From NCBI RefSeq assembly GCF_026130545.1, contig NZ_JAMOIM010000003.1, positions 1 through 64,000 of the forward strand: a stretch of 64,000 nucleotides of DNA, written 5' to 3'. Position numbers and translations under genes: made by a program. This DNA comes from Lichenifustis flavocetrariae. GTDB lineage: Bacteria; Pseudomonadota; Alphaproteobacteria; Rhizobiales; Beijerinckiaceae. Below are positions 1 through 64,000 of the stretch, in pieces (position 1 is the stretch's first letter; every line of letters begins with the position of its first letter). The notes beneath the pieces were generated by a model. That model worked only from the letters and a program-made list of their open reading frames with translations. It was not told where the DNA came from and did not search any database.

Positions 1-75
1 GACCTCGGCCGCGCCCTCGGCAAAAGCACCTACGGCCAATACCTCCTGCGCCTCGCCGAAACACCCGCAAACTGA
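1..75 (+). CDS. C-terminal tail of an unidentified protein (partial)
   Basis: The window opens inside a reading frame that runs without a stop to TGA at 73-75. The visible 24 residues end in ...YLLRLAETPAN. This is too little to identify a family. The gene is convergent with the oxidoreductase that ends at 147, leaving a 71-bp gap. The base composition matches its neighbours, so the frame is plausible but unproven. Confidence 0.45.
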   Translation, partial: DLGRALGKSTYGQYLLRLAETPAN

Positions 76-146
76 GCTGGTGAGGCCGGTCAGCTCAAGG
101 ACGACCGACGACAGTTCGAGCAATCAGGCGGAGCTGTAAGCAGATT

Positions 147-1328
147 TCAGGGAGCCTCGACTTCGGTCCAAATGCCCCCGGCCGTCGATGAGCGAACGCA
201 AGCCGCGATGAAGGCCATGCCCTTGAGGCCGTCCTCGATCGTCGGATAAGTGACGGCGGCGTTCGGTGTCGTGCCGGCTTCGGCTGCGCCGATCGCCTCG
301 GCGGCCTCGCTGTAGATCGTCGCAAAGCCTTCGAGATAGCCCTCGGGATGGCCTGGCGGCAGGCGGGACACGCGCCGGCCCGCCTCCCCGGTGCCGGCAC
401 CGTTGCGGGTGAGGAGCTGTTTGGGCTCACCGAAACGCGTGAACCAGAGCTGGTTCGGATTCTCCTGATGCCATTCGAGACCCGCCTTGTCGCCGTAGAC
501 CCGCAGACTGAGACTGTTCTCCTGCCCGACCGCGATCTGGCTCGCCCACAACATGCCCTTGGCGCCGTCCGCGAAGCGCAGCAGAACCTCCACATTGTCG
601 TCGAGCCGCCGCCCCGGCACGAAGCTCGTGAGATCCGCCAGGACCCGGTCGAGCGTCAGGCCGGTGACGAAGCTCAGCAGGTTGTAGGCATGCGTGCCGA
701 TATCTCCGATGGCGCCGCCCGCGCCTGAACGTTCGGGATCCGTGCGCCATTCGGCCTGCTTGGAGCCACTCGTCTCGGCCGCATTGGTCAACCAGTCCTG
801 GGCATATTCGGCCTGGACGTAGCGGAGGCTGCCGAGCTCGCCCGCCGCGATCATCGCGCGAGCTTGCCGGATCAGCGGATAACCGGTGTAGTTGTGCGTG
901 AGGATGAAGAGTTTCCCAGACGACTTCACCGCGCGGGCCAGCGCCCTGGCGTCGTCGGTCGTCGCCGTAAGCGGCTTGTCGCAGATGACATGGATGCCGG
1001 CGTCGAGAAAGGCTTTGGCGGCCGGGTAATGCATGTGGTTCGGCGTCACGATCGCGACAGCCTGGATGCCATCGGGCCGCGCGGCTTCCGCCTTCGCCAT
1101 CGTTGCGAACGAGTCGTAGATGCGGTCCGGGGCGAGACCCAGCGCCGCGCCCGACTCCCGTGACTTCTCTGGTGTCGACGAGAGGGCCCCGGCGACGAGG
1201 TCGAAGCGGTCGTCGATCCGAGCGGCGATGCGATGAACGGCGCCGATGAAGGCCCCTACTCCGCCTCCCACCATGCCGAGGCGGATCCTGCCGCCAGCGG
1301 TCGGGGCGGCGCTTGCTTCGATGGCCAT
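147..1328 (-). CDS. Gfo/Idh/MocA family oxidoreductase
   Basis: This 393-residue protein is a cytoplasmic NAD(P)-dependent sugar or cyclitol dehydrogenase. The N-terminal Rossmann fold carries the dinucleotide motif GMVGGGVG near residue 17, and the conserved EKP-type catalytic motif appears as CDKP. The C-terminal alpha/beta domain contains the family pattern GAIGDIGTHAYNL. I chose the ATG at 1328 because AGGGAG lies just upstream and because it starts 10 bp after the stop of the preceding isomerase gene. It is the last gene of a leftward operon (binding protein, two permeases, isomerase, oxidoreductase), which points to oxidation of the imported sugar. The substrate cannot be read from the sequence. 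Confidence 0.9.
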   Translation of the reverse strand: MAIEASAAPTAGGRIRLGMVGGGVGAFIGAVHRIAARIDDRFDLVAGALSSTPEKSRESGAALGLAPDRIYDSFATMAKAEAARPDGIQAVAIVTPNHMHYPAAKAFLDAGIHVICDKPLTATTDDARALARAVKSSGKLFILTHNYTGYPLIRQARAMIAAGELGSLRYVQAEYAQDWLTNAAETSGSKQAEWRTDPERSGAGGAIGDIGTHAYNLLSFVTGLTLDRVLADLTSFVPGRRLDDNVEVLLRFADGAKGMLWASQIAVGQENSLSLRVYGDKAGLEWHQENPNQLWFTRFGEPKQLLTRNGAGTGEAGRRVSRLPPGHPEGYLEGFATIYSEAAEAIGAAEAGTTPNAAVTYPTIEDGLKGMAFIAACVRSSTAGGIWTEVEAP

Positions 1329-1338
1329 GCGGATCTCC

Positions 1339-2391
1339 CTAGATGCCCAGAATGCGACGGTTGGCGGCCTGATCCGTGCCCCCGGAGGCAAAATCGTCGA
1401 AGGCCTTGCCGGTCACGGGGATGATGTGGGCCGCAATGAACTCCGCTCCCTCACGTGCCCCGGTCTCGGAGTCCTTCAAGGCACATTCCCATTCGAGCAC
1501 GGCCCAGCCATCGAAATCGTTGGCGGCCATCTTGGCGAAAATGGCGGCAAAGTCGACCTGACCGTCGCCCAGGGAGCGGAACCGGCCGGCCCGGTCGACC
1601 CACGAAGCATAACCCGAATAGACGCCCTGGCGCCCGGTGGGATTGAACTCGGCGTCCTTCACATGGAAGGCCCGGATGCGCGTGTGATAAATGTCGATGA
1701 AGGCCAGGTAATCGAGCTGCTGGAGCACGAAGTGGCTTGGGTCATAGAGGATGTTGGCCCGAGGGTGATTGCCGACGGCTTCGAGGAAACGCTCGAACGT
1801 GGCGCCGTCGAACAGATCCTCGCCCGGATGAAGCTCGTAACAGGCATCGACGCCGTTTTCGTCGAAGGCGTCGAGGATCGGACGCCAGCGCGTCGCGAGT
1901 TCTTCGAAGGCGGTGTCGATCAGTCCGGCCGGACGCTGCGGCCACGGGTACACATAGGGCCAGGCGAGCGCGCCCGAGAATGTGGCATGCGCCTTGAGGC
2001 CGAGCCGGCCGGACGCCTTGGCGGCGGCTTTCATCTGCGTCACGGCCCAGGCCTGGCGCGCCTTTGCGTCGCCGCGCACGCGCTCAGGCGCAAAGCCATC
2101 GTACATCGTGTCATAGGCGGGATGGGTGGCGACCAGCTGGCCTTGGAGGTGAGTGGAAAGCTCGGTGATCTCCAAACCATGCGCCGCGACCCGACCCTTG
2201 ATGTCGTCGCAATAGCCCTGGCTTTCGGCTGCTTGGTCGAGGTCGAACATTCCCGGCACGAAGGTGGGGATCTGCACGCCCTTGTAGCCGAGTCCCGCCG
2301 CCCATCCGCACAGGCCGTCGAGCGTATCGAACGGCGCAGCCGCGCCCGCGAACTGCGCCAGGAAGATGCCCGGTCCCTTCAAGGTCTTCAT
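1339..2391 (-). CDS. Sugar phosphate isomerase/epimerase-like TIM-barrel protein
   Basis: The protein is about 350 residues and belongs to the AP-endonuclease-2/xylose-isomerase-like TIM-barrel superfamily (IolE, hydroxypyruvate isomerase and related enzymes). Visible metal-site segments include a YELHPGED stretch, YDPSHF and HVKDAEF, which supply the Glu, His and Asp ligands typical of the family. Two in-frame ATGs exist at 2400 and 2391. The GGGAGGA ribosome site abuts the first but sits 9 bases from the second, so 2391 is the better start. It lies between the permeases and the oxidoreductase. Members encoded next to Gfo/Idh/MocA enzymes often act on oxidised sugars, which is an inference here. 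Confidence 0.85.
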   Translation of the reverse strand: MKTLKGPGIFLAQFAGAAAPFDTLDGLCGWAAGLGYKGVQIPTFVPGMFDLDQAAESQGYCDDIKGRVAAHGLEITELSTHLQGQLVATHPAYDTMYDGFAPERVRGDAKARQAWAVTQMKAAAKASGRLGLKAHATFSGALAWPYVYPWPQRPAGLIDTAFEELATRWRPILDAFDENGVDACYELHPGEDLFDGATFERFLEAVGNHPRANILYDPSHFVLQQLDYLAFIDIYHTRIRAFHVKDAEFNPTGRQGVYSGYASWVDRAGRFRSLGDGQVDFAAIFAKMAANDFDGWAVLEWECALKDSETGAREGAEFIAAHIIPVTGKAFDDFASGGTDQAANRRILGI

Positions 2392-2418
2392 GTTTTCCAT
2401 TCCTCCCTCGGGTTGTGT

Positions 2419-3312
2419 TCAGCCCTTTACGGCGCCGGCCGTCAGTCCGGCAACCATCCATCGCTGCGCCGCCACGAAGATCACGATGGCGGGCAGGATG
2501 GTCAGCGTGATGAAGGCCAGGACCAACTGCCAAGCGGTCGAATACTGGCCCTGGTAATCCATCAGGCCGAGCGGCCACGGATAGAGCGCAGTGCTGTTGA
2601 GCAGAATCAGCGGCACGAGATAGTTGTTCCAGCTGCCCACGAAGGCGATGATACCGACCGTCGACAGGATCGGGCGCGACAGCGGCAGCGTGATGTAGAG
2701 GAAATAGCGGATATAGCCGCAGCCATCGATGCGGGCGGCATCGAGCAGTTCCGACGGCAGCTGACGGAAACCGTTGCGCAGCAACAACGTCGCCATGGCG
2801 AGGCTGAAGGCCACCTGGGGCAGCACCACGCCCGTATAGCTGTCGAGCAGCCCCAGGTCTCGCACCTGGATGAAGAGCGGCAGGATGGCCGCGGCAGCCG
2901 GGAACATCAGGCCGAGCGTCAGATAGGTCAGTAGGAATTGCTCGCCGAAAAAGCGCAAATGCGCGAACGCGAAAGCCGCCATGCTGGAGAGCCCGAGCGT
3001 GAGGGCGACAGTGGCGGCCGCGACGATCAGCGAATTGCCCAGCACCTGCCAGTAGCGCGCACCCGACAGGATCGCCCAATAGTTCTCCCAATGCCAGACA
3101 TGGGGAAGCCCGAGCGGGTTGGTCCGCAACTCACCGACCTCCTTGAAGCCGCCAAACGCGGTGGCAAGCAGGGGCAGCAGCACGATTGCGGCGACCAGGA
3201 GTAGGACGGTCAGGCGGAAGGGAGGGTACAGGTCGAGCGTTGCCCATCGGCGCGGCTTGGCATCGCGACCGACGAGCCCGTAAGGGGACTGAAGGGTACG
3301 AAGCTCACTCAT
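2419..3312 (-). CDS. Carbohydrate ABC transporter permease (MalG type)
   Basis: This 297-residue inner-membrane protein has about six hydrophobic segments. It carries the EAA-type cytoplasmic loop (LLDAARIDGCG followed by FLYITLPLSRP) that docks on the ATPase. Its length and position match the second permease of CUT1 sugar importers. Its start overlaps the end of the upstream permease gene by 8 bp, implying translational coupling. It forms the transmembrane pore with the neighbouring MalF-type subunit. No ATPase gene lies in this operon. Confidence 0.92.
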   Translation of the reverse strand: MSELRTLQSPYGLVGRDAKPRRWATLDLYPPFRLTVLLLVAAIVLLPLLATAFGGFKEVGELRTNPLGLPHVWHWENYWAILSGARYWQVLGNSLIVAAATVALTLGLSSMAAFAFAHLRFFGEQFLLTYLTLGLMFPAAAAILPLFIQVRDLGLLDSYTGVVLPQVAFSLAMATLLLRNGFRQLPSELLDAARIDGCGYIRYFLYITLPLSRPILSTVGIIAFVGSWNNYLVPLILLNSTALYPWPLGLMDYQGQYSTAWQLVLAFITLTILPAIVIFVAAQRWMVAGLTAGAVKG

Positions 3313-4204
3313 GGCGCATCAGTAGCCGCTGGTAGCCGAAGGCGAACAGCACCGAGACGGCGAACAGGACGACGCCGACGGCCGAGCCGAAACCGATCCG
3401 CATGCGGCCCATTCCGAAGCTGTAGAGAAACGACACCATCGTATGGGTCTGGTCGAAGGGTCCGCCTCCGGTCAGCGGGATCACCATGTCGAAGAGCTGC
3501 AGTGCGCCGATGATCGAGAAGAACACCGACAGCTTCAGCATCGGCGCAAGCTGCGGCAGCGTCACATGCCAGAAGCGTTGCCGCGCCTTGGCGCCGTCCA
3601 TGGTGGCGGCTTCGTAGAGCGAACGATCGATGCCTTGCAGGCCGGCGATGTAGAGCATCATGTGAAAGCCGAAATATTTCCAAACGATGACGATGATCAG
3701 CGCCGTGAAAGCCGTGCCGGGGGCGGCCAGCATGTAGAGCGGCCCGAAGCCGAGCTGCTGGGCAAGGCTCGAGACGGGGCCGTAGTCGCCGTCAAAGATG
3801 AAGCGGAAGATCAGGCCGGCCGCGACATCGGCCAGGATGTAGGGCAGGAAGAAGATCATCCGGAAGGCCACGGAGCCGATTTCCCGCCGCGCCAGCAGCA
3901 ACGCCATGCCGAGCGCGAGCGGCAATTGAATGCCGATCGAAGCCACGATGATGAGCAAATTGTTGAGGGCCGCCTGGCGGAACGTCGCATTGGCGAAAAG
4001 CTGGAGGTAGTTCTTGACGCCGATGAAGGCCTTCGGCACCCCGTAGCCGTTCCAGTTGTAGAAACTGTAGCGCGCCGCCTCTCCCATCGGCACCACGACG
4101 AAGAGCGTGAAGAGCAGAACGGCCGGCGGCACAAAGACGGCCGCAGTGACCAGCATGGCACGTGGTCGCCTCGGACGGCGCCGGGGAAGCACGAGGGCCG
4201 TCAC
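3305..4204 (-). CDS. Carbohydrate ABC transporter permease (MalF type)
   Basis: This inner-membrane permease of about 299 residues has six predicted membrane segments and an EAA loop (LYEAATMDGAKARQRF...VTLPQL). The frame is open up to an ATG at 4249, but that start would overlap the binding-protein gene by 41 bp. The GTG at 4204 lies just past that gene's stop, which fits the tight operon spacing better. The ATG at 4156 (MLVTAAVF) is a third option. An Arg/Pro-rich stretch precedes the first membrane helix. It pairs with the MalG-type permease downstream. Confidence 0.88.
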   Translation of the reverse strand: MTALVLPRRRPRRPRAMLVTAAVFVPPAVLLFTLFVVVPMGEAARYSFYNWNGYGVPKAFIGVKNYLQLFANATFRQAALNNLLIIVASIGIQLPLALGMALLLARREIGSVAFRMIFFLPYILADVAAGLIFRFIFDGDYGPVSSLAQQLGFGPLYMLAAPGTAFTALIIVIVWKYFGFHMMLYIAGLQGIDRSLYEAATMDGAKARQRFWHVTLPQLAPMLKLSVFFSIIGALQLFDMVIPLTGGGPFDQTHTMVSFLYSFGMGRMRIGFGSAVGVVLFAVSVLFAFGYQRLLMRHE

Positions 4205-4208
4205 GACC

Positions 4209-5456
4209 TCACTGCTCGTCGAAGGCTTGCTGCAGGGCCTTGGCGCCATCTTCCGGCGTCATCTGGCCGGCTGGGATCGCCACCGAGATGTCGTTGACCA
4301 CCCGACCCACGGACGGCCCGAGATCCTGATCGAAGAAGATCTGCAGGGCGGTCGCGTGGGCGAGATCCTCTGCGACAGACTTGGTCACGGGGTTGGACAC
4401 ATCCGCGCCCGTGCCCACGATCGCGGGAATGTAGTAGCCCTTCGCGGCCGCCTCTTTCTGGTATTTCTCCTGGCTGAAGAAGCGAAGGAAGTCCTCGGCC
4501 TCCTTGGGCGCGTTCTTGCTTACCAGGAAGCCGTTCACCCCGCCGAGCGCGTCGGTCGCCAGTCCCTTGCCGCCTGCGACGGTGGGGAACGAGAACGTAC
4601 CGATGTTGTCGTCGGAGAGGCCCTTGCTGTCGGCCGCGTTGTTCTTTTGCGTGTTGACGAGCCAGTTGCCCATGAGTTGCATCGCGCCCTTGCCGTCACC
4701 GAACAGCCCGGCCGCTTGGAGGTGCAGCGTCCCCTGGTAACCCGGCTGGAACGGATCGAGCTTCGCCAGTTCTTGCAGCTTCTTGCCGGCATCGACGAAG
4801 ACCGGACCCGTGAATCCACCGTCCTCACCCGCCTTGGCCCGTTTCAGGATGTCGGCTCCGCCCTCGCGGAGGACCAGATAGGACCAGTAGAAGTGCATCG
4901 GCCATTTCTCGCCGGCGCCCACCACGATCGGGGTGATACCGGCCGCCTTGATGGTCTTCACGGCCGCCAGGAAGTCGTCCCAACTCTTGATGTCGGCGGC
5001 CTTGACGCCGGCCTTGGCGAACAGTGCCTTGTTATAGAAGAACGCCACCTTGCTCATCAGCACCGGGACGCCGAGCGTGTCACCGCCGCTCTGGAATGCC
5101 TTCGCGGCGGTCGGAACCAGGGATGCGGCGAAGGGCTGCACGGCCGCCGTGATGGGTCGGATAAAGTCGGCTTGCTGCTGCGCCAACATGACGCCGCCAC
5201 CCCATGAAAAGATCAGGCTCGGCGGGTCCTTGCTTTGCAGCATGGTCGGTAGCTTGGCCTTGAAGGCTTCGTTCTCGATATACTGGAACTGAACCGTGAT
5301 GTCGGGATGTTGCGCCGTGTAGTCCTTGCCGATGCGGTCCCACAACGCCCGCTCTCCGGGGTCCGTTTCGACATGAACGGCCGTCAGGGTCGTGGCGAAA
5401 CCCGAGCCCGTCAGAGCCAAACACAAGGAAACGCCCAACAGCAGCGGCTTCAACAT
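4209..5456 (-). CDS. Extracellular sugar-binding protein of ABC transporter (family 1)
   Basis: The periplasmic solute-binding protein has 415 residues. A clean Sec signal peptide of about 21 residues ends in GSGFA before TTLTAVHVE. The mature part shows the family-1 binding-protein pattern, with an early DRIGKDY...DITVQFQY segment and a late YFNP-like hinge region. I chose the ATG at 5456 because GGGAGGAACC lies immediately upstream. A second in-frame ATG at 5474 has no ribosome site. It is the first gene of the leftward operon and is divergent from the ROK regulator, so that regulator probably controls it. Confidence 0.92.
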   Translation of the reverse strand: MLKPLLLGVSLCLALTGSGFATTLTAVHVETDPGERALWDRIGKDYTAQHPDITVQFQYIENEAFKAKLPTMLQSKDPPSLIFSWGGGVMLAQQQADFIRPITAAVQPFAASLVPTAAKAFQSGGDTLGVPVLMSKVAFFYNKALFAKAGVKAADIKSWDDFLAAVKTIKAAGITPIVVGAGEKWPMHFYWSYLVLREGGADILKRAKAGEDGGFTGPVFVDAGKKLQELAKLDPFQPGYQGTLHLQAAGLFGDGKGAMQLMGNWLVNTQKNNAADSKGLSDDNIGTFSFPTVAGGKGLATDALGGVNGFLVSKNAPKEAEDFLRFFSQEKYQKEAAAKGYYIPAIVGTGADVSNPVTKSVAEDLAHATALQIFFDQDLGPSVGRVVNDISVAIPAGQMTPEDGAKALQQAFDEQ

Positions 5457-5533
5457 GGTTCCTCCCGAGAACAACGCGTCCGCTTTTGTTTTCTGCGGCT
5501 CACGGATTTAATCTCGCGTGGTTTTGAGAGGCA

Positions 5534-5611
5534 AGTCAAGTCTACAGGAGAGGATACGGCGTGTCCGAGGTGTTGATCATGATTGACAGTACCCTTTCCA
5601 AGCCGGATTAA
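5534..5611. promoter_or_regulatory. Divergent promoter region between sugar operon and ROK regulator
   Basis: On the plus strand a TTGACA (5583-5588) is followed after 17 bases by GATTAA (5606-5611), a reasonable sigma-70 type promoter for the ROK gene. On the minus strand a TTGACT (complement of 5534-5539) could serve as the -35 element for the binding-protein operon, with only a weak -10. The 8-bp palindrome ATCATGAT (5577-5584) touches the plus-strand -35 and is a candidate operator. All assignments come from pattern matching alone. Confidence 0.35.
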
Positions 5612-5654
5612 TGCGGAACCCGTAATAAAGCGGGAGTCACGCGCACCGGTCTCC

Positions 5655-6869
5655 ATGAAAACCGCCGACCCTGAATTGATGCGCGCCATCAACCGCTTCC
5701 ATGTCATGGATGCGGTGCGCCGCTTCGGGCCGATCGCCAGGGTCGAGATCAGTACCCGCACGGAGCTGAGTCCGACCACAGTCTCGGCCATCACGGCGGC
5801 GCTGCTCGAAGACGGCCTTATCGTCCCGCGCCAGATGGGCGACCTGCGGGATGCCGCGCGTGGTCGTCCCCGGGTCCTGCTGGAACTCAATCCCGAAGCC
5901 GCCCAGGTGGTGGGCGTCAAACTCGCACCCGACCGCATCACCGTGGTGCTGACCAATTTTCGCGCCGATGTCCTGGCACAGCTTGCCTTGCCGATCCGCC
6001 TCAGCCGACAGGCCGCCGCCGTGGTGGCCGACCTCGTCGAGGACGGCATTCGCCAATGCGTGGCGGATGCCGGATGTCCCCTCGAGAACGTGCGGGGCAT
6101 CTGCGTCGGTCTGCCAGGGGTCGTGGAACATGGCGCAGGTATATGCCGCCAGAGCCCCGTCTTCACCGAGTCCGATGTGCCCTTCGCGACCGAGTTGAGC
6201 CGTCGGCTCCAACGTCCCGTTTCCATCGACAGCGACGCGAACCTCGTGGCCCTGGCGGAATCCTGGTTCGGCGCCGCACGCGGGCTCGACGACTTCCTGG
6301 TGGTCAGCGTCGAGCATTCGCTCGGGCTCGGCATCATGCACAAGGGCGAGCTGTTTCGCGGCGCCGGCGGCCTCAGCCCGGATCTCGGCGACATGCTGGT
6401 GCGTCCGGCGGGCCGTACCGATGGGACCCGGCTGGCCGATATCGCGTCCGAGGCGGCGCTACTCATCGAGGCGCAGGCGGTGCTGACAGCCCCCGAAGAT
6501 CAACAATTATTCCGGGCCGGGCGGGGGCTTGGTCGCGTTCTTGCGCTGGCCGAGGCCGGCGATGCCCGGATGACCGGGCTGCTCGGGGAGGCCGGTGAGG
6601 CGCTCGGCTTCGCCATCGCCAACCTGATCGCGCTCTTCGCGCCGCCCAAGGTGATCCTGGCCGGAGCGTTGATCCAGGAGGGCGCACCGTTGCTTGACGC
6701 CTTGCTCCGCACTGTGGCGGCGCTGCTGCCCCCGAGCCTCGCGGGTGTGGCCGAGATCGTCACCCATCGCTCGACGGACACCATTTGGGCGCGCGGCGCC
6801 GCCGCGATGACGCTGCAGGAGCTCTACGGAGCACCTTGGAACACGACGGGCCCGGCGCTTCGGGCCTGA
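5655..6869 (+). CDS. ROK family transcriptional regulator
   Basis: This protein of about 404 residues has an N-terminal winged helix-turn-helix (residues about 5-60; ...MDAVRRFGPIARVEIS...LSPTTVS...) and a ROK sugar-kinase-like domain. The ROK part keeps the GxGLG-type signature (HSLGLGIMHKGEL) but shows GGLSPDLGD where kinases have GEIGH. It also lacks the CxCGxxGCxE zinc motif, so it looks like a sensor without kinase activity. I chose the ATG at 5655 because the frame upstream opens only with a TTG that lies in the probable promoter. It is divergent from the first sugar-import operon and upstream of the ThuB/ThuA-like pair, so it may control both. Confidence 0.88.
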   Translation: MKTADPELMRAINRFHVMDAVRRFGPIARVEISTRTELSPTTVSAITAALLEDGLIVPRQMGDLRDAARGRPRVLLELNPEAAQVVGVKLAPDRITVVLTNFRADVLAQLALPIRLSRQAAAVVADLVEDGIRQCVADAGCPLENVRGICVGLPGVVEHGAGICRQSPVFTESDVPFATELSRRLQRPVSIDSDANLVALAESWFGAARGLDDFLVVSVEHSLGLGIMHKGELFRGAGGLSPDLGDMLVRPAGRTDGTRLADIASEAALLIEAQAVLTAPEDQQLFRAGRGLGRVLALAEAGDARMTGLLGEAGEALGFAIANLIALFAPPKVILAGALIQEGAPLLDALLRTVAALLPPSLAGVAEIVTHRSTDTIWARGAAAMTLQELYGAPWNTTGPALRA

Positions 6870-6905
6870 ATCATAACGAACCTAATGAGACAGGGAGAAC
6901 CATCC

Positions 6906-8003
6906 ATGAACCGCGTCGGCATCGGCATCATCGGCTGTGGCAATATCAGCCCGGCCTATCTGAAGGCGGCCAAGACCTTCCCGATCCTGGACATCCGCGC
7001 CTTGGCGGACGCCAACCCGGGCGCCGCCGAGGCGCGCGGTGCAGAATTCGGCATCCCGGCCGTCACGGTCGAGCAGCTGCTGGCTGACCCGGCGATCGAC
7101 ATCGTTGTCAACCTTACCATCCCCAAGGTGCACGTCGAGGTCGGCCTCGCCGCCGTGCGGGCCGGCAAGCACATCCATTCGGAGAAGCCACTCGGCGTCA
7201 CGGCGGCAGAGGCCCGCAGGCTGATCGCAGCCGCGGCCGAACGCGGCGTGCGGGTCGGCTGCGCGCCCGACACGTTCCTGGGCGGTGCGCATCAGACCTG
7301 CCGGGCGCTCGTCGACGAAGGCGCGATCGGCCAGCCGGTGGGCGGCACGGCCTTCTTTCTGTGCCCCGGTCATGAGCGCTGGCACCCGAACCCCGGCTTC
7401 TACTACGCGGAGGGCGGCGGCCCCATGCTCGACATGGGCCCCTACTACATTACGGACCTCGTCAACCTGCTCGGCCCCGTGGCCCGCGTCGCAGGCATGA
7501 CGAACCGGCTGCGGAACGAGCGGACGATCACCAGCGAGCCGCAGCATGGCGAGCGCATTCCCGTTGCCGTCGCGACCCATGTGGCGGGCACGCTGCAATT
7601 CGTGTCCGGCGCGGTGGTGACGGTCGCCATGAGTTTTGACGTGCCCAAGCACAAGCACGTACCGATCGAGCTCTACGGCACGGAAGCGTCGCTCGTGGTG
7701 CCCGATCCCAACTTTTTCGGCGGCCAGATCGAGCGCGCCGCTGCCGGCGGCGATTGGACGGACGTGGAGACGCGGCATTCCTATGCCGACGGCAACTACC
7801 GGTCCATCGGGGTCGCCGACATGGCTCATGCGATCCGCTCGGGTCGCCCCCACCGCGCCAGCGGTGACCTCGCTTTTCACGTCTTGGAAGTGATGGAAGC
7901 TTTCGGCCGCTCGTCTGACGCAGGCACATTCATCGACATCGGGAGCCGGCCCAAGCAGCCCGCGCCGCTGCCGGTCGGGCTCGGGCCGGGCATGCTCGAT
8001 TGA
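6906..8003 (+). CDS. Gfo/Idh/MocA family oxidoreductase (ThuB-like)
   Basis: This 365-residue NAD(P)-dependent dehydrogenase has GIIGCGNIS near the N-terminus as the nucleotide-binding motif. SEKPLGV supplies the catalytic lysine motif, and the C-terminal segment DMGPYYITDLVNLLGP is typical of the family. The start is supported by AGGGAG ten bases upstream of ATG. It is followed after 31 bp by a ThuA-family gene. In rhizobia and Agrobacterium, ThuA and ThuB are encoded together and are reported to convert disaccharides to 3-keto forms. That precedent, not a direct substrate signature, suggests glycoside oxidation here. Confidence 0.88.
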   Translation: MNRVGIGIIGCGNISPAYLKAAKTFPILDIRALADANPGAAEARGAEFGIPAVTVEQLLADPAIDIVVNLTIPKVHVEVGLAAVRAGKHIHSEKPLGVTAAEARRLIAAAAERGVRVGCAPDTFLGGAHQTCRALVDEGAIGQPVGGTAFFLCPGHERWHPNPGFYYAEGGGPMLDMGPYYITDLVNLLGPVARVAGMTNRLRNERTITSEPQHGERIPVAVATHVAGTLQFVSGAVVTVAMSFDVPKHKHVPIELYGTEASLVVPDPNFFGGQIERAAAGGDWTDVETRHSYADGNYRSIGVADMAHAIRSGRPHRASGDLAFHVLEVMEAFGRSSDAGTFIDIGSRPKQPAPLPVGLGPGMLD

Positions 8004-8034
8004 GCGTCATCAACACCACAAAAGGGAGGATCAC

Positions 8035-8688
8035 ATGCGCGAAGCCTTGATTGTCTGGGGCGGGTGGAGCGGCCACGAGCCCGAACAGGGGGCGAAAATT
8101 GTCGCCGCCATGCTCGAGGAGGAAGGGTTCAAGACCTATGTCGAGGCCACTACCGAGGCCTTTGCCGATCCCGCGATCGCGGACATGAGTCTGATCGTGC
8201 CGATCTACACCATGTCCAAGATCGAGAAGGAGGAGCTCGACAACCTCAACCGTGCCGTGCAGGGCGGCGTGGGCCTGGCCGGATACCACGGTGGCATGGG
8301 TGACGCCTTCCGCGACGCCGTCGAGTACCAGTTCATGGTGGGCGGCCAATGGGTGGCGCACCCGGGCAACATCATCGACTACACGGTCGAGGTCACCCGG
8401 CCCGACGACCCGATCATGGCCGGGATCCCGGCGAGCTTCCCATACCGCTCCGAGCAATATTACATGCACGTCGACCCTTCGAACGAAGTGCTGGCCACGA
8501 CGCGCTTCACGGGCGAGCACGCCTCCTGGATCGATGGCGTGGTCATGCCCGTGGTGTGGAAGCGGCGGCACGGCCTCGGAAGGGTGTTCTATTCCTCGCT
8601 CGGCCACGTGGCGTCGGAGTTCGACGTGCCCGAGATGCGCACGATCCTCAAGCGCGGCCTGCTCTGGGCGGCGCGTCCCGCTGCGTGA
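8035..8688 (+). CDS. ThuA family protein
   Basis: This 217-residue cytoplasmic protein of the ThuA/trehalose-utilisation family has a glutamine-amidotransferase-like fold. Recognisable blocks are WGGWSGHEPEQGA at the N-terminus, GGVGLAGYHGGMGDAF in the middle, SEQYYMHVDPSNEVLATT, and GRVFYSSLGHV near the C-terminus, with its conserved histidine. GGGAGGATCAC precedes the ATG. It forms a two-gene unit with the upstream Gfo/Idh/MocA gene. Its last 41 bases overlap the last bases of the convergent ATPase gene. The function is inferred as partner of the oxidoreductase in keto-sugar metabolism. Confidence 0.88.
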   Translation: MREALIVWGGWSGHEPEQGAKIVAAMLEEEGFKTYVEATTEAFADPAIADMSLIVPIYTMSKIEKEELDNLNRAVQGGVGLAGYHGGMGDAFRDAVEYQFMVGGQWVAHPGNIIDYTVEVTRPDDPIMAGIPASFPYRSEQYYMHVDPSNEVLATTRFTGEHASWIDGVVMPVVWKRRHGLGRVFYSSLGHVASEFDVPEMRTILKRGLLWAARPAA

Positions 8689-9751
8689 CGAGGCTGGCTT
8701 CGCTCTCGCGATCGAAGATGTGCAGATCGGCGGGGTCGAAGCCGATCTGCATTGGGTCGCCCAACGTGACGTCGAGACGCCGCGCAAGGGTCATCACCAT
8801 GGCTTGCGACGCGACCTTCAGCTTGACGAAGGTCGTACTCCCGGTGGATTCGATATGGTCGACGACACCGTCGAACCGCGCTCCGCCCTCTTGGCTGAGG
8901 CGCAGATGCTCTGGACGCAGTCCCAAGAGCACCGGCCGTCCCGGCTCCAGAAGCATGGGGAGCGACAAGAGCGGCCCTTCTGCACCGTCAAGCCGCGCCG
9001 CCCGGCCCGACGGATCCACCGTGCCGGGCAGGATGTTCATGGCCGGAGAGCCAATGAAGCCCGCCACGAAGCGGCTGGCCGGGCGGTCGTAAAGATCGAG
9101 CGGCCGCCCTTGCTGCTCGATGCGCCCGGCTCGCATCACCACGACATGGTCGGCCATGGTCATGGCCTCGATCTGGTCATGCGTGACATAGACCGAGGTC
9201 GCCGCGAGACGGTCATGCAGGTCACGCAACTCGCCGCGCATGTGAACCCTGAGCGCCGCGTCGAGGTTCGACAGCGGCTCGTCGAACAAAAAGACCTTCG
9301 GGTCGCGCACGATGGCGCGCCCCATGGCGACGCGTTGTCGCTGGCCGCCCGAGAGCTCGCGCGGGTAGCGGCCGAGAAGCGCTTCGAGACCAAGGGTTGC
9401 CGCGGCCACCTGCGTGCGCCGCGCGATATCGGTTCTGTTGAGCCGCCGCAATTTCAGCGCGTAACCCATGTTTTCGGCGACCGTCATATGCGGATAGAGG
9501 GCATAGGACTGGAACACCATGGCGACGTCGCGTTGGCGCGGAGGTCGTCGCGTGACGTCCTCACCGGCGATGCGCAAGGTACCGGCGGAAATCGCTTCGA
9601 GGCCCGCGATGGTCCGCAGCAGCGTGGATTTCCCGCAGCCGGAGGGACCGACCAGAGCCACGAACTGCCCGGCCGGCACCGCAAGATCGATGCTCTTGAG
9701 CGCGTGATACGTCCCATAGTGCTTCTGGAGACCATCGAGGGTGATCTGCAT
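8648..9751 (-). CDS. Sugar ABC transporter ATP-binding protein (MalK/UgpC type)
   Basis: This 367-residue ATPase has Walker A GPSGCGKST at 35-43, Q81, the signature LSGGQ at 133-137, Walker B VFLFDE at 153-158 and the switch histidine at 191. A C-terminal regulatory TOBE/OB domain begins around residue 240, as in MalK and UgpC. The frame stays open upstream of 9751, but homologous sequence begins at the ATG at 9751, eight bases after the permease stop. It is the only transporter ATPase in the window. It may therefore energise both this importer and the ATPase-less importer at 2419-5456, as shown for MsmK-like ATPases elsewhere. Confidence 0.95.
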   Translation of the reverse strand: MQITLDGLQKHYGTYHALKSIDLAVPAGQFVALVGPSGCGKSTLLRTIAGLEAISAGTLRIAGEDVTRRPPRQRDVAMVFQSYALYPHMTVAENMGYALKLRRLNRTDIARRTQVAAATLGLEALLGRYPRELSGGQRQRVAMGRAIVRDPKVFLFDEPLSNLDAALRVHMRGELRDLHDRLAATSVYVTHDQIEAMTMADHVVVMRAGRIEQQGRPLDLYDRPASRFVAGFIGSPAMNILPGTVDPSGRAARLDGAEGPLLSLPMLLEPGRPVLLGLRPEHLRLSQEGGARFDGVVDHIESTGSTTFVKLKVASQAMVMTLARRLDVTLGDPMQIGFDPADLHIFDRESEASLVTQRDAPPRAGRA

Positions 9752-9759
9752 GGCGGGAC

Positions 9760-10572
9760 TCACTTGATGGCGCCAGCCGTGAGGCCGGCCACGATGCGTC
9801 GCTGAAGGAGCACGAAGATGATGAGGATCGGCGTCACATAGATGGCCGAATAGGTCATGATGCCGTGCCAGTCGCTCGTGTTCGGACCCAAGAAGGCCGA
9901 CAGGCCGACTGTCGCGGTCTGCAGTCCGTCGTCGCTGATCATGGAACGGGCGAAGACATATTCGCCGAAACTCTGCAGGAACACGAGGACGGCGGCGACC
10001 AGGATGCCGTTGCGGGCGAGCGGCACTGCAATATGGAAGAAGGCGGCGAGGCGCGAATGCCCGTCGACGAGCGCGGCCTCCTCCAAGTCCCGCGGCACGC
10101 CCGCGAAGCTGGCCCGGCAGATCACCACGTAGAACGGCAGCGCCTTGGCGGTCTGGGCCAGGATCACGGCGAGACGCGGGGTCCCCAGAAGTCCTGCGAG
10201 GTTGAAGCCCACGAAAAGCGGTGTGACGACCAGCGAGGAGGGCAAGACCTGCATCATCAGCACGAAGAACAGGAGGGCATCGACCCAGCGGCCCCTTGCG
10301 CGACCCAGCACATAGGCGCAGCCGGTGCCGAGCACGATCACGAGGGCCGTGACCCCCACCGCCACCACGAGCGAATTCCACAGATAGGAGGGCATGTGAC
10401 GGCCGAAGAAGACCTCACCGACGTTCCAGAACGGGCGTTGGGGAACGAGCGTCGGGGGATACTGGACAATCTCGGCATCGTCCTTCAGCGCCGTCGCATA
10501 CATCCAATAGAGGGGAAACAAGTAGGCGCCGGTGATCCCGATCCCGATCGCGGTGAGGAGGTAACGCTTCAT
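9760..10572 (-). CDS. Carbohydrate ABC transporter permease (MalG type)
   Basis: This 270-residue inner-membrane protein has six predicted helices and the EAA loop (LEEAALVDGHSRLAAFFHIAVPLARN). It begins at an ATG preceded by GAGGGGCGGGC. It sits between the MalF-type permease (9 bp away) and the ATPase (8 bp away), the usual CUT1 importer layout. It forms the channel together with the upstream permease. Confidence 0.93.
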   Translation of the reverse strand: MKRYLLTAIGIGITGAYLFPLYWMYATALKDDAEIVQYPPTLVPQRPFWNVGEVFFGRHMPSYLWNSLVVAVGVTALVIVLGTGCAYVLGRARGRWVDALLFFVLMMQVLPSSLVVTPLFVGFNLAGLLGTPRLAVILAQTAKALPFYVVICRASFAGVPRDLEEAALVDGHSRLAAFFHIAVPLARNGILVAAVLVFLQSFGEYVFARSMISDDGLQTATVGLSAFLGPNTSDWHGIMTYSAIYVTPILIIFVLLQRRIVAGLTAGAIK

Positions 10573-10581
10573 GCCCGCCCC

Positions 10582-11562
10582 TCAGCCTATTTGCTCGTGC
10601 CGCGTCGAGCGGACGTAGAGGGTCGCGACGCCGATCACGACCGCGATCATCAGCACCGCGATCGTGCTGCCGCCGGCGATGTCGTAGGTCTGGAACGACA
10701 ATTGCCAGGACCAGAACTGGGCCACGTTGGAGCTGTTCGAGGGGCCACCCTGCGTCATGCCGGCAAAGAGGTCGAACTGCTGTAGGGTGAAGATGACCGA
10801 CAGGGACACGAGCGCCCCGAGGGTCGCGCGCATCATCGGTAGCGTGATGGAGCGGAAACGCTCGACCGGCCCGGCCCCGTCGAGTTGCGCCGCTTCATAA
10901 AGATCCTTCGGAATGGCCGCGAGACCGACCGACAGGAGAAGCATGTTGAAGGGAATGCCGAGCCAGATGTTGGCGATCGTCACGGCATAGAGCGAGGTCG
11001 CCGGGTCCGACATCCAGAAGATCTTGGTCGGGTGCAGGTGCGTGACGGCGAGCAGGGAATTGACCACGCCGTTGTCGCCCGCGAGCATCCAGCGCCAGAT
11101 CCCGCCCACCACGAGGCCGGGCATGATCCACGCGGCGAGGAAAAGGCCGCGCATGATGCCCGCACCTGGAAAGTCCTGCTGGAAGAAAAGGGCGAGCGCG
11201 AAGCCGAGAACGAGTTGGCACGCGACCGACAGCGCCACGAAAACCAGAGTATGGCGCGCCACCATGCCGGCCTCGGGGCGGGTGAGGACGTCGACGTAGT
11301 TGGCGAAGCCGACGAAGGGCCGGCTGAAGTCGCCGAGCGTGAACATGTCGACCTGCTGAAGCGACATCAACACGGTGTAGAGGATCGGCGCGAGGCCGAA
11401 GACGATCAGATAGACGAGCGTGAGCAGAACCAGCAGGGCGTCGAGGCCACGCCCGTCGCGGAATGTATCGAACACGGACAGGCGCATCGTTGATGCGGTG
11501 GGGTCTGGCAGGGCAGATACCGCAATGCGCCCCGGTCTGCTCGTCTGGCCGCTGATCTTCAT
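10582..11562 (-). CDS. Carbohydrate ABC transporter permease (MalF type)
   Basis: This 326-residue inner-membrane permease has a cytoplasmic N-terminal extension of about 40 residues, six helices and the EAA loop (LYEAAQLDGAGPVERFRSITLPMM). The ATG at 11562 is preceded by GCGAGGTGGC. A second ATG at 11487 would remove most of the extension but lacks a ribosome site. It lies 48 bp downstream of the binding-protein gene. It is the second importer of the island and differs clearly in sequence from the first, so the two are not a recent duplication. Confidence 0.92.
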   Translation of the reverse strand: MKISGQTSRPGRIAVSALPDPTASTMRLSVFDTFRDGRGLDALLVLLTLVYLIVFGLAPILYTVLMSLQQVDMFTLGDFSRPFVGFANYVDVLTRPEAGMVARHTLVFVALSVACQLVLGFALALFFQQDFPGAGIMRGLFLAAWIMPGLVVGGIWRWMLAGDNGVVNSLLAVTHLHPTKIFWMSDPATSLYAVTIANIWLGIPFNMLLLSVGLAAIPKDLYEAAQLDGAGPVERFRSITLPMMRATLGALVSLSVIFTLQQFDLFAGMTQGGPSNSSNVAQFWSWQLSFQTYDIAGGSTIAVLMIAVVIGVATLYVRSTRHEQIG

Positions 11563-11610
11563 GCCACCTCGCAGTATAGGTTCACCCGAGACCTGGACGG
11601 CTGGAGGGGC

Positions 11611-12822
11611 CTATTTCTTGAGGACCCGGTCGATCTGAGCCTGTGCGGTGTCGAGCGCCGTCTTGGCGTCGGTCTGATGCGTGAGGGCAGCCTGAACAGC
11701 GGTCTGGATGGGCTTCGAGATCTTCACCCAGTCGGGGCTCGGGCCACGCACCTTCGCGTCTTCCAAAGCCGTGGCGAAGACCTTGTAGGCCGCCGGCCAT
11801 TTCGGATCGGGCACATCGACCTTGGAGGCCGGCAGGAACCCGAAGTCGTTCCACACGGTGGGCATCCGGGCATTCATGAAGGAGATCATCGCGAAGGCCT
11901 CCTTCGGATGCTTGGCCTTCGTCGGGATGACGTTGGTGCCCTCGCCGAGAGCCGAGGCACGCGGGCCGCCGGCCGTCTTGACGGGCAGCAACGCGACACG
12001 CCAATCGAACTTGGCGTCGCGGCTCATGCGCGGCAGTTCCCACGGGCCGGAGACGACCATGGCGGCGTTGCCGGCATTGAACGTGCCGGTCGAATCATAC
12101 TGCCCGCGCACGAGAGTGTCGGGCGAGGCGACCTTCTCGTCGATCAGCTTCTGCCAAAACTGCAGAGCCTCGACGGCGCCCGGCGTGTTGATGTGGTCGT
12201 AATTGCCGCCCGCCATCTGCACCCAGGGCAGGAACTGGAACGTGCCCTCCTCGGAATTCGCGGCCGAGAAAGCCAAGCCGTAGACGTTCTTGGCCGGGTC
12301 GGTGAGCGTCTTGGCGGCGGCGTAGAATTCGTCCCAAGTTTGGGGCGGGTGGTCGGGGTCGAGCCCGTGGGCCTTGAACATGTCGGCGTTGTAAAAGAGC
12401 GCCAGCGTATTGGCGCCGCGCGGCACTGCATAGACCTTGCCGTTCACCGACGCGGCGCCGCGCGGGCCGGGGTAGAAGCTCTCCATGTCGATCGTCTTGT
12501 CGGCCGCGATCATGCCGGTGAGGTCACTCAGCGCCCCCCGGGAGGCGAGCAGCGCCACGTCCGGATTGTCCACGTAGCTGATATCCGGGACGTTGCCGGT
12601 CATGGCCGCGCGGGCGAGATCGTTCACCATGTCGGGAAACTGCACGCGGCGGACATTCACCTTGATGTCCGGGTGCGCCGCCTCATAGGCCTTCGCCATG
12701 CCGTAGGCATATTGCCCGTCCTGGTCGACCGACCAGAAGTCGAGCGTGAGCGGCTCCGCCCGCAAGCTCGATCCACAGACCCCCAATAAGGCCACAGCGG
12801 CCAACGCCGTCGTTTTCATCAT
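11611..12822 (-). CDS. Extracellular sugar-binding protein of ABC transporter (family 1)
   Basis: This 403-residue periplasmic binding protein has a signal peptide of about 22 residues (cleavage after SSLRA, before EPLTLDF). The mature protein shows family-1 features, such as KAYEAAHPDIKVNVRR near the N-terminus and the central TWDEFYAAAKTLTDP block. Two adjacent ATGs (12822 and 12819) follow GGGAGGAGAACC, and I took the first. It supplies substrate to the permeases at 9760-11562. The operon order from here is binding protein, permease, permease, ATPase. Confidence 0.93.
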   Translation of the reverse strand: MMKTTALAAVALLGVCGSSLRAEPLTLDFWSVDQDGQYAYGMAKAYEAAHPDIKVNVRRVQFPDMVNDLARAAMTGNVPDISYVDNPDVALLASRGALSDLTGMIAADKTIDMESFYPGPRGAASVNGKVYAVPRGANTLALFYNADMFKAHGLDPDHPPQTWDEFYAAAKTLTDPAKNVYGLAFSAANSEEGTFQFLPWVQMAGGNYDHINTPGAVEALQFWQKLIDEKVASPDTLVRGQYDSTGTFNAGNAAMVVSGPWELPRMSRDAKFDWRVALLPVKTAGGPRASALGEGTNVIPTKAKHPKEAFAMISFMNARMPTVWNDFGFLPASKVDVPDPKWPAAYKVFATALEDAKVRGPSPDWVKISKPIQTAVQAALTHQTDAKTALDTAQAQIDRVLKK

Positions 12823-12877
12823 GGTTCTCCTCCCTATAGTGTCGTCCGGCCCTCTGACGGGGCCGTGGCGGTTCGGT

Positions 12878-13795
12878 TCAGGCGGGGTTCGGCACGAAGC
12901 TGCCACCACGGCTGAGCTTGAGATGGTTGAGGGCCGCGACCTGCCCGGTCATCTCCAGGGCGTCACGATAAACCGGATCGTGCCAGCCTTCGATATCGAT
13001 CGAGCCGCGATAGCCTCCGAGGCGCAATTCGGAAATCACATCCGTCCAATTGGTGTCGCCGAAGCCGGGCGTGCGCATGAACACGAACGGCACCTTGCCG
13101 AACACTCCGTGGCGGCGGATCACGTCCCACCGGACGGTCGCGTCCTTGCCGTGCACGTGGAAGATTTTCGTGGCCCATTCGCGGATCTGCGGCACGGGGT
13201 CGATGAGATAGACGAGCTGGTGGCAAGGCTCCCATTCGAGGCCGAGGTTGTCGTCCGGCAGCGAGTCGAACATCAGCCTCCAGGCGTCCGGATTATGCGC
13301 GATGTTCCAGTCGCCAGCGGCCCAGTTGCCATCCATGGCGCAATTCTCGAAGGCAATGCGCAAGCCGCGGTCGGCGGCGCGCCTGGCGAGATCGCCCCAG
13401 ACTTCCCTGTAACGCGGGAGGCTGTCCTCGATGGGCTTGCCGCGCACCCGACCCGTGAAGCCACAGATGGTTTTGGCGCCGAACAGATGGGCATTGTCGA
13501 TCAGCGCCTTCCAGCCTTCGAGGGTCTGACGGTCGAGATCCCGGTCCTCCAGCGGGTTGCCGAACATGCCGAGCGTCGGGATCGTCACGTCGCGGTCGCC
13601 GATCGCATCCTTCAGGCCGTCGGCCAGGCGCGTGAGGTCGGTCCCGCCGGTCGTCTGCCAGAAGAAGGGTTGCAGGCTCTCGAAGCCGTGCGGCAGGATC
13701 TGCCGCACGTAGCCCGCGGGGTCGGGTGCGTTGCACTTGATCATTGTGCCGATGCGGAAAGCCCTGGTATCGGCCGGTGCGGATGCGTCGCTCAC
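12878..13795 (-). CDS. Sugar isomerase/epimerase-like TIM-barrel protein
   Basis: This 305-residue protein is of the AP-endonuclease-2/xylose-isomerase-like superfamily. Ligand-bearing segments are visible: FENCAMDG, LGLEWEPCHQLV, HVHGKDATV and SIDIEGWHDP, giving the usual Glu, His and Asp set for a divalent metal. It starts with GTG, and its first four bases overlap the stop of the upstream oxidoreductase gene, so translation is coupled. It is only distantly related to the isomerase at 1339-2391. With its oxidoreductase partner it probably processes the sugar delivered by the adjacent importer. Confidence 0.83.
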   Translation of the reverse strand: MSDASAPADTRAFRIGTMIKCNAPDPAGYVRQILPHGFESLQPFFWQTTGGTDLTRLADGLKDAIGDRDVTIPTLGMFGNPLEDRDLDRQTLEGWKALIDNAHLFGAKTICGFTGRVRGKPIEDSLPRYREVWGDLARRAADRGLRIAFENCAMDGNWAAGDWNIAHNPDAWRLMFDSLPDDNLGLEWEPCHQLVYLIDPVPQIREWATKIFHVHGKDATVRWDVIRRHGVFGKVPFVFMRTPGFGDTNWTDVISELRLGGYRGSIDIEGWHDPVYRDALEMTGQVAALNHLKLSRGGSFVPNPA

Positions 13796-14826
13796 GCGGA
13801 AAGCTCCATGACGTCGTTATAGGTGACCCGATGCCCCGTTTCGGCGCTCCGGATCGCGCCCAGCACCATGGCCAGGCTGCGGATGTTGTCAGTGCCCGGA
13901 CATTCCGGGGTACGGCCGCCGCGAAGTGCATCGAGGAAATCACGAATGACACCCTCGTGGCCGCCGATGCGGTCGCCGGGATCAAGTGGTGGGATCTCGA
14001 TCGAGGTCTCCTCCGAAAGCAATCCGGTGCGCCCGATTGGCCGTTCCGCCGCAAACCCGTCGGCGCCATCCCAGGTGAGCGTGCCGTTCTCGCCGACCAG
14101 GCGCCACACGCTTTCCCAGCTCGTGCGCAATCCTTCGGCCGCCCAGCTGCCCCGATAGGTCAGCACCACGCCACCCGACATCTCGAAGATTGCATTGGCG
14201 GCGGCGCCGGTGCGGTACCACGAGCCTTTGGGGTTGGTCTCATGGCAGTAGACCGCCTTGGGCACTGCGCCCGAGACATAGCGGGCCGCGTCGAAAGTGT
14301 GGATCGCCATGTCGAGCAGCAACACGTGATCCATGTCTTCGCGGAAGCCACCGAAATGCGGTCCAATGAAGAAGTCGCAGTGAACGGCCGTCAGCGCCCC
14401 GATGGCACCGCTCTCGACAAAGCGCCGCAAGCGGCGGATGCCTGCCAGGAAGCGGCGGTTCTGCACTACCGCATGCACGCGTCCCTTGGCGGCGGCGAGA
14501 TCGATGAAGTGGCGCGCGTCGGCGAGGCTCGTCGCCATGGGCTTCTCGGTCAGCACGTGGCAGCCGTGCCCTATAGCCGTCTCGACAACCCCATGCCGCG
14601 CCGCCGGGACCGTCACGTCGAAGACGATGTCCGGATGCGTCGCTTCGAGCACGGCGGCGAGGTCCGTGCCGCAGAGGACATCCGCCAGCTCGAATGCCGC
14701 GGCCTGCCGCTTCGCGGCCGCCAGATCGAGATCGACCAGTGCCACAATCTCGAGGTCGTCGATTTTGGCGCATGCGTCGAGCCAACCACGGCTCATCTGC
14801 CCGCAGCCGACTAGGGCCACTTTCAT
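13792..14826 (-). CDS. Gfo/Idh/MocA family oxidoreductase
   Basis: This 344-residue dehydrogenase has VGCGQMSRGW as its nucleotide-binding motif at residues 6-15, TEKPMAT as the catalytic lysine motif, and a C-terminal substrate domain. The ATG follows GGGAGGCGCCGATC. It is the first gene of the leftward six-gene operon, divergent from the LacI regulator and 48 bp from the palindromic operator. It is the third Gfo/Idh/MocA enzyme of the sugar island. Substrate unknown. Confidence 0.9.
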   Translation of the reverse strand: MKVALVGCGQMSRGWLDACAKIDDLEIVALVDLDLAAAKRQAAAFELADVLCGTDLAAVLEATHPDIVFDVTVPAARHGVVETAIGHGCHVLTEKPMATSLADARHFIDLAAAKGRVHAVVQNRRFLAGIRRLRRFVESGAIGALTAVHCDFFIGPHFGGFREDMDHVLLLDMAIHTFDAARYVSGAVPKAVYCHETNPKGSWYRTGAAANAIFEMSGGVVLTYRGSWAAEGLRTSWESVWRLVGENGTLTWDGADGFAAERPIGRTGLLSEETSIEIPPLDPGDRIGGHEGVIRDFLDALRGGRTPECPGTDNIRSLAMVLGAIRSAETGHRVTYNDVMELSA

Positions 14827-14873
14827 GATCGGCGCCTCCCGTTTCGCCAGCTTTTGCCGGTCTCACTTGCGTC

Positions 14874-14887
14874 CGTAAACGTTTACG
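14874..14887. promoter_or_regulatory. Perfect palindromic LacI-family operator
   Basis: The sequence CGTAAACGTTTACG is a perfect 14-bp palindrome with a central CG, the classic form of LacI/GalR-family operators. It lies in the 112-bp gap between the oxidoreductase operon (start 14826) and the LacI-type gene (start 14939). It is therefore placed to repress both the catabolic operon and the regulator itself. I saw no second copy elsewhere in the window. Confidence 0.8.
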
Positions 14888-14938
14888 ATGGTGGACGGCC
14901 CGTGTGAAGCTGTCAAGAACCCCGGGGGAGGAAAGTTC

Positions 14939-15976
14939 GTGACGGCGAATCGGACGATCGGCATTCGGAGATTGGCGGCCGAACTGGGGATCTCAATCGG
15001 CACCGTCTCGCGCGCCCTGAACGACCGCACCGATGTGAACTCCCAGACGCGGGCGCGTGTGCGCGAAGCCGCCGAACGGCTCGGCTACGTGGCCAACCAT
15101 TCGGGCCGCAGCCTCCGGCAGGGGTCGACCGGCACGGTGGGGGTGCTGTGGCGCGTGTCGGAGAGCCTGGAAACCCATGGTGATCCGTTCTCGGTTGCCC
15201 TGTTCGACGGCATGCAGACGGAACTGGCCGCGCAGGGACGCGACCTTGTGCTGCTGATGACCCAACCTCATGAACAGCTCGACCGAGTGCGCCGCGTCGT
15301 CGAACGCCGCATGGTGGACGCGCTGATCCTGCCGTGGACGGAAATCGACGATCCTCGCCTCGATCACGTCGCGGCCCAGCGGTTTCCATTCGTGGCTCTC
15401 GGTCGCAGCCGTTCTGGCGGTGACCATGCCTGGATCGACTTGGACTTCGAGACCGCCGGGCGCACGACGATCGAGCGCCTGGCCGGCCTCGGGCATCGCC
15501 ACATCGGCCTCATGGCGTCCAGCCGCGAGCTGATGCAGGGCGCGGTGCTGACCGAAGCCTGCCAGGCGGCTCTCGCTGCACTCGGCCTGCCCCCCGCGGC
15601 GGTTGTGCCCGACAGTCTGACCGAAGCGGGCGGCTATCTCGCGAGCGCTGCTTTGATGGAACGCCATCCCCGGCCTACCGCGCTCATCGCCAACAGTGAG
15701 CGGATGGCCGTGGGGGCCTACAGACTTGCGGCGGAGCGCGGTTTCGTCGTCGGCCAGGATGTCGCCGTGATTGCCATCGCGTCCGACAATGCCCTGTGCC
15801 GCTACCTCAGTCCCTCACTGACCTGCTTCGACCCGGCCCCCTTCTCGCTCGGGCGTCGACTCGCTGAGGTCGCCCTGGACCAGCTCGTCGCACCGCTCAC
15901 CCGGAAAACAGAGCAGCTCTGGCCCATGCGGCTCATCGAACGGGAAAGCGATGGCGCGGCACGACCCAATGTGTGA
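14939..15976 (+). CDS. LacI family transcriptional regulator
   Basis: This 345-residue repressor has a LacI helix-turn-helix with hinge (residues about 7-60; LAAELGISIGTVSRALND...VREAAERLGYVAN). The C-terminal part is a periplasmic-binding-like sugar-sensing domain. The GTG at 14939 has an excellent ribosome site (GGGGGAGGAAAGTTC). An in-frame ATG at 14888 abuts the operator and lacks one. It is divergent from the six-gene oxidoreductase/isomerase/importer operon and is probably its regulator, responding to a sugar or its oxidised product. Confidence 0.93.
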   Translation: MTANRTIGIRRLAAELGISIGTVSRALNDRTDVNSQTRARVREAAERLGYVANHSGRSLRQGSTGTVGVLWRVSESLETHGDPFSVALFDGMQTELAAQGRDLVLLMTQPHEQLDRVRRVVERRMVDALILPWTEIDDPRLDHVAAQRFPFVALGRSRSGGDHAWIDLDFETAGRTTIERLAGLGHRHIGLMASSRELMQGAVLTEACQAALAALGLPPAAVVPDSLTEAGGYLASAALMERHPRPTALIANSERMAVGAYRLAAERGFVVGQDVAVIAIASDNALCRYLSPSLTCFDPAPFSLGRRLAEVALDQLVAPLTRKTEQLWPMRLIERESDGAARPNV

Positions 15977-16347
15977 CCACCGTCAAGGTCGATGCTGAAG
16001 CGGCCCGGCGCGCGCAGGGATTTCTCTTCCTGGTCTCCCCGGATCAAAGCCGATGTTCCGTTTGCATGAAGCGGCGACCGGCACCTGTCATGACACTGCT
16101 GAAGGTGAGATCCGGAGCGGGCGGGACAAGGGCTCGCGTGCCGTTTCGTTGGCCAGCACAAGAAGCCGGGGAAATAGTGCTGTTCCCTTCCTACCGCCGC
16201 GCCCGGCTGACGCGCTCCGGATCTCGGGGCGAAAATGCCGGCCGACGCGAGAAGGTTCAGCGCTGTGGCTATTTGTCATCGAGGTCCGGCCGGAACGGAT
16301 CTGAACCTACTCTCGATGCAGCGCCCAGCGGCGTCGGGCACTCTGGA
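15977..16347. other. Gene-free convergent interval
   Basis: These 371 bases separate the ends of the LacI gene and the glycan operon. I found no convincing reading frame, RNA gene, strong hairpin or repeat here. Confidence 0.5.
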
Positions 16348-18609
16348 TCAAGGATTGGGCGCGATGCCGAACAGGACGACTTGCCGGCGGATCTCGGCCG
16401 CAAGGGCCGGGTCACCGACGCGCCCTTCGGGCGATGGTGTCAGGGAGAGCAGTCCGTTCGGACAAGGGCGGTCGTCGTCCCAGCCAGGATGGTCAGCAAT
16501 CGGGTAAAGGCACAATCCCTCGACCGGCACGCCCGCGTGTCGAGCGGCGCGGACTTCCACCCCCATGCCGGAGAGCCAGGACGCCCGGAGGTCGCCTTCG
16601 ATCCCGGTTTCCGCCACGAAGATCGGCCGTCCATAGCGGGCGTAGGTCTCAGCCAGCATGTTGCGAAACGGCTTGTAGTCGCGGTGATCCGCCGCGATGG
16701 GGCCGGTTCCGTGGATCCACTGGTTGTTGAAGTAATAGTTCACGCCGACGATATCGAGATGGCGGGGCGTGCCGCCGAGCTGAGGCCATGCGTGACCCGC
16801 GATCATGTCCCAGCCCTGGTATTGCGCCTGGTGGTGGCCCGCCGCATGGGGGCGCTCGTGCGACCTCTCGGGGTGGACGATCACGTTGATCACGGGATCG
16901 GCGTGGACGAAACGGGCGCGCGGCTCGACATTCCAGATCGCGTCCATCGCGGCGATCGCCGTGCGGGCGAGTTGCACCTTGAGCTCATGGCCGCGTCCGC
17001 GAGCGAACGGGTTGAGATAAGCGGCATCGCCCCCGCCCCATGCGAAGAACGAAATTTCGTTGACCGGAGCATAGAACGGCACCCCACCCGTTTCCTCGCG
17101 CACCACCCGGGCGGCGGCGGCGGCAAAACGAGCGAAGCGATCGACGAAAGCGGGCCGCCAGATATCGATGTCGTCCGGCCAGCCGTAATGCAAGAGGTCC
17201 CAGATCACCTGGGTCCCAGTCTCCCGTGCCGCGCGCAGCATCGGCAGAAAGCTCGACCAGTCGTAGCGCCCCGGCGCTGTCTCGATGCGGTGCCAGCGCA
17301 GACCGTCGCGGACCGTCAGGATGCCATGCTGGGCGAGGGTTCGGTAATCGGCGGCGGCATGCGTGTCGTGAGCGATCGAGGCGATCACGTCCAACCGTCG
17401 CCCGTCATGCCGCCTGTGGGTGGAGGATTCGAAGCCGCCCTGCATGAAGGAGCGGAACAGGGTCGGCGGCGGTGCCGGAACGCGCTCCTCGAGCACCGCG
17501 GCAAAAAGAGCCGTCCATTGCGACACCACGGCGTCGACCGCGTAGTCGGCTTCAACTTTTGCCCGGAGCGCGCCGCCCAATCGTTGCCGCAAGGAAGGCT
17601 CATCGAGAAGGTGAAGCATAGCCTTGGCCACGGCCTCGGGGGCCTCATGCGGGACGAACAGTCCCGAAACGCCGTCGGTGATCTGCTCCAGCGCGCCGTT
17701 GTCCGGCGTCGCGATCACTGCGAGCCCGGCAGCACCGGCCTCCGCGATCACGTGCGGCATGCCTTCGTGGCGTGACAACCAGGCCAGCATGTCGAGCCCG
17801 GCCAGCAGCATCGGCACGTCTGGACGATCCCCCATAAAGCGAAGGCGGCCGTCGAGACCCAGAAGCGTTGCCTGGCGCCTCAGGGTGTCGGCATAGTCGG
17901 GCATGAAGGCATCGGGACCGCCGATGATCACAAATCGCGCGTCGGGCCGGTCCCGCGCCACCAAAGCGGCGGCGGCCAGGAAATCCTCAACGCGCTTCTT
18001 GCGATCGAGGCGCCCGACCCAGCCGATGACCGGTACCTCGGGACCGACGTTGAACTCGGCCCGCGCAAGGGCCCGGTCGCCTGGTCGGAAGGCCTTGAGG
18101 TCCACCATGGAAGGGATGACGAGCGCCTGCGTCTCGCGCCCCGGCATGCGGCCGGCTGCGGCGTCGCGGATCGAACGGCACACGCCGACATAGCGGGCCG
18201 TGAAATGTTTAGGCCCGGCCAAAGCCTCCTCGACGAGACCGCCATGCTCGATCAGCGGCGGCCGAAGGTGCAAGCGCTCGAGCGCCGGATAGACATCGGC
18301 GACGTTCTGCGAGGAGACGACGATGTCATAGGTCGGGATCTTGCACGCAAGATACGCGACCGTATCCTCGAAGGAGAGATGGTAGGGCGTCCTGTCGACA
18401 TCGACGCCAAGCGCCTCCAATTGCCGGTGCGTCTGCTCCGGCATGCCGTCTTTGCGGAAACAGGCGACGACATCGACACGGAACTTGCGACGGTCGAGCG
18501 CCTCCGCCAGGAGCCGGACCTCCGTTTCCTCACCGCCGACCACCAGCCACGCGAACACCCAGAGAATGCGGACCGGCGGCTCCGCTGGCGCAGGCGATTG
18601 TTCTGGCAT
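16348..18609 (-). CDS. Bifunctional GT4 glycosyltransferase / GH1-like glycosidase fusion
   Basis: This 753-residue cytoplasmic protein joins two enzymes. Residues about 12-385 are a GT-B family-4 glycosyltransferase, with WVGRLDRKKR and the EX7E-type motif in HEGMPHVIAEAG. Residues about 404-750 resemble clan-A family-1 glycosidases. The probable acid/base is Glu518 (in APVNEISFF), and the probable nucleophile is Glu667 (in FVAETG), with NYY between them. A short Pro/Ala linker joins the domains. The ATG shares one base with the stop of the upstream dehydrogenase gene (TGATG). It is the last gene of the glycan operon. Which sugar is added or trimmed cannot be read. Confidence 0.85.
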   Translation of the reverse strand: MPEQSPAPAEPPVRILWVFAWLVVGGEETEVRLLAEALDRRKFRVDVVACFRKDGMPEQTHRQLEALGVDVDRTPYHLSFEDTVAYLACKIPTYDIVVSSQNVADVYPALERLHLRPPLIEHGGLVEEALAGPKHFTARYVGVCRSIRDAAAGRMPGRETQALVIPSMVDLKAFRPGDRALARAEFNVGPEVPVIGWVGRLDRKKRVEDFLAAAALVARDRPDARFVIIGGPDAFMPDYADTLRRQATLLGLDGRLRFMGDRPDVPMLLAGLDMLAWLSRHEGMPHVIAEAGAAGLAVIATPDNGALEQITDGVSGLFVPHEAPEAVAKAMLHLLDEPSLRQRLGGALRAKVEADYAVDAVVSQWTALFAAVLEERVPAPPPTLFRSFMQGGFESSTHRRHDGRRLDVIASIAHDTHAAADYRTLAQHGILTVRDGLRWHRIETAPGRYDWSSFLPMLRAARETGTQVIWDLLHYGWPDDIDIWRPAFVDRFARFAAAAARVVREETGGVPFYAPVNEISFFAWGGGDAAYLNPFARGRGHELKVQLARTAIAAMDAIWNVEPRARFVHADPVINVIVHPERSHERPHAAGHHQAQYQGWDMIAGHAWPQLGGTPRHLDIVGVNYYFNNQWIHGTGPIAADHRDYKPFRNMLAETYARYGRPIFVAETGIEGDLRASWLSGMGVEVRAARHAGVPVEGLCLYPIADHPGWDDDRPCPNGLLSLTPSPEGRVGDPALAAEIRRQVVLFGIAPNP

Positions 18610-19709
18610 CAGCCCGCGCTCTTGAACACGATCTGCAGGAAGTCCGGCCGCGTCTCGACCAGAGTCTTGATGAAATCCGGCCCTTCGTCGAACGGCACGA
18701 TGTGGGTGATCACGTGTTTCTTGATGTCGTCGCCGAAGCGCTCAAGCAGCGTGATCGTCTCCAGAGCCAGGCGTCGCCGGCTCCAAGTGAACCCCAGGCC
18801 GCGCGGTACGCGATTGATCTGGGCGCAGCGGAGAGACAGCCCATTGTGATGGAACTCCTCGCCCAAGCGTACCGCATCAGCGCCGCCCTGATAGAAAGCA
18901 AGATCGATCACCACGCCCTGCGGCCGCAGCGCTTTCAGCGCTGTCTGCAGCGCATCGGCATGCGCCCGCGTCTGAAAGACGACATCGGCGCCCCGGTCCC
19001 CGCCGCCGTGATGCCAGCGGGACTTGGCCAGGGACCAGGCCTCCGCCTCGGTTACTGCCTCCAGGCCGAGCCCCGCGGCCACTTGTCGACGGAATGGAGA
19101 CGGATCGGCGATCACCACCTCCGCCGCGCCACAGTTTTTCGCGAACAAGGCCGTCAGAAGTCCCACGACACCGCCCCCGATCACAAGGACCGGCCGCTCC
19201 GCGATGCCCGCACCGAGCCTGGGAACATTGGCGCCGAAGAACTCGGCATCGGCATGCAAAATGCCATTGGCCGCGATCGGTCCCATCTGCGCCACGTAGA
19301 TGCCGAGGATCGGATCGAGACCTGCCGGCAGCGGCACCAGCGTGTCGTGGAACGGATCGGCCGTATGGCCACTTTTGTGCGCGTAAGTCGTCGACACAAC
19401 CTGGCCCGCCTGAAATGCGGGAGTGCGCGATTCGACCACGCGCGCCACCTCCATGTAACCCAGGAACGGCACGGGGAAGTGCTGTCCGGCTTCGCCTGAG
19501 ATGAACACACCGCGTTCGCCATCCCAGCGCGAATGCAAGTAGGGGTTGGTGCCCTTGAAGAAGGTCAGCTCCGTGCCGGCGGAAAAGCCGGTATAGAGCG
19601 TCTCCAGCCGAACCTGTCCCTCGCCGGGCGGCCCCTCGTCATATTCGAAGAAAAAGCCCTGGCCGGGGCGTTCCACGCCAAGCGAGCGGATGCGACGATG
19701 CTCAGACAT
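18609..19709 (-). CDS. Medium-chain dehydrogenase (zinc-binding dehydrogenase family)
   Basis: This 366-residue MDR-superfamily enzyme has the Rossmann motif GGGVVGLLTA in its second half and a GroES-like N-terminal domain. Where zinc alcohol dehydrogenases have the catalytic Cys (CGTD), this protein has GFSAGTE. The four structural-zinc cysteines are also absent, so it may work without zinc. The ATG at 19709 lies 8 bp inside the upstream gene, which couples the two. Its place between two glycosyltransferase fusions suggests oxidation or reduction of a sugar or its nucleotide form. The frame stays open upstream of 19709, but that part is not homologous-looking. Confidence 0.85.
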   Translation of the reverse strand: MSEHRRIRSLGVERPGQGFFFEYDEGPPGEGQVRLETLYTGFSAGTELTFFKGTNPYLHSRWDGERGVFISGEAGQHFPVPFLGYMEVARVVESRTPAFQAGQVVSTTYAHKSGHTADPFHDTLVPLPAGLDPILGIYVAQMGPIAANGILHADAEFFGANVPRLGAGIAERPVLVIGGGVVGLLTALFAKNCGAAEVVIADPSPFRRQVAAGLGLEAVTEAEAWSLAKSRWHHGGGDRGADVVFQTRAHADALQTALKALRPQGVVIDLAFYQGGADAVRLGEEFHHNGLSLRCAQINRVPRGLGFTWSRRRLALETITLLERFGDDIKKHVITHIVPFDEGPDFIKTLVETRPDFLQIVFKSAG

Positions 19710-21822
19710 GGGCGGCCTCTGACGTGACTTCAGTGAGATTGATCGCCTGTCCGGTCTCGGCGGAACGGCGGATGGCATCGGTGATCCACAGGGTCTGCAG
19801 CGCGTCGGCGTAGGAGCATCGAATGCGGTTCTCGCCCCCGCGCACCGCATCGATGAAATCGCGATCCTGACGCCAGACAGGATCACCCTCCGCGCCCCGG
19901 AAAGGCCGACCCCGGCCGATATCGACCATCAGATCGTGGTCGGTGAGTTCCACCGCGAGCCCGTCGGCGAAGATGTGCAGCCCGACGCGATGGTTCCAGC
20001 GCAGCAGGCAGGTCGAGCCGATGTTGCCCACCGCGCCGGATGCGAATTTCAAACTGGCGGTGCTGACGGTCGCGACGTCGAGGCCTGGAAAGTCATCGCG
20101 GCGCTTGTGGGCGGTGAGGCCGAACACCTGCGAAATCGGCCCAACGAGATATTGTGCGAGATCGATGATGTGCGTGGTCTGCTCGTTCATCTGGCCACCC
20201 GACTGGGCCTGTTTCCACCACCAGTGCGGCGGCGGGGTCGAATCGAGCCAGTAACCCGATAGGAACTGGGCAGGATTATCGCCCAAGAGCCCGCGAACTT
20301 CGTCGACCGTATCGAGGTAGCGCCAGTGATAGCCGACGCCCGTGATGAGCCCCGCCTCCTTCACCTCGCGCGCGATCGCCTCGGCGAGAGACGTATCGAG
20401 AGCAACGGGCTTTTCCACGAAGAAGGGCAACTTGTGTGCGAGCGCGGCCCGCTCGGGACGACCGTGGGCAAAAGGCGGCACGCAAATAAAGAGGGCATCG
20501 AGCGCATGGGCATCGAGCATCGCATCGGCCTCGGCATAAGCATGGGCCCCGAAGCGTTCCGCGGCCTCGCCCGCACGCTTGATCGCCGGGTCCGCGAAGG
20601 CGACGATCTCGACATCCTCAAAGGTTTCGAGCACACCCAGGTGCCGGTGCGCGATGCCGCCTGCGCCGATGAAGCCGATGCGGGTGCGAGACCCTGGGCC
20701 GCCAGTCATAGTCTGTCTTCCTTGTTGCCGCAGCGGTCGGGCGAGCATGGCGCCGTAGAGCCGGGAGGTGTCGGCCGCCATCCGGTCGGCCGTGAAGGTG
20801 TCGAGATAGCGCGCCCGTCCCGCCGCGCCCATGGTTCGCGCGAGGATCGGTTGACCGGCGAGCGATGCAATGGCCGCCGCGAGTGCGAGTCCGTCTCCCG
20901 GTGGAACCAGCAAGCCGGTTTCTCCGGGGATCACCACCTCGTCGGTGCCGCCAACGGCCGTCGCCACGATGGGCAGGTGCGCCGCCATGGCCTCGATGGC
21001 CGCGAGCGGGAGCCCTTCGAACCGAGACGGGAGCACGAACACGTCAGCGCCCGATAGCAGGTCGGGCACATCGTCGCGTTGCCCGAGGAAGCTGACGACA
21101 TCGTTGAATCCGAGTGCCGCAACCTGGGCTTGAACCGCGGGTTCGGTCGGGCCGGCGCCGGCAAGCCAAAGGCGCGCTTCGGGCACATGTCGCAACGCGC
21201 TGGCGAATGCGTCGATCAGAGTGGCGTGGTTTTTCTGATCCGTGAAGCGCGCCGTCGTGATGAGGACGCGGTGACTGTCATTGCAGCCCAGGCGACTTCG
21301 CACAGTCGCCCGATCGACCGATGGGTGACGCTCGGGCATGCCATTGTGAACGACGGAGAGGCTTTCGACATCAACACAGGCCGCGGCGAAGCTCGCTCGC
21401 GCCGCGTGGGAGACGCAGATCACACCATCGACAAGCGCCAAGCCCTCCGCGTGGGCGCGACGCTGTTCCGCATCCGTGATGACATCAGGAAGATGCTCTG
21501 TCCTCAAGATCGCCCGGATGCCCGCCGCACGCCCCGCTTCCGCGAGCCCATGTCCCTCCCAGCCGATCCCGGCATGGACGTGCAGCAAGTCGAAGGCGGC
21601 GCCGGCCAGCCAGCGGCGCACGGCATCTCCATCGTCTTCCAACCGTTTGACGCCAAGCCCTAGCCGGGCGGCACGGCCCAGGAGCGCCGATCCGCCTGGG
21701 CTCGCGGGGCACGCCAGGACCAGAGCATAGAAGGGCGACAGAGCCTCGCCGAGCGCCAGCATATGCTCGCCGACGCCGGAGGGCTCCAGACTGTCTGTCG
21801 CAAGGCACACCTTGGGACGCAT
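19702..21822 (-). CDS. GT4 glycosyltransferase / Gfo-Idh-MocA oxidoreductase fusion
   Basis: This protein has 706 residues from the ATG at 21822. Residues 1-370 are a complete GT4 glycosyltransferase, with the donor-site block PSRFEGLPLAAIEAMA and TARFTDQKNH. Residues about 378-706 are a complete Gfo/Idh/MocA enzyme, with GFIGAGGIAHRH and VEKPVAL. The join contains an in-frame ATG at 20709 with AAGGAAG about 8 bases upstream, so the oxidoreductase could also be made alone. The frame is continuous with no stop, so the fusion is real in this sequence unless a frameshift error is hidden. It starts 7 bp after the GT-Glf gene and overlaps the dehydrogenase gene downstream. Confidence 0.85.
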   Translation of the reverse strand: MRPKVCLATDSLEPSGVGEHMLALGEALSPFYALVLACPASPGGSALLGRAARLGLGVKRLEDDGDAVRRWLAGAAFDLLHVHAGIGWEGHGLAEAGRAAGIRAILRTEHLPDVITDAEQRRAHAEGLALVDGVICVSHAARASFAAACVDVESLSVVHNGMPERHPSVDRATVRSRLGCNDSHRVLITTARFTDQKNHATLIDAFASALRHVPEARLWLAGAGPTEPAVQAQVAALGFNDVVSFLGQRDDVPDLLSGADVFVLPSRFEGLPLAAIEAMAAHLPIVATAVGGTDEVVIPGETGLLVPPGDGLALAAAIASLAGQPILARTMGAAGRARYLDTFTADRMAADTSRLYGAMLARPLRQQGRQTMTGGPGSRTRIGFIGAGGIAHRHLGVLETFEDVEIVAFADPAIKRAGEAAERFGAHAYAEADAMLDAHALDALFICVPPFAHGRPERAALAHKLPFFVEKPVALDTSLAEAIAREVKEAGLITGVGYHWRYLDTVDEVRGLLGDNPAQFLSGYWLDSTPPPHWWWKQAQSGGQMNEQTTHIIDLAQYLVGPISQVFGLTAHKRRDDFPGLDVATVSTASLKFASGAVGNIGSTCLLRWNHRVGLHIFADGLAVELTDHDLMVDIGRGRPFRGAEGDPVWRQDRDFIDAVRGGENRIRCSYADALQTLWITDAIRRSAETGQAINLTEVTSEAAHV

Positions 21823-21829
21823 CGTGGCG

Positions 21830-24211
21830 TCAAGCCATCGCTGCCGCGTTCGGTTCGCCGCTGGCGGGCACGTCTGCCGCCTCGACCACGCCGCGCTCGA
21901 CCAGCTTGCGCCAGGTGGCAAGTGCCTGTCCAACCACCTGGTCCATGTTGTAATAGCGATAGGTCGCCAAGCGACCGACGAAGCTCACATCCGGCCGTGC
22001 CAGGGCGAGAGCCTCGTAGCGTTTGTAGAGCGCCTGGTTCTCTGGGCGGGGAATTGGATAATAGGGATCACCCACGTCGCTCGGGATCTCGTAGGTGATG
22101 CTGGTCTTGGGGCCGACCTGCCCGGTGAGGTGCTTGTATTCTGTGATCCGCGTGTGGGGCACGCTCTCGTCAGGATAGTTGATCACCGCCGCCGGCTGAA
22201 AGCGCCGGACCGGATGCGTCTCGTGCCGAAATTCCAAGCTACGGTAAGGCAGCGGGCCATAACGATGCTCGAAATATTCGTCGATCGGCCCCGTGAACAC
22301 GGTGTGGCGCGCGATGCGCTCCCGCATCACATCTCCAAACTCCACGCCGGTTTCGACGGTAATCCGGGGATGATCGAGCATAGCCTCGAACATCCGCGTG
22401 TATCCATCAGCCGGCATCGCCTGGAAACTGTCCGTGAAATAGCGATCGTCGGTGCTGGTGCGCGTGGGAACCCGCTGCGTCACAGCCTTATCGAGCTCCG
22501 ACGGATCGAGGCCCCATTGTTTGCGCGTATAGCCACGAAAGAACATCGCATAGAGTTCGCGCCCCACCTGGGAGATGACCGCGTCCTCAGCAGTTCGAAT
22601 GACCGCCACCGGCTCGGCGCGGGCGGCGAGAAAAGCGGCCGCCTCAGACTCCGAGGTGAGATTCAGGCCGAAGATGGCATTCAGCGTTGTGCGGTTGATG
22701 GGCATCGGAACCGTCATGGCGCCGACGCGCGCGAGCACTCGATGCTCATAGGGCCGCCACCGCGTGAATCGCGACAGATAGTCGACGACGTCTCGGCTGT
22801 TCGTGTGGAAAATATGGGGACCGTAGCGGTGCACCAGGATGCCGGCGGCATCGACCGCGTCATAGGCGTTGCCACCGACATGAGGGCGGCGGTCCACCAC
22901 CAATACGCGACAGCCTGAGCCTGCCGCCAAACGCTCGGCCAGCACGGCACCCGCGAATCCGGCGCCCGCCACAACCACGTCGAATGGTTTGCGACGTCCG
23001 CCAGGGCGTATGAAAGGCGTCTTCAAGACTTGGCCCATGCTTGGCGTTGCCGGTCGGTTGGCCGCCTCTTCGAGGAGATCGCGCATCCGGGCAAAGGTAT
23101 CGTCCCACGATCCAGCCGCCAGGACCGCGTCGGCTTCGGGCCGCCATTTGTTCGGTTCACGTGAGAGGTCAAGCATCTCGGCGCATGCGGCCGTGAAGGC
23201 GGCCGGCGTGCCCGCGATGGCAACACCGGCCAGACGCCCATAATGCCGCTCCACATCGACAATGGGTGTCGAGACCACGGGCCGTCCTGCAGCGAGGTAT
23301 TCGGGCGTCTTGGTCGGACTGATGAAGCGGGTGGCCTCGTTGATCGCGAAGGGCATCAGACACACGTCCCACCCTGCAAGATAGGCGGGCAGCGCGTCGT
23401 ATCCCTTGTTGCCAAGGTAGTGGATATTGTCCCGTCGCGGCAGTTGCGCCGGATCGATTTTCACGACCGGGCCGACGATCACAAGGTGCCAGTCCGGCCG
23501 CGCCGCCGCGACGGCATCCAAGAGAGCGAGGTCCATTCGCTCGTCGACCACACCATAAAAACCCAAGCGCGGACGGGGTATCGCCGCCTGATCGTCCGGC
23601 TCGGCTGTCACCAGTTCCGCCTGGGCGAAATGGGCGACATCGACGCTCGACGGGAAGACATGAATGTTGTCGTGTGCGCCGCGCTTGGCGTCGAATAGGC
23701 TATGTCCGCCTGTGAAGACGAGATCGGCCCGCTGCATCAGCTCGACTTCGAGGTTCTTGAGGGAGGACGGGGCATGCCGAAAGGCGGAGAGTTCGTCCAT
23801 GCAGTCGTACACGACCGACTGTGCCGCGACATGGCGCGCAAAACCGAACATCATCGGGGTGTAGAACCACAGCACCGGAGGGATGCCGCCGCAAGTTGTG
23901 GCGATCAGCATGTCCAGAAGCTCTCTAAGCGCCGTCTCCTTGCGGGCGTCATCCCACCAATGCGGCAGGCGTGGACGCAGCGAAATCACATCCTGTTCGG
24001 GAAACGGGTGGTGCTCAAGGTAGGGACGGCCGTGGTCGCAGGGGATCGCCTCCTCGAACACAAAAACGCGGCGCTTACGGGCGAAGCGCGTCATCAGGTG
24101 CTGTGGGCGTTGGCACACAAAGTCCCACCTCAGGTGGGAGAAGCAGATGATGGTGGAAGTTGAGGGAAGCTCGAAGGCAAAGCTGGCGGCGGGATTTGGC
24201 GTAGCCTTCAA
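21830..24211 (-). CDS. Glycosyltransferase / UDP-galactopyranose mutase fusion
   Basis: This 793-residue protein has two domains. Residues about 15-390 are a GT-B glycosyltransferase of the TuaH-like group (CFSHLRWDFVCQRPQHL near the start, KTPEYLAAGRPVV in the donor domain). Residues 408-780 are UDP-galactopyranose mutase, with the FAD motif GAGFAG at 416-421, VGGNAYD, YGPHIFHT and the C-terminal NMDQVVGQAL. The mutase makes UDP-galactofuranose from UDP-galactopyranose. The start is a TTG at 24211 with AGGAG six bases upstream. Fusing the mutase to a transferase suggests that the product is handed to the fused or a neighbouring transferase. The acceptor is unknown. Confidence 0.9.
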   Translation of the reverse strand: MKATPNPAASFAFELPSTSTIICFSHLRWDFVCQRPQHLMTRFARKRRVFVFEEAIPCDHGRPYLEHHPFPEQDVISLRPRLPHWWDDARKETALRELLDMLIATTCGGIPPVLWFYTPMMFGFARHVAAQSVVYDCMDELSAFRHAPSSLKNLEVELMQRADLVFTGGHSLFDAKRGAHDNIHVFPSSVDVAHFAQAELVTAEPDDQAAIPRPRLGFYGVVDERMDLALLDAVAAARPDWHLVIVGPVVKIDPAQLPRRDNIHYLGNKGYDALPAYLAGWDVCLMPFAINEATRFISPTKTPEYLAAGRPVVSTPIVDVERHYGRLAGVAIAGTPAAFTAACAEMLDLSREPNKWRPEADAVLAAGSWDDTFARMRDLLEEAANRPATPSMGQVLKTPFIRPGGRRKPFDVVVAGAGFAGAVLAERLAAGSGCRVLVVDRRPHVGGNAYDAVDAAGILVHRYGPHIFHTNSRDVVDYLSRFTRWRPYEHRVLARVGAMTVPMPINRTTLNAIFGLNLTSESEAAAFLAARAEPVAVIRTAEDAVISQVGRELYAMFFRGYTRKQWGLDPSELDKAVTQRVPTRTSTDDRYFTDSFQAMPADGYTRMFEAMLDHPRITVETGVEFGDVMRERIARHTVFTGPIDEYFEHRYGPLPYRSLEFRHETHPVRRFQPAAVINYPDESVPHTRITEYKHLTGQVGPKTSITYEIPSDVGDPYYPIPRPENQALYKRYEALALARPDVSFVGRLATYRYYNMDQVVGQALATWRKLVERGVVEAADVPASGEPNAAAMA

Positions 24212-24290
24212 ACTGATCTCCTGATGCCACTATTTGCCATATATGTGGCAGATCACTCTAACGCGCTTATTGGCGGAATGGCTGCATCGA

Positions 24291-25466
24291 TCAGTGATCT
24301 ATGTCGAAGCCGAGCGTGCGACCTTTTGGAGTGTCTGCCATGACAGACATCAAGCGTGCGACACTATGCGGCCATGTCCAGCGGGACAGCACCGTTTCGC
24401 GGGGCGAGAAAGTGGCTGCGTCCTCGACGATCCGGGCGAGGGCTTGAGCAAAAGAGGATTCGTCGGCAGTTCGGCCCGCGGCAGGGAGAATGTACTGGAG
24501 CCCGCAGCGCAACCCGGCATTCGCGAGGACAGGAAGGCCGGCCAGCATGTATTCCGTCAGGATCGCCGGAGCACCATCGTCGACGCCGCACACTACCCCG
24601 ACTTTCGCGAGGTTCATCAGCCGATTGACCTCGGTGAAACCGACGCCGGGCGGCCCGACGAAGTCGACGTCGAGGTTTCGCTCCTCGGCCTGCCGACGGA
24701 GTTCATCGGCCATCTCACCGTAACCGAAGACACAAAGCGCCCGCATCCTGCGCGGCGCTTGCGCCAGGGCGTCGAAGAACAGATCGTGCCGCTTGTAGGG
24801 CTGGGCGGCGGCGACATAGACAGCATCGTAAGGCTTTTCGATCCCAAGCGGCCGAAACGTATCCGGATCTGCGAATTCGGGACCGATCGGCAGAACGGCG
24901 CACGGGACGGCAGGGTGCCGGGCGCGCACCTCGTCGGACTGCCATTCGGACGCCGTCAGCACGAGATCGAACCGGCCCGACACGGCGTCCGGTACCCGCA
25001 ATGCCGGTGCGTCGATCGAGTTGTAGATCTTGAAACTGTCGGCACAGGCATCGAGCAGCGCCTCATCCACACCCAATCCCCACACGCAGAGGATGCGCGG
25101 TGCCCCGAACGCTTTGACGAAGCCACGCATGCTGTTGGAAGAGAATGGCGGATCGGTGCGGCTTATGCGGAAAGCGCGTCGCACGAGACCACAATCGTCG
25201 CGACGGGCCGTCTCAGGGTCGGCCGAAACCAGATGGTGCCACACTTCCGCCCTGTCGACGAGGCCCGCCCGGATGCATGCGAGCGGCAGTCGTTCGAGGT
25301 AGCCGCCACGCACCTCTGGGTGTGCGATCGTGTCGGGCAAGGGCTGCGGCGCTTGCCGCCAGAAATCAGCGGCAGCGTCGACGCTCGGCTCCAGGTCACG
25401 CGCCGGAGGCCAGCCTTCACGAAAATCGCTAATGGCGACGAGCGTCCGTCGAAGCGAAAAGGGCAC
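24291..25466 (-). CDS. Glycosyltransferase, GT-B fold
   Basis: This 391-residue protein has a C-terminal GT4-like donor domain: AAAQPYKRHDLFFDAL, then FVGPPGVGFTEVNRLM, then GAPAILTEYMLAGLPV with the conserved glutamate. The N-terminal half is weakly conserved. It starts with GTG, and GAGG lies five bases upstream. It is the first gene of the glycan operon, 79 bp before the GT-mutase fusion. It is the only stand-alone transferase of the five genes. Donor and acceptor are unknown. Confidence 0.8.
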   Translation of the reverse strand: MPFSLRRTLVAISDFREGWPPARDLEPSVDAAADFWRQAPQPLPDTIAHPEVRGGYLERLPLACIRAGLVDRAEVWHHLVSADPETARRDDCGLVRRAFRISRTDPPFSSNSMRGFVKAFGAPRILCVWGLGVDEALLDACADSFKIYNSIDAPALRVPDAVSGRFDLVLTASEWQSDEVRARHPAVPCAVLPIGPEFADPDTFRPLGIEKPYDAVYVAAAQPYKRHDLFFDALAQAPRRMRALCVFGYGEMADELRRQAEERNLDVDFVGPPGVGFTEVNRLMNLAKVGVVCGVDDGAPAILTEYMLAGLPVLANAGLRCGLQYILPAAGRTADESSFAQALARIVEDAATFSPRETVLSRWTWPHSVARLMSVMADTPKGRTLGFDIDH

Positions 25467-25921
25467 AAAACCTCGGGTACTCGGTGTTACCTGTGTCCCT
25501 TAAGCCCAACCCGCATCTTCATAAAGGCGCCGACGTGTCGCATCCTGGTAGCGGATGCGAGCTCTTGACCACGAACCTACACTCCCTGCGCGAGCGAAAG
25601 ATAACGGGATGCAAGGGACCCTGACTGGGTGAGCCCTCGATCGATCACGCGTGTTCGTTCTGGTATCAAGCTGCATTAGGTTCGACTGGGCACCCTTGGC
25701 TGGATACCGGGTTTTGCCCCTTCGCCCTGCTTGCGGCTACGGCATTCACACATCTCAGCGAAACTTCCTAGAATTCCCCTCTCCACAAGGGACCACAAGG
25801 GAGAGGGGAGAAACCGCACCAGGCCTTCAGACTATGTGTGAATCCGATAGCCGCGCGCGGGGCGAAGGGACACGCCACCGGTCGAGCCTCATACATGTTG
25901 GCATAAGCAAGATGGTGACGA
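25467..25921. other. Gene-free interval carrying a large palindrome
   Basis: These 455 bases lie between the first gene of the glycan operon and the end of the olsB gene. They hold the promoter region of the glycan operon and the 152-bp foldback listed separately. I saw no reading frame of note. Confidence 0.5.
25718..25869. repeat. 152-bp imperfect palindromic element
   Basis: Two 36-base arms (25718-25753 and 25834-25869) are inverted copies with 30 of 36 positions matching. They include perfect blocks CCCTTCGCCC and ATTCACACAT. Nested inside is a second perfect inverted repeat, TCCCCTCTCC (25775-25784) and GGAGAGGGGA (25800-25809). The 15-base loop contains a repeated ACAAGGGA. The layout resembles a small non-coding dispersed repeat or MITE. 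It could also fold as a long transcript hairpin ending olsB transcription. Confidence 0.7.
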
Positions 25922-26872
25922 TCAGGCCACCTGAGCCAGCGCAGGGCCGAACTGTGCGAGATAGCGCAGGTTCACGGCGGCGAGCGGCATCACCGTGAAC
26001 AGGTCGGTGGTTCCGAATTGGTGATCGACTGCGGCCTCGGTCGCGAACGTGCTTCCCATGCGCACATAGGCTTTGATCAGCGGTGGCAGGCTCGCGAGCG
26101 CTTGGCGTGGGTCGAAACTGCCCTTGTCCAGCCAATCCATCCGCGCCGCGCGGGCCGGTGTGGCCGCAACCTGCCAATCGGCCGGGCATGCGGCGTGGTG
26201 GAAGATGTAGCTCAACGGCATCGCAAGCATCTCGCTGCGGGTGCCTTTGAGGCTTGAACAGCCGATCAACACATCGGAGCCATGGTGAGCCGCGTAGCGG
26301 CCGATGCCTTGCCACAGCAGGTCGATGACCCGCCGCGACCGGAAATCCGGATGAACGCAGGAGCGGCCGATCTCCAGAAAGCGCTTATCGGCATGCCGCT
26401 CGAACAGCGGTTCGAGCAAGAACTCCGATTCACTGTAGAAGCCATCATGGTCGGCCGCCATGTCGCTTCGCAACAGACGGGTGGTGCCGACGACCTGCTC
26501 CTTGTGAAGCGGCCCCGGTCGCGACGTATCCACCACGAAGAGGTGATCGCAGACGCGGTCGAACGGACATGTGTCGCGCCGGAGCGAGGCCTGGTAGGCG
26601 TTGGGGATCGCATCGCCACGCTGGTAGAAAACGTCGTAGCGCAAGCGCTGCACCTTGCGGATCTGCTTCTTGGTTGTTGCGAGGCGGAGTTCGAGCGGTC
26701 CTGACCGGGCAAGCAGTGGAGGCAAGCCTTCGAGGTCACGAACGACCTTGGGGCCTTTGATCCACAGCCCCCGGCCTGGGACGTGAAGCCGCGGAAGATC
26801 AATGCCACTTTGATGCATGTCGGACTCTGCGTGGAGCGGCAACGCAATAGGCGGATTGCACGAAACCGACAT
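25922..26872 (-). CDS. olsB: Ornithine lipid N-acyltransferase OlsB-like (GNAT)
   Basis: This 316-residue protein resembles L-ornithine N(alpha)-acyltransferase, which makes lyso-ornithine lipid from ornithine and 3-hydroxyacyl-ACP. Typical blocks are RLRYDVFY near residue 76, CDHLFVVD, VGTTRLLR, EIGRSCVHPDFR and IGCSSLKGT. An ATG at 26818 would give a shorter form, and neither start has a strong ribosome site. It is divergent from an olsA-like gene 79 bp away, which supports the call. The product remodels the membrane, classically under phosphate limitation. A phosphate transporter lies just beyond. Confidence 0.88.
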   Translation of the reverse strand: MSVSCNPPIALPLHAESDMHQSGIDLPRLHVPGRGLWIKGPKVVRDLEGLPPLLARSGPLELRLATTKKQIRKVQRLRYDVFYQRGDAIPNAYQASLRRDTCPFDRVCDHLFVVDTSRPGPLHKEQVVGTTRLLRSDMAADHDGFYSESEFLLEPLFERHADKRFLEIGRSCVHPDFRSRRVIDLLWQGIGRYAAHHGSDVLIGCSSLKGTRSEMLAMPLSYIFHHAACPADWQVAATPARAARMDWLDKGSFDPRQALASLPPLIKAYVRMGSTFATEAAVDHQFGTTDLFTVMPLAAVNLRYLAQFGPALAQVA

Positions 26873-26950
26873 GACGTTCAGGCGACGCTTTCGTCACATA
26901 GCTGAAGAACGACATTGCTACATCACGGCCGGCGTCGAACGGGTGGTCGG

Positions 26951-27802
26951 ATGGCTGGTGTCCGGTTGGGACTGATTGCAGTGTGGTTGGTCGCCCTCGC
27001 GCTCGTGACCGGACCGCTGGGCTGGTTCTGCCGGGCGGGATCGCCCGTGATTGAGGGCTTGGCGCGCCGAACCTGCCGGTTTCTCCTCGCGGTATTGCGC
27101 ATCAGAGTGCAGGTTCTAGGTCGACCTGGGCCGGAGCAGACGGCACGCCTTGTCGTGGCCAATCACGTGTCGTGGATCGACATCCTGGTCCTCGGCAGCC
27201 TTGAGCCGCTCTGCTTCCTGGCCAAACGAGAAGTTGGGCTCTGGCCGATCATCGGCACATTCGCGCGTCTGAAAGGAGCCGTCTTTGTCGACCGGACACG
27301 ACGCCGCTCGATCCCGGCCGCCAATGCCGCGATGGCCGACCGCCTGCGCACCGGCCGAAGCGTTGTCCTGTTTCCCGAGGGGACCACGCATGATGGCACG
27401 CAGCGCGGTCGATTCCTGACCTCGCACCTCGCCTGCCTTCGGGACCGCTCTCGCTTGGAGCCAAGCCTGGACGCGTCTGAGGTCCAGGCAGTGGCGCTGG
27501 CCTATTCCGACCCTGTCGCGTCCTGGATTGGTGACGCGAGCCTTCTTCCGCATCTCTGGGCGGTCGCGAGCGGGCGAGGTTTCGCGTGTGCCGTGGTGTT
27601 CGGGGCTCCGATGACGGTTCGGCCCGGCTACGATCGCAAGGCGCTGGGCCGGGATTTGCAATCCCAGATGGAAGTGTTGGTCTCCAGGGGGTCGACCCTC
27701 AACGCCGTCGGCCGAGTTCGCACGGAGCATGAGCCCAGTCCGGCCGAGATCGGCGGTCCGGTCTTCGGGGCCATGAAGACCGAAATTCAGGACAGGATGT
27801 AG
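26951..27802 (+). CDS. olsA: Lyso-ornithine lipid O-acyltransferase / 1-acyl-glycerol-3-phosphate acyltransferase
   Basis: This 283-residue membrane-associated acyltransferase has an N-terminal hydrophobic helix. The PlsC motifs are NHVSWID (HX4D, His and Asp catalytic), KREVGLWPIIG and FPEGTT. I chose the ATG at 26951; the frame runs further up only to a TTG at 26915. It would attach the second acyl chain to lyso-ornithine lipid. The assignment as OlsA rather than PlsC rests on the neighbouring olsB-like gene. Its end overlaps the end of the convergent phosphate transporter gene by 16 bp. Confidence 0.82.
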   Translation: MAGVRLGLIAVWLVALALVTGPLGWFCRAGSPVIEGLARRTCRFLLAVLRIRVQVLGRPGPEQTARLVVANHVSWIDILVLGSLEPLCFLAKREVGLWPIIGTFARLKGAVFVDRTRRRSIPAANAAMADRLRTGRSVVLFPEGTTHDGTQRGRFLTSHLACLRDRSRLEPSLDASEVQAVALAYSDPVASWIGDASLLPHLWAVASGRGFACAVVFGAPMTVRPGYDRKALGRDLQSQMEVLVSRGSTLNAVGRVRTEHEPSPAEIGGPVFGAMKTEIQDRM

Positions 27803-29166
27803 AACAGTCCCGCCGAGAGCGCGACCGTCGCCGGCAGGGTGAGAACCCAGGCGGCCCCGATCTGCCAGAGCGTGGTGCGCTGGATGCCGGCTCCCGACCC
27901 GACCATCGTGCCGGTGATCCCGCCCGTGACGACATGTGTGGTGCTGACCGGAAATCCGGAGAGACCCGCGCCCCCGATGAGGGTCGCGGCCACGAGTTCG
28001 GCGGCCGCGCCCTGCGCCGGCGCCAGATGCTGGTTGCCGAGCCGCTCGCCCAGGGTGGTCACGATCCGCTTGTAGCCGATCATCGTCCCGGCGCCCAGGC
28101 AAAGTGCGCTCAGCACGCGAACCCACCAGGGAGCATATTGCACCGAATGCATGAGATCCTCATGGATCGATTTGGCCTGCTTCTTGTCGTCTTCCGATAT
28201 CCCTTTGGCTTCTTCCACGGTCTTCAGTTCCGACATCACGCGGTTCAGGTCGTTGCGAATGGCCGGGCGCTCGCGATCAGGAATGTCGGACGCCTGCTTG
28301 GTCTGTCCGAAGACTTGGCCGATGTGCTGGGCGGCCGTGACGCCAAGTTCCTTCTGGTCATCGCCGTAGCGACCGATCAGGCCAGCCGCTGTCGCCATAG
28401 CCTGGCCGTCATGAGCCACTTGCTCCGTCGTCATCGTGGTGTTGAGCGCGTAAGTGGCCGGCAGCAGGCCGATGATCGTCAGCATAATCAGGCCGATGCT
28501 TTTCTGGCCATCGTTGGTGCCGTGGGCGAATGAGACGCCTGTGCAGGTGAGGATCAAGATGCCGCGCATCCACCAGACGGGCGGCTTATCTTCCTTGGGG
28601 GGTTCGAACAGGGCCTTGTCGTGAAGAAGGTGTTTGATGAGTTGGAACAGCAGCAGCGCGCCGGCAAAGCCCAGGATGGGCGAGACGAGCAGCGACGCCA
28701 GAACACTCCAGATCTGATGCCAGTCCACTCCCTCATGAAGGCCGCGGCCATGGGTCAGTGCGTTCTCGACCGAGATGCCGACGAGGGCGCCGATCAGAGC
28801 ATGGGAACTCGAATTGGGAAGGCCGAGCCACCACGTGCCGATGTTCCAGAAGAGGGCTGTCAGGAACAGCGCCGCCAGCATGCCGACCGCGATACCCCCG
28901 TTCGGGGGAGACAAGACATCGGCGGGAATCAGTTCGACCAGCGCGTAAGCGACCGCGATGCCACCCAGGATGACACCGAGAAAGTTCATCAAGCCGGACC
29001 AGATCACAGCGGGAATCGGCTTCAAGGAATGAGTGTAGATGACGGTGGCGACGGCATTGGCCGTGTCGTGAAAGCCGTTCGAGAATTCGAACGCGAGAGC
29101 CAGAACCAGGCAGACGACAAGAAACGAGAGGGTCGCCGGGGACCCAGGCGCGAGAAACGCGAGCAT
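27787..29166 (-). CDS. pit: Inorganic phosphate transporter, PiT family
   Basis: This 459-residue inner-membrane H+/phosphate (or metal-phosphate) symporter has duplicated PiT signatures. The first repeat is GFHDTANAVATVIYT near residue 31 and the second is GFPVSTTHVVTGGITG near the C-terminus, with NSSSHALIGALVG and SFAHGTNDGQK in between. A hydrophilic central loop of about 110 residues separates the two membrane halves. The ATG is preceded by CAGGAG. It provides low-affinity phosphate uptake. Confidence 0.95.
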   Translation of the reverse strand: MLAFLAPGSPATLSFLVVCLVLALAFEFSNGFHDTANAVATVIYTHSLKPIPAVIWSGLMNFLGVILGGIAVAYALVELIPADVLSPPNGGIAVGMLAALFLTALFWNIGTWWLGLPNSSSHALIGALVGISVENALTHGRGLHEGVDWHQIWSVLASLLVSPILGFAGALLLFQLIKHLLHDKALFEPPKEDKPPVWWMRGILILTCTGVSFAHGTNDGQKSIGLIMLTIIGLLPATYALNTTMTTEQVAHDGQAMATAAGLIGRYGDDQKELGVTAAQHIGQVFGQTKQASDIPDRERPAIRNDLNRVMSELKTVEEAKGISEDDKKQAKSIHEDLMHSVQYAPWWVRVLSALCLGAGTMIGYKRIVTTLGERLGNQHLAPAQGAAAELVAATLIGGAGLSGFPVSTTHVVTGGITGTMVGSGAGIQRTTLWQIGAAWVLTLPATVALSAGLFYILS

Positions 29167-29221
29167 GCCTACTCCTGCGGGATTTCGAAGGTGCTGCGCG
29201 TAGGAAATCCGGTCGGACGAA

Positions 29222-29260
29222 AGCTGGGCCCCCGCGCCTATGCGGGGCGTGGCCCCAGCT
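29222..29260. terminator. Strong hairpin between phosphoesterase and pit genes
   Basis: AGCTGGG (29222-29228) pairs with CCCAGCT (29254-29260), and inside it CCCCGC (29230-29235) pairs with GCGGGG (29242-29247). It lies between the stop of the phosphoesterase gene (29299) and the start of pit (29166). There is no uridine tract in either direction. It could be a terminator for the upstream gene or a structured pit leader. Confidence 0.4.
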
Positions 29261-29298
29261 CTCGCGGGTCCGGAGAACTCTGGTAGAACGGGTCCGTA

Positions 29299-30978
29299 TC
29301 AGCCCACGATTTCGAGCGCCGTCGTTCCCCTGACAGTGTCGCCGTATTCGGTGAGCGCCGTCACGGTGAGCCGATGTGTTCCGGCCGGCAGCGTGGCAGG
29401 AAGCCGGGCGGTCCAGACATGGGTCGAGGGCTCGGCCTTGATCCAGGGCTTCTTGACGGCCTCGTTGCGATCGAAGACGTCCTCGACAAAGGGGTCAGGT
29501 CGGCGGTTGCGGGTCATGGGGATCGGCTCGCCCGAACCGATCCGCAGCGTCACTTGCGTCTTGGGGCCGCCATCGAACACATTGGCCACCAGCGTGGTCG
29601 AGCCTACCGCCGCTCGCTGGACCGGCGACTGGATCAACTGGCCGAGACGGAAGTCGCGCATGACTTCCTTCACGCCGCCGTGGAAGTGGCTCTCAAACGA
29701 CAGGCGCACCTGACGGGCATTCGGCTCCTTGGCCGGCACGAAGCGCGTCTTATAGCTGTTGCCGTCGACCGACAGGATATGGAACCCGTTCGGCGTCCCG
29801 TCACGGCTGTCCGCGACCGCGACGCCACGATGGTCGTAGGGTCCACTCCACCACGAGCCCGAGACGGCGGTCATCACGTGGTGATGGTGCGGCACAGGCG
29901 ACGGCCAACCATCGGCCTGCGCGAAATAATGATGCTCCGTCGTATGCGTGTGCCCCGACAGGCTGAGCGTGAAACGGCGGCCCTCGAAAAGCTGGAACAG
30001 GTCGGCCCGGTTCGTGAGGTTGTTTTCGGGCGTCGCGTCGAGGTCGTTCTTCAATGGGATATGCAGAACGATCACGATCAGCTTGTCGTCCGAGACGTGG
30101 GCCAGGACGTTGCGCACGAACGTGAGCGTGTCGGGCTCAAGCTTGCCGAAATAGGGCGCCTTGCCCTTGGGACGATCCGGGTCGGGGCCGAGATATTCGA
30201 CATCGTCGAGCATCAGGAACACGGCATCCGCATACGCGAAGGCATGATTGGGCGGCCCGAACACGCGCTTGAAGGTTTCACGCGAATAGCGGCGGCCGGG
30301 CGCTTCGAAGTTGAAATCGTGGTTGCCGCCGACGTTGTACCACGGAATGCCGATCGTCCCGATGATGCGCGTCAGGCGATCGTAGAGGGACAGGTCGTCG
30401 AACATGATGTCGCCGGACGTGAGCCCGAATTTGGCGCTGGTGCCGCTGAGGGCTTCGACGACGTCTTCGCGGATGAAATCGACTTCGGCGTCGGACTCGG
30501 GCTGCGGATCGGTGAACAGCACCACCTCGAAGGCCTTCGGCTCGTCCTGTCGATGCAGTTCGAAATCGATCGAGGACGGCAAGGGCCCCGTCGGGGCGAT
30601 GCCTTCAAAGGTCAGGTTCAGCGACGCGGGCGAGCCTTGCGGTTGATGAATGTAGTAGAAGCGCGGCAGTTGGGTCACGGGATCGACGGGCGTCATGAAC
30701 CCGGCCGGCTTGATCACGAACACGACCGTCTCGTCGCTTACCGGCAGGGTGTAGCGTCCGTCACCATCCGTCACGGTCACATCGCGACCGTTCGACACGA
30801 GAACGCCTGGAACTCCTTTGCGTACGCCGGCCTCGGTCTCGAAGACCAGGCCCGCCGCGACCGTGGGCGCGTCGGCAGCGGCCTGAGCAGCACCTTCCGG
30901 CAGCGCCGCGGCGATGCCACTCGCCGCAGCGGCAAGCAGCATATCTCGTCGTGTCACCTTGACCTGGGTGTCCGGCAT
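29299..30978 (-). CDS. Tat-exported calcineurin-like metallophosphoesterase
   Basis: This 559-residue protein has a twin-arginine signal (TRRDMLLAAAA, arginines 10-11, cleavage near residue 33), so it acts folded in the periplasm. An N-terminal beta-sandwich domain is followed by the metallophosphoesterase core and a C-terminal beta domain. Metal motifs GDIMFDD, GGNHD, LHIPL and GHTHT are present. The first motif reads DPQ rather than the usual DxH. The ATG at 30978 has GGAGCG upstream. Substrate unknown. Its place upstream of pit, on the same strand, suggests release of phosphate from periplasmic esters. Confidence 0.85.
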   Translation of the reverse strand: MPDTQVKVTRRDMLLAAAASGIAAALPEGAAQAAADAPTVAAGLVFETEAGVRKGVPGVLVSNGRDVTVTDGDGRYTLPVSDETVVFVIKPAGFMTPVDPVTQLPRFYYIHQPQGSPASLNLTFEGIAPTGPLPSSIDFELHRQDEPKAFEVVLFTDPQPESDAEVDFIREDVVEALSGTSAKFGLTSGDIMFDDLSLYDRLTRIIGTIGIPWYNVGGNHDFNFEAPGRRYSRETFKRVFGPPNHAFAYADAVFLMLDDVEYLGPDPDRPKGKAPYFGKLEPDTLTFVRNVLAHVSDDKLIVIVLHIPLKNDLDATPENNLTNRADLFQLFEGRRFTLSLSGHTHTTEHHYFAQADGWPSPVPHHHHVMTAVSGSWWSGPYDHRGVAVADSRDGTPNGFHILSVDGNSYKTRFVPAKEPNARQVRLSFESHFHGGVKEVMRDFRLGQLIQSPVQRAAVGSTTLVANVFDGGPKTQVTLRIGSGEPIPMTRNRRPDPFVEDVFDRNEAVKKPWIKAEPSTHVWTARLPATLPAGTHRLTVTALTEYGDTVRGTTALEIVG

Positions 30979-31129
30979 AGCTGCGCTCCGTCGGTGCAAA
31001 TCTGGCCGACGGAATATCCACGCCGTGTGACGGTTGGGTGACCAACGTGTTTCGCCCCCGGCAGCGTCACCTCACACTGCCTGGTTCCCACCGATCCGAA
31101 GGTCGGCTCACACCAGGCACCCGTCGAAG

Positions 31130-32686
31130 TCAGGCGGTCAGAAAATGCGGGCGGGCGGTCGCCGTGTGCTCCTTCAGAACCGCCCCGGTGGCCGGATCGA
31201 TCTCCCGCAGCGACACATCGTAGCTCCAGAGATCGGCGAGGTGCTGCAACACGTCGCGGGTCTCGCGCTCCTGCAGCAGGATGCCGTTCAGCACATTGTG
31301 CTGCAGCATCAGACGCCGATCGCCGCCAAGATCGACATCGACGACCTGGATATCGGGATCGGTCCACGACACGTCGTATTGGCGGCTGAGGGCGCGCCGC
31401 AAGTTGCGGTAGCCCCGCTCATCATGAATGGCCTCAACCCGTAGCGCCTTGGCTTTCTCGCCGTCGTCGACCACCTGGAACAGCTTCCATTGTCGGATCA
31501 GATGCGGACTCAGGAATTGCGACACGAAGCTCTCGTCGCGGTAATTGGCCCAGACATGCGACAAGACGCCGAACGGATCACCGACGCCAGCGATCTCAGG
31601 AAACCACTCGCGGTCCTCATCGGTCGGCTTGGTGGCGATCCGCTCGATATCCTGCATCATGGCGAAGCCAAGCGCATAGGGGTTGATGCCACTGTAGCGC
31701 CGGTCATCATATTCGGGCTGCATCACCACATTGGTGTGCGACTGGAGGAATTCGAGATAGGACCCTTCGTTGATCTGCCCTGTGTCGAACAACCGCCCCA
31801 TGATGCGGTAGTGACAATAGGTGGCGCAGCCCTCGTTCATCAGCTTGGTCTGGCCCTGCGGATAGAAATACTGGGCGATGTGGCGGACGATGCGCAGGAT
31901 TTCGCGTTGCCAAGACGCGAGGCGAGGCGCCGTCTTTTCCAGGAAATAGAGGATATTCTCCTGCGGCAACTCGAGCAGGGCGCGGCGCCGCTCCTCGTCG
32001 CCGCCGCTGACCTTGGCCTTGCCGGTAACCGGCACGGTGCGCCAAAGGTCGTTGTAGATCTTCTCCTGATGGAGCCGCCGGTCGCGTTCGCGCCGGTCCT
32101 CCGACGCGAGGTCGGGCTTGCGCTTGCGGGGATAGCGATGAACGCCATGCGTCATCAGGCTGTGGGCCGCATCAAGGGTGCGTTCGACCGCCAGATGGCC
32201 ATAGCGTTGTTCACATTCGGCGATATAGGTCTTGGCGAAGTCGAGATAGTGCAGGATGCCGTTGGCGTCGGTCCATTGCTTGAAGAGATAATTGTTCTTG
32301 AAGAAGTGGTTGTGCCCGAAGGCCGCATGGGCGATGACGAGCGTCTGCATCGTCACCGTATTCTCTTCCATGATATAGCTGATGCAGGGATCCGAATTGA
32401 TCACGATCTCATAGGCGAGACCGCGCAGGCCCTTGCGATAGCCCATTTCATGATGGGCGAATTGCTTGCCGAAACTCCAATGCTTGTAGAAGAGCGGCAT
32501 CCCGACGGACGAATAGGCGTCGAGCATCTGCTCGGTCGTGATGATTTCGATCTGGTTGGCATAGGTATCGAGTTTGAATTCACCATGTGCGATCACCGCG
32601 ATCGCATCATGGATGCGCTGAATCATCGCGAAGTCCCAGTCGTTGCCCTCGTAGAGCAGCGACGGGCGGGTGATCGTCGTGCTCAT
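31130..32686 (-). CDS. spoVR: SpoVR family protein
   Basis: This 518-residue cytoplasmic protein matches the SpoVR/YcgB family in length and conserved blocks: the N-terminal MLDAYSSVGMPLFYKHWSFGK, then NEGCATYCHYRIM, then NPYALGFAMMQDIERI. The biochemical role is unknown. In many proteobacteria it is co-encoded with a PrkA kinase and a YeaH protein, exactly as here. It is the last gene of the trio. Its start overlaps the end of yeaH by 4 bp. Confidence 0.93.
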   Translation of the reverse strand: MSTTITRPSLLYEGNDWDFAMIQRIHDAIAVIAHGEFKLDTYANQIEIITTEQMLDAYSSVGMPLFYKHWSFGKQFAHHEMGYRKGLRGLAYEIVINSDPCISYIMEENTVTMQTLVIAHAAFGHNHFFKNNYLFKQWTDANGILHYLDFAKTYIAECEQRYGHLAVERTLDAAHSLMTHGVHRYPRKRKPDLASEDRRERDRRLHQEKIYNDLWRTVPVTGKAKVSGGDEERRRALLELPQENILYFLEKTAPRLASWQREILRIVRHIAQYFYPQGQTKLMNEGCATYCHYRIMGRLFDTGQINEGSYLEFLQSHTNVVMQPEYDDRRYSGINPYALGFAMMQDIERIATKPTDEDREWFPEIAGVGDPFGVLSHVWANYRDESFVSQFLSPHLIRQWKLFQVVDDGEKAKALRVEAIHDERGYRNLRRALSRQYDVSWTDPDIQVVDVDLGGDRRLMLQHNVLNGILLQERETRDVLQHLADLWSYDVSLREIDPATGAVLKEHTATARPHFLTA

Positions 32687-33993
32687 GCAGGTTCACCCTG
32701 TGCGCTATGGCCCTTGCGCTCGAAGAGTCGCCGGAACACGGGATAGATTTCGTTGCGGTGGTTCACCTTGCACATGGCGAAGCGTTGCCCACCCTCGGCA
32801 ATGGCCTCATAGGTGCGCCAAAGCTCGGTGGCTCGCGGAATGAACCCCATTTGGGTCGCCTCGGATTCCCGCCCCACTTCGAGATAGGCGAAATACTGGC
32901 AGAGCGGCAGCACGCCTTGCTGCAGCAGCGCGGCAGAGCGCGTCGTGTCACTCGCGGAATTATCGCCGTCCGAGGCCTGGGCCGCGTAGATGTTCCAGTC
33001 TTCCATGGGGAAACGCAGCTTCGCGATGCGGACCATCTCTTCGAGTGCGCTCGACACGACCGTGCCGCCCGTCTCGGCGGAATGGAAGAATGTGTCCTCG
33101 TCGACCTCTTCGGCCTCGTGCGTGTGTCGGATGAAGACGATCTCGACATGGCGGTAGCGGCGCTTCAGGAAGATATAGAGCAGCGCATAGAAGCGCTTCG
33201 CCAGATCCTTCATGTGCTCGGTCATGGAGGCGGACGTGTCCATGAGGCAGAACATGACCGCCTGGGCCACCGGCCGTGGGACCGCCTGAAAGCGGCGAAA
33301 CCGGATGTCGATCGGGTCGATGAACGGCACACGCTTGATGCGGGCCAGAAGATGGCTGAGCGTCGCTCGGAGCTCTTCAAGCCGCGCCGGATCGTCGCCC
33401 TCGGTGGCAAGCGCTTCGATTTCGGCTTCGAGCGCCTGCAGATCCTCGCTCTTCGGGCGGTTCAACGCGACGCGCCGAGACAGGCTGTTCCGCATCGTGC
33501 GTGTCAGCGACAGGTTGGCGGGCGAGCCTGACACCGAATATCCGGCGCGATGCAGGCTCGTGCTTTCCGTACTGGCCAAGGTCTTCTTGGCGAGGTCGGG
33601 AAGCTCCAGGTCGTCGAAAAAGAGGTCGAGGTATTCGTCCTGCGACAGGACGAAGCGGAAATCGTCCTCCCCGTCCCCATCTTCGGCGCCCTCGGCGCCG
33701 CTGCCCCCGCCGCCCTGCTTGTCCTTTGGGATCGTGTCGCCCTGCACGAACTTCTTGTTGCCGGGCAGCAGACCTTCTCGATGTCCCCCGGTCGGGGCGC
33801 GGTGCAGGCGAGGTTCCCGCAGGCTGTCGACCGGGATCTTGATCTCGCCACCCTGGTCGAAATCCTTGATCGAGCGATCCTTGGAATGGTTGCGCACGGC
33901 CTTTTGGGCCAGCGCCTTTGCCCGCCTGAGGAACCGTTGCCGGTTCGCGAGGCTCTTGCCGCCCGAATTCAGGCGTCGGTCGATGATGTTCAT
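32683..33993 (-). CDS. yeaH: YeaH/YhbH family protein (DUF444)
   Basis: This 436-residue protein is of the DUF444 family, a von Willebrand A-like fold. It starts with the typical MNIIDRRLNSGGKSLANRQRFLRRAK. The MIDAS-like metal motif DTSAS appears in FCLMDTSASMTEHMKDLAKRF, preceding HTHEAEEVDEDTFFHSAETGGT. A basic/glycine-rich low-complexity stretch lies near residues 90-110. It sits between prkA (28 bp upstream) and spoVR (4-bp overlap). In enterobacteria the YeaG/YeaH pair is linked to stationary phase and stress, and that role is inferred here. Confidence 0.93.
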   Translation of the reverse strand: MNIIDRRLNSGGKSLANRQRFLRRAKALAQKAVRNHSKDRSIKDFDQGGEIKIPVDSLREPRLHRAPTGGHREGLLPGNKKFVQGDTIPKDKQGGGGSGAEGAEDGDGEDDFRFVLSQDEYLDLFFDDLELPDLAKKTLASTESTSLHRAGYSVSGSPANLSLTRTMRNSLSRRVALNRPKSEDLQALEAEIEALATEGDDPARLEELRATLSHLLARIKRVPFIDPIDIRFRRFQAVPRPVAQAVMFCLMDTSASMTEHMKDLAKRFYALLYIFLKRRYRHVEIVFIRHTHEAEEVDEDTFFHSAETGGTVVSSALEEMVRIAKLRFPMEDWNIYAAQASDGDNSASDTTRSAALLQQGVLPLCQYFAYLEVGRESEATQMGFIPRATELWRTYEAIAEGGQRFAMCKVNHRNEIYPVFRRLFERKGHSAQGEPA

Positions 33994-34021
33994 CGCATCT
34001 CGCTTCCGGAACCGGCGCGGC

Positions 34022-35965
34022 TCATCCTGCCTGCTTTGCTCTCATATACCATTCGACGAGCCTGCGGACCTGTCGCTCAGTATAACCCCTTGCAACCATG
34101 CGTTCGACGAATTCGCCATGTTTCTTTTCGGTGTCGCTGTCGCGCTTCGACGAGAAGCTGATGACCGGCAGCAATTCCTCGACCTGGCTGAACATGCGTC
34201 GCTCGATGACTTCCCGGATTTTCTCATAGCTGGTCCAGGACGGGTTGCGGCCCCCATTATGGGCCCGGGCCCGGAGCGAGAATTTGACCACCTCATTGCG
34301 GAAGTCCTTCGGGTTGGCGATCCCGGCTGGCTTCTCGACCTTGGTGAGTTCCTGGTTCAACAACTCCCGGTTGAGCAACTGCCCCGTGTCGGGATCCTTG
34401 AAGTCCTGGTCCTCGATCCAAGCATCCGCGTAGTCGACATAGCGATCGAACAGGTTCTGTCCGTAGTCGTGGTAGGATTCCAGATAGGCCTTCTGGATCT
34501 CGTGACCGATGAATTCCGCGTAGCGCGGCGCGAGGTCGGCTTTGATGAACTCGCGGTAGCGCTTTTCAGTGTCCTGCGGCAGCTGTTCGCGGCGGATCGA
34601 CTGTTCGAGGACGTACATGAGATGCACGGGGTCCGCCACGACCTCGGCCGTGTCGTGGTTGAACGTCGCGGCAAGAACCTTGAACGCGAACCGGGTCGAG
34701 ATCCCGTCCATGCCCTCGTCGACACCGGCCGAGTCCTTGTATTCCTGCATCGAGCGGGCGCGCGGATCGACCTCGCGCAAGCTCTCGCCGTCATAGACGC
34801 GCATCTTCGAGAACAGGTTCGAGTTCTCGTGAACCCGCAGCCGGGACAGCACCGAGAAACGGGCCAGCATTTCGAGCGTGCCGGGCGCGCAAGGGGCGCC
34901 GGCCAGTTCGGAGTCGCGGATCAGCTTCTCGTAGATCAGCTTTTCTTCCGTCACCCGCAGGCAATACGGCACCTTGATCACGTAAATACGATCGATGAAG
35001 GCTTCGTTGTTCTTGTTGGTGCGGAAGCTCTGCCATTCGGCCTCGTTCGAGTGCGCCATGATGATCCCGGTGAACGGGATCGCGCCGATGTTCTCCGTGC
35101 CGACGTAATTGCCCTCCTGGGTCGCGGTCAGCAGCGGATGCAGCATCTTGATCGGCGCCTTGAACATCTCGACGAATTCGAGCATGCCCTGGTTGGCGCG
35201 ATTGAGGCCACCCGAATAGCTGTAGGCATCCGGATCGCTCTGGGACAATGTTTCGAGCCGCCGGATGTCGACCTTGCCGACCAGGGACGAAATATCCTGG
35301 TTGTTCTCGTCGCCCGGCTCGGTCTTGGCGATACCGATCTGCCGCAGCCGCGACGGTGGCATCTTGACGACGGTGAACTTGGAAATGTCGCCGCCGAACT
35401 CGTCGAGCCGCTTCAGGCACCATGGGCTCATCAGACCCGTGAGGCGGCGGCGCGGAATGCCGTAGCGCTCTTCCAGCACCGGTGCCATGCGCTCCGGGTC
35501 GAAGAGGCCGAGCGGGCTTTCGAAAACGGGGCTCACCTCGTTGCCGGCCTTCAGCACATAGATGGGATGCGCCTCGATCAAGGCCTTCAGTCGCTCCGCA
35601 AGCGACGACTTGCCACCCCCGACGGGGCCGAGCAGATAGAGGATCTGCTTGCGCTCCTCCAGCCCCTGCGCGGCATGCCGGAAGAAGGACACGATGCGTT
35701 CGATCGTTTCTTCCATGCCGTAGAATTCAGCGAAGGCGGGATAGACCCGGATCGTGCGGTTCATGAAGACCCGGCCAAGGCGCGCGTCCTTGGCGGTATC
35801 AATCATCGTCGGCTCGCCGATCGCGGCCAGGATCCGCTCTGGCGCGCTCGCGTACATCATCGGGTCGGATTTGCAGGCTTGAAGATAGTCGGCCAGCGAC
35901 ATCTCGGCTGCTTTGCGAGACTCGTAGGAACGCGAAAAGCTCGTGAAGACGTCATCCATCGACAT
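34022..35965 (-). CDS. prkA: PrkA family serine protein kinase
   Basis: This 647-residue protein has an N-terminal AAA-like domain with Walker A GPVGGGKS at 113-120, and a C-terminal PrkA kinase-like domain. The length equals the family norm. The frame is open upstream to 36328, but the conserved N-terminus begins at the ATG at 35965, preceded by GGAGGGAAGGACCGT. It is the first gene of the prkA-yeaH-spoVR operon. Members (E. coli YeaG) act under nutrient and other stress. Both kinase and AAA+ protease activities have been proposed for the family. Confidence 0.95.
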   Translation of the reverse strand: MSMDDVFTSFSRSYESRKAAEMSLADYLQACKSDPMMYASAPERILAAIGEPTMIDTAKDARLGRVFMNRTIRVYPAFAEFYGMEETIERIVSFFRHAAQGLEERKQILYLLGPVGGGKSSLAERLKALIEAHPIYVLKAGNEVSPVFESPLGLFDPERMAPVLEERYGIPRRRLTGLMSPWCLKRLDEFGGDISKFTVVKMPPSRLRQIGIAKTEPGDENNQDISSLVGKVDIRRLETLSQSDPDAYSYSGGLNRANQGMLEFVEMFKAPIKMLHPLLTATQEGNYVGTENIGAIPFTGIIMAHSNEAEWQSFRTNKNNEAFIDRIYVIKVPYCLRVTEEKLIYEKLIRDSELAGAPCAPGTLEMLARFSVLSRLRVHENSNLFSKMRVYDGESLREVDPRARSMQEYKDSAGVDEGMDGISTRFAFKVLAATFNHDTAEVVADPVHLMYVLEQSIRREQLPQDTEKRYREFIKADLAPRYAEFIGHEIQKAYLESYHDYGQNLFDRYVDYADAWIEDQDFKDPDTGQLLNRELLNQELTKVEKPAGIANPKDFRNEVVKFSLRARAHNGGRNPSWTSYEKIREVIERRMFSQVEELLPVISFSSKRDSDTEKKHGEFVERMVARGYTERQVRRLVEWYMRAKQAG

Positions 35966-36387
35966 ACGGTCCTTCCCTCCGAGAATGCTCGGACTGCCGG
36001 AAACCCTGATGCCCACGGGCGCGCCCCACGTTCCCCATGGGCTGACCCGAGTCTTGCACAAATCGGGCCGGAAACCAGCATGACACTCGGTCGCCGTGGC
36101 GGCGATGTGGCAGTTTTGCGAAACTTCTCGAATCCGCGCTGCGACGTATTTTTGCAACGCAGCATCCACGCCACAACGACAGGCGATTAGCCTGCCTCCG
36201 CAGTTCGTCAACACTATGTTAACCATGCTATGCGATAAGGCGCCGGACGAAATCTTGCCCGTAACGCATATGATCGAGAGCGGGATCGAGCAGGGTGCCG
36301 ACGGCACATCGTTGTCTGAAAACGGCACGAGACAGGCGGCGTACCGAAGTCTCTCGATGACTGCTACCGCACGCTGAGTCGAGCGCC
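35966..36387. other. Gene-free region upstream of prkA
   Basis: These 422 bases probably carry the prkA promoter. A small hairpin (GCTGCG 36138-36143 with CGCAGC 36158-36163) and a TTAACCAT octamer near 36217 are visible, but no promoter match is strong enough to call. Confidence 0.4.
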
Positions 36388-37593
36388 TCAGACCGAGGAA
36401 CGTTCCTTCAGCGCGTAGACATCCGTCGGATGAGCCACTCCAGGCAGCGAGAGCGCACCCAAGGGTTCGAAATCCGGATGGGCTCCGGCCAAAGCCACGA
36501 AGGCGCCGGACAGCAGCACCCCATGCCCGACTGTCTTGGTCAGCGTTTCCAATCGAGACGCGACATTCACGGCTGGTCCGATCACCGTGAAGTCGAGTCG
36601 ACGACGCGACCCGATATTGCCGTACATCACATCCCCGACGTGAACCCCGGTGCCATAAGCCAGCGGATCCAGACCACGCTGGCCCCGATCGACATTGAGG
36701 GCCGCCATCGCGACCCGGGCCTCGGTCACGGCCCGCAGCGCCTCGGCGGGTGCATCTGGGGACTTCAGCGGGAAGATCGCCAGGAGGCCGTCACCCATGA
36801 ACTTCAGAATCTCGCCGCCGTGCTGCGCGATTGGGTCCGACATCGCATCGAAATACTCGTTGAGCATGGCGATGACGTCATCGCGCGGCCAGAGTTCCGA
36901 CAGCGCCGTGAAGCCACGGAGGTCGCAGATTACGATGACGGCCTCCACGGTCGTGCCACTTCCCCGCCTTGTGGCGCCAGCCAGGATCTGTTCGCTGGCA
37001 TGCGGGCCGACATAGGTTTCGAGGAAGGTGCGAGCGAGACGACTGCGCAACCGGATCTCGGTCAACAGCGTGATCGCGGGGATCAGGTCGGCCAGATGCG
37101 CGATGTCGGCGGGCAAGAAGCCTTCAGGTCCGTCGGCCGCGAAACTCAGAGCGTGACGTTCGCCACGAGTGAACACGAGGGGCCAAATCACATAGTCGGT
37201 CAGTCCGATCTCACGGAGATCGGCCAGCAGCGGAAAATCGTCGGTTCGCGGGTCGAGCGCGTGAAGCTGACGCCGGATCATCGGCTCGCCGTCCAGCACC
37301 GCCTTGAGGGGGCTCTGCAGATAGGATTCACGGACCAGGACGTCATAATCGACGGTCCGGATCTCGGCCTCAGTCAAACCAACGCGCCACAACATGCGGG
37401 CTCCCATCCACTCGGGATGGTTGGTCCTCACAACCATCAGCGACCGGGCGACCGGGACGCCTTCCTGGCGCAAACGCGTACAGAACTCCACCAGCAAATT
37501 GTCGATGAAGGGCTGCGAGGCCGTGTCCTTCATCAGCCAATCCAGAATGGCTGTTCTGGATCCGGGCCAATGGCCTGACACGATTTCGTTCAT
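36388..37593 (-). CDS. Class III adenylate/guanylate cyclase
   Basis: This 401-residue soluble protein has an N-terminal sensor-like region of about 210 residues without recognisable membrane segments. A class III cyclase catalytic domain follows, with metal aspartates Asp224 (ICDLRGF) and Asp268 (FMGDGLLAIF). Later blocks GTGVHVGDVMYGNIGSRRRLDFTVIG and NVASRLE are typical of active enzymes. This N-terminal plus cyclase architecture is common and multi-copy in Hyphomicrobiales. It would make cAMP. It is transcribed alone, divergent from the phosphatase gene. Confidence 0.92.
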   Translation of the reverse strand: MNEIVSGHWPGSRTAILDWLMKDTASQPFIDNLLVEFCTRLRQEGVPVARSLMVVRTNHPEWMGARMLWRVGLTEAEIRTVDYDVLVRESYLQSPLKAVLDGEPMIRRQLHALDPRTDDFPLLADLREIGLTDYVIWPLVFTRGERHALSFAADGPEGFLPADIAHLADLIPAITLLTEIRLRSRLARTFLETYVGPHASEQILAGATRRGSGTTVEAVIVICDLRGFTALSELWPRDDVIAMLNEYFDAMSDPIAQHGGEILKFMGDGLLAIFPLKSPDAPAEALRAVTEARVAMAALNVDRGQRGLDPLAYGTGVHVGDVMYGNIGSRRRLDFTVIGPAVNVASRLETLTKTVGHGVLLSGAFVALAGAHPDFEPLGALSLPGVAHPTDVYALKERSSV

Positions 37594-37751
37594 CGGCGTT
37601 GGTCCCTGGATCGCGCGGGAACCGACAGAACCGGCGATACCCGACCATCCATGTCACATAAGACCTCTAAGGTGATGCGAAAAGTGCAGGGCTGCTCACA
37701 TCCGGCGGAGCCGCATTGCAACACGGCCAGCAGTCTTTTAGACGGAAGACC

Positions 37752-38579
37752 ATGCGCACCATCACCTATGCGATCGGCGATATCCATGGCCGAGCGGATC
37801 TTCTTGATCAACTTCTTGTCCTGATCGAATCGGACGCGTCTTCCAAGCAGGCGCATGCCAAGGTCGTGTTCACCGGCGACTTCATGGACCGGGGCGCCGA
37901 TTCGTTCGGGGTGGTCGAGCGGCTGATCGCCGGACCCCGCCGAGCCGGCGATACGTTCTTGCCGCTGCGGGGCAACCATGACGATCTATTCGTCCGCGCC
38001 TCCACGCACGGCCGTGACGTTCCGGAATGGGCCTGGCACCTCTTCTGGCACACGATCAAGAGCTATGGACTGCATCAGGATCGGACGTGGAAGGGCAATT
38101 CGCAGCTTGGGCGGCATGGAGATTTTCTGGCGGGCCTGCCGCTGACCCACGATGACGGGCGCTACCTGTTCGTGCATGCCGGCATCCGTCCCGGCGTTCC
38201 TATCGCGGAGCAGACCGAATACGACTTGCTGTGGATCCGCGACGAGTTTCTTCACCATGAAGATCTTCTGCCGCGTCGGGTCGTGCATGGTCATACCATC
38301 ATGGGGGACAAACCCGCGATGCGGCCGCACCGGGTCTCGATCGATACGGGCGCCTATCGCTCGGGAATTCTGACGGCTGCGGTGCTCGACGACGCGGAGG
38401 TGACGTTTCTGCAGGCGATCGGGGAGCCCGACCGTGGGGCGCTCGTACGCGAGGCACTGCTGATCGAAACCATCGCGGGTCGATCGGTCTCGGCCGCGAT
38501 GCAGCGGGCGTTCGACGCCTTTGTGGCACGGGAAATCGATGCAGCCGAACTCGATCGTCGTCTGGGACGCGCGGCCTGA
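37752..38579 (+). CDS. Metallophosphoesterase, PP2A/ApaH-like serine/threonine phosphatase
   Basis: This 275-residue protein has the phosphoprotein phosphatase motifs in order: GDIHGRADLL, GDFMDRGADS, LRGNHDD and a late VHGHTIMG, with HAGIRPG between. It resembles bacterial PP1/2A-like phosphatases and diadenosine tetraphosphatases. The ATG at 37752 is preceded by GGAAGACC. It could dephosphorylate proteins or hydrolyse Ap4A. It is a monocistronic gene next to the cyclase. Confidence 0.9.
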   Translation: MRTITYAIGDIHGRADLLDQLLVLIESDASSKQAHAKVVFTGDFMDRGADSFGVVERLIAGPRRAGDTFLPLRGNHDDLFVRASTHGRDVPEWAWHLFWHTIKSYGLHQDRTWKGNSQLGRHGDFLAGLPLTHDDGRYLFVHAGIRPGVPIAEQTEYDLLWIRDEFLHHEDLLPRRVVHGHTIMGDKPAMRPHRVSIDTGAYRSGILTAAVLDDAEVTFLQAIGEPDRGALVREALLIETIAGRSVSAAMQRAFDAFVAREIDAAELDRRLGRAA

Positions 38580-38593
38580 AGACTGTGGCTGGG

Positions 38594-39037
38594 CTAGCTG
38601 GCCGCGGCCAGAAGAAGTGCGGCACCCGCGCCGAGTGCCAGGATAAGCCGGAGCCGCCCAAACCACGCGGGCGCCATGCCGCGGTGCACGAGATCGCGAT
38701 CGGTGATCCCGAGCGCAATGATCAGAACCGCGAGAACGGTAAGCCGCCAAGGATCGTTGAGAGCCAGCGCCGACCAGCCAAGCAACTGGGGCAGCACCGC
38801 GACCGCATAGTCGCGTGCTGCCAGACGCTGGTTGTCGGCCTTGGTGGCCAAACCCCAGCGAATTCCACCGAGAAACGATACGATCGTGGCCGCGTAGGTG
38901 GCAAGTGCAGTGGCCGAGGCGGTCTGGCTCTCGCCAAAGGTGATGTCGGTCCCATGTGCCAGACAGAGGCCCCAGAACGGAATCAATCCGGCGAAACCGA
39001 GTCCAAACGGCACCCACGGGTCTTCAGCCTTCATCAT
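38594..39037 (-). CDS. DUF3429 family membrane protein
   Basis: This 147-residue inner-membrane protein has about five hydrophobic segments, the typical DUF3429 layout. The FLGGIRWGLA block near residue 50 is characteristic. Two adjacent ATGs at 39037 and 39034 are possible starts, and neither has a strong ribosome site. It is convergent with the phosphatase gene. Function unknown. Confidence 0.8.
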   Translation of the reverse strand: MMKAEDPWVPFGLGFAGLIPFWGLCLAHGTDITFGESQTASATALATYAATIVSFLGGIRWGLATKADNQRLAARDYAVAVLPQLLGWSALALNDPWRLTVLAVLIIALGITDRDLVHRGMAPAWFGRLRLILALGAGAALLLAAAS

Positions 39038-39311
39038 CGCTCGTTCCACATCGCCACCCCCTCGGCTGCGGCGCCGCTCAAGCAGCCAAGGCTGAAGCTG
39101 TCCGCGAGACATCCGCCACCAAGACCCACCCGCAGCCCATGGGCATCACGCATGTTGCCGCAGCCCGCAGATCGCAGGATCTCTCCGACCTTGTGATGCG
39201 TGACGAATCTTTGCACCGCGCCCTTTTTGACCACAACACGCATTGGGTCCGTTGCCACAATGCTACAGACGACCAACGCCAAAAAAGTTGAAGGACCGTG
39301 GCGCTTCGGCC

Positions 39312-39968
39312 TTAGTGCTTTCGTGATCGAGGGCTGCGGATCCCCACCTTGGGGCCGCTACCGGCCTGGTCGAAGCCGACGAGGATCACATAGTCCTCAT
39401 CGGGATGAGCCACGAACGGGACCGAAAAGGGCTCGGACACGTAGGTGAAACCGGCCTCGTTGCTGCCGGCCGACACCGAAGCCGAGACACGGGCGAGGGC
39501 CGAATATTCCACTTTGTCAGTCGCATCGTTGCGCACGGCAATTCGGATCGGAACCGCAAACGTGCCGGGCGCGCCGACCGGACCAAGCAGCACCCGGCCT
39601 TCGGCCCCCACCTTGAGCACCAGCCTGTCGCCATTCTTGGAGCATTCGCGCGCAATATCGCCAAGCGAAAAGCCGTAGCGAACGTTCTCGTTGGTTTGCG
39701 CGCCCGCATAGGTGCGGATGGAAGCCGTTCCGTCCTGCACTTCGATCGTCGGGCATTCCACAGTGGCTTCGGTTTGCGGCAACGGCGCCGATCCCGGGAA
39801 CAACTTATTGAAGGCCACCAGATTGGCCAGCTTCGACAGCGAATAGCCGCTGCTCTGTTCCGCGGGTTCGAAGCCTGGAGTTCCCGCTGCTCCACAACCG
39901 GCAAGCGCGCCGCACGCGAGGAGACCCGCGACCCCTAAGCCGATCCGATGCGCCATGTGCCGCGCCAT
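39312..39968 (-). CDS. Putative lipoprotein
   Basis: This 218-residue protein has a type II signal peptide with a lipobox L-A-G-C at residues 22-25, predicting an acylated Cys25 and attachment to a membrane in the periplasm. The ATG at 39968 has GGAGGAG eight bases upstream. The mature protein is rich in beta-type sequence (VECPTIEVQDGTASIRTY, DYVILVGFD) and resembles uncharacterised alphaproteobacterial lipoproteins. It stands alone. Function unknown. Confidence 0.8.
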   Translation of the reverse strand: MARHMAHRIGLGVAGLLACGALAGCGAAGTPGFEPAEQSSGYSLSKLANLVAFNKLFPGSAPLPQTEATVECPTIEVQDGTASIRTYAGAQTNENVRYGFSLGDIARECSKNGDRLVLKVGAEGRVLLGPVGAPGTFAVPIRIAVRNDATDKVEYSALARVSASVSAGSNEAGFTYVSEPFSVPFVAHPDEDYVILVGFDQAGSGPKVGIRSPRSRKH

Positions 39969-40158
39969 TCTCATCTCCTCCAGCCGTCGCATGCCCGCGC
40001 GTTGCCCTCGGGCAATCCGGCGGACTTCTACCAAGCAGGTGTGAAATGCCAAGCCTCATCGACCGGAAGCTTTGCCGTGCACCGCCGGCGAGCCCATGGA
40101 CAAGGCATGAGGCACCCCCTAATCGTCCGCCTCGCGCGTCTCCGAACCAAGGAATACG

Positions 40159-40659
40159 ATGCCATCTTCCACCTCGACCCGGCTCGCGTTAGCGATCGCA
40201 CTGGCGGCTTTCGTGACGATCGCCATGGCCTGGGGTTTCCAATGGGCCGGCTATGCGCCCTGCGAGCTCTGCCTGAAGGAGCGTCTGCCCTATTATGCCG
40301 GGGTTCCGCTTGCCTTGCTGGTGGCGTGGATCGCCTGGAGCGGCCGTGCCGGCGTGGTGCCGGCCGGGTTCGTAGCCTTGGCATTGATCTTTGCCGCAGG
40401 GGCGGCCTTGGGCATCTACCATACCGGCGTCGAATGGCATTTCTGGCCCGGACCGACGAGTTGCACCGGCTCGCTCGATCACCCGGCGGCCGTAAGCGAT
40501 TTCCTGCACCAGTTGCAAACAACCCAGGTGGTGCAGTGCGACGCTCCCGCCCTGCATGTTGCGGGGCTCTCCCTGGCCGCCTGGAACGTGCTCGTCTGCA
40601 TGGGACTGTTCGCGGCGGCGGCCACTGGATTCACTGTCAGCGACCGACCCCGGCGCTGA
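40159..40659 (+). CDS. dsbB: Disulfide bond formation protein DsbB
   Basis: This 166-residue inner-membrane protein has four helices. Redox cysteine pairs are visible: Cys35-Cys38 (CELC, first periplasmic loop) and Cys102...Cys127 (SCTG and VVQC, second loop). It reoxidises a DsbA-type thiol oxidase and passes electrons to quinone. No dsbA is nearby. Its end overlaps the convergent hydrolase gene by 23 bp. Confidence 0.92.
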   Translation: MPSSTSTRLALAIALAAFVTIAMAWGFQWAGYAPCELCLKERLPYYAGVPLALLVAWIAWSGRAGVVPAGFVALALIFAAGAALGIYHTGVEWHFWPGPTSCTGSLDHPAAVSDFLHQLQTTQVVQCDAPALHVAGLSLAAWNVLVCMGLFAAAATGFTVSDRPRR

Positions 40660-41665
40660 CGGATTCGGCCAGAGCGGTCCGATTTGGCGAAACGGAGCCC
40701 GGAATAAACGCGTCGAAGGCGGCCCAGAACTGGTCCCGCAATTCGTCGCGCTCCATCAGGATTTCGTGCCTCGCGCCAGGAATCGTGATGCAGGTCCCAC
40801 CCTTGAGCTGGCGCCCGAACCGCTCCATCGCGGAGACGGAGACGACCCGGTCGTGCCCTGGAACGACCATCAAGATCGGCACCGCGATCCGGCTCGCGAA
40901 ATCGGCCGCGGCGAACGGAACCATGGCGTCGAGGGCGGCGCGGAACCAGGCGATCGTCGGCGCATCGATCGTCAGACGCGACTCGACCCGCCCCACTGCC
41001 ATCATGTCCGCGAAACGGACAGGATCCGAGGTCAGAACATTGTCGTCGAACCCGTTCTCCAACACGGCGGTGCGGTCGCCGCGCGGCACAAAGGCCGATC
41101 CGAGCCCGACAAGCGCCAACACACGCGACAAGTGATGCAATGCATCGGGGGCCGGCAGCTTATGGATGGCGATCATCGGCGCCGACAGCACGATACGCTC
41201 GAAAGCGCACCCGCCGCTCCTAGCGTGATGGAGCATCACCGCACCGCCCATCGAATGAGCGAGGGCGAAAAAGGGTCGCGGACATTCGGTCTCGAGAACC
41301 TCCTCGATGACGGCCGTGAGATCCGCCTCGAATTGTTTGAAGTCGTCGACATGGCCCTTCCGGCCGTTGCGCAGGGCCCGGGACGACATCCCCTGCCCGC
41401 GCCAGTCGAACACCACGACCGCGAAGCCGCGCGCCAGCAGATCGGTAGCGACTTCGAAATATTTCTCGATGAACTCGCCTCGGCCCGTGCAAATGAGAAC
41501 CGTGCCGCGAGTCTTCACTCGCGCATCCGGGTGCCATCTGGCGGTGCGCAGACGGGTTCCGTCCTTGAGCGTCAGAAGCCGGAGGCGCGCGCCCGGAGGG
41601 GCGGCGCGCTGAACGAGGTGAACGAGCGTCGCCGGCTCGAAGGACGTCGATTGTATCATCCGCAT
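40637..41665 (-). CDS. Alpha/beta hydrolase, lysophospholipase (PldB) type
   Basis: This 342-residue hydrolase has the nucleophile elbow HSMGGA, preceded by FDWRGQGMSSR and GRGEFIEKY, as in lysophospholipase L2 and monoglyceride lipases. A late HDRVVS supplies the acid region and GARHEILMERDE the catalytic histidine. It has no signal peptide. It probably acts on lysophospholipids or monoacylglycerols. Confidence 0.87.
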   Translation of the reverse strand: MRMIQSTSFEPATLVHLVQRAAPPGARLRLLTLKDGTRLRTARWHPDARVKTRGTVLICTGRGEFIEKYFEVATDLLARGFAVVVFDWRGQGMSSRALRNGRKGHVDDFKQFEADLTAVIEEVLETECPRPFFALAHSMGGAVMLHHARSGGCAFERIVLSAPMIAIHKLPAPDALHHLSRVLALVGLGSAFVPRGDRTAVLENGFDDNVLTSDPVRFADMMAVGRVESRLTIDAPTIAWFRAALDAMVPFAAADFASRIAVPILMVVPGHDRVVSVSAMERFGRQLKGGTCITIPGARHEILMERDELRDQFWAAFDAFIPGSVSPNRTALAESVSAGVGR

Positions 41666-41702
41666 ATCATGCTGCGCCTGTTTGACCGCGCAACATGCGC
41701 CG

Positions 41703-41722
41703 GCCGGTTGGCCCGAACCGGC
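41703..41722. terminator. Hairpin downstream of GlsB-like gene
   Basis: GCCGGTT (41703-41709) pairs perfectly with AACCGGC (41716-41722) around a six-base loop. It begins 16 bp beyond the stop of the gene ending at 41738. No uridine tract follows, so the terminator call is tentative. Confidence 0.35.
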
Positions 41723-41737
41723 ACAACTGCAGCGTGG

Positions 41738-41992
41738 TTAAACGCGTCTGACCAGCCGGAGCAAGAGCAACAGGATGACGGCTCCAATGAAGGCGTCGAT
41801 CACGGCCCCGACAAACCCCACACCGAGATGCACTCCGAGCCGAGGAAGCAGCAGCCCTGAAATGAACGCGCCGACGATGCCGACAACAATATCGCCCAGC
41901 AGACCGAACCCCGCACCACGCACCACAAGGCCGGCGAGCCATCCCGCGATTGCACCAACGATGATCCAAATCAGAATTTCCGAAGCATCCAT
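41738..41992 (-). CDS. GlsB/YeaQ/YmgE family stress response membrane protein
   Basis: This 84-residue protein is almost wholly hydrophobic, with three predicted helices and the family's GAIAGWLAGLVVRG...GLLGDIVVGIVGAFI pattern (transglycosylase-associated protein family). AGGAG lies about 11 bases upstream of ATG. Homologues are induced by stress; molecular function is unknown. Confidence 0.9.
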   Translation of the reverse strand: MDASEILIWIIVGAIAGWLAGLVVRGAGFGLLGDIVVGIVGAFISGLLLPRLGVHLGVGFVGAVIDAFIGAVILLLLLRLVRRV

Positions 41993-42114
41993 CCGCCCTG
42001 TCTCCTTTGTTCAAGCCGTCGTGCAACGTCCGGAGATGCGCATGGTTCCGCTTAAGGTTGAAGGCTTAATCGGTCGATCGAATGGCGACGGATGGGAAGC
42101 GGGGCACGCGGGTA

Positions 42115-42333
42115 TCAGGCGATGATGTCGGGCGTGGCCTGATCGTCGAGAAACGCGATGCGGTCGCGGAGCACGAGCTTGCGCTTCTTGAGCCGCTGCA
42201 ATTGCAGTTGGTCCGGCGTCCCCAGGTGGATCAAGGCCGCGATCGCGGCATCGAGGTCGCGATGCTCCTCGCGCAGACGCTCCATATCCCGTTCCATCTG
42301 GGTGCGCTCTTCAGGACTCACTTGCTCGATCAT
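42115..42333 (-). CDS. DUF465 (YdcH) family protein
   Basis: This 72-residue helical protein has the heptad-like charged pattern ERDMERLREEHRDLDAAIAAL...LQLQRLKKRKLVLRDRI that is typical of DUF465. The ATG at 42333 matches the usual family length; the frame is open slightly further upstream. Function unknown. It is divergent from dapF. Confidence 0.85.
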   Translation of the reverse strand: MIEQVSPEERTQMERDMERLREEHRDLDAAIAALIHLGTPDQLQLQRLKKRKLVLRDRIAFLDDQATPDIIA

Positions 42334-42517
42334 GAGCGGCCAATTTCTCCATGACCCATCGCGGCGCGTGATTATGGCTGTGTCAGGGGGCCGCATCAAG
42401 CGACGGAGACACGGCGAATGGGATTGTGTTCAAGGTTTTGGCCAGACGGGAGCGGACGCGCTTTAAATGGCAGCCGAACTCCCGTAAGACCCGGCGGTCT
42501 TCTCCACGCCTGCTGCG

Positions 42518-43384
42518 ATGAAAGCTCCCGACCTCCCTTATTTCAAGATGAACGGCATCGGCAATTCGATCCTTGTCGTCGACATGCGGTCGGCCGGGCG
42601 CCCGCTGACGCCCGCGGCCGCGCGCGCCATCGCGGGAGAGGTCGGGCTCGGCTTCGATCAACTGATGACGATCAGTGCGCCGCTTTCCGGCGGGACCGAC
42701 GCCTTCGTGGACATCTTCAATGCTGACGGATCGCGAGCGGAAGCTTGCGGCAACGGCACCCGCTGCGTGGCGTGGGTGCTGATGCGAGGCTCCCCGTCCC
42801 ATCACCTCGTCGTGGAGACGGCGGGCGGTACGCTCATCTGTGATCGGCTTGGCCCGACCCGGTTTTCGGTCGACATGGGGCCGCCTCGCCTCGCTTGGAG
42901 CGACATTCCCCTGGCGGAGCCCGAAGCCGATACGGCGCATGTCCAGTTGCGCCATCTGTCCGGGCTTCCGGACGATTTCCAGACCTTTTCGGCCGTGAAC
43001 ATGGGCAATCCTCATGCGGTCTTCTTCGTGCAGGATGCAGCCACCGTGCCGCTCGCGGAGGTCGGTCCGTTGATCGAACATCACCCCATGTTTCCCAAGC
43101 GGGCCAACGTGTCCTTCGCCGAGATCACAAGCCGCGCCTCCATTCGCCTGCGGGTTTGGGAGCGAAGCGCTGGCGCCACGCTGGCCTGTGGCTCGGCTGC
43201 TTGCGCGACCCTCGTGGCGGCCGCGCGCGACGGTCTGACAGAGCGAAGGGCCACGGTTTCGCTGCCAGGCGGCGATTTGATGATCGAGTGGCGCCCCGCG
43301 GACGGTCACGTCGTGATGGCCGGCGACACGCAGATCGAGCACGAAGGCCTGTTACCGGCCGTCCTGTGGGACATTGCCGCGTGA
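42518..43384 (+). CDS. dapF: Diaminopimelate epimerase
   Basis: This 288-residue enzyme interconverts LL- and meso-diaminopimelate for lysine and peptidoglycan synthesis. The two catalytic cysteines are visible: Cys77 in ACGNGTRC and Cys224 in LACGSAACA. FKMNGIGN near the N-terminus and NMGNPHAVFF are also diagnostic. It overlaps the downstream mtaB by 4 bp, so the two form an operon. Confidence 0.97.
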   Translation: MKAPDLPYFKMNGIGNSILVVDMRSAGRPLTPAAARAIAGEVGLGFDQLMTISAPLSGGTDAFVDIFNADGSRAEACGNGTRCVAWVLMRGSPSHHLVVETAGGTLICDRLGPTRFSVDMGPPRLAWSDIPLAEPEADTAHVQLRHLSGLPDDFQTFSAVNMGNPHAVFFVQDAATVPLAEVGPLIEHHPMFPKRANVSFAEITSRASIRLRVWERSAGATLACGSAACATLVAAARDGLTERRATVSLPGGDLMIEWRPADGHVVMAGDTQIEHEGLLPAVLWDIAA

Positions 43385-44628
43385 CGAATGCCGCGCGTGT
43401 CGACGTCGTGACCTTCGGGTGCCGGCTCAACATCGTCGAATCGGAGGCGATGCGCCGTCAGGCGCTCGCCGCCGGTCATCGCGATCTGACGATCGTCAAC
43501 ACTTGCGCGGTGACGGCTGAAGCCGCCCGGCAGGGGCGGCAGGCGATACGCCGGGCTTACAAGGAGCATCCGGGCGGCCGGCTCGTGGTCACCGGCTGCG
43601 CGGCGGAGATTGACCGTGCCGGTTTCGCGGCTCTTCCCGGCATCGACCGGCTGCTGCCGAATGCCACCAAGGAGAAGGACGAGAGTTGGCCGTCGCTCGA
43701 CAATGGAGCGGAACGTGTCCCGAAGATCTCGGCCCCGGGCTTCGGGCCCGAGGCCGCGAATCAGCATACGCGCGGGTTCGTCGAGATTCAGAACGGCTGC
43801 GACCATCGCTGCACGTTTTGCGTTATCCCCTTCGGAAGAGGCGCTTCGCGCTCGGTTCCGATCGCGCAGATCATCGACCGCGTGAAGGAGCTTGTCGCGG
43901 CGGGGGCGCGCGATGTCGTGCTGACCGGCGTCGACATCACCTCCTACGGCGACGACCTCGATGACCGGATAAGCCTCGGGACCCTTGTGACGCGCGTGCT
44001 GCGGGCCGTGCCCGACCTGCCGCGCCTGCGCCTGTCTTCGCTCGATTGCATCGAAGCCGATCCCGCCTTGCGGGACGCGATCGGCACCGAGGCGCGGCTG
44101 ATGCCCCATCTCCATCTATCTCTGCAATCGGGATCGGACCTGATCCTGAAACGCATGAAGCGCCGGCATGGCCGGGAAGATGCCATCGCGTTCTGTACCG
44201 ATCTTCGGCGGCTGCGCCCTGAACTTGTGTTCGGCGCCGATCTCATCGCGGGCTTTCCAACCGAAACCGAGGCCATGTTCGCCGAGACGATGGAGCTTGT
44301 GGAAGCCTGTAATGTCACCCACGTCCACGTCTTCCCGTTTTCACCCCGACCGAATACGCCGGCGGCCCGCATGCCGCAGGTCGCCGGGGACGTCACCCGA
44401 GATCGGGCCCAGCGGCTGCGCGCACTGGCGGAGCGGCAGTTGCGGTCCCACCTGGCCGGTCAGACGGGGCGGCGCCTTACGGTGCTGACGGAGCGGAACG
44501 GCAAGGGCCGCAGCGAGGATTTCACCCTCGTCCGGTTGCCGGACAATCCGCCTCCAGGCCAGCTCCATTCGGTCGTCATCTCAGGACACGACGACCGTTC
44601 TTTGATCGCTGCCGCGGAGGCGGCCTGA
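43381..44628 (+). CDS. mtaB: tRNA t6A37 methylthiotransferase MtaB
   Basis: This 415-residue radical-SAM enzyme adds a methylthio group to t6A37 of tRNA. N-terminal cluster cysteines are Cys14, Cys42 and Cys73, and the radical-SAM triad is Cys140, Cys144 and Cys147 (CDHRCTFC). A C-terminal TRAM-like region follows. I chose the GTG at 43381, which forms a GTGA overlap with the dapF stop. The longer open frame upstream lies inside dapF. The dapF-mtaB pair recurs in Hyphomicrobiales. Confidence 0.95.
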   Translation: MTNAARVDVVTFGCRLNIVESEAMRRQALAAGHRDLTIVNTCAVTAEAARQGRQAIRRAYKEHPGGRLVVTGCAAEIDRAGFAALPGIDRLLPNATKEKDESWPSLDNGAERVPKISAPGFGPEAANQHTRGFVEIQNGCDHRCTFCVIPFGRGASRSVPIAQIIDRVKELVAAGARDVVLTGVDITSYGDDLDDRISLGTLVTRVLRAVPDLPRLRLSSLDCIEADPALRDAIGTEARLMPHLHLSLQSGSDLILKRMKRRHGREDAIAFCTDLRRLRPELVFGADLIAGFPTETEAMFAETMELVEACNVTHVHVFPFSPRPNTPAARMPQVAGDVTRDRAQRLRALAERQLRSHLAGQTGRRLTVLTERNGKGRSEDFTLVRLPDNPPPGQLHSVVISGHDDRSLIAAAEAA

Positions 44629-44706
44629 CGTTTGACACCGCCGCGTCACCGCGCGCCGGTTAGGGGTAAGATCGCGCCCGAATCAATTGATGGAGAGAGG
44701 ATCTGC

Positions 44707-45579
44707 ATGGCTGACGCTTGTACCGGAGGGCTCGACACGGGCTTTGTGTCGCTGGGCTATGCGAAAGTCGCGGTGCTCGGCGTCGTTCAGGGTCTGACCG
44801 AACTTCTGCCCATCTCGTCGACAGCCCACATGCGAATCGTCCCGGCTCTTTTGGGCTGGCAGGACCCGGGCTCGGCCTTTTCGGCATCGATGCAGCTCGC
44901 GGCCCTGGCGGCGGTGGTGTCGTATTTCTGGAAGGACGTGCGGGGCGTTCTCGTGGGATCGCTCTCGGCGATCCAGCGTCGGGACTTCCAGTCCTGGGAT
45001 TTCCGTTTCGCGGTCTGGATCATCCTGGCCACGATCCCGGGTGTGATCGGCGGCGCTCTCCTGAAATCCCACCTGAACACCTGTGGCTCCAGCCTGCGGA
45101 GCCTGGAGGTGATCGGGGTCGCCTGCATCGTCATGGGTGTTCTCCTGGCGATCGCCGAAATCTATTGCCGGCACCGGCGCGTTCTCGCCGATATGACCCT
45201 GCTCGATGCCATGATCGTCGGTATCGCCCAGGTGGGCGCGCTGGTGCCCGGCGTCTCCCGTTCGGGCTCGTCGCTGACGGCGGCACTCTTCCTCGACCTC
45301 AAGCGTGAGGAAGCGGCACGCTTCTCCTTCCTGCTCGGCCTGCCCTTCATCGCTCTCGCGGGGCTCTACGAGCTGCTGCAGCTCCTCAAGGCCCACCTCG
45401 ACGGGCATGGTTGGTCGATTCTGCTGGTTGGTCTCATCGTCGGATCGATCTCGGCGTTCGCGGCCATCTGGGGCCTGATGCGCATCCTCGAACGCTTCTC
45501 GGCCTGGCCATTCGTAATCTACCGGATTGTGATCGGCATCGTGCTTCTCGCGGGCGCCGGGATGGGCTGGCTCGCCTAG
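44707..45579 (+). CDS. uppP: Undecaprenyl-diphosphatase
   Basis: This 290-residue integral membrane enzyme recycles undecaprenyl pyrophosphate for peptidoglycan and other envelope polymers. It carries both family motifs: QGLTELLPISSTAH near residue 28 and PGVSRSGSSLTAALFL in the second half. The ATG at 44707 is preceded by GAGAGGATCTGC. It lies 78 bp after mtaB, on the same strand. Confidence 0.95.
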   Translation: MADACTGGLDTGFVSLGYAKVAVLGVVQGLTELLPISSTAHMRIVPALLGWQDPGSAFSASMQLAALAAVVSYFWKDVRGVLVGSLSAIQRRDFQSWDFRFAVWIILATIPGVIGGALLKSHLNTCGSSLRSLEVIGVACIVMGVLLAIAEIYCRHRRVLADMTLLDAMIVGIAQVGALVPGVSRSGSSLTAALFLDLKREEAARFSFLLGLPFIALAGLYELLQLLKAHLDGHGWSILLVGLIVGSISAFAAIWGLMRILERFSAWPFVIYRIVIGIVLLAGAGMGWLA

Positions 45580-45617
45580 CCCGCATCGCGGGCGCCGCGA
45601 GAGCGACGGCGCGCCGC

Positions 45618-46271
45618 CTAGCCAAAGAGGCGACGCTCCACAGCCTCCCAGGACGGCTCGGCGGACTCGGCGCCATGTTGCAGGAGAGCCCGGTCATGAT
45701 CGGGCTGAATGTGGCTGCCGCCTAGAAAGCCGATGGCCCGCATACCGGCCGACTTCGCGCCCTGGACGCCGTAAATCGAGTCCTCGATCACGACGGCACG
45801 CTCGGGCGCCACATTCATCTGAGCGGCAGCAAACAGGAACAGGTCAGGCGCGGGCTTGCCGTGCTTGACCTGCTGGGACGAGAACACGGCGTCGCCGAAG
45901 AACCGGTCGAGCCCCGTGCGTTTCAGGCTCAGATGGATCCGCTCCAGGCTCGAAGACGACGCCACGCAGCGGGGCCGGTCTCCCAGGCGCTCCAGAAAGT
46001 CCGCGATGCCGGGCATTGGCTGAAGCTCCTGCTCGAACAAGAGCCGGGTCGCGGGCCAAATGCGGTCGGCGACATCGTTCGGCACCACGACGCCAGTCTC
46101 GCGCGAGACGATCGCCAGGATGTCGGCCTGCTTCATGCCGAAGCAGCGGCCGATCATGGCGTCCGTCGCCGGAACTCCGGCAGCCTCCAGAACGCCCCGC
46201 ATCGCCCTGACTGAGAGCACCTCACTGTCGACAAGGACGCCGTCGCAGTCGAATACCACCAACTCGATCAT
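45618..46271 (-). CDS. HAD superfamily hydrolase (phosphoglycolate phosphatase/beta-PGM type)
   Basis: This 217-residue enzyme has HAD motif I DCDGVLVDSE at residues 8-17, motif II SSSLERIHL, a KHGKPAPDLFLFA lysine motif, and VIEDSIYGVQGAKSAGM as motif IV. The helical cap domain is of the IA subfamily, typical of sugar-phosphate or phosphoglycolate phosphatases. I chose the ATG at 46271, where the conserved N-terminus begins. It is divergent from the SorC-type regulator, so a sugar-phosphate substrate is possible. Confidence 0.9.
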   Translation of the reverse strand: MIELVVFDCDGVLVDSEVLSVRAMRGVLEAAGVPATDAMIGRCFGMKQADILAIVSRETGVVVPNDVADRIWPATRLLFEQELQPMPGIADFLERLGDRPRCVASSSSLERIHLSLKRTGLDRFFGDAVFSSQQVKHGKPAPDLFLFAAAQMNVAPERAVVIEDSIYGVQGAKSAGMRAIGFLGGSHIQPDHDRALLQHGAESAEPSWEAVERRLFG

Positions 46272-46740
46272 GACCCGACCTGCCCGTACCGACTGCCAAA
46301 ATGCTTCATTATGCCCTCCCTTCGGCTGCGATCGGCCGTAGAGCGGTCCGCGCGGCTCGAGCCTCACGGATCGATTTGCTTTTTCCAAGCAGAATCAATG
46401 CCGCTTTTTCCTATGAGAGGAAGCAGACTTGAAAGCGCCTGCCGGACCCATGCAGCGTCACACACTTTTGCGCAAGGCCGACCGACGCTTCGATCACGAT
46501 CCGCGGAGACCGTGACCCCTTCAAGATGGGGACAGCTCATGGTCACCGCTCCCTGGAGAACCCGCGGAACAAGGCTTGCGAATGACAGCTGCGGGCTTTG
46601 TACAAAAGTTTCTGACTGTGAACAGAAGGCAGGGTAATTGACACGGGCATGCATGTCACTTGCCGCCCAGATCAGAAGTGCAGTCACATGAAAGAAGTCA
46701 GAGCCGAATCCCAGGGGCTGCAGACCGGCCGGAAGAGGAC
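46272..46740. promoter_or_regulatory. Intergenic region upstream of SorC-type regulator
   Basis: These 469 bases separate divergent genes. A TTGACA (46638-46643) is visible, but no good -10 follows it. TGACA (46639-46643) and TGTCA (46654-46658) form an inverted repeat around GCATGCA, a candidate operator. No reading frame was supported. Confidence 0.3.
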
Positions 46741-47694
46741 ATGATGGGAAGCGGCGACGCGTTCGATCTGGAGACGGATATTCGCACCCGGGCGGCTTGG
46801 CTCTACTACATGGAAGGGATGACGCAAGACGCCGTGGCCCAGGTGCTCGGGATGACACGGGCGCGGGTCCTGCGGATCCTCGCCTCCTGCCGCGAAGACG
46901 GCACCGTGCAAATCAGCGTCACTTCGCCTCTCACGCGCTGCGTCGCGCTTGAACGGCGCCTTGAAAGCGGGCTCCGCATGGAGCGCGCGATCGTCATCCC
47001 ACGCCCGCAAGGGGACGTCGATCTGGGCGCCCTGATCGGCGCCGCGACTGGAAGCTACGTCAGCTCCATTCTGACGGAAGGCATGACGATCGGTCTTGGA
47101 TGGGGTCGCACGCTCAGCGCCAGCCTATCGAGCCTGCCGCAACGCGCCTTCAACAAGCTGACCGTCGTCTCGCTGCTCGGCGGTCTCACGCGTGCCTCAC
47201 AGTTCAATCCGTCCGAATTCGCCTGGCGTTTCGCCGACCGGCTCGGTGCCGAATGCTTCATGATGGCGGCGCCGGTCTATGCGCCCGATGCCAGGACCCG
47301 TGAGGCGCTCGTCAATCACTCCGGCATGGAGGATGTGTTCAGCCATGCCGAACGGCTCGATCTCGCGTTGGTCAGCGTCGGCGAATTGTCACCCGGCTCG
47401 ACCCTCAGCCGCTACAATCTGGCCAGCAAGGAGGAGCTCGCGTCGCTGACGCGGGCGGGTGCCGTGGGAGACATCCTCTGCCGGTTCATCGATGCCGAGG
47501 GTCGGCTGCTTGACCACCCGCTGAACGACCGCGTGATTTCCGCGCCACCCACGATGCTGCGTAAGGCGCGGCGCATCGTCCTGGCGTCCGGCGGCTGGGA
47601 AAAGACGGCCGCGATCCGGGCGGCGATCCGGCTGCTGACGCCGGAGGTCCTGATTACCGACGAGACTGTGGCCGAAGCGCTGGTGGACGCCTGA
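46741..47694 (+). CDS. SorC/DeoR-type sugar-binding transcriptional regulator
   Basis: This 317-residue regulator has an N-terminal helix-turn-helix (residues about 20-60; YYMEGMTQDAVAQVLGMTRARVLRIL) and a C-terminal sugar-phosphate-binding SorC domain (GLGWGRTLSASL, AVGDILCRFID). Adjacent ATGs at 46741 and 46744 follow GGAAGAGGAC. Members usually control an adjacent sugar operon. Here the neighbours are only a HAD phosphatase and an alcohol dehydrogenase, so its target is unclear. Confidence 0.9.
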   Translation: MMGSGDAFDLETDIRTRAAWLYYMEGMTQDAVAQVLGMTRARVLRILASCREDGTVQISVTSPLTRCVALERRLESGLRMERAIVIPRPQGDVDLGALIGAATGSYVSSILTEGMTIGLGWGRTLSASLSSLPQRAFNKLTVVSLLGGLTRASQFNPSEFAWRFADRLGAECFMMAAPVYAPDARTREALVNHSGMEDVFSHAERLDLALVSVGELSPGSTLSRYNLASKEELASLTRAGAVGDILCRFIDAEGRLLDHPLNDRVISAPPTMLRKARRIVLASGGWEKTAAIRAAIRLLTPEVLITDETVAEALVDA

Positions 47695-47872
47695 ACGCTT
47701 CGGGAGAAAGGCCACCACCCGCTTGTGAAGGTATGAAAACCTCCTTACGAAGGCGTCGACTTCAGCGAACCCGCGCCCTATGTTGCACACGAACGCTCGA
47801 GGCCACGACCAGGCCATAGCATTCTCTCGCGACCCTTTCACGGTCGCGTCTTCTCAACCGACGGACTTTCCC

Positions 47873-48928
47873 ATGTTCGCTTGCACCGGCTATGCCGCTG
47901 AAACCAGCAGCGCGCCTCTCGCGCCATTTTCCTTCGAGCGCCGCGATCCGGGCCCGAAGGACGTCCAGATCGATATCCTCTACTGTGGCGTCTGCCATTC
48001 GGATCTGCACCAGGTTCGCAACGAATGGCACAACACCGTCTACCCCTGCATTCCGGGCCACGAGATCGTCGGCCGCGTTACGGCAGTCGGTGGCAGCGTC
48101 ACAAAATTCAAAGTCGGCGATCTCGCCGGTGTCGGCTGTATGGTCGACTCGTGTCGCACCTGCCCCAATTGCAAGGATGGCCTTGAGCAATATTGCGACA
48201 ATGGCTTCGTGGGCACCTACAACGGCCCCGACAAGATTTCGGGCGGCATGACGTTCGGCGGCTATTCGAAAGCGATCGTGGTCGACGAAGATTTCACGCT
48301 GCGCATCCCGGCGAACCTCGACCTGAAGGGGGTCGCCCCGCTCCTGTGCGCCGGCATCACAACCTATTCACCCATGCGGCACTGGAACGTGACCAAAGGC
48401 CAGAAGGTCGGCGTCGTGGGCCTGGGCGGCCTCGGCCATATGGCGGTCAAGATCGCCCATGCGCTGGGTGCCGAAGTGTACCTCTTCACGACCTCCCCCG
48501 GTAAAGCGGAAGACGCCAAGCGGCTCGGGGCGACCGGCGTGGTCCTGTCGAAAGACGCGGAAGCCATGGGCAAGCATGCCGAAAGCTTCGACTTCATCAT
48601 CGACACGGTCTCGGCCGACCACGACATCAACCCCTATCTCAACGCCATCAAGCGCGACGGCACCCTGTGCCAGGTCGGCGCCCCGACCGACCCGCTGAAG
48701 GTCGCGGCCTTCAGCGTGATCTGGAAGCGTCGCCAGTTCGCGGGCTCGCTGATCGGCGGCATCGCCGAGACCCAGGAGATGCTCGACTTCTGCGCAGAGC
48801 ACGGCATTACGTCCGATATCGAGATGATCGCGATCGCGGATATCGAGACCGCCTACAAGCGCATGCTGAAGAGCGACGTGAAGTACCGCTTCGTGATCGA
48901 CATGGCCACGATGCCGTCGGCGGCCTGA
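47873..48928 (+). CDS. Zinc-dependent alcohol/aldehyde dehydrogenase (YahK/cinnamyl type)
   Basis: This 351-residue MDR enzyme has catalytic zinc ligands in CGVCHSDLH and GHEIVGRV and structural-zinc cysteines in CRTCPNCKDGLEQYC. The NADP-binding GLGGLGHMAVK is also present. Length and motifs match YahK/AdhA-type broad-range aldehyde reductases. The ATG at 47873 matches the family N-terminus. It lies 178 bp after the SorC-type gene and may or may not be co-transcribed. Confidence 0.93.
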   Translation: MFACTGYAAETSSAPLAPFSFERRDPGPKDVQIDILYCGVCHSDLHQVRNEWHNTVYPCIPGHEIVGRVTAVGGSVTKFKVGDLAGVGCMVDSCRTCPNCKDGLEQYCDNGFVGTYNGPDKISGGMTFGGYSKAIVVDEDFTLRIPANLDLKGVAPLLCAGITTYSPMRHWNVTKGQKVGVVGLGGLGHMAVKIAHALGAEVYLFTTSPGKAEDAKRLGATGVVLSKDAEAMGKHAESFDFIIDTVSADHDINPYLNAIKRDGTLCQVGAPTDPLKVAAFSVIWKRRQFAGSLIGGIAETQEMLDFCAEHGITSDIEMIAIADIETAYKRMLKSDVKYRFVIDMATMPSAA

Positions 48929-49017
48929 CCTAGTATCTGTAGTCCTTCGTATCGGCCGGACCGCGACGTGTCCCGGCCGATATGAACTTCTAGCCACCCC
49001 ACGAGCTTGAAACCCGT

Positions 49018-49533
49018 TCAGGCCTTCCGCTTCGGCCCGCGCGCCTTTTTCGGCACGCGGTTCGGCCAGGTGACGATGTAGCCTTGCAGGTTTTCCGGCG
49101 GAACCTCGGTCTCGTGAGCGGCAATCTTTCCCCGTACCGAAACCCCGGCCTCGACGACGGTTTCCGGACGTCCTGACACGAGCGGGTGCCACCACGGCAG
49201 GTCGCGGCCCTCACGCACGAGCCGATAGGCACACGTCGGCGGTAGCCAGTTGATCGCCCGCACAGCCTCGGGGGTCAACCGGATGCAATCCGGCACCTGT
49301 GTCTGCCGATGGATGTAATCCGAGCAGCGACAGGTCCCTGCATCAAGCAGTTTGCACGCGACATCTGTGTAATAGGTGTCCCGCGTGTCCTCGTCCTCCA
49401 ACTTGACGAGGCAGCAGCGCCCGCAGCCGTCGCACAAGCTCTCCCATTCGGTTGGCGAAAGGGCTTCGAGCGGCTTGCGCCAAAATGGGTCAGCCGCGGT
49501 CGGTGTGTTCGCGTCTGTGTCTTGGTCTGTCAT
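49018..49533 (-). CDS. YcgN family cysteine cluster protein (UPF0260)
   Basis: This 171-residue protein has eight or so conserved cysteines, including CDGCGRCC near residue 34, then CKLL, CRC, PDC and PPTC, a probable Fe-S or zinc cluster site. The basic C-terminus ([11 protein letters not shown]) is typical. Function unknown. It is divergent from the PBP1A gene. Confidence 0.9.
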
Positions 49534-49709
49534 GAAATGGTGAGGCGATCGTGGTTTGCGCCGAGGAACCCACCGGCATGGCGCTTGCGTTCATTAGGGA
49601 AACGTTAACTTCCGCACTTGCGCTTTTGCGGCGCGAGCGTCAAGGGAGGGAACGCGGTCTCGAGTGAAGCGCAATCCGTCGGCGGCGGCGGATTGGGAGG
49701 CGTCGCAGG

Positions 49710-51932
49710 GTGAGTCAGAGCGTCTGGTTACGGAATTTTGGCAAGCGGGTCTCCCGTACCCTTCTCGCCGCGGATGCCTGGATCGATTCGTCGATCTACG
49801 ACATCGGCCGGCGCAGCGCGGATTTCTATGCGCGAAGCCAGGCTTGGTCCGATCACGTCACGGTACGCGGCTGGCGCTGGTTCGCGGTGGATATCGCCTG
49901 CGAGGGTCTGAATGTCGGCCTTGTCGGGGCGGTCGTGCTGCTGGCCCTTGCTTTCCCGGTTTATCAGAACATGTCCGACGATTGGCTCAAGAAGTCCGAT
50001 CTCGCGGTGACGTTCCTGGATCACACCGGCAAGGAGATCGGCCGGCGCGGCATTCTGCACGATGACAGTGTGTCGCTCGATCAGATGCCCTCCTATCTTC
50101 CGGAGGCGGTGCTGGCCACCGAGGACCGTCGCTTCTACAGCCACTTCGGCATCGACGTGATCGGCACGATGCGAGCCCTGACCGTGAACGCGCGCGCCTC
50201 TGGCGTGAGGCAGGGCGGCTCGTCGATCACGCAGCAGCTCGCCAAGAACCTGTTTCTCTCGAATGAGCGCACCGTCGAGCGCAAGGTCAACGAGGCCTTT
50301 CTGGCGCTCTGGCTCGAGACCCATCTCACCAAGCGCGAGATCCTGCAGCTCTACCTCGACCGCGTCTACATGGGCGGCGGGACATTCGGCATCCAGGCGG
50401 CGTCGCAGTTCTACTTCGGCAAATCGGCGCGCGACGTGAGCCTGGCCGAAGCCGCCATGCTGGCGGGCCTGTTCAAGGCGCCGACAAAATATGCCCCGCA
50501 CGTCAACCTGCCGGCTGCCCGCGCCCGGGCGAACGATGTGCTGAGTAATCTTGTCGATGCCGGCTATCTCAGCGAAGCGCAGGTCTACGGCGCCCGCCTC
50601 AATCCAGCGTCGCCGGTCGACCGCAGCCGCGATGTCTCGCCCGACTGGTATCTCGACTATGCCTATGACGAAGTCCGCAAGCTCGTCCAAATCGGCAAGC
50701 TTGGGGACAATCGTGTTCTCATCGTGCAGACCGCCCTCGATACGGAATTGCAGAAAAAGGCGGAATCGACGATCGAGGATCAGCTGCGGCAGAACGGACC
50801 CGCCTATCACGCCAAACAGAGCGCCGCCGTCATCATGCAGCCGGACGGGGCCGTGCGGGCGATCGTCGGGGGACGGGACTATGGGTCGAGCCAGTTCAAC
50901 CGCGCCACCGACGCGCAGCGCCAGCCCGGCTCCTCGTTCAAGCCCTTCGTGTATCTGACCGCGATCATGAGCGGCAAGTTCAAGCCGTCCACCACCGTGG
51001 TCGACGGACCCGTCTGCATCGGCAATTGGTGCGTCCACAATTACGGGGGCAATTATCGCGGCGCACTTCCTCTACAGACCGCGCTTGCCCATTCGCTGAA
51101 CACGATCGCGGTGAAACTGTCGATCGCCATCGGCAACGGCAATCCACGGCTTGGTCGCGCCCGCATCATCGAGACGGCCCATGCCATGGGGCTGACCACC
51201 CCCCTGCCCGACACGGTCTCGTTGCCGGTCGGCGCCGACGAGGTGACGGTGATCGACATGGCGACGGCCTATTCGGCCTTTGCCAATGGCGGCAAACGCG
51301 TGTCCCCCTTTGCTGCCGTCGATATACGCAATGGCAAGGGCCAGGTGATTTACCGCCACGACCTCGACGGACCACAGCCTGTGCAAGTGGTGCCGGCCGC
51401 CGACGTCGCCACCATGAACAACATGCTGACCCATGTGATCAACGAGGGTACCGGCACCCATGCCAGACTCGACAACGTCCAGGTCGCCGGCAAGACTGGC
51501 ACAACCAACAATTACAAGGATGCGTGGTTCTGCGGGTTCACAGGCAACTACGTCGGCGCCGTGTGGTTCGGCAACGATGACGACAGTTCGATGAATGAAA
51601 TGACCGGCGGAACGCTGCCTGCCCGGACCTGGCATGACATCATGGCTTTCGCGCATCAGGGCATCGACGCGAGGCCCGGCTATGGCATCGAGACCGGTGC
51701 GAGCGCTGACAAGGTCGCCGCAGTCACGACCTCGAACGGCATCGTGCAGGTCTTGTCGCCGGCCCGGCCAGCCGTCCTGTCCCTCCGCTCCTTTGCGGTG
51801 ATTGACAGCATCGGCCAGTTGGCCGGCCAGCGCGGCAAGAGCCAGGCCCGCCTCGGAGCCCCAGACCGCGTCGCCGATGAGGCTCCGGTTCCGTCGGTTC
51901 GGTCGGTTGGCGGCCGCTTCAGCGTGCAATGA
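49710..51932 (+). CDS. Penicillin-binding protein 1A (bifunctional transglycosylase/transpeptidase)
   Basis: This 740-residue class A PBP has a cytoplasmic N-terminus and one membrane helix at about residues 67-85. The GT51 domain holds the catalytic EDRRFYSHFGID and GGSSITQQLAKNLF. The transpeptidase domain holds SSFK (SxxK), SLN (SxN) and KTGTT. It polymerises and cross-links peptidoglycan in the periplasm. It starts with GTG, with GGGAGG nine bases upstream. The following DUF1214 gene is 26 bp away on the same strand. Confidence 0.95.
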   Translation: MSQSVWLRNFGKRVSRTLLAADAWIDSSIYDIGRRSADFYARSQAWSDHVTVRGWRWFAVDIACEGLNVGLVGAVVLLALAFPVYQNMSDDWLKKSDLAVTFLDHTGKEIGRRGILHDDSVSLDQMPSYLPEAVLATEDRRFYSHFGIDVIGTMRALTVNARASGVRQGGSSITQQLAKNLFLSNERTVERKVNEAFLALWLETHLTKREILQLYLDRVYMGGGTFGIQAASQFYFGKSARDVSLAEAAMLAGLFKAPTKYAPHVNLPAARARANDVLSNLVDAGYLSEAQVYGARLNPASPVDRSRDVSPDWYLDYAYDEVRKLVQIGKLGDNRVLIVQTALDTELQKKAESTIEDQLRQNGPAYHAKQSAAVIMQPDGAVRAIVGGRDYGSSQFNRATDAQRQPGSSFKPFVYLTAIMSGKFKPSTTVVDGPVCIGNWCVHNYGGNYRGALPLQTALAHSLNTIAVKLSIAIGNGNPRLGRARIIETAHAMGLTTPLPDTVSLPVGADEVTVIDMATAYSAFANGGKRVSPFAAVDIRNGKGQVIYRHDLDGPQPVQVVPAADVATMNNMLTHVINEGTGTHARLDNVQVAGKTGTTNNYKDAWFCGFTGNYVGAVWFGNDDDSSMNEMTGGTLPARTWHDIMAFAHQGIDARPGYGIETGASADKVAAVTTSNGIVQVLSPARPAVLSLRSFAVIDSIGQLAGQRGKSQARLGAPDRVADEAPVPSVRSVGGRFSVQ

Positions 51933-51958
51933 TCAGCGCGGAGCGATAAAGTCGCCTC

Positions 51959-52624
51959 ATGCTGCATCGCATGCCGGTGGCCAGGGTGCGCCGTCCTTCC
52001 CAGCCGCCAGCCCGGATCGTCGTCGCCGGAGCCTGGAAGCGGCGGTTGATGCTGGTGCTCGCGGTGCTGGCCGCGATTGGCACTGGCATGATCGTCGGCG
52101 CCGGCTTGACACGTCTCAGCACCAGGACGGAAGCAATCGGCTCCGTTGGGCAAGGTCCGTGGCGATTGCTCGTCGATGCCGGCACGCCCGCCATCAATCC
52201 CTACCTGCGAGCTTATTTTGCAAGGACCGGGCAAGTTCCGCTGGCTGCCGCGCAAGGCCTCACGGCAGTCGCGCGACGCGATAGCGCCGGACGGCTTCTC
52301 AAGCGGAACTGCGCCTATCGCGTAACCGGCCCGGTCCCGCCTGCCCTCTTCTGGACGCTCGAAGCCGCCGATACGCACGGAGTGCCGTTCGAGACGCCCG
52401 CGCGCCGGCAAAGCTTCACGTCCGAAGACATCTTGCGGGACAGCACCGGGAAGTTCGCGATCCAGATCGCGCCGCGCGTCCAGTCAGGCAATTGGTCGCC
52501 GATCGCTGGCTCCGGTCCCTTCCTGCTCGTGCTGCGCCTCTATGAGACCCCAATGTCCGGAGCCGGGCTCCCGATCTCGCACGACATGGCCTTTCCGACA
52601 GTCGAACCACTGTCATGCCCGTGA
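51959..52624 (+). CDS. DUF1214 domain membrane protein
   Basis: This 221-residue protein has one N-terminal membrane helix (about residues 29-50) and a periplasmic DUF1214 domain ending in a conserved GNWSPIAGSGPFLLVLRLYETP block. Hyphomicrobiales carry this small DUF1214 protein paired with a small DUF1254 protein, as here. Function unknown. It overlaps the next gene by 10 bp and follows PBP1A closely. Confidence 0.85.
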   Translation: MLHRMPVARVRRPSQPPARIVVAGAWKRRLMLVLAVLAAIGTGMIVGAGLTRLSTRTEAIGSVGQGPWRLLVDAGTPAINPYLRAYFARTGQVPLAAAQGLTAVARRDSAGRLLKRNCAYRVTGPVPPALFWTLEAADTHGVPFETPARRQSFTSEDILRDSTGKFAIQIAPRVQSGNWSPIAGSGPFLLVLRLYETPMSGAGLPISHDMAFPTVEPLSCP

Positions 52625-53202
52625 CGCCGGCTCTCTCCCCCGCGATCCTGGTCCAGCTGGTGCTACTGACGGCAGCCGTGACCGGCATTTCACATGTGGT
52701 GACGCTGTTGGAGCTCCCCTCTCACAGCCGGGACAACGCCTTCGCGCGGATACAAGCGACAGTCCCGCTGGATAAGCAGGTCGCCTTGTCCAATAGTGGC
52801 TCAGGTCCAGCGTCCCTGCCGTTTGGCGACCCCGCGATGGCGACCGCCGTGTGCCGCTTCGACCTCCGGCAGTCGCCGTTCCAGGTCGCGATCTCGCCCT
52901 TCGACACCGGGTTTGTCACGATCGGCTTCCACAGCCGAAACGGTCTCGCCTTCTACGGCCTGACCGTTCATGCCGCTGATGCCACCCGCCTTGATCTCGT
53001 GGTCAGCGACAAATCCGAGGCGCGCGGCGATCCATCCGACTCTGCCACGGCAACGGCCAATCATGCGGTTGCGGTCGTGTCGCCCGACCCGGAAGGATTC
53101 GTCCTGATGTCGACGCCGCTTGGCGATGGCATAGGCCGCGCCGAAGCCGACGAGCGGCTTGCCCATATCGGATGTGGCGCCGGTTCCACCGCGACGCCGT
53201 AG
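52615..53202 (+). CDS. DUF1254-type small membrane protein
   Basis: This 195-residue protein has an N-terminal membrane helix and a periplasmic beta-rich region (CRFDLRQSPFQVAISPFDTGFVTIGFHSRNGLAFYGL). Its overlap with the DUF1214 gene marks a two-gene translational unit. The two-protein arrangement echoes the DUF1254-DUF1214 architecture found fused in larger proteins. Function unknown. Confidence 0.8.
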   Translation: MPVTPALSPAILVQLVLLTAAVTGISHVVTLLELPSHSRDNAFARIQATVPLDKQVALSNSGSGPASLPFGDPAMATAVCRFDLRQSPFQVAISPFDTGFVTIGFHSRNGLAFYGLTVHAADATRLDLVVSDKSEARGDPSDSATATANHAVAVVSPDPEGFVLMSTPLGDGIGRAEADERLAHIGCGAGSTATP

Positions 53203-53221
53203 TCAGCCTTTATTGCGGACG

Positions 53222-53416
53222 TCAGGCGATTTCCAGCGGCGGAAGCGCTTCGCAGTCAGTTTGCTCGGGCTCGGGGCCTGACTGTTGAAGATCCACTGTC
53301 TCCAACTCCCGCACGTATCGCACGCCCATGAAGAGCAGGATCGTGGCATTGTCCGTGGTCTGAACCGGGGCCGACCGCCTCCGGCGCGGCGGCGGAAAAG
53401 TGACAATGATGCCCAT
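53222..53416 (-). CDS. Small conserved protein of unknown function
   Basis: This 64-residue protein begins MGIIVTFPPPRRRRS and has a central hydrophobic ATILLFMGVRYVREL. This layout, a basic proline-rich start followed by a short ILLF-GVRY segment, resembles small uncharacterised proteins common in Hyphomicrobiales. It is convergent with the DUF1254 gene, 19 bp away. The ribosome site is weak. Coding status is probable, not proven. Confidence 0.55.
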   Translation of the reverse strand: MGIIVTFPPPRRRRSAPVQTTDNATILLFMGVRYVRELETVDLQQSGPEPEQTDCEALPPLEIA

Positions 53417-53658
53417 CTCGGTGTCTCGCTACGAGGTCCTTACGCGATCGGCCCTGAACTCCGGCCTCAATTTGATTAGGGCGGCCGAAGGTTAAAGTTG
53501 TATCAATCTAATGGCGTGAAACTCGGGTTTGGTGGCGGCTTCCGGCTCTGGCGGCTCCTACCAGATGACGTCGATGAACAGTGTTGCCGATAGAGCACGG
53601 GCGTCTTGGCCCCGCGCGATCCCGGCGGGACGGCGTGGCGTCGCAACCGAGGCCATGC

Positions 53659-54777
53659 ATGCTCACCGACGATCTCCCTGCCACACTCGACCGCTTGGTC
53701 AATCTTGGCCGGACTCCTGACGTCAACATTCGGCCGGTCTTGTTGCGGGTGCTGGTCGATCTCTTCGTCAGCAAGCCAACCCATGGGCCGGAGGCGGTCA
53801 GGCAATTCGAAGAAATCGTCTCGCGACTTCTCCAGGAGGCCGACGACACGGCCCGGCTGATCGTGGCCGAGAAGCTCGCCAACCACGCTCAGACCCCACC
53901 TGCACTGCTGCGCCATTTGATGGCCGACCGTGGCGCGATCGCGGCCAAGATCTTGTCCTGCGCGGTGCTCGACGCGCAGACCTTGCAGGCGGCCGGGGCC
54001 TTGGGGGCACCCGAAATGGCGCTGGCAGTGGCCAGCCGCAGTGACCTCGATGGCGCCACCATCCGGGCCCTTGCGGAGCGCCCGGAGCCCGAGATCGTGG
54101 CCGCTCTCGTGGATAATTCCGCCCTGACCATCGATCCTGGTCTCTATCGCTATCTCGTCCGACGCGGTCGCGACAACAAGGCGCTAGCCCGCAAGCTTCT
54201 GAAGCGTCACGGCGATCCGGCAGAGCTCGGCGCGCTCTTCCTCGCCGCCGACCGGAAGCAGCGCGCCGATATCCTGATGGCGATGCGGCGTCACGATCTC
54301 GGACTTCCGCGTTCTGAGCCCGTTGCCGGGGCGGAGGCGGCGCTCGCGCAGATTTCACGCGTCGTCTTGCTGCCCGGGATGGACGGGCTCGACCTGATCC
54401 TCTGCCAGGCGTTGAACCTCCCGGCTCCGTTGGCCGAACAGATCATCGACGATACCACCGGTGAGCCCATGGCGGTCGCGCTCGCGGCCCTTGGGGCTTC
54501 GCCGGAACTCGCCGCACGGGTGTTCATCCTCGGACCGCCGACGATCGGCCATGTCTATGCGACCGTGAAGTCTCTGGTCGGCCTCGTCGAAACCCTATCT
54601 CCTGGGATCGCACGCCGTCTCATGGCCAGCATGACCGGCGAGGCCCTCCCGGTCCGCCGACCGTCCCGCACCACCACTGCGGCGGCCGACCTCGGACGGC
54701 CGATGACGCGTCCCGAGGCACGTCCGGAACGGCGGGAGACCACCGAACCTGGACGCGACATCCGCAAAGCCAGCTGA
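53659..54777 (+). CDS. DUF2336 domain protein
   Basis: This 372-residue all-helical protein is of the alphaproteobacterial DUF2336 family, with HEAT-like repeats (for example ARLIVAEKLANHAQTPPALLRHL, then EMALAVASRSDLDGATIRALAE). The last 50 residues are Pro/Arg-rich and probably disordered. The ATG at 53659 has GAGG eight bases upstream. Function unknown. It is convergent with murJ. Confidence 0.85.
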   Translation: MLTDDLPATLDRLVNLGRTPDVNIRPVLLRVLVDLFVSKPTHGPEAVRQFEEIVSRLLQEADDTARLIVAEKLANHAQTPPALLRHLMADRGAIAAKILSCAVLDAQTLQAAGALGAPEMALAVASRSDLDGATIRALAERPEPEIVAALVDNSALTIDPGLYRYLVRRGRDNKALARKLLKRHGDPAELGALFLAADRKQRADILMAMRRHDLGLPRSEPVAGAEAALAQISRVVLLPGMDGLDLILCQALNLPAPLAEQIIDDTTGEPMAVALAALGASPELAARVFILGPPTIGHVYATVKSLVGLVETLSPGIARRLMASMTGEALPVRRPSRTTTAAADLGRPMTRPEARPERRETTEPGRDIRKAS

Positions 54778-54806
54778 GCCGTGCGATCCCGAAGGGGCGG
54801 CTCGGC

Positions 54807-56366
54807 TCAACCTGCACGCTTAGGATACCCCGGCGCGGGCCGTCGGAGCGGCATCAACCCCACCGCGAAAATGCGCAGAGCCACCAGGAGAACAGCAAGG
54901 TAGACGAAGCCTCCCAGCGCCGTGATGGCTGCCGCGTGGATCTCGTTGCCGAAATGGCGTCCGAGCGTCAGATCGGCCAGGCGGGGTTCGGCCACGATCG
55001 CCGTCACGGCAAGGGCCACGGCGGCGATATCCACCGCCACGGCAACCTTTACCAAAGTGTCGTCGAACCGCATCGTGCCTTGGCGCAGGGCCAGTCCGAC
55101 CAGGATGAGCAAATTGATCCACGCCCCGGCGGCCGTGGCGGTCGCGAGGCCGACGGCGCCGAGCGGTTTGAAGAGCAGGAGCTTGAGGCCAAGATTGCAG
55201 CCGACCGCGATCAGGGAGGCGGCCATCGGCGTCCTGGTATCGCCGCGTGACTGAAAACTTGCTACCGCCGAGCGGATCAGCACAACGGCCAGGATGCCGA
55301 AGCCGTAGGCGGCCAGAACGGCGCCTGAGGCACGCGCGGCCTCGGCCGTAAAATGACCCCGCATGAAGACGCCGCGCATGATCGGCTCTGGGATCAGGAT
55401 GAATGCCAAGAAGAACGGAGCCGAAAGCGCCAAGGTCATCGCCATCGTGCGGTTCTGGGCGGCGATCGCCGCGTCCGGCCTGCCTTGGGCGAAGAGCCGG
55501 GTCATTTCCGGCAGCAGCACGGTTCCGGCCGCGATGCCGATCACACCGATCGGCAGTTGGTAGATGCGGTCGGCATAGTAGATCGATGACAGGCCGCCGG
55601 TCGGGAGCATGGAGGAGATGATCGTATCGGCAAAGATCGCGATCTGCACGCCGGCAGAGCCTATGACGGCCGGACCGAGCGCGCCGAAGAACTGACGCAC
55701 CTCCGGGGTCCAGCGGGGACGCACCGGGCTTTCCAGCAGCCGATGCCGACGTGCCGTCAGCATCATCGAACCGAGTTGGAGGACGCCGGACACTGTCACG
55801 CCGACCGCCGAGGCCACAGCCGCATTGGGAAACACGAAGGCGATCCCCAGGAAGGCGATCATGACGAGGTTGAGAATCACAGGGTTGAACGCCGCCGCCG
55901 CGAACAGCCGGTTGGCATTGAGGGTTCCGCTATGCAGTGTGACGAGCGTCACGCACAAAAGATACGGGAAGGTGATTCGCGTGAGGAACACCGCAGTGTC
56001 GAATTTCTGCGGATCGGCCTCGAAGCCATGCGCCAACAACCGCACCAACGTCGGCGTGAATGCGAGAGCGAGCGCCAGCAGGATGATTTGAGAGACCAGC
56101 AGGATCGAAAAGATCTGGCTGGAAAAGACCTTGGCCTTCTCGGGCCCTTCGGTTTCGAGCACCCGCGCGTACGACGGCACGTAAGCCGAATTGAAGGCGC
56201 CCTCGCCAAAGATCGTCCGGAAATGGTTGGGGAGGCGGAATGCGACGAAGAACGCATCCGCGAGCCCTCCGGCACCAAGGATCGCGCCGAGGACGACATC
56301 CCGGATGAAGCCGGTCGCGCGGGACAGAAGCGTCAGGCCGCCGACGGAGAGAAAATGCTTGTACAT
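54807..56366 (-). CDS. murJ: Lipid II flippase MurJ
   Basis: This 519-residue integral membrane protein of the MviN/MurJ group of MOP exporters has 14 predicted helices. The N-terminal LTLLSRATGFIRDVVLGAILGAGGLADAFFVAFRLPN is diagnostic, and conserved arginines sit in the cavity-lining helices. It moves lipid II across the inner membrane for peptidoglycan synthesis. It is monocistronic here. Confidence 0.95.
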   Translation of the reverse strand: MYKHFLSVGGLTLLSRATGFIRDVVLGAILGAGGLADAFFVAFRLPNHFRTIFGEGAFNSAYVPSYARVLETEGPEKAKVFSSQIFSILLVSQIILLALALAFTPTLVRLLAHGFEADPQKFDTAVFLTRITFPYLLCVTLVTLHSGTLNANRLFAAAAFNPVILNLVMIAFLGIAFVFPNAAVASAVGVTVSGVLQLGSMMLTARRHRLLESPVRPRWTPEVRQFFGALGPAVIGSAGVQIAIFADTIISSMLPTGGLSSIYYADRIYQLPIGVIGIAAGTVLLPEMTRLFAQGRPDAAIAAQNRTMAMTLALSAPFFLAFILIPEPIMRGVFMRGHFTAEAARASGAVLAAYGFGILAVVLIRSAVASFQSRGDTRTPMAASLIAVGCNLGLKLLLFKPLGAVGLATATAAGAWINLLILVGLALRQGTMRFDDTLVKVAVAVDIAAVALAVTAIVAEPRLADLTLGRHFGNEIHAAAITALGGFVYLAVLLVALRIFAVGLMPLRRPAPGYPKRAG

Positions 56367-56479
56367 CGGCCCGGCGCGAAACCCCCGCGCCGGGGAATCA
56401 GGTCGGGGCGCCGGCGCGCCCTCTTGTGGTTGCTCAGCCCGGGCCGGTCAAGCGCAAGAGACGCCGGCGACCGGCAGCT

Positions 56480-57079
56480 TTACTTCGCCGCGTGGGTGTA
56501 GAGTTCCTCGACGTAGTCCCAGTTGACCAGATTTTCGACGAAGGCCTTCAGGTAGTCGGGCCGGCGGTTGCGATAGTCGATGTAGTAGGAATGCTCCCAC
56601 ACGTCGACACCGAGGATCGGGGTCGCGCCATGCACGAGCGGGTTCTCACCATTCGGCGTCTTCGACACTTCGATCTTGCCGTTCTTGACCGCGAGCCACG
56701 CCCAGCCCGAGCCGAACTGCGTGGTGCCGGCCGCGATGAAGTCCTCCTTGAACTTGTCGAAGGAGCCGAACGAGTCGGTCAAGGCCTTCTCGATAGTTCC
56801 CGAGGGCTTACCGCCGCCGTTGGGCTTCATCCACTTCCAGAAGTGGATGTGGTTGTAGTGCTGGCCCGCATTATTGAAGAGGCCGGCATTCTTTCCGAAG
56901 GAGCCCTTCACCACCTCTTCGAGCGGCTTGTCCTCGAACTCCGTGCCCTTCAGCAGGTTGTTGCCGTTGGTCACATAGGCCTGGTGATGCTTGTCGTGGT
57001 GGAACTCGAGCGTTTCCTTGGACATATAGGGACCCAGCGCATCGTAGGCGTAGGGCAATTCCGGCAGCGTGAACGGCAT
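56480..57079 (-). CDS. sodB: Superoxide dismutase, iron type
   Basis: This 199-residue Fe/Mn SOD has metal ligands in the HHDKHHQAYV block (first His), in YNHIHFW, and in DVWEHSYY (Asp and His). The active-site glutamine lies in the first-half segment NNAGQHYNH, as in iron enzymes, whereas manganese enzymes have Gly there. AGGAGTGCACC precedes the ATG at 57079. It is cytoplasmic and monocistronic. Confidence 0.95.
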   Translation of the reverse strand: MPFTLPELPYAYDALGPYMSKETLEFHHDKHHQAYVTNGNNLLKGTEFEDKPLEEVVKGSFGKNAGLFNNAGQHYNHIHFWKWMKPNGGGKPSGTIEKALTDSFGSFDKFKEDFIAAGTTQFGSGWAWLAVKNGKIEVSKTPNGENPLVHGATPILGVDVWEHSYYIDYRNRRPDYLKAFVENLVNWDYVEELYTHAAK

Positions 57080-57366
57080 GGTGCACTCCTGAAGTTGGCG
57101 GTTGCTCGATGGGCGAGCGGGACGCATCGTCGCTTTGAATCTAGGACGATCTTCAACGGCGGCAATCTCGACCAAGCAGCCGGCCGTTGCAAGCGAACCC
57201 TCAGGTTTTACACCACCCCGCTTTTCGGCTTATCTGCGGATCACAAAGAACTGAGTTGCGACCCAGGCCGCAAGAATCCCGTAACCCCTTGGCATCGTGC
57301 TCACACGAGGAGAGCCGAACGGCGGTTGGGCGGCGGCGAACTGAGGCAGGTGATGGATATGGGCCG

Positions 57367-58341
57367 ATGACTTGGCTGGTGTTTGGTGTGAGTTGCCTGC
57401 TTGTGCTCGCGGGTGCCGTTTCGATCATCTCTGGAGCGCCGATCATTCAGATCGAGCGTGGATGGACAGAGGTGATCGCCGGAACCGTGGCGCTGTCGAG
57501 CGGCGGCGTCGTGTTCGCCCTCGCGGGCATCCTCATGCGGCTTGAATCGATCCGAGACGCGTTGTCGGTTCCGCCTGCAGCCACGCAGGTCCCGGCCACC
57601 GAAGAACCGGCGGCTGCGCCTGCGCCAGACATCCCTGCGACACCTGCTGGTGTCGTCGCCGCCGCAAGCCAGGACCCACAAGAAACTGCCGATCTCGCCG
57701 AGGCTTCGCATCCCGCGCCCAGCGACAGTGCGACCGGTCAGGGCCTGTGGAAGCGCGTGAAGCGCCCGGTTGAGACGCCTTCGGATGCCGGAGCCCTCGA
57801 ACGCGGCGGGTTCCCCGACAGGTTGATCTCAGTTGAGACGCCAATGCCGAGCCCGGAGCCCGCGCCAGCCTTGCCGGCCCCAATCGCGCCCGCCGTGGAG
57901 ATCGGCCGTATGTCGGAGGCCGACAACGCGGCCGCGAGCGAGCCAAGCCAATTGGGCTGGCTGGAGCGATCTTTGTTCAAGGGGAGGCTGCCCAAAGCCG
58001 TTCCGGATGAAAGGCCATCTGGTCTTCCGCAGCCAACGCGGGCGGATGCGACGGGTCTTTCCGCGCAGACCGCAGGTCTTCGTACCGAACCAACTCTTGC
58101 GGCAGAACCGGCTCACGACGGCAGGGAAAGGATGTCCGACCCGTCCGACGATCACGCAGAGCCGGCCGAGGCCGAGGCAGGTGTGACGGTCATCGGCCGC
58201 TACCAGGCCGGTGTGGCTTCCTACGTCATGTATTCGGACGGTACGATCGAGGTGGAAACCGAGGGTGGCCAGTCCCACCGGTTCGCCTCGATGGAAGAAT
58301 TGAAGGCGTTCATCGCTTCTCAGGATAATGTCTTATCCTGA
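57367..58341 (+). CDS. Membrane protein with disordered middle and conserved C-terminal segment
   Basis: This 324-residue protein has two N-terminal membrane helices (about residues 3-22 and 36-58), a Pro/Ala-rich acidic middle of about 200 residues, and a compact C-terminus (VIGRYQAGVASYVMYSDG...HRFASMEELKAFI). That C-terminus resembles a small beta-type domain seen in Hyphomicrobiales proteins of unknown function. The last ten codons and the stop lie inside a perfect 38-bp hairpin. Function unknown. Confidence 0.75.
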   Translation: MTWLVFGVSCLLVLAGAVSIISGAPIIQIERGWTEVIAGTVALSSGGVVFALAGILMRLESIRDALSVPPAATQVPATEEPAAAPAPDIPATPAGVVAAASQDPQETADLAEASHPAPSDSATGQGLWKRVKRPVETPSDAGALERGGFPDRLISVETPMPSPEPAPALPAPIAPAVEIGRMSEADNAAASEPSQLGWLERSLFKGRLPKAVPDERPSGLPQPTRADATGLSAQTAGLRTEPTLAAEPAHDGRERMSDPSDDHAEPAEAEAGVTVIGRYQAGVASYVMYSDGTIEVETEGGQSHRFASMEELKAFIASQDNVLS

Positions 58342-58349
58342 GAAGCGAT
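58312..58349. terminator. Perfect 17-bp-stem hairpin spanning a stop codon
   Basis: The arms at 58312-58328 and 58333-58349 are perfect inverted repeats of 17 bases around the loop TGTC. The TGA of the upstream gene (58339-58341) lies inside the right arm. No uridine tract follows. It sits between convergent genes (ends 58341 and 58393), so a bidirectional termination or RNA-stability role is likely. Confidence 0.6.
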
Positions 58350-58392
58350 CACGGCTTTCGCACTCGGCATGCCTCTGCCGGATCGCCATTCG

Positions 58393-60519
58393 CTAACGGC
58401 GCGCCCGCCATTCAACGCATCCCGTGCAGGCCAGCGCGAAGGCATATTCGAGCGCAACCTCCTCGAGCCGGTCGAACCGGCCAGAGGCGCCTCCGTGTCC
58501 GGCCTCCATGTTGGTCTTCAACAGGATCGGGCCACCGCCCGTCATCGTGGCGCGCAACCGGGCGACCCATTTGGCAGGCTCCCAATAGGTGACGCGCGGG
58601 TCGGTGAGACCGCCGAGCGCTAGGATTGGCGGATAGGTCTGGGCCGACACGGTGTCATAGGGGGAGTAGCCCCGCATGGCTTCGAACACGGCCGCGTCGG
58701 TGATCGGGTTGCCCCATTCGAGCCATTCAGGCGGAGTGAGCGGCAGATCGGCATCGAGCATCGTGTTCAAGACATCGACGAAGGGCACGTCGGCGATGAG
58801 GCCGGCGAAGAGATGGGGCGCGCGATTGGCCACGGCTCCGATCAGCATCCCGCCCGCGCTGCCGCCCTGCCCCACGATGCGGCCTTGCCCTGTCACCCGC
58901 GTGTCGATCAGATATTCGGCCGCCGCGATATAGTCCGTGAACGTGTTGGTCTTCTTGGTGAGCTTGCCGTCGGCATACCAGGCCCACCCTTTGTCGGTGC
59001 CACCGCGCACATGTGCGATGGCGAACACGAAACCGCGGTCGACCAGGGAAAATCGGTTGGCGCCGAACGAGGCCGGCGTCGCATGGCCGTAGGCACCGTA
59101 GGCATAAAGCAGCAGCGGCGCGCTGCCATCCTCCGGCGTGGTCTTGGCGCGCAGCAGGGAGACCGGCACCTGCTCTCCATCGGGTGCCGTCGCGAAGACC
59201 CGGCGTGTGACGTAGCTGCCCGAGTCGAACCCCGACGGGATCTCGCGTCGCTTGCGCAACACCCGCCGATCGGTCGCGAGGTCGTAGTCGAAGATCTCGT
59301 CGGGCGTCGTCATCGACGAATAGGCGAAGCGGATCACCGTGCTGTCGAATTCGGCGACATGCCGGAGCGAGAGGCTATAGGCTTCCTCGTCGAAGGCGAT
59401 GTCGTGTTCCTGCCCGCTCTCCAGATGGCGGATCACGATCCGGGGCAAACCATCCTGTCGCTCCAGGCGGACGAGATAGTCGCGGAATGCCTCGATCGCG
59501 ATGATCATGCGACCACGGCGGTGGGGCACAAGGTCGCGCCACTCCGCTCGGCCGGCCGCGGTGACCGGCGTCACGACGATCTTGAAGTCTTCCGCATCAT
59601 CCGCATTGGTCAGAATGAACAGCTCATCCCCGCGATGATCCAACTCGTACCGGACCCCCGGCTGCCGGGCCGCGACGAGACGCGGCGACGCCTCAGGGGC
59701 CGCCAGATCCAGGAGCCACGCCTCGGAGGAATCATGGTCGTGGATGACGATCACCCCGAACCGCTTCGATCGTGTTCCGCTGATTGAGACGAACCAGCCG
59801 GGATCCGTCTCTTCATACACGAGGCGATCGGTTGCCGCATTGGTGCCGATCGCATGGTACCTGACGCTGCAGGGTCGGTGATTGTCGTCGACCGCCACGT
59901 AGAAGAAACCGGTCGAATCGGCGCTCCACACCGCTTCGCCATCCGTTTGCAGAATGAGGTCAGGCAAGTCCTGGCCCGTGCCGAGGTCGCGGATCGTCAG
60001 TGCATAGAGCTCGGAGCCGCGTTCGTCGGCGCTCCAGATCAAGCGGTTATGGCATGGCGAATATTCGGCAGCTCCCAGATGGAAGAACGGCTTGCCCTCG
60101 GCCAGCGCGTCGCCGTCGAGAAGGACTTGCTCATCCCCGCCGCCGCGCGGCTTTCGGCACACGATCTCGTGCTGCCCCTCGTGCCGGTGCCGCGTGTAAT
60201 ATTCGAAGGGGCCGTCCGGTGTCGGCACCTCGGCATCGTCTTCCTTGATGCGCCCGCGCATTTCGCGCTGCAGATCACCACGCAGCGCCACCGTGTCGCC
60301 CAGTATTGCATCGGCATAGGCATTTTCGGCATCGAGCACGGCACGAATGTCGGCCGGAAGAACGCTTGGATCCTTCAGGACCTGCTGCCAATTGTCCGCC
60401 CGCAGCCACGCATAGGGATCGATCAATTCGACCCCGTGGGCCACCTGGACGCTCTCGCGCGGTGCCACGACGGGGGCTGTTGGAGGGAATGAAGCCTCGG
60501 GCGTCACCTTGTTCAGCAT
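58393..60519 (-). CDS. ptrB: Oligopeptidase B (S9A family)
   Basis: This 708-residue cytoplasmic serine peptidase has an N-terminal seven-bladed beta-propeller and a C-terminal alpha/beta hydrolase domain. The nucleophile serine lies in GQGGSAGGML, the acid in GLTDPRVTYWEP and the histidine in EAGHGG. The conserved EYYTR(H)RHEG block near the N-terminus is typical of oligopeptidase B. I chose the ATG at 60519. It cleaves short peptides after basic residues. It lies 7 bp downstream of msrB. Confidence 0.92.
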   Translation of the reverse strand: MLNKVTPEASFPPTAPVVAPRESVQVAHGVELIDPYAWLRADNWQQVLKDPSVLPADIRAVLDAENAYADAILGDTVALRGDLQREMRGRIKEDDAEVPTPDGPFEYYTRHRHEGQHEIVCRKPRGGGDEQVLLDGDALAEGKPFFHLGAAEYSPCHNRLIWSADERGSELYALTIRDLGTGQDLPDLILQTDGEAVWSADSTGFFYVAVDDNHRPCSVRYHAIGTNAATDRLVYEETDPGWFVSISGTRSKRFGVIVIHDHDSSEAWLLDLAAPEASPRLVAARQPGVRYELDHRGDELFILTNADDAEDFKIVVTPVTAAGRAEWRDLVPHRRGRMIIAIEAFRDYLVRLERQDGLPRIVIRHLESGQEHDIAFDEEAYSLSLRHVAEFDSTVIRFAYSSMTTPDEIFDYDLATDRRVLRKRREIPSGFDSGSYVTRRVFATAPDGEQVPVSLLRAKTTPEDGSAPLLLYAYGAYGHATPASFGANRFSLVDRGFVFAIAHVRGGTDKGWAWYADGKLTKKTNTFTDYIAAAEYLIDTRVTGQGRIVGQGGSAGGMLIGAVANRAPHLFAGLIADVPFVDVLNTMLDADLPLTPPEWLEWGNPITDAAVFEAMRGYSPYDTVSAQTYPPILALGGLTDPRVTYWEPAKWVARLRATMTGGGPILLKTNMEAGHGGASGRFDRLEEVALEYAFALACTGCVEWRARR

Positions 60520-60526
60520 TGTGGAA

Positions 60527-60943
60527 TCAAGCCTTGTCGGGATCGAGCATGAGGGCGGCGCCGTTGATGCAGTAACGGAGCCCTGTTGGCGCCGGACCAT
60601 CCGGAAAGACGTGGCCCAGATGGGCGTCGCACGCGGCGCAGCGCACCTCGGTGCGCCTTATGAAGAGGAAGCGGTCGCTGTGTTCGTCGATGGCCCGCTC
60701 GGCAACGGGCCGGGTAAAACTCGGCCAGCCTGATCGAGAATCGTATTTGGCGTCCGACCGAAACAACGGTGCCCCGCAGCACACGCAAGCATAGGTTCCA
60801 GCGCGCTTCTCGTGGAGGAACGGGCCCGTGAACGCGCGTTCAGTACCGTGCCGACGCGTGATCCGATATTGCTCCGATGTCAGCTTCTCCCGCCATTCAA
60901 CGTCGCTTTTCTCGACCCTGGATGGTTTGGCGCCCTCTAACAC
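60527..60943 (-). CDS. msrB: Peptide-methionine (R)-S-oxide reductase
   Basis: This 138-residue enzyme reduces methionine-R-sulfoxide. Structural zinc cysteines are Cys53/Cys56 (CVCC) and Cys102/Cys105 (CAAC), and the catalytic cysteine is Cys125 in RYCINGAA. I chose the GTG at 60943 because GGAGGAACTTTCC lies directly upstream. The frame also opens at a TTG at 60958, which would put the ribosome site inside the gene. It is in an apparent operon with the peptidase. Confidence 0.95.
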
Positions 60944-60976
60944 GGAAAGTTCCTCCAAGATGTGCAGTCCCGCTGC

Positions 60977-61408
60977 TCAGCGGGCGGGCTCGGCCGCGAG
61001 TGCCGCGCGGGCGTCGGCCTTGATCCGCTCGACCATGGCACGGACCCCGTTCGAACGCTGCGGCGTGAGATGTTCGCTCAGGCCAAGCCTTTTGTAAGTC
61101 TCGCCCGCATCCGTCGCGAGGATCTCGTCCGGGCGCCGATCCGAGAAGAGCGCCAGCGTGATGGCGATCAGGCCTTTGACGATATGGGCATCGCTGTCGC
61201 CCACGAAATGTAGTCGGTCAACGCCGCCTGGTACCCGACGTGTGTCGAGCCAGACCTGGCTGGCACACCCCTTCACCCGATTTGTCTCGCTGTGAAGTTC
61301 GGGCGCCAAGGGTTCGAGGTCGCGGCCGAGCTCGATGATGTAGCGGTAGCGCTCCTCCCAATCGTCCAACATGTCGAAGTCGTCGATGATGCGGTCGATG
61401 GTGGGCAT
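60977..61408 (-). CDS. sufE: SufE family Fe-S cluster assembly protein
   Basis: This 143-residue sulfur acceptor accepts persulfide sulfur from a SufS-type cysteine desulfurase. The active cysteine is Cys48 in VKGCASQVW. The ATG at 61408 matches the family N-terminus (IIDDFDMLDDWEERYRYIIELG). No suf operon is nearby, so it may serve a stand-alone SufE role. It lies 33 bp upstream of msrB. Confidence 0.95.
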   Translation of the reverse strand: MPTIDRIIDDFDMLDDWEERYRYIIELGRDLEPLAPELHSETNRVKGCASQVWLDTRRVPGGVDRLHFVGDSDAHIVKGLIAITLALFSDRRPDEILATDAGETYKRLGLSEHLTPQRSNGVRAMVERIKADARAALAAEPAR

Positions 61409-61749
61409 AATGGTCCGAGATGATGGGCGAGAGGCAATACTCCTGCGTGATGTAGGGGCGCGACGCGGAAACGCAAAGGCCTGACCCGTCGGGCACCGAC
61501 CGGACAGGCCAATGGCTTGGGGTCGATCGGTCGGCCGCCGGCCCTTCAAAAGGCCGAAAATCCAGTCCGGGACGTCAGCCCGCCAGCAACCATTTCGATA
61601 GGGGACCGGACGTCGGGCGACCATGGATCGAGAGATCGTGACCGACCTCCCCGTCTTTTCGGCAAAGGCTTAGGGTTGCCTTAAGTGCCGCCTGCGACAG
61701 TCGGTTCGTCAAGCGCCGGGTCGATCGTGCCTTGTCACCGGAGCGTTGC
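61409..61749. other. Gene-free divergent region
   Basis: These 341 bases lie between sufE and the sensor kinase. I found no confident promoter, RNA gene or repeat. A GGCC-rich inverted pair occurs near 61540, but it is short. Confidence 0.4.
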
Positions 61750-63591
61750 GTGATCGTCCTAGCGGGCCTCAAGGATCATATCGGCAGGCTTGTGCATCCC
61801 TCGGCCCTGGGGTCGTCGATCGAGGCGGCACGTCACCGCCTATTCATCGCAACGCGCATCTCACTCTCCTGCCTGGCCCTGGCGCTCGTCCCGGTGTTTC
61901 TCGCCACCGGTGGCGTTCCGAAATGGCTGGATGCAATCCTGCTGGCCTGGATGGTGCTGCCGCTCGTGGCTGCGGCGCAGGTGTCGAATACGGGCAGGCT
62001 TGCCAGCGGCGAGGCACTGAGCGCCGCATCGTGGATCGGGCTCGCGGTAACGGCCGCCCTGGGTCACGCCTGCGGCTTGGGCGCGGCCTGCGTCGTGCTC
62101 GTTGCCGTCCCGATCGAAGCGCTGCTTATGGCCGCGCCGTGGGTTGCCACCTGCGCGGTCGCGGCGGCCTTTTCGGCATTGACGGTGCTCCTCTGTCACG
62201 CCGGCCTGGTTGGCTCGGCCGCACCGGCGTTCGGCCGCGGCGACGCCGTCCTGATCGTCTTTGCGGCCATCCACATCGCCTCCCTGGTTCTCTGCGGGCG
62301 CGCGATCCAGCGCACGCGCGACGATCTCGCGCGGCTCGATGCGCAGCGCTACCGGGTGTTGTCGGAGGCGATCGGCGACCTCGTGTTACGCTTCGATCGC
62401 GCCGGCTTCGTCCTGGCAGCCGGTGGGGCATCGGAGCGCAGTTTTGGTATCCCGTCGCGAGACCTGATGGGCCGGGGTTTCTTCGACCGAGTGCATGTCG
62501 GGGACAGGCCGGCATTCCTGCAGGCCGTGAGCCAAGCCGCGAACGGCTCCGACAACATCACGATTAATCTTCGCTTCCGCATACAGGCCCTCACAGCACC
62601 GAACGGCGATTATGCAGAGCCGGTTTTCGCTTGGGTCGAGGTTCGCACACGGCCTTTTGAGGATGGCAATCCGCTGCCATCCGGACCGGGCGACACCGCG
62701 GTCGTGGCCGCCGTGCGCGACATAACGGTTCGGGTTCAGCACGAGGCCGAGATCGAACGCGCCAAGCGCGATGCCGAACAGGCGAATGCCTCGAAGGATC
62801 GCTTCATCGCGACCGTCAGCCACGAACTCCGCACGCCGCTGAATGCCATCATCGGTTTCGCCGAGATGCTCGCGAGCCCGACGCTGAGCCCGCAGGACCC
62901 GGAGAAGCGCCGCGAATATGCGGAAATCATCGGCACATCCGGGCAGCATCTGCTGGCCGTGGTCAACAGCCTGCTCGATCTGTCGAAACTCGATGCAGGC
63001 AAGTTCGAACTTTGCTGCGAGCCCTTCGACATCGCCGAATTGATCCATGCCTGCTGCGACATGGTCGGCCTGAAAGCCGAACAGAACGGCATTCTGCTGC
63101 GTCACGATGCGGAGAACGGTCTCGAGCCGGTGATCGGCGACAAGCGGGCCTGCAAGCAGATCATTCTGAACCTCCTGTCGAATGCCTTGAAGTTCACCCC
63201 GGCGGGCGGTCGCGTCGCAGTGTCGGCACGGCCGGACGGCAATGCCGTTCTGGTGTCGGTCGTCGATACGGGGATCGGCATGGTCCCGCGCGATCTCGCG
63301 AAGCTCGGCGACCCGTTCTTCCAGGTCCGCGGTGACTACGATCGGCCCTATGAGGGCACCGGACTCGGCCTGTCTGTCGTGAAGGGCCTTGTCGGCCTCC
63401 ACGGGGGCTCGATCACGGTCGAAAGCGCCCCCGGCGAGGGAACGCGCATCGCCGTGCGACTTCCGATCGATGGCCGCCGTGCGCAGCCGCAGCGTCCGCC
63501 GTCGGCCAAGATCGAAGTCATCACCCGTTATCCGCGGTCGGCCTCAGCCGCCCCCGGCCTCGAACCCCAGAAGGTCCAAAAGATTGCGTGA
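61750..63591 (+). CDS. PAS sensor histidine kinase
   Basis: This 613-residue membrane kinase has about five or six N-terminal helices (residues about 30-185) and a PAS domain at about 195-330. The HisKA phosphoacceptor is His358 (VSHELRTPLNAIIGFAEML). The ATP-binding domain has N-box NLLSNALKF, DTGIGM and GTGLGLSV. The GTG at 61750 has GGAG six bases upstream; a TTG at 61732 is the other option. It resembles the PleC/DivJ/PdhS class of alphaproteobacterial kinases. No response regulator is adjacent. Confidence 0.88.
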   Translation: MIVLAGLKDHIGRLVHPSALGSSIEAARHRLFIATRISLSCLALALVPVFLATGGVPKWLDAILLAWMVLPLVAAAQVSNTGRLASGEALSAASWIGLAVTAALGHACGLGAACVVLVAVPIEALLMAAPWVATCAVAAAFSALTVLLCHAGLVGSAAPAFGRGDAVLIVFAAIHIASLVLCGRAIQRTRDDLARLDAQRYRVLSEAIGDLVLRFDRAGFVLAAGGASERSFGIPSRDLMGRGFFDRVHVGDRPAFLQAVSQAANGSDNITINLRFRIQALTAPNGDYAEPVFAWVEVRTRPFEDGNPLPSGPGDTAVVAAVRDITVRVQHEAEIERAKRDAEQANASKDRFIATVSHELRTPLNAIIGFAEMLASPTLSPQDPEKRREYAEIIGTSGQHLLAVVNSLLDLSKLDAGKFELCCEPFDIAELIHACCDMVGLKAEQNGILLRHDAENGLEPVIGDKRACKQIILNLLSNALKFTPAGGRVAVSARPDGNAVLVSVVDTGIGMVPRDLAKLGDPFFQVRGDYDRPYEGTGLGLSVVKGLVGLHGGSITVESAPGEGTRIAVRLPIDGRRAQPQRPPSAKIEVITRYPRSASAAPGLEPQKVQKIA

Positions 63592-63601
63592 GGCGCTTGC
63601 C

Positions 63602-64000
63602 ATGGCGGGACGGTCCAGCCGAACGATCCCGGGATCCACTCCGGCTTCCACCCGCAAGGGCAAGCCTTCGGCTGCGGCGCGCAAGGTCGCCAAACCCTCC
63701 GTCCTAGGTCGGGTTTTCGCCCGCCCGGGGGTGATCGTGGCGGGCGCGGCCTTCGCGGCCATCATGACAGGCATCGTCGCCAACGCTCTGGTGTTTCAGA
63801 AGGGGCATCATCCGTCGCCGCTCTTCGGCCAGGGCGTCACCGAAACGCTCGGCGGCGAGCCCGCGCGGGCGATCGCGCCGACCCCGGCACCGGTTCCTGT
63901 CTCGCGTCAGGTTCTCGAAGACCCGACGCCGGCCCCGGCCGTTGACGAAACCCCTGCCCCGGCACCGAAAGCTGGCGCGCCCGCGCCGGCATCACCAACC
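63602..64000 (+). CDS. Proline/alanine-rich membrane protein, start only (runs off window)
   Basis: The frame is open from the ATG at 63602 to the window end (133 codons). GAGG lies nine bases upstream, and the kinase stop is 10 bp away, so the two are probably co-transcribed. The visible part has a basic N-terminus, one membrane helix at about residues 45-65 and a Pro/Ala-rich stretch. Similar openings occur in Hyphomicrobiales proteins with a C-terminal peptidoglycan-binding domain, but that part is not in view. Confidence 0.65.
   Translation, partial: MAGRSSRTIPGSTPASTRKGKPSAAARKVAKPSVLGRVFARPGVIVAGAAFAAIMTGIVANALVFQKGHHPSPLFGQGVTETLGGEPARAIAPTPAPVPVSRQVLEDPTPAPAVDETPAPAPKAGAPAPASPT

Follow-up and report, generated by a model that had tools for sequence, protein, structure and literature searches.

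Organisation of the operon

What is made by an operon in which three of five genes join a glycosyltransferase to a second sugar-active domain, and are these fusions its defining trait? Both questions are raised by the first 64,000 nucleotides of contig NZ_JAMOIM010000003.1 of Lichenifustis flavocetrariae (hereafter the window), in which five co-directional minus-strand genes, running from position 25466 to 16348, encode in order a GT4 glycosyltransferase, a GT4-Glf fusion, a GT4-Gfo/Idh/MocA fusion, an MDR dehydrogenase and a GT4-GH fusion (Table 1). An earlier note on this DNA had read these genes as an operon for a galactofuranose-containing glycan; its coordinates and gene order were both correct on recheck, and the reading as a real operon is upheld. 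A gap of 79 bp separates GTa from GTb-GLF and one of 7 bp separates the latter from the ATG of GTc-GFO at 21822, while GTc-GFO and MDR overlap by 8 bp (19702-19709) and MDR and GTd-GH by 1 bp (18609). All four glycosyltransferase domains score above the cut-off of PF00534, PF13692 or both, placing them in GT4, and the Glf domain lies above both of its curated cut-offs, confirming the mutase as genuine and supporting the proposed galactofuranose pathway.

Table 1. Domains of the window operon, in order of transcription
Domain	Description	Position	Strand	Evidence
GTa	GT4-type glycosyltransferase, 391 aa, GTG start	24291..25466	-	PF00534 46.2 bits (cut-off 26.4)
GTb	N-terminal GT4-type domain of GT-Glf fusion	23027..24211	-	PF13692 45.7 bits (cut-off 27)
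GLF	UDP-galactopyranose mutase domain	21830..22999	-	TIGR00031 364.8 bits (cut-off 303.75); PF03275 253.7 bits (cut-off 26.3)
GTc	N-terminal GT4 domain of GTc-GFO	20728..21822	-	PF13692 129.1 bits
GFO	Gfo/Idh/MocA sugar oxidoreductase domain	19702..20697	-	PF01408 80.8 bits (cut-off 24)
MDR	Zinc-less medium-chain dehydrogenase, GFO partner	18609..19709	-	PF00107 52.2 bits (cut-off 31.8)
GTd	N-terminal GT4 domain of GTd-GH	17476..18609	-	PF00534 104.1 bits
GH	Clan GH-A, GH1-like barrel domain	16348..17457	-	AF2 model and PDB matches

Conservation and fusion states

The gene order recurs widely, as the earlier note had proposed to check. Among 80 related loci, which are the best 80 of 433 found and therefore over-represent closer relatives, 72 contain all six of GTb, GTc, GFO, MDR, GTd and GH, and in all 72 these lie in a single order on one strand. 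GTa is the least constant member, preceding GTb in 66 of the 72. The fusions are not frameshift or assembly artefacts, a possibility that the earlier note had itself raised, because locus L118 of a congener has the same layout, fused genes are annotated in complete plasmid records, and purifying selection acts on each of the eight domains (dN/dS 0.03-0.32, with up to 10 pairs per domain).

The fusions vary among these loci. GTc and GFO are fused in 66 of the 72 complete loci and split in six, and GFO and MDR form one protein in 44 and two in 28, this last state having changed at least twice on a quick tree with flagged long branches and short loci included; such counts are minima. Each of the pairs GTb/Glf, GTc/GFO, GFO/MDR and GTd/GH is separate or unlinked in some relatives, which rules out fusion as the defining trait and lends no support to the idea that steps tethered to a transfer are the key feature of the system. 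Separate domains in close relatives with no loss of function had been named in the earlier note as a finding that would refute its reading; the structural half of this, the separation itself, is what we observe. We propose that the fusions hold intermediates close yet are dispensable. An AU test on a quick tree does not reject a single clade of fused Glf copies (p 0.72).

Two modules, together and apart

Computational comparison across genomes reveals that the operon joins two modules, namely module A (GTb, Glf and GH), which spans phyla and often occurs as adjacent genes, and module B (GTc-GFO-MDR-GTd), which is mainly alphaproteobacterial. Three genomes carry an unfused GTc-GFO-MDR-GTd core with no linked module A; all three encode GTb and Glf elsewhere as separate neighbouring genes, either on a different contig or 670 kb away from the core, the distance being uncertain in one genome (G015) where core and pair both lie near contig ends. 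Conversely, module A occurs without module B in Azospirillum, Skermanella, Mesorhizobium, Deinococcus, Comamonas and Chryseobacterium (a glycosyltransferase and/or glf with GH). Outside the operon, 20 GH records were judged (15 from DNA and five from coordinates, taken from 60 of 106 records), and 17 of these have GTb and/or Glf adjacent or in the same protein. The other three, all from Deinococcus, have neither a glycosyltransferase nor Glf in the stretch, and in two of them GH is fused to an acyl-CoA dehydrogenase, indicating that this domain has another context too. Plasmid records at 1e-60 number 128 for GTb and 97 for GH versus 57 each for MDR and GTd, and both the operon and module A are found on plasmids of many genera in unrelated contexts. 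The modules do not part cleanly, given that in Paracoccus AK26 GTb accompanies GTd-GH, with GTc, GFO, MDR and Glf all missing from a stretch of 17 kb.

GTb adjoins Glf or is fused to it in several phyla and is probably a galactofuranosyltransferase. The combination of GTb, Glf and GH is seen in Pseudomonadota, Deinococcota and Bacteroidota, and also in Cyanobacteriota if GH1-RmlD fusions are counted. In these fusions, named "family 1 glycosylhydrolase", a distantly related GH domain likewise lies beside GTb and Glf (23-25% identity in Caballeronia and Sphingomonas; likeness by Pfam only in Gloeothece), but carries an RmlD-type reductase instead of the glycosyltransferase of the window protein.

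Dependence on Glf

The window Glf has the full domain of its family but is fused behind a GT4 domain. Glf is missing from 14 operons, and all 14 of those genomes encode a separate copy, with only 38-42% identity to the window Glf, versus 5 of 49 genomes with an operon copy (p 3e-10, kinship ignored). Glf is thus present in all 63 operon genomes searched; the set of 49 was drawn from 60 loci after removal of 10 near-duplicates and L075, and the chromosomes of Paracoccus AK26 and Aureimonas AU20, the latter with an operon GTb annotated at 449 aa, lay outside the searches. The co-occurrence extends to the genus that includes the Agrobacterium bohemicum genome (14 of 14 genomes with the operon versus 13 of 25 without) and to a sample of the order (5 of 5, the window included, versus 49 of 392), p-values for such comparisons ignoring relatedness. 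A separate Glf is common in that Agrobacterium genus anyway, as the 13 of 25 genomes without the operon illustrate.

Features of the individual domains

Two glutamates are conserved in each of GTc (E269 and E277, at least 97% of 75 sequences) and GTd (E282 and E290, at least 97% of 77). The GFO domain combines its PF01408 score with E470-K471-P472, conserved in at least 97% of 79 sequences, which we take to be the E-K-P motif of the Gfo/Idh/MocA family. It shares the fold and this motif with IolG and DgpA, its best PDB matches including DgpA and myo-inositol dehydrogenases, but differs in being paired with a zinc-less MDR protein and a glycosyltransferase in a synthetic setting. No NCBIfam model scored above its cut-off among the best 25 of 46. 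The MDR protein has the MDR fold, with threonine dehydrogenase as top PDB match. Ala44 and Tyr85, conserved in at least 97% of 81 sequences, occupy what are presumably the positions of the catalytic zinc ligands (placed by motif), and the protein therefore does not qualify as a zinc-dependent medium-chain dehydrogenase. Rather than forming a step of its own, the MDR protein of the fourth gene probably pairs with GFO, to which it is fused in 44 of 72 operons.

The label "GH1" given earlier to the last domain stands as to fold but not as to profile score. No Pfam cut-off is passed by the window domain, and that of GH1 (PF00232) by none of 31 homologues (best 16.4 bits versus 22.6, E 0.0032), two of which match it weakly. 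The commonest weak match is GH42 (20 of 31, best E 2.3e-5), whose cut-off one homologue, scanned singly, just reaches (21.1 versus 21, over 54 residues). The 50 best PDB matches of the AF2 model (mean pLDDT 91) are, in contrast, all GH1 enzymes (TMq 0.69-0.79), less than 20% identical to the domain. N517, E518 and E667, conserved in at least 98% of 76 sequences, are presumably the catalytic N-E and E of GH1, so that a GH1-like (beta/alpha)8 fold with both catalytic glutamates is present. GH1 beta-glycosidases act as uptake hydrolases, whereas this domain is tied to glycosyltransferases; its catalytic residues are conserved, and the residue trimming suggested earlier is one option only.

Proposed pathway and alternatives

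The operon likely serves to assemble, in the cytoplasm, a glycolipid or oligosaccharide that contains galactofuranose and one sugar edited by redox steps. We infer the acceptor, linkages, product, role of GH, redox outcome, export and physiological role along the following lines. Glf would convert UDP-galactopyranose to UDP-galactofuranose, and GTb would pass galactofuranose to an acceptor; the GH1-like domain may edit the GTb product by hydrolysis or transglycosylation; GTc and GTd would attach further sugars; and GFO and MDR may jointly carry out redox chemistry on one of the sugars, either oxidising and re-reducing it (epimerisation) or yielding a keto or deoxy product. The product is possibly stress-induced.

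Our preferred reading, held tentatively and with slightly less than even confidence, is that the two modules form one cytoplasmic pathway to a small galactofuranose oligosaccharide that is linked to or borne on a lipid, not a polysaccharide. Against it speak the GH records of Deinococcus without a glycosyltransferase or Glf, the incomplete set in Paracoccus AK26, a GFO-MDR pair found alone in 19 kb of Nonomuraea, and the lack of a recurring exporter beside the alphaproteobacterial operon. The window operon and its scanned flanks contain no flippase, polymerase, exporter or initiating transferase, and together with the neighbours of 83 loci they do not resemble a Wzx/Wzy or ABC-type polysaccharide operon. 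In Pfam scans of the neighbours of the window operon, the module-B-only loci and the unlinked GTb-Glf loci, where many frames had no match, no gene for polysaccharide polymerisation, flipping or capsule export came up; the closest candidate, an ABC ATPase beside rpoN at locus L155, resembles, by eye, the housekeeping LptB. In Azospirillaceae and Chimaeribacter, an MsbA-type ABC exporter comes after module A; six records, which span two classes, have an ABC exporter in this place. The lack of a linked polymerase, flippase or initiating phosphoglycosyltransferase, taken together with this exporter, points to a small lipid-linked or lipid-borne product as the most likely one.

Alternatively, the product could be a galactofuranosyl oligosaccharide or cyclitol glycoside that stays soluble in the cytosol and serves as a stress protectant, neither lipid-linked nor exported in these hosts, which we regard as somewhat unlikely. 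It would account for an operon without an export gene: no exporter recurs among the neighbour clusters of the 83 loci beside the alphaproteobacterial operon, and there is no strong recurring neighbour, the most frequent cluster occurring in 10 of 83. It is also consistent with the lack of any strongly hydrophobic segment (highest 19-residue mean 1.85), the likeness of GFO to inositol dehydrogenase, albeit far under the cut-off (102 versus 355 bits), a catalase gene cluster upstream in eight loci (one member confirmed by Pfam), and an EcfG-like motif with at most one mismatch upstream of 26 of 73 operons versus 9.2 expected. Against it stand the exporters following module A, the absence of this motif upstream of the window operon and the non-independence of the upstream regions. 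The exact EcfG promoter is too rare (within 300 bp in 4 and within 500 bp in 5 of the 73 upstream regions), and absent in the window, to be a general regulator, and is kept as a lead. One paper describes EcfG-dependent glycosyltransferase genes in Sphingomonas melonis (PMC6599016), with which no match to the operon could be made and on which no argument here rests; another places a putative Salmonella Glf and a neighbouring glycosyltransferase in a desiccation screen (PMC5596212), a lead only.

A branch of a cell-surface polysaccharide (LPS or EPS), with polymerase, flippase and export genes elsewhere, appears doubtful. Glf serves O-antigen or capsule synthesis in most known bacteria, the operon has several glycosyltransferases, and TuaH is a weak named match for GTb (78 bits, cut-off 550); the Pfam-scanned neighbours noted above and the plasmid distribution of the operon and module A nevertheless speak against it. 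A catabolic or salvage cluster, in which GH frees a sugar that GFO-MDR oxidise, is very improbable: in Nonomuraea a GFO-MDR pair, alone in 19 kb, does lie inside a sugar-uptake cluster, together with components of a sugar ABC transporter and a protein resembling xylose isomerase, and a similar set lies directly downstream of the window operon, but this set is not among the neighbour clusters common to at least six loci, and four glycosyltransferase domains with Glf indicate synthesis.

A more speculative scenario, which we consider unlikely, would make GTb, Glf and GH an undescribed cross-phylum module for an exported galactofuranose glycoconjugate with GH as transglycosidase, to which alphaproteobacteria would have added the GTc-GFO-MDR-GTd arm to rewrite one sugar once attached, with general-stress control in some of the lineage.

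Implications

The earlier note knew of no characterised pathway with this layout, and we likewise found no published work on it in the literature searched (listings and the beginnings of abstracts). A search with "bi-domain-containing oxidoreductase", presumably the name in use for such proteins, led, in the parts of the sources consulted, to Streptomyces transcriptomes and not to this operon.

The natural series from unlinked genes through operon to fusions shows which enzymes work together. Galactofuranose, which to our knowledge is absent from mammals, marks specialised bacterial glycans. Conserved and movable in rhizobia, sphingomonads and other plant- or surface-associated bacteria, and with core members extending into other phyla, the pathway offers a concrete target for discovering a new glycan class.

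Operon composition, conservation and distribution

The glycosyltransferase (GTa to GTd, all GT4-type), UDP-galactopyranose mutase (Glf), Gfo/Idh/MocA oxidoreductase (GFO) and medium-chain dehydrogenase (MDR) parts of the window operon exceed curated Pfam and NCBIfam cut-offs, bearing out the co-directional GT, GT-Glf, GT4-Gfo/Idh/MocA and dehydrogenase genes described in an earlier note. All 8 domains are under purifying selection (dN/dS 0.03-0.32, up to 10 pairs), including the terminal barrel domain, GH (0.04-0.21, up to 10 pairs). When genome contigs were scanned with MDR, 433 relatives emerged, of which the best 80, mainly from Sphingomonas, Rhizobium, Aureimonas, Agrobacterium and their kin, were kept. 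GTb, GTc, GFO, MDR, GTd and GH are all present in 72 of these 80 loci, with identical order and strand in all 72. The other 8 are short contigs or stretches ended by a contig boundary. GTa lies ahead of this core in 66 of the 72 loci, behind it in one, and was not found in five; in two of these five the sequence ends directly upstream.

Features of the window operon, its surroundings and related loci
Feature	Position	Strand	Length (aa)
Operon	25466 to 16348	minus	
GTa, first gene		minus	391
GTb-Glf, second gene		minus	793
GTc-GFO, third gene	ATG 21822	minus	706
MDR, fourth gene	start 19709	minus	366
GTd-GH, fifth gene		minus	753
OlsB-like gene, upstream	25922-26872		
Sugar-uptake genes, downstream	8648-15976		
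Catalase (long gene)	L061:3101-5281		
GH-GTb-FAD oxidoreductases, gammaproteobacteria	L173:7840-11550, L176:6876-10604, L189:4492-8283		
GH-acyl-CoA dehydrogenases, Deinococcus	L178:7929-10268, L186:4411-6783		
GTb + GTd-GH, Paracoccus AK26	L193:6638-10205		

The distribution of the operon is sparse: it occurs in 1 of 5 congeners, in 5 of 397 genomes sampled from the order and 2 of 398 from the phylum (window counted in both), and in 14 of 39 genomes from the genus to which the Agrobacterium bohemicum genome belongs. Among plasmid records, 57 match MDR, 56 at 60-80% identity; typing classes 39 of the 57 as conjugative. A copy in a cyanobacterial MAG (Kaiparowitsia, L109), grouping within alphaproteobacterial loci on a quick tree, is likely contamination. 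No strongly recurrent neighbour gene emerged from 83 loci; the commonest cluster (10/83), by eye an amino-acid-type ABC ATPase, is on the opposite strand, typically ~3 kb off. Just upstream of the window operon is an OlsB-like ornithine-lipid acyltransferase gene (NF052555, 292 bits, below the cut-off of 320), which is not among the neighbour clusters common to at least 6 loci.

Identity of the GH domain

The window GH domain matches no Pfam family above cut-off. Weak matches among 31 homologues are to GH42 in 20 and to GH1 in 2, and when nine homologues were scanned singly one just reached the GH42 cut-off and none that of GH1. The 50 best PDB matches of its AlphaFold2 model (mean pLDDT 91) are all GH1 enzymes, at <20% identity, and at least 98% of 76 sequences conserve N517, E518 and E667, residues consistent with the acid/base and nucleophile. 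The domain is here classed as clan GH-A, GH1-like, and not as GH1; of the proposed GT4-GH1 protein, the fold stands and the family assignment (PF00232 cut-off not reached) does not.

Fusion states and dependence on Glf

The earlier note drew attention to three glycosyltransferase fusions and suggested a pathway with each step tethered to a transfer; the relatives do not support such tethering as the defining trait. GTd-GH is fused in all 72 loci, GTc-GFO in 66 (6 unfused) and GFO-MDR in 44. GTb and Glf form a single protein in 57 loci and lie in two frames in one, and Glf is missing from 14. On a quick tree (94 rows) the GFO-MDR state changed at least 2 times and that of GTc-GFO at least 4, and Glf presence changed at least 6 times (74 labelled rows). 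Two genomes of the window's family (G015 and G055) and a third, G300, encode GTc, GFO, MDR and GTd as separate frames lacking GH, and elsewhere have GTb and Glf (52-55% and 64-69% identity) as two separate neighbouring genes. In G055 this pair shares a contig with the other four genes, at a distance of 670 kb; in G015 and G300 it is on other contigs. None of the three has a relative of the window GH at E 1e-5, and in G015 a recognisable GH1 gene (PF00232, 31.6 bits, cut-off 22.6) starts directly behind Glf. Fusions come and go among relatives, and the triple fusion is one state within a series, not the essence of the pathway.

All 14 genomes with a Glf-less operon hold one separate Glf (frames of 386-427 aa), as against a further separate copy in 5 of 49 with an operon Glf (Fisher p 3e-10, ignoring relatedness). 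Since these 14 copies are 38-42% identical to the window Glf and the AU test does not reject a single fused-Glf clade (p 0.72), Glf appears to have been replaced by a different copy rather than relocated. As controls, Glf occurs in 14/14 Agrobacterium-genus genomes with the operon versus 13/25 without it (p 0.0026), and in 5/5 (window included) versus 49/392 of the order sample (p 4e-5). The background is therefore high in Agrobacterium, and the strength of the case lies in the fused-or-separate exchange. Glf is exchangeable, and the operon pathway is predicted to need galactofuranose.

Two modules

The operon combines two modules, a cross-phylum GTb, Glf and GH (module A) and a mainly alphaproteobacterial GTc-GFO-MDR-GTd (module B). 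At one E-value cut-off (1e-60), GTb and GH match 128 and 97 plasmid records versus 57 each for MDR and GTd, and of 20 GH records inspected that lie outside the operon, 17 fit module A. In two Skermanella, consecutive GT, glf and GH genes are accompanied by an ABC exporter (PF00664 + PF00005), and three Azospirillum have GTb-Glf or glf together with GH (one standalone protein 58% identical to the window GH) and exporter. Further arrangements are glf and GT adjoining GH in Mesorhizobium, GH-GT-glf in Deinococcus actinosclerus, glf after a GH-GTb fusion in Comamonas, GT-glf-GH in Chryseobacterium, and GH-GTb-FAD oxidoreductase as one protein in Pantoea, Acinetobacter and Chimaeribacter; in Chimaeribacter an exporter-like ABC protein comes next. 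The FAD part at L173 matches Amino_oxidase rather than Glf. In Sphingomonas hankookensis, Caballeronia and Gloeothece, the position of GH next to GTb and Glf is occupied by a GH1-RmlD protein.

The 3 of 20 records that do not fit are all from Deinococcus. In D. radiodurans and D. wulumuqiensis, GH (52% identity) is fused to an acyl-CoA dehydrogenase, with a PIG-L deacetylase gene downstream. Paracoccus AK26 has GTb and GTd-GH, with GTc, GFO, MDR and Glf not found within 17 kb, and is therefore a misfit with a clean two-module split; its genes lie beside the repair genes Ku and LigD.

MDR adopts the fold typical of its family and lacks the catalytic zinc ligands at the positions expected from ligand motifs, so the name "zinc-binding dehydrogenase" would mislead. 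In Nonomuraea, GFO and MDR (43% and 51% identity) are adjacent within a sugar-uptake cluster containing a xylose-isomerase-like protein, and this persistent adjacency supports a shared sugar substrate. Downstream of the window operon are sugar ABC transporter parts, a solute-binding protein, a xylose-isomerase-like protein, a second Gfo/Idh/MocA protein and a LacI regulator, a set much like that Nonomuraea neighbourhood.

Proposed pathway and its possible regulation

GTb would transfer galactofuranose, GH may edit its product, and GFO then MDR would act in sequence on one sugar. The pathway product is proposed to be small and lipid-linked; the exporter argument draws on module A relatives only.

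One lead concerns stress control. An EcfG-like motif, taken as GGAAC-N15-18-CGTT, occurs (<=1 mismatch, within 300 bp upstream) in 26 of 73 operons versus a shuffle mean of 9.2 and maximum of 17 (100 shuffles); it was not found upstream of the window operon. A catalase gene cluster lies upstream in 8 loci, of which the L061 member scores 594 bits to PF00199 and the other 7 group with it by BLAST only, and a manganese catalase is near two Mesorhizobium modules.

As read from sequence, the operon appears to encode a real, conserved galactofuranose pathway, one without characterisation in the literature searched.
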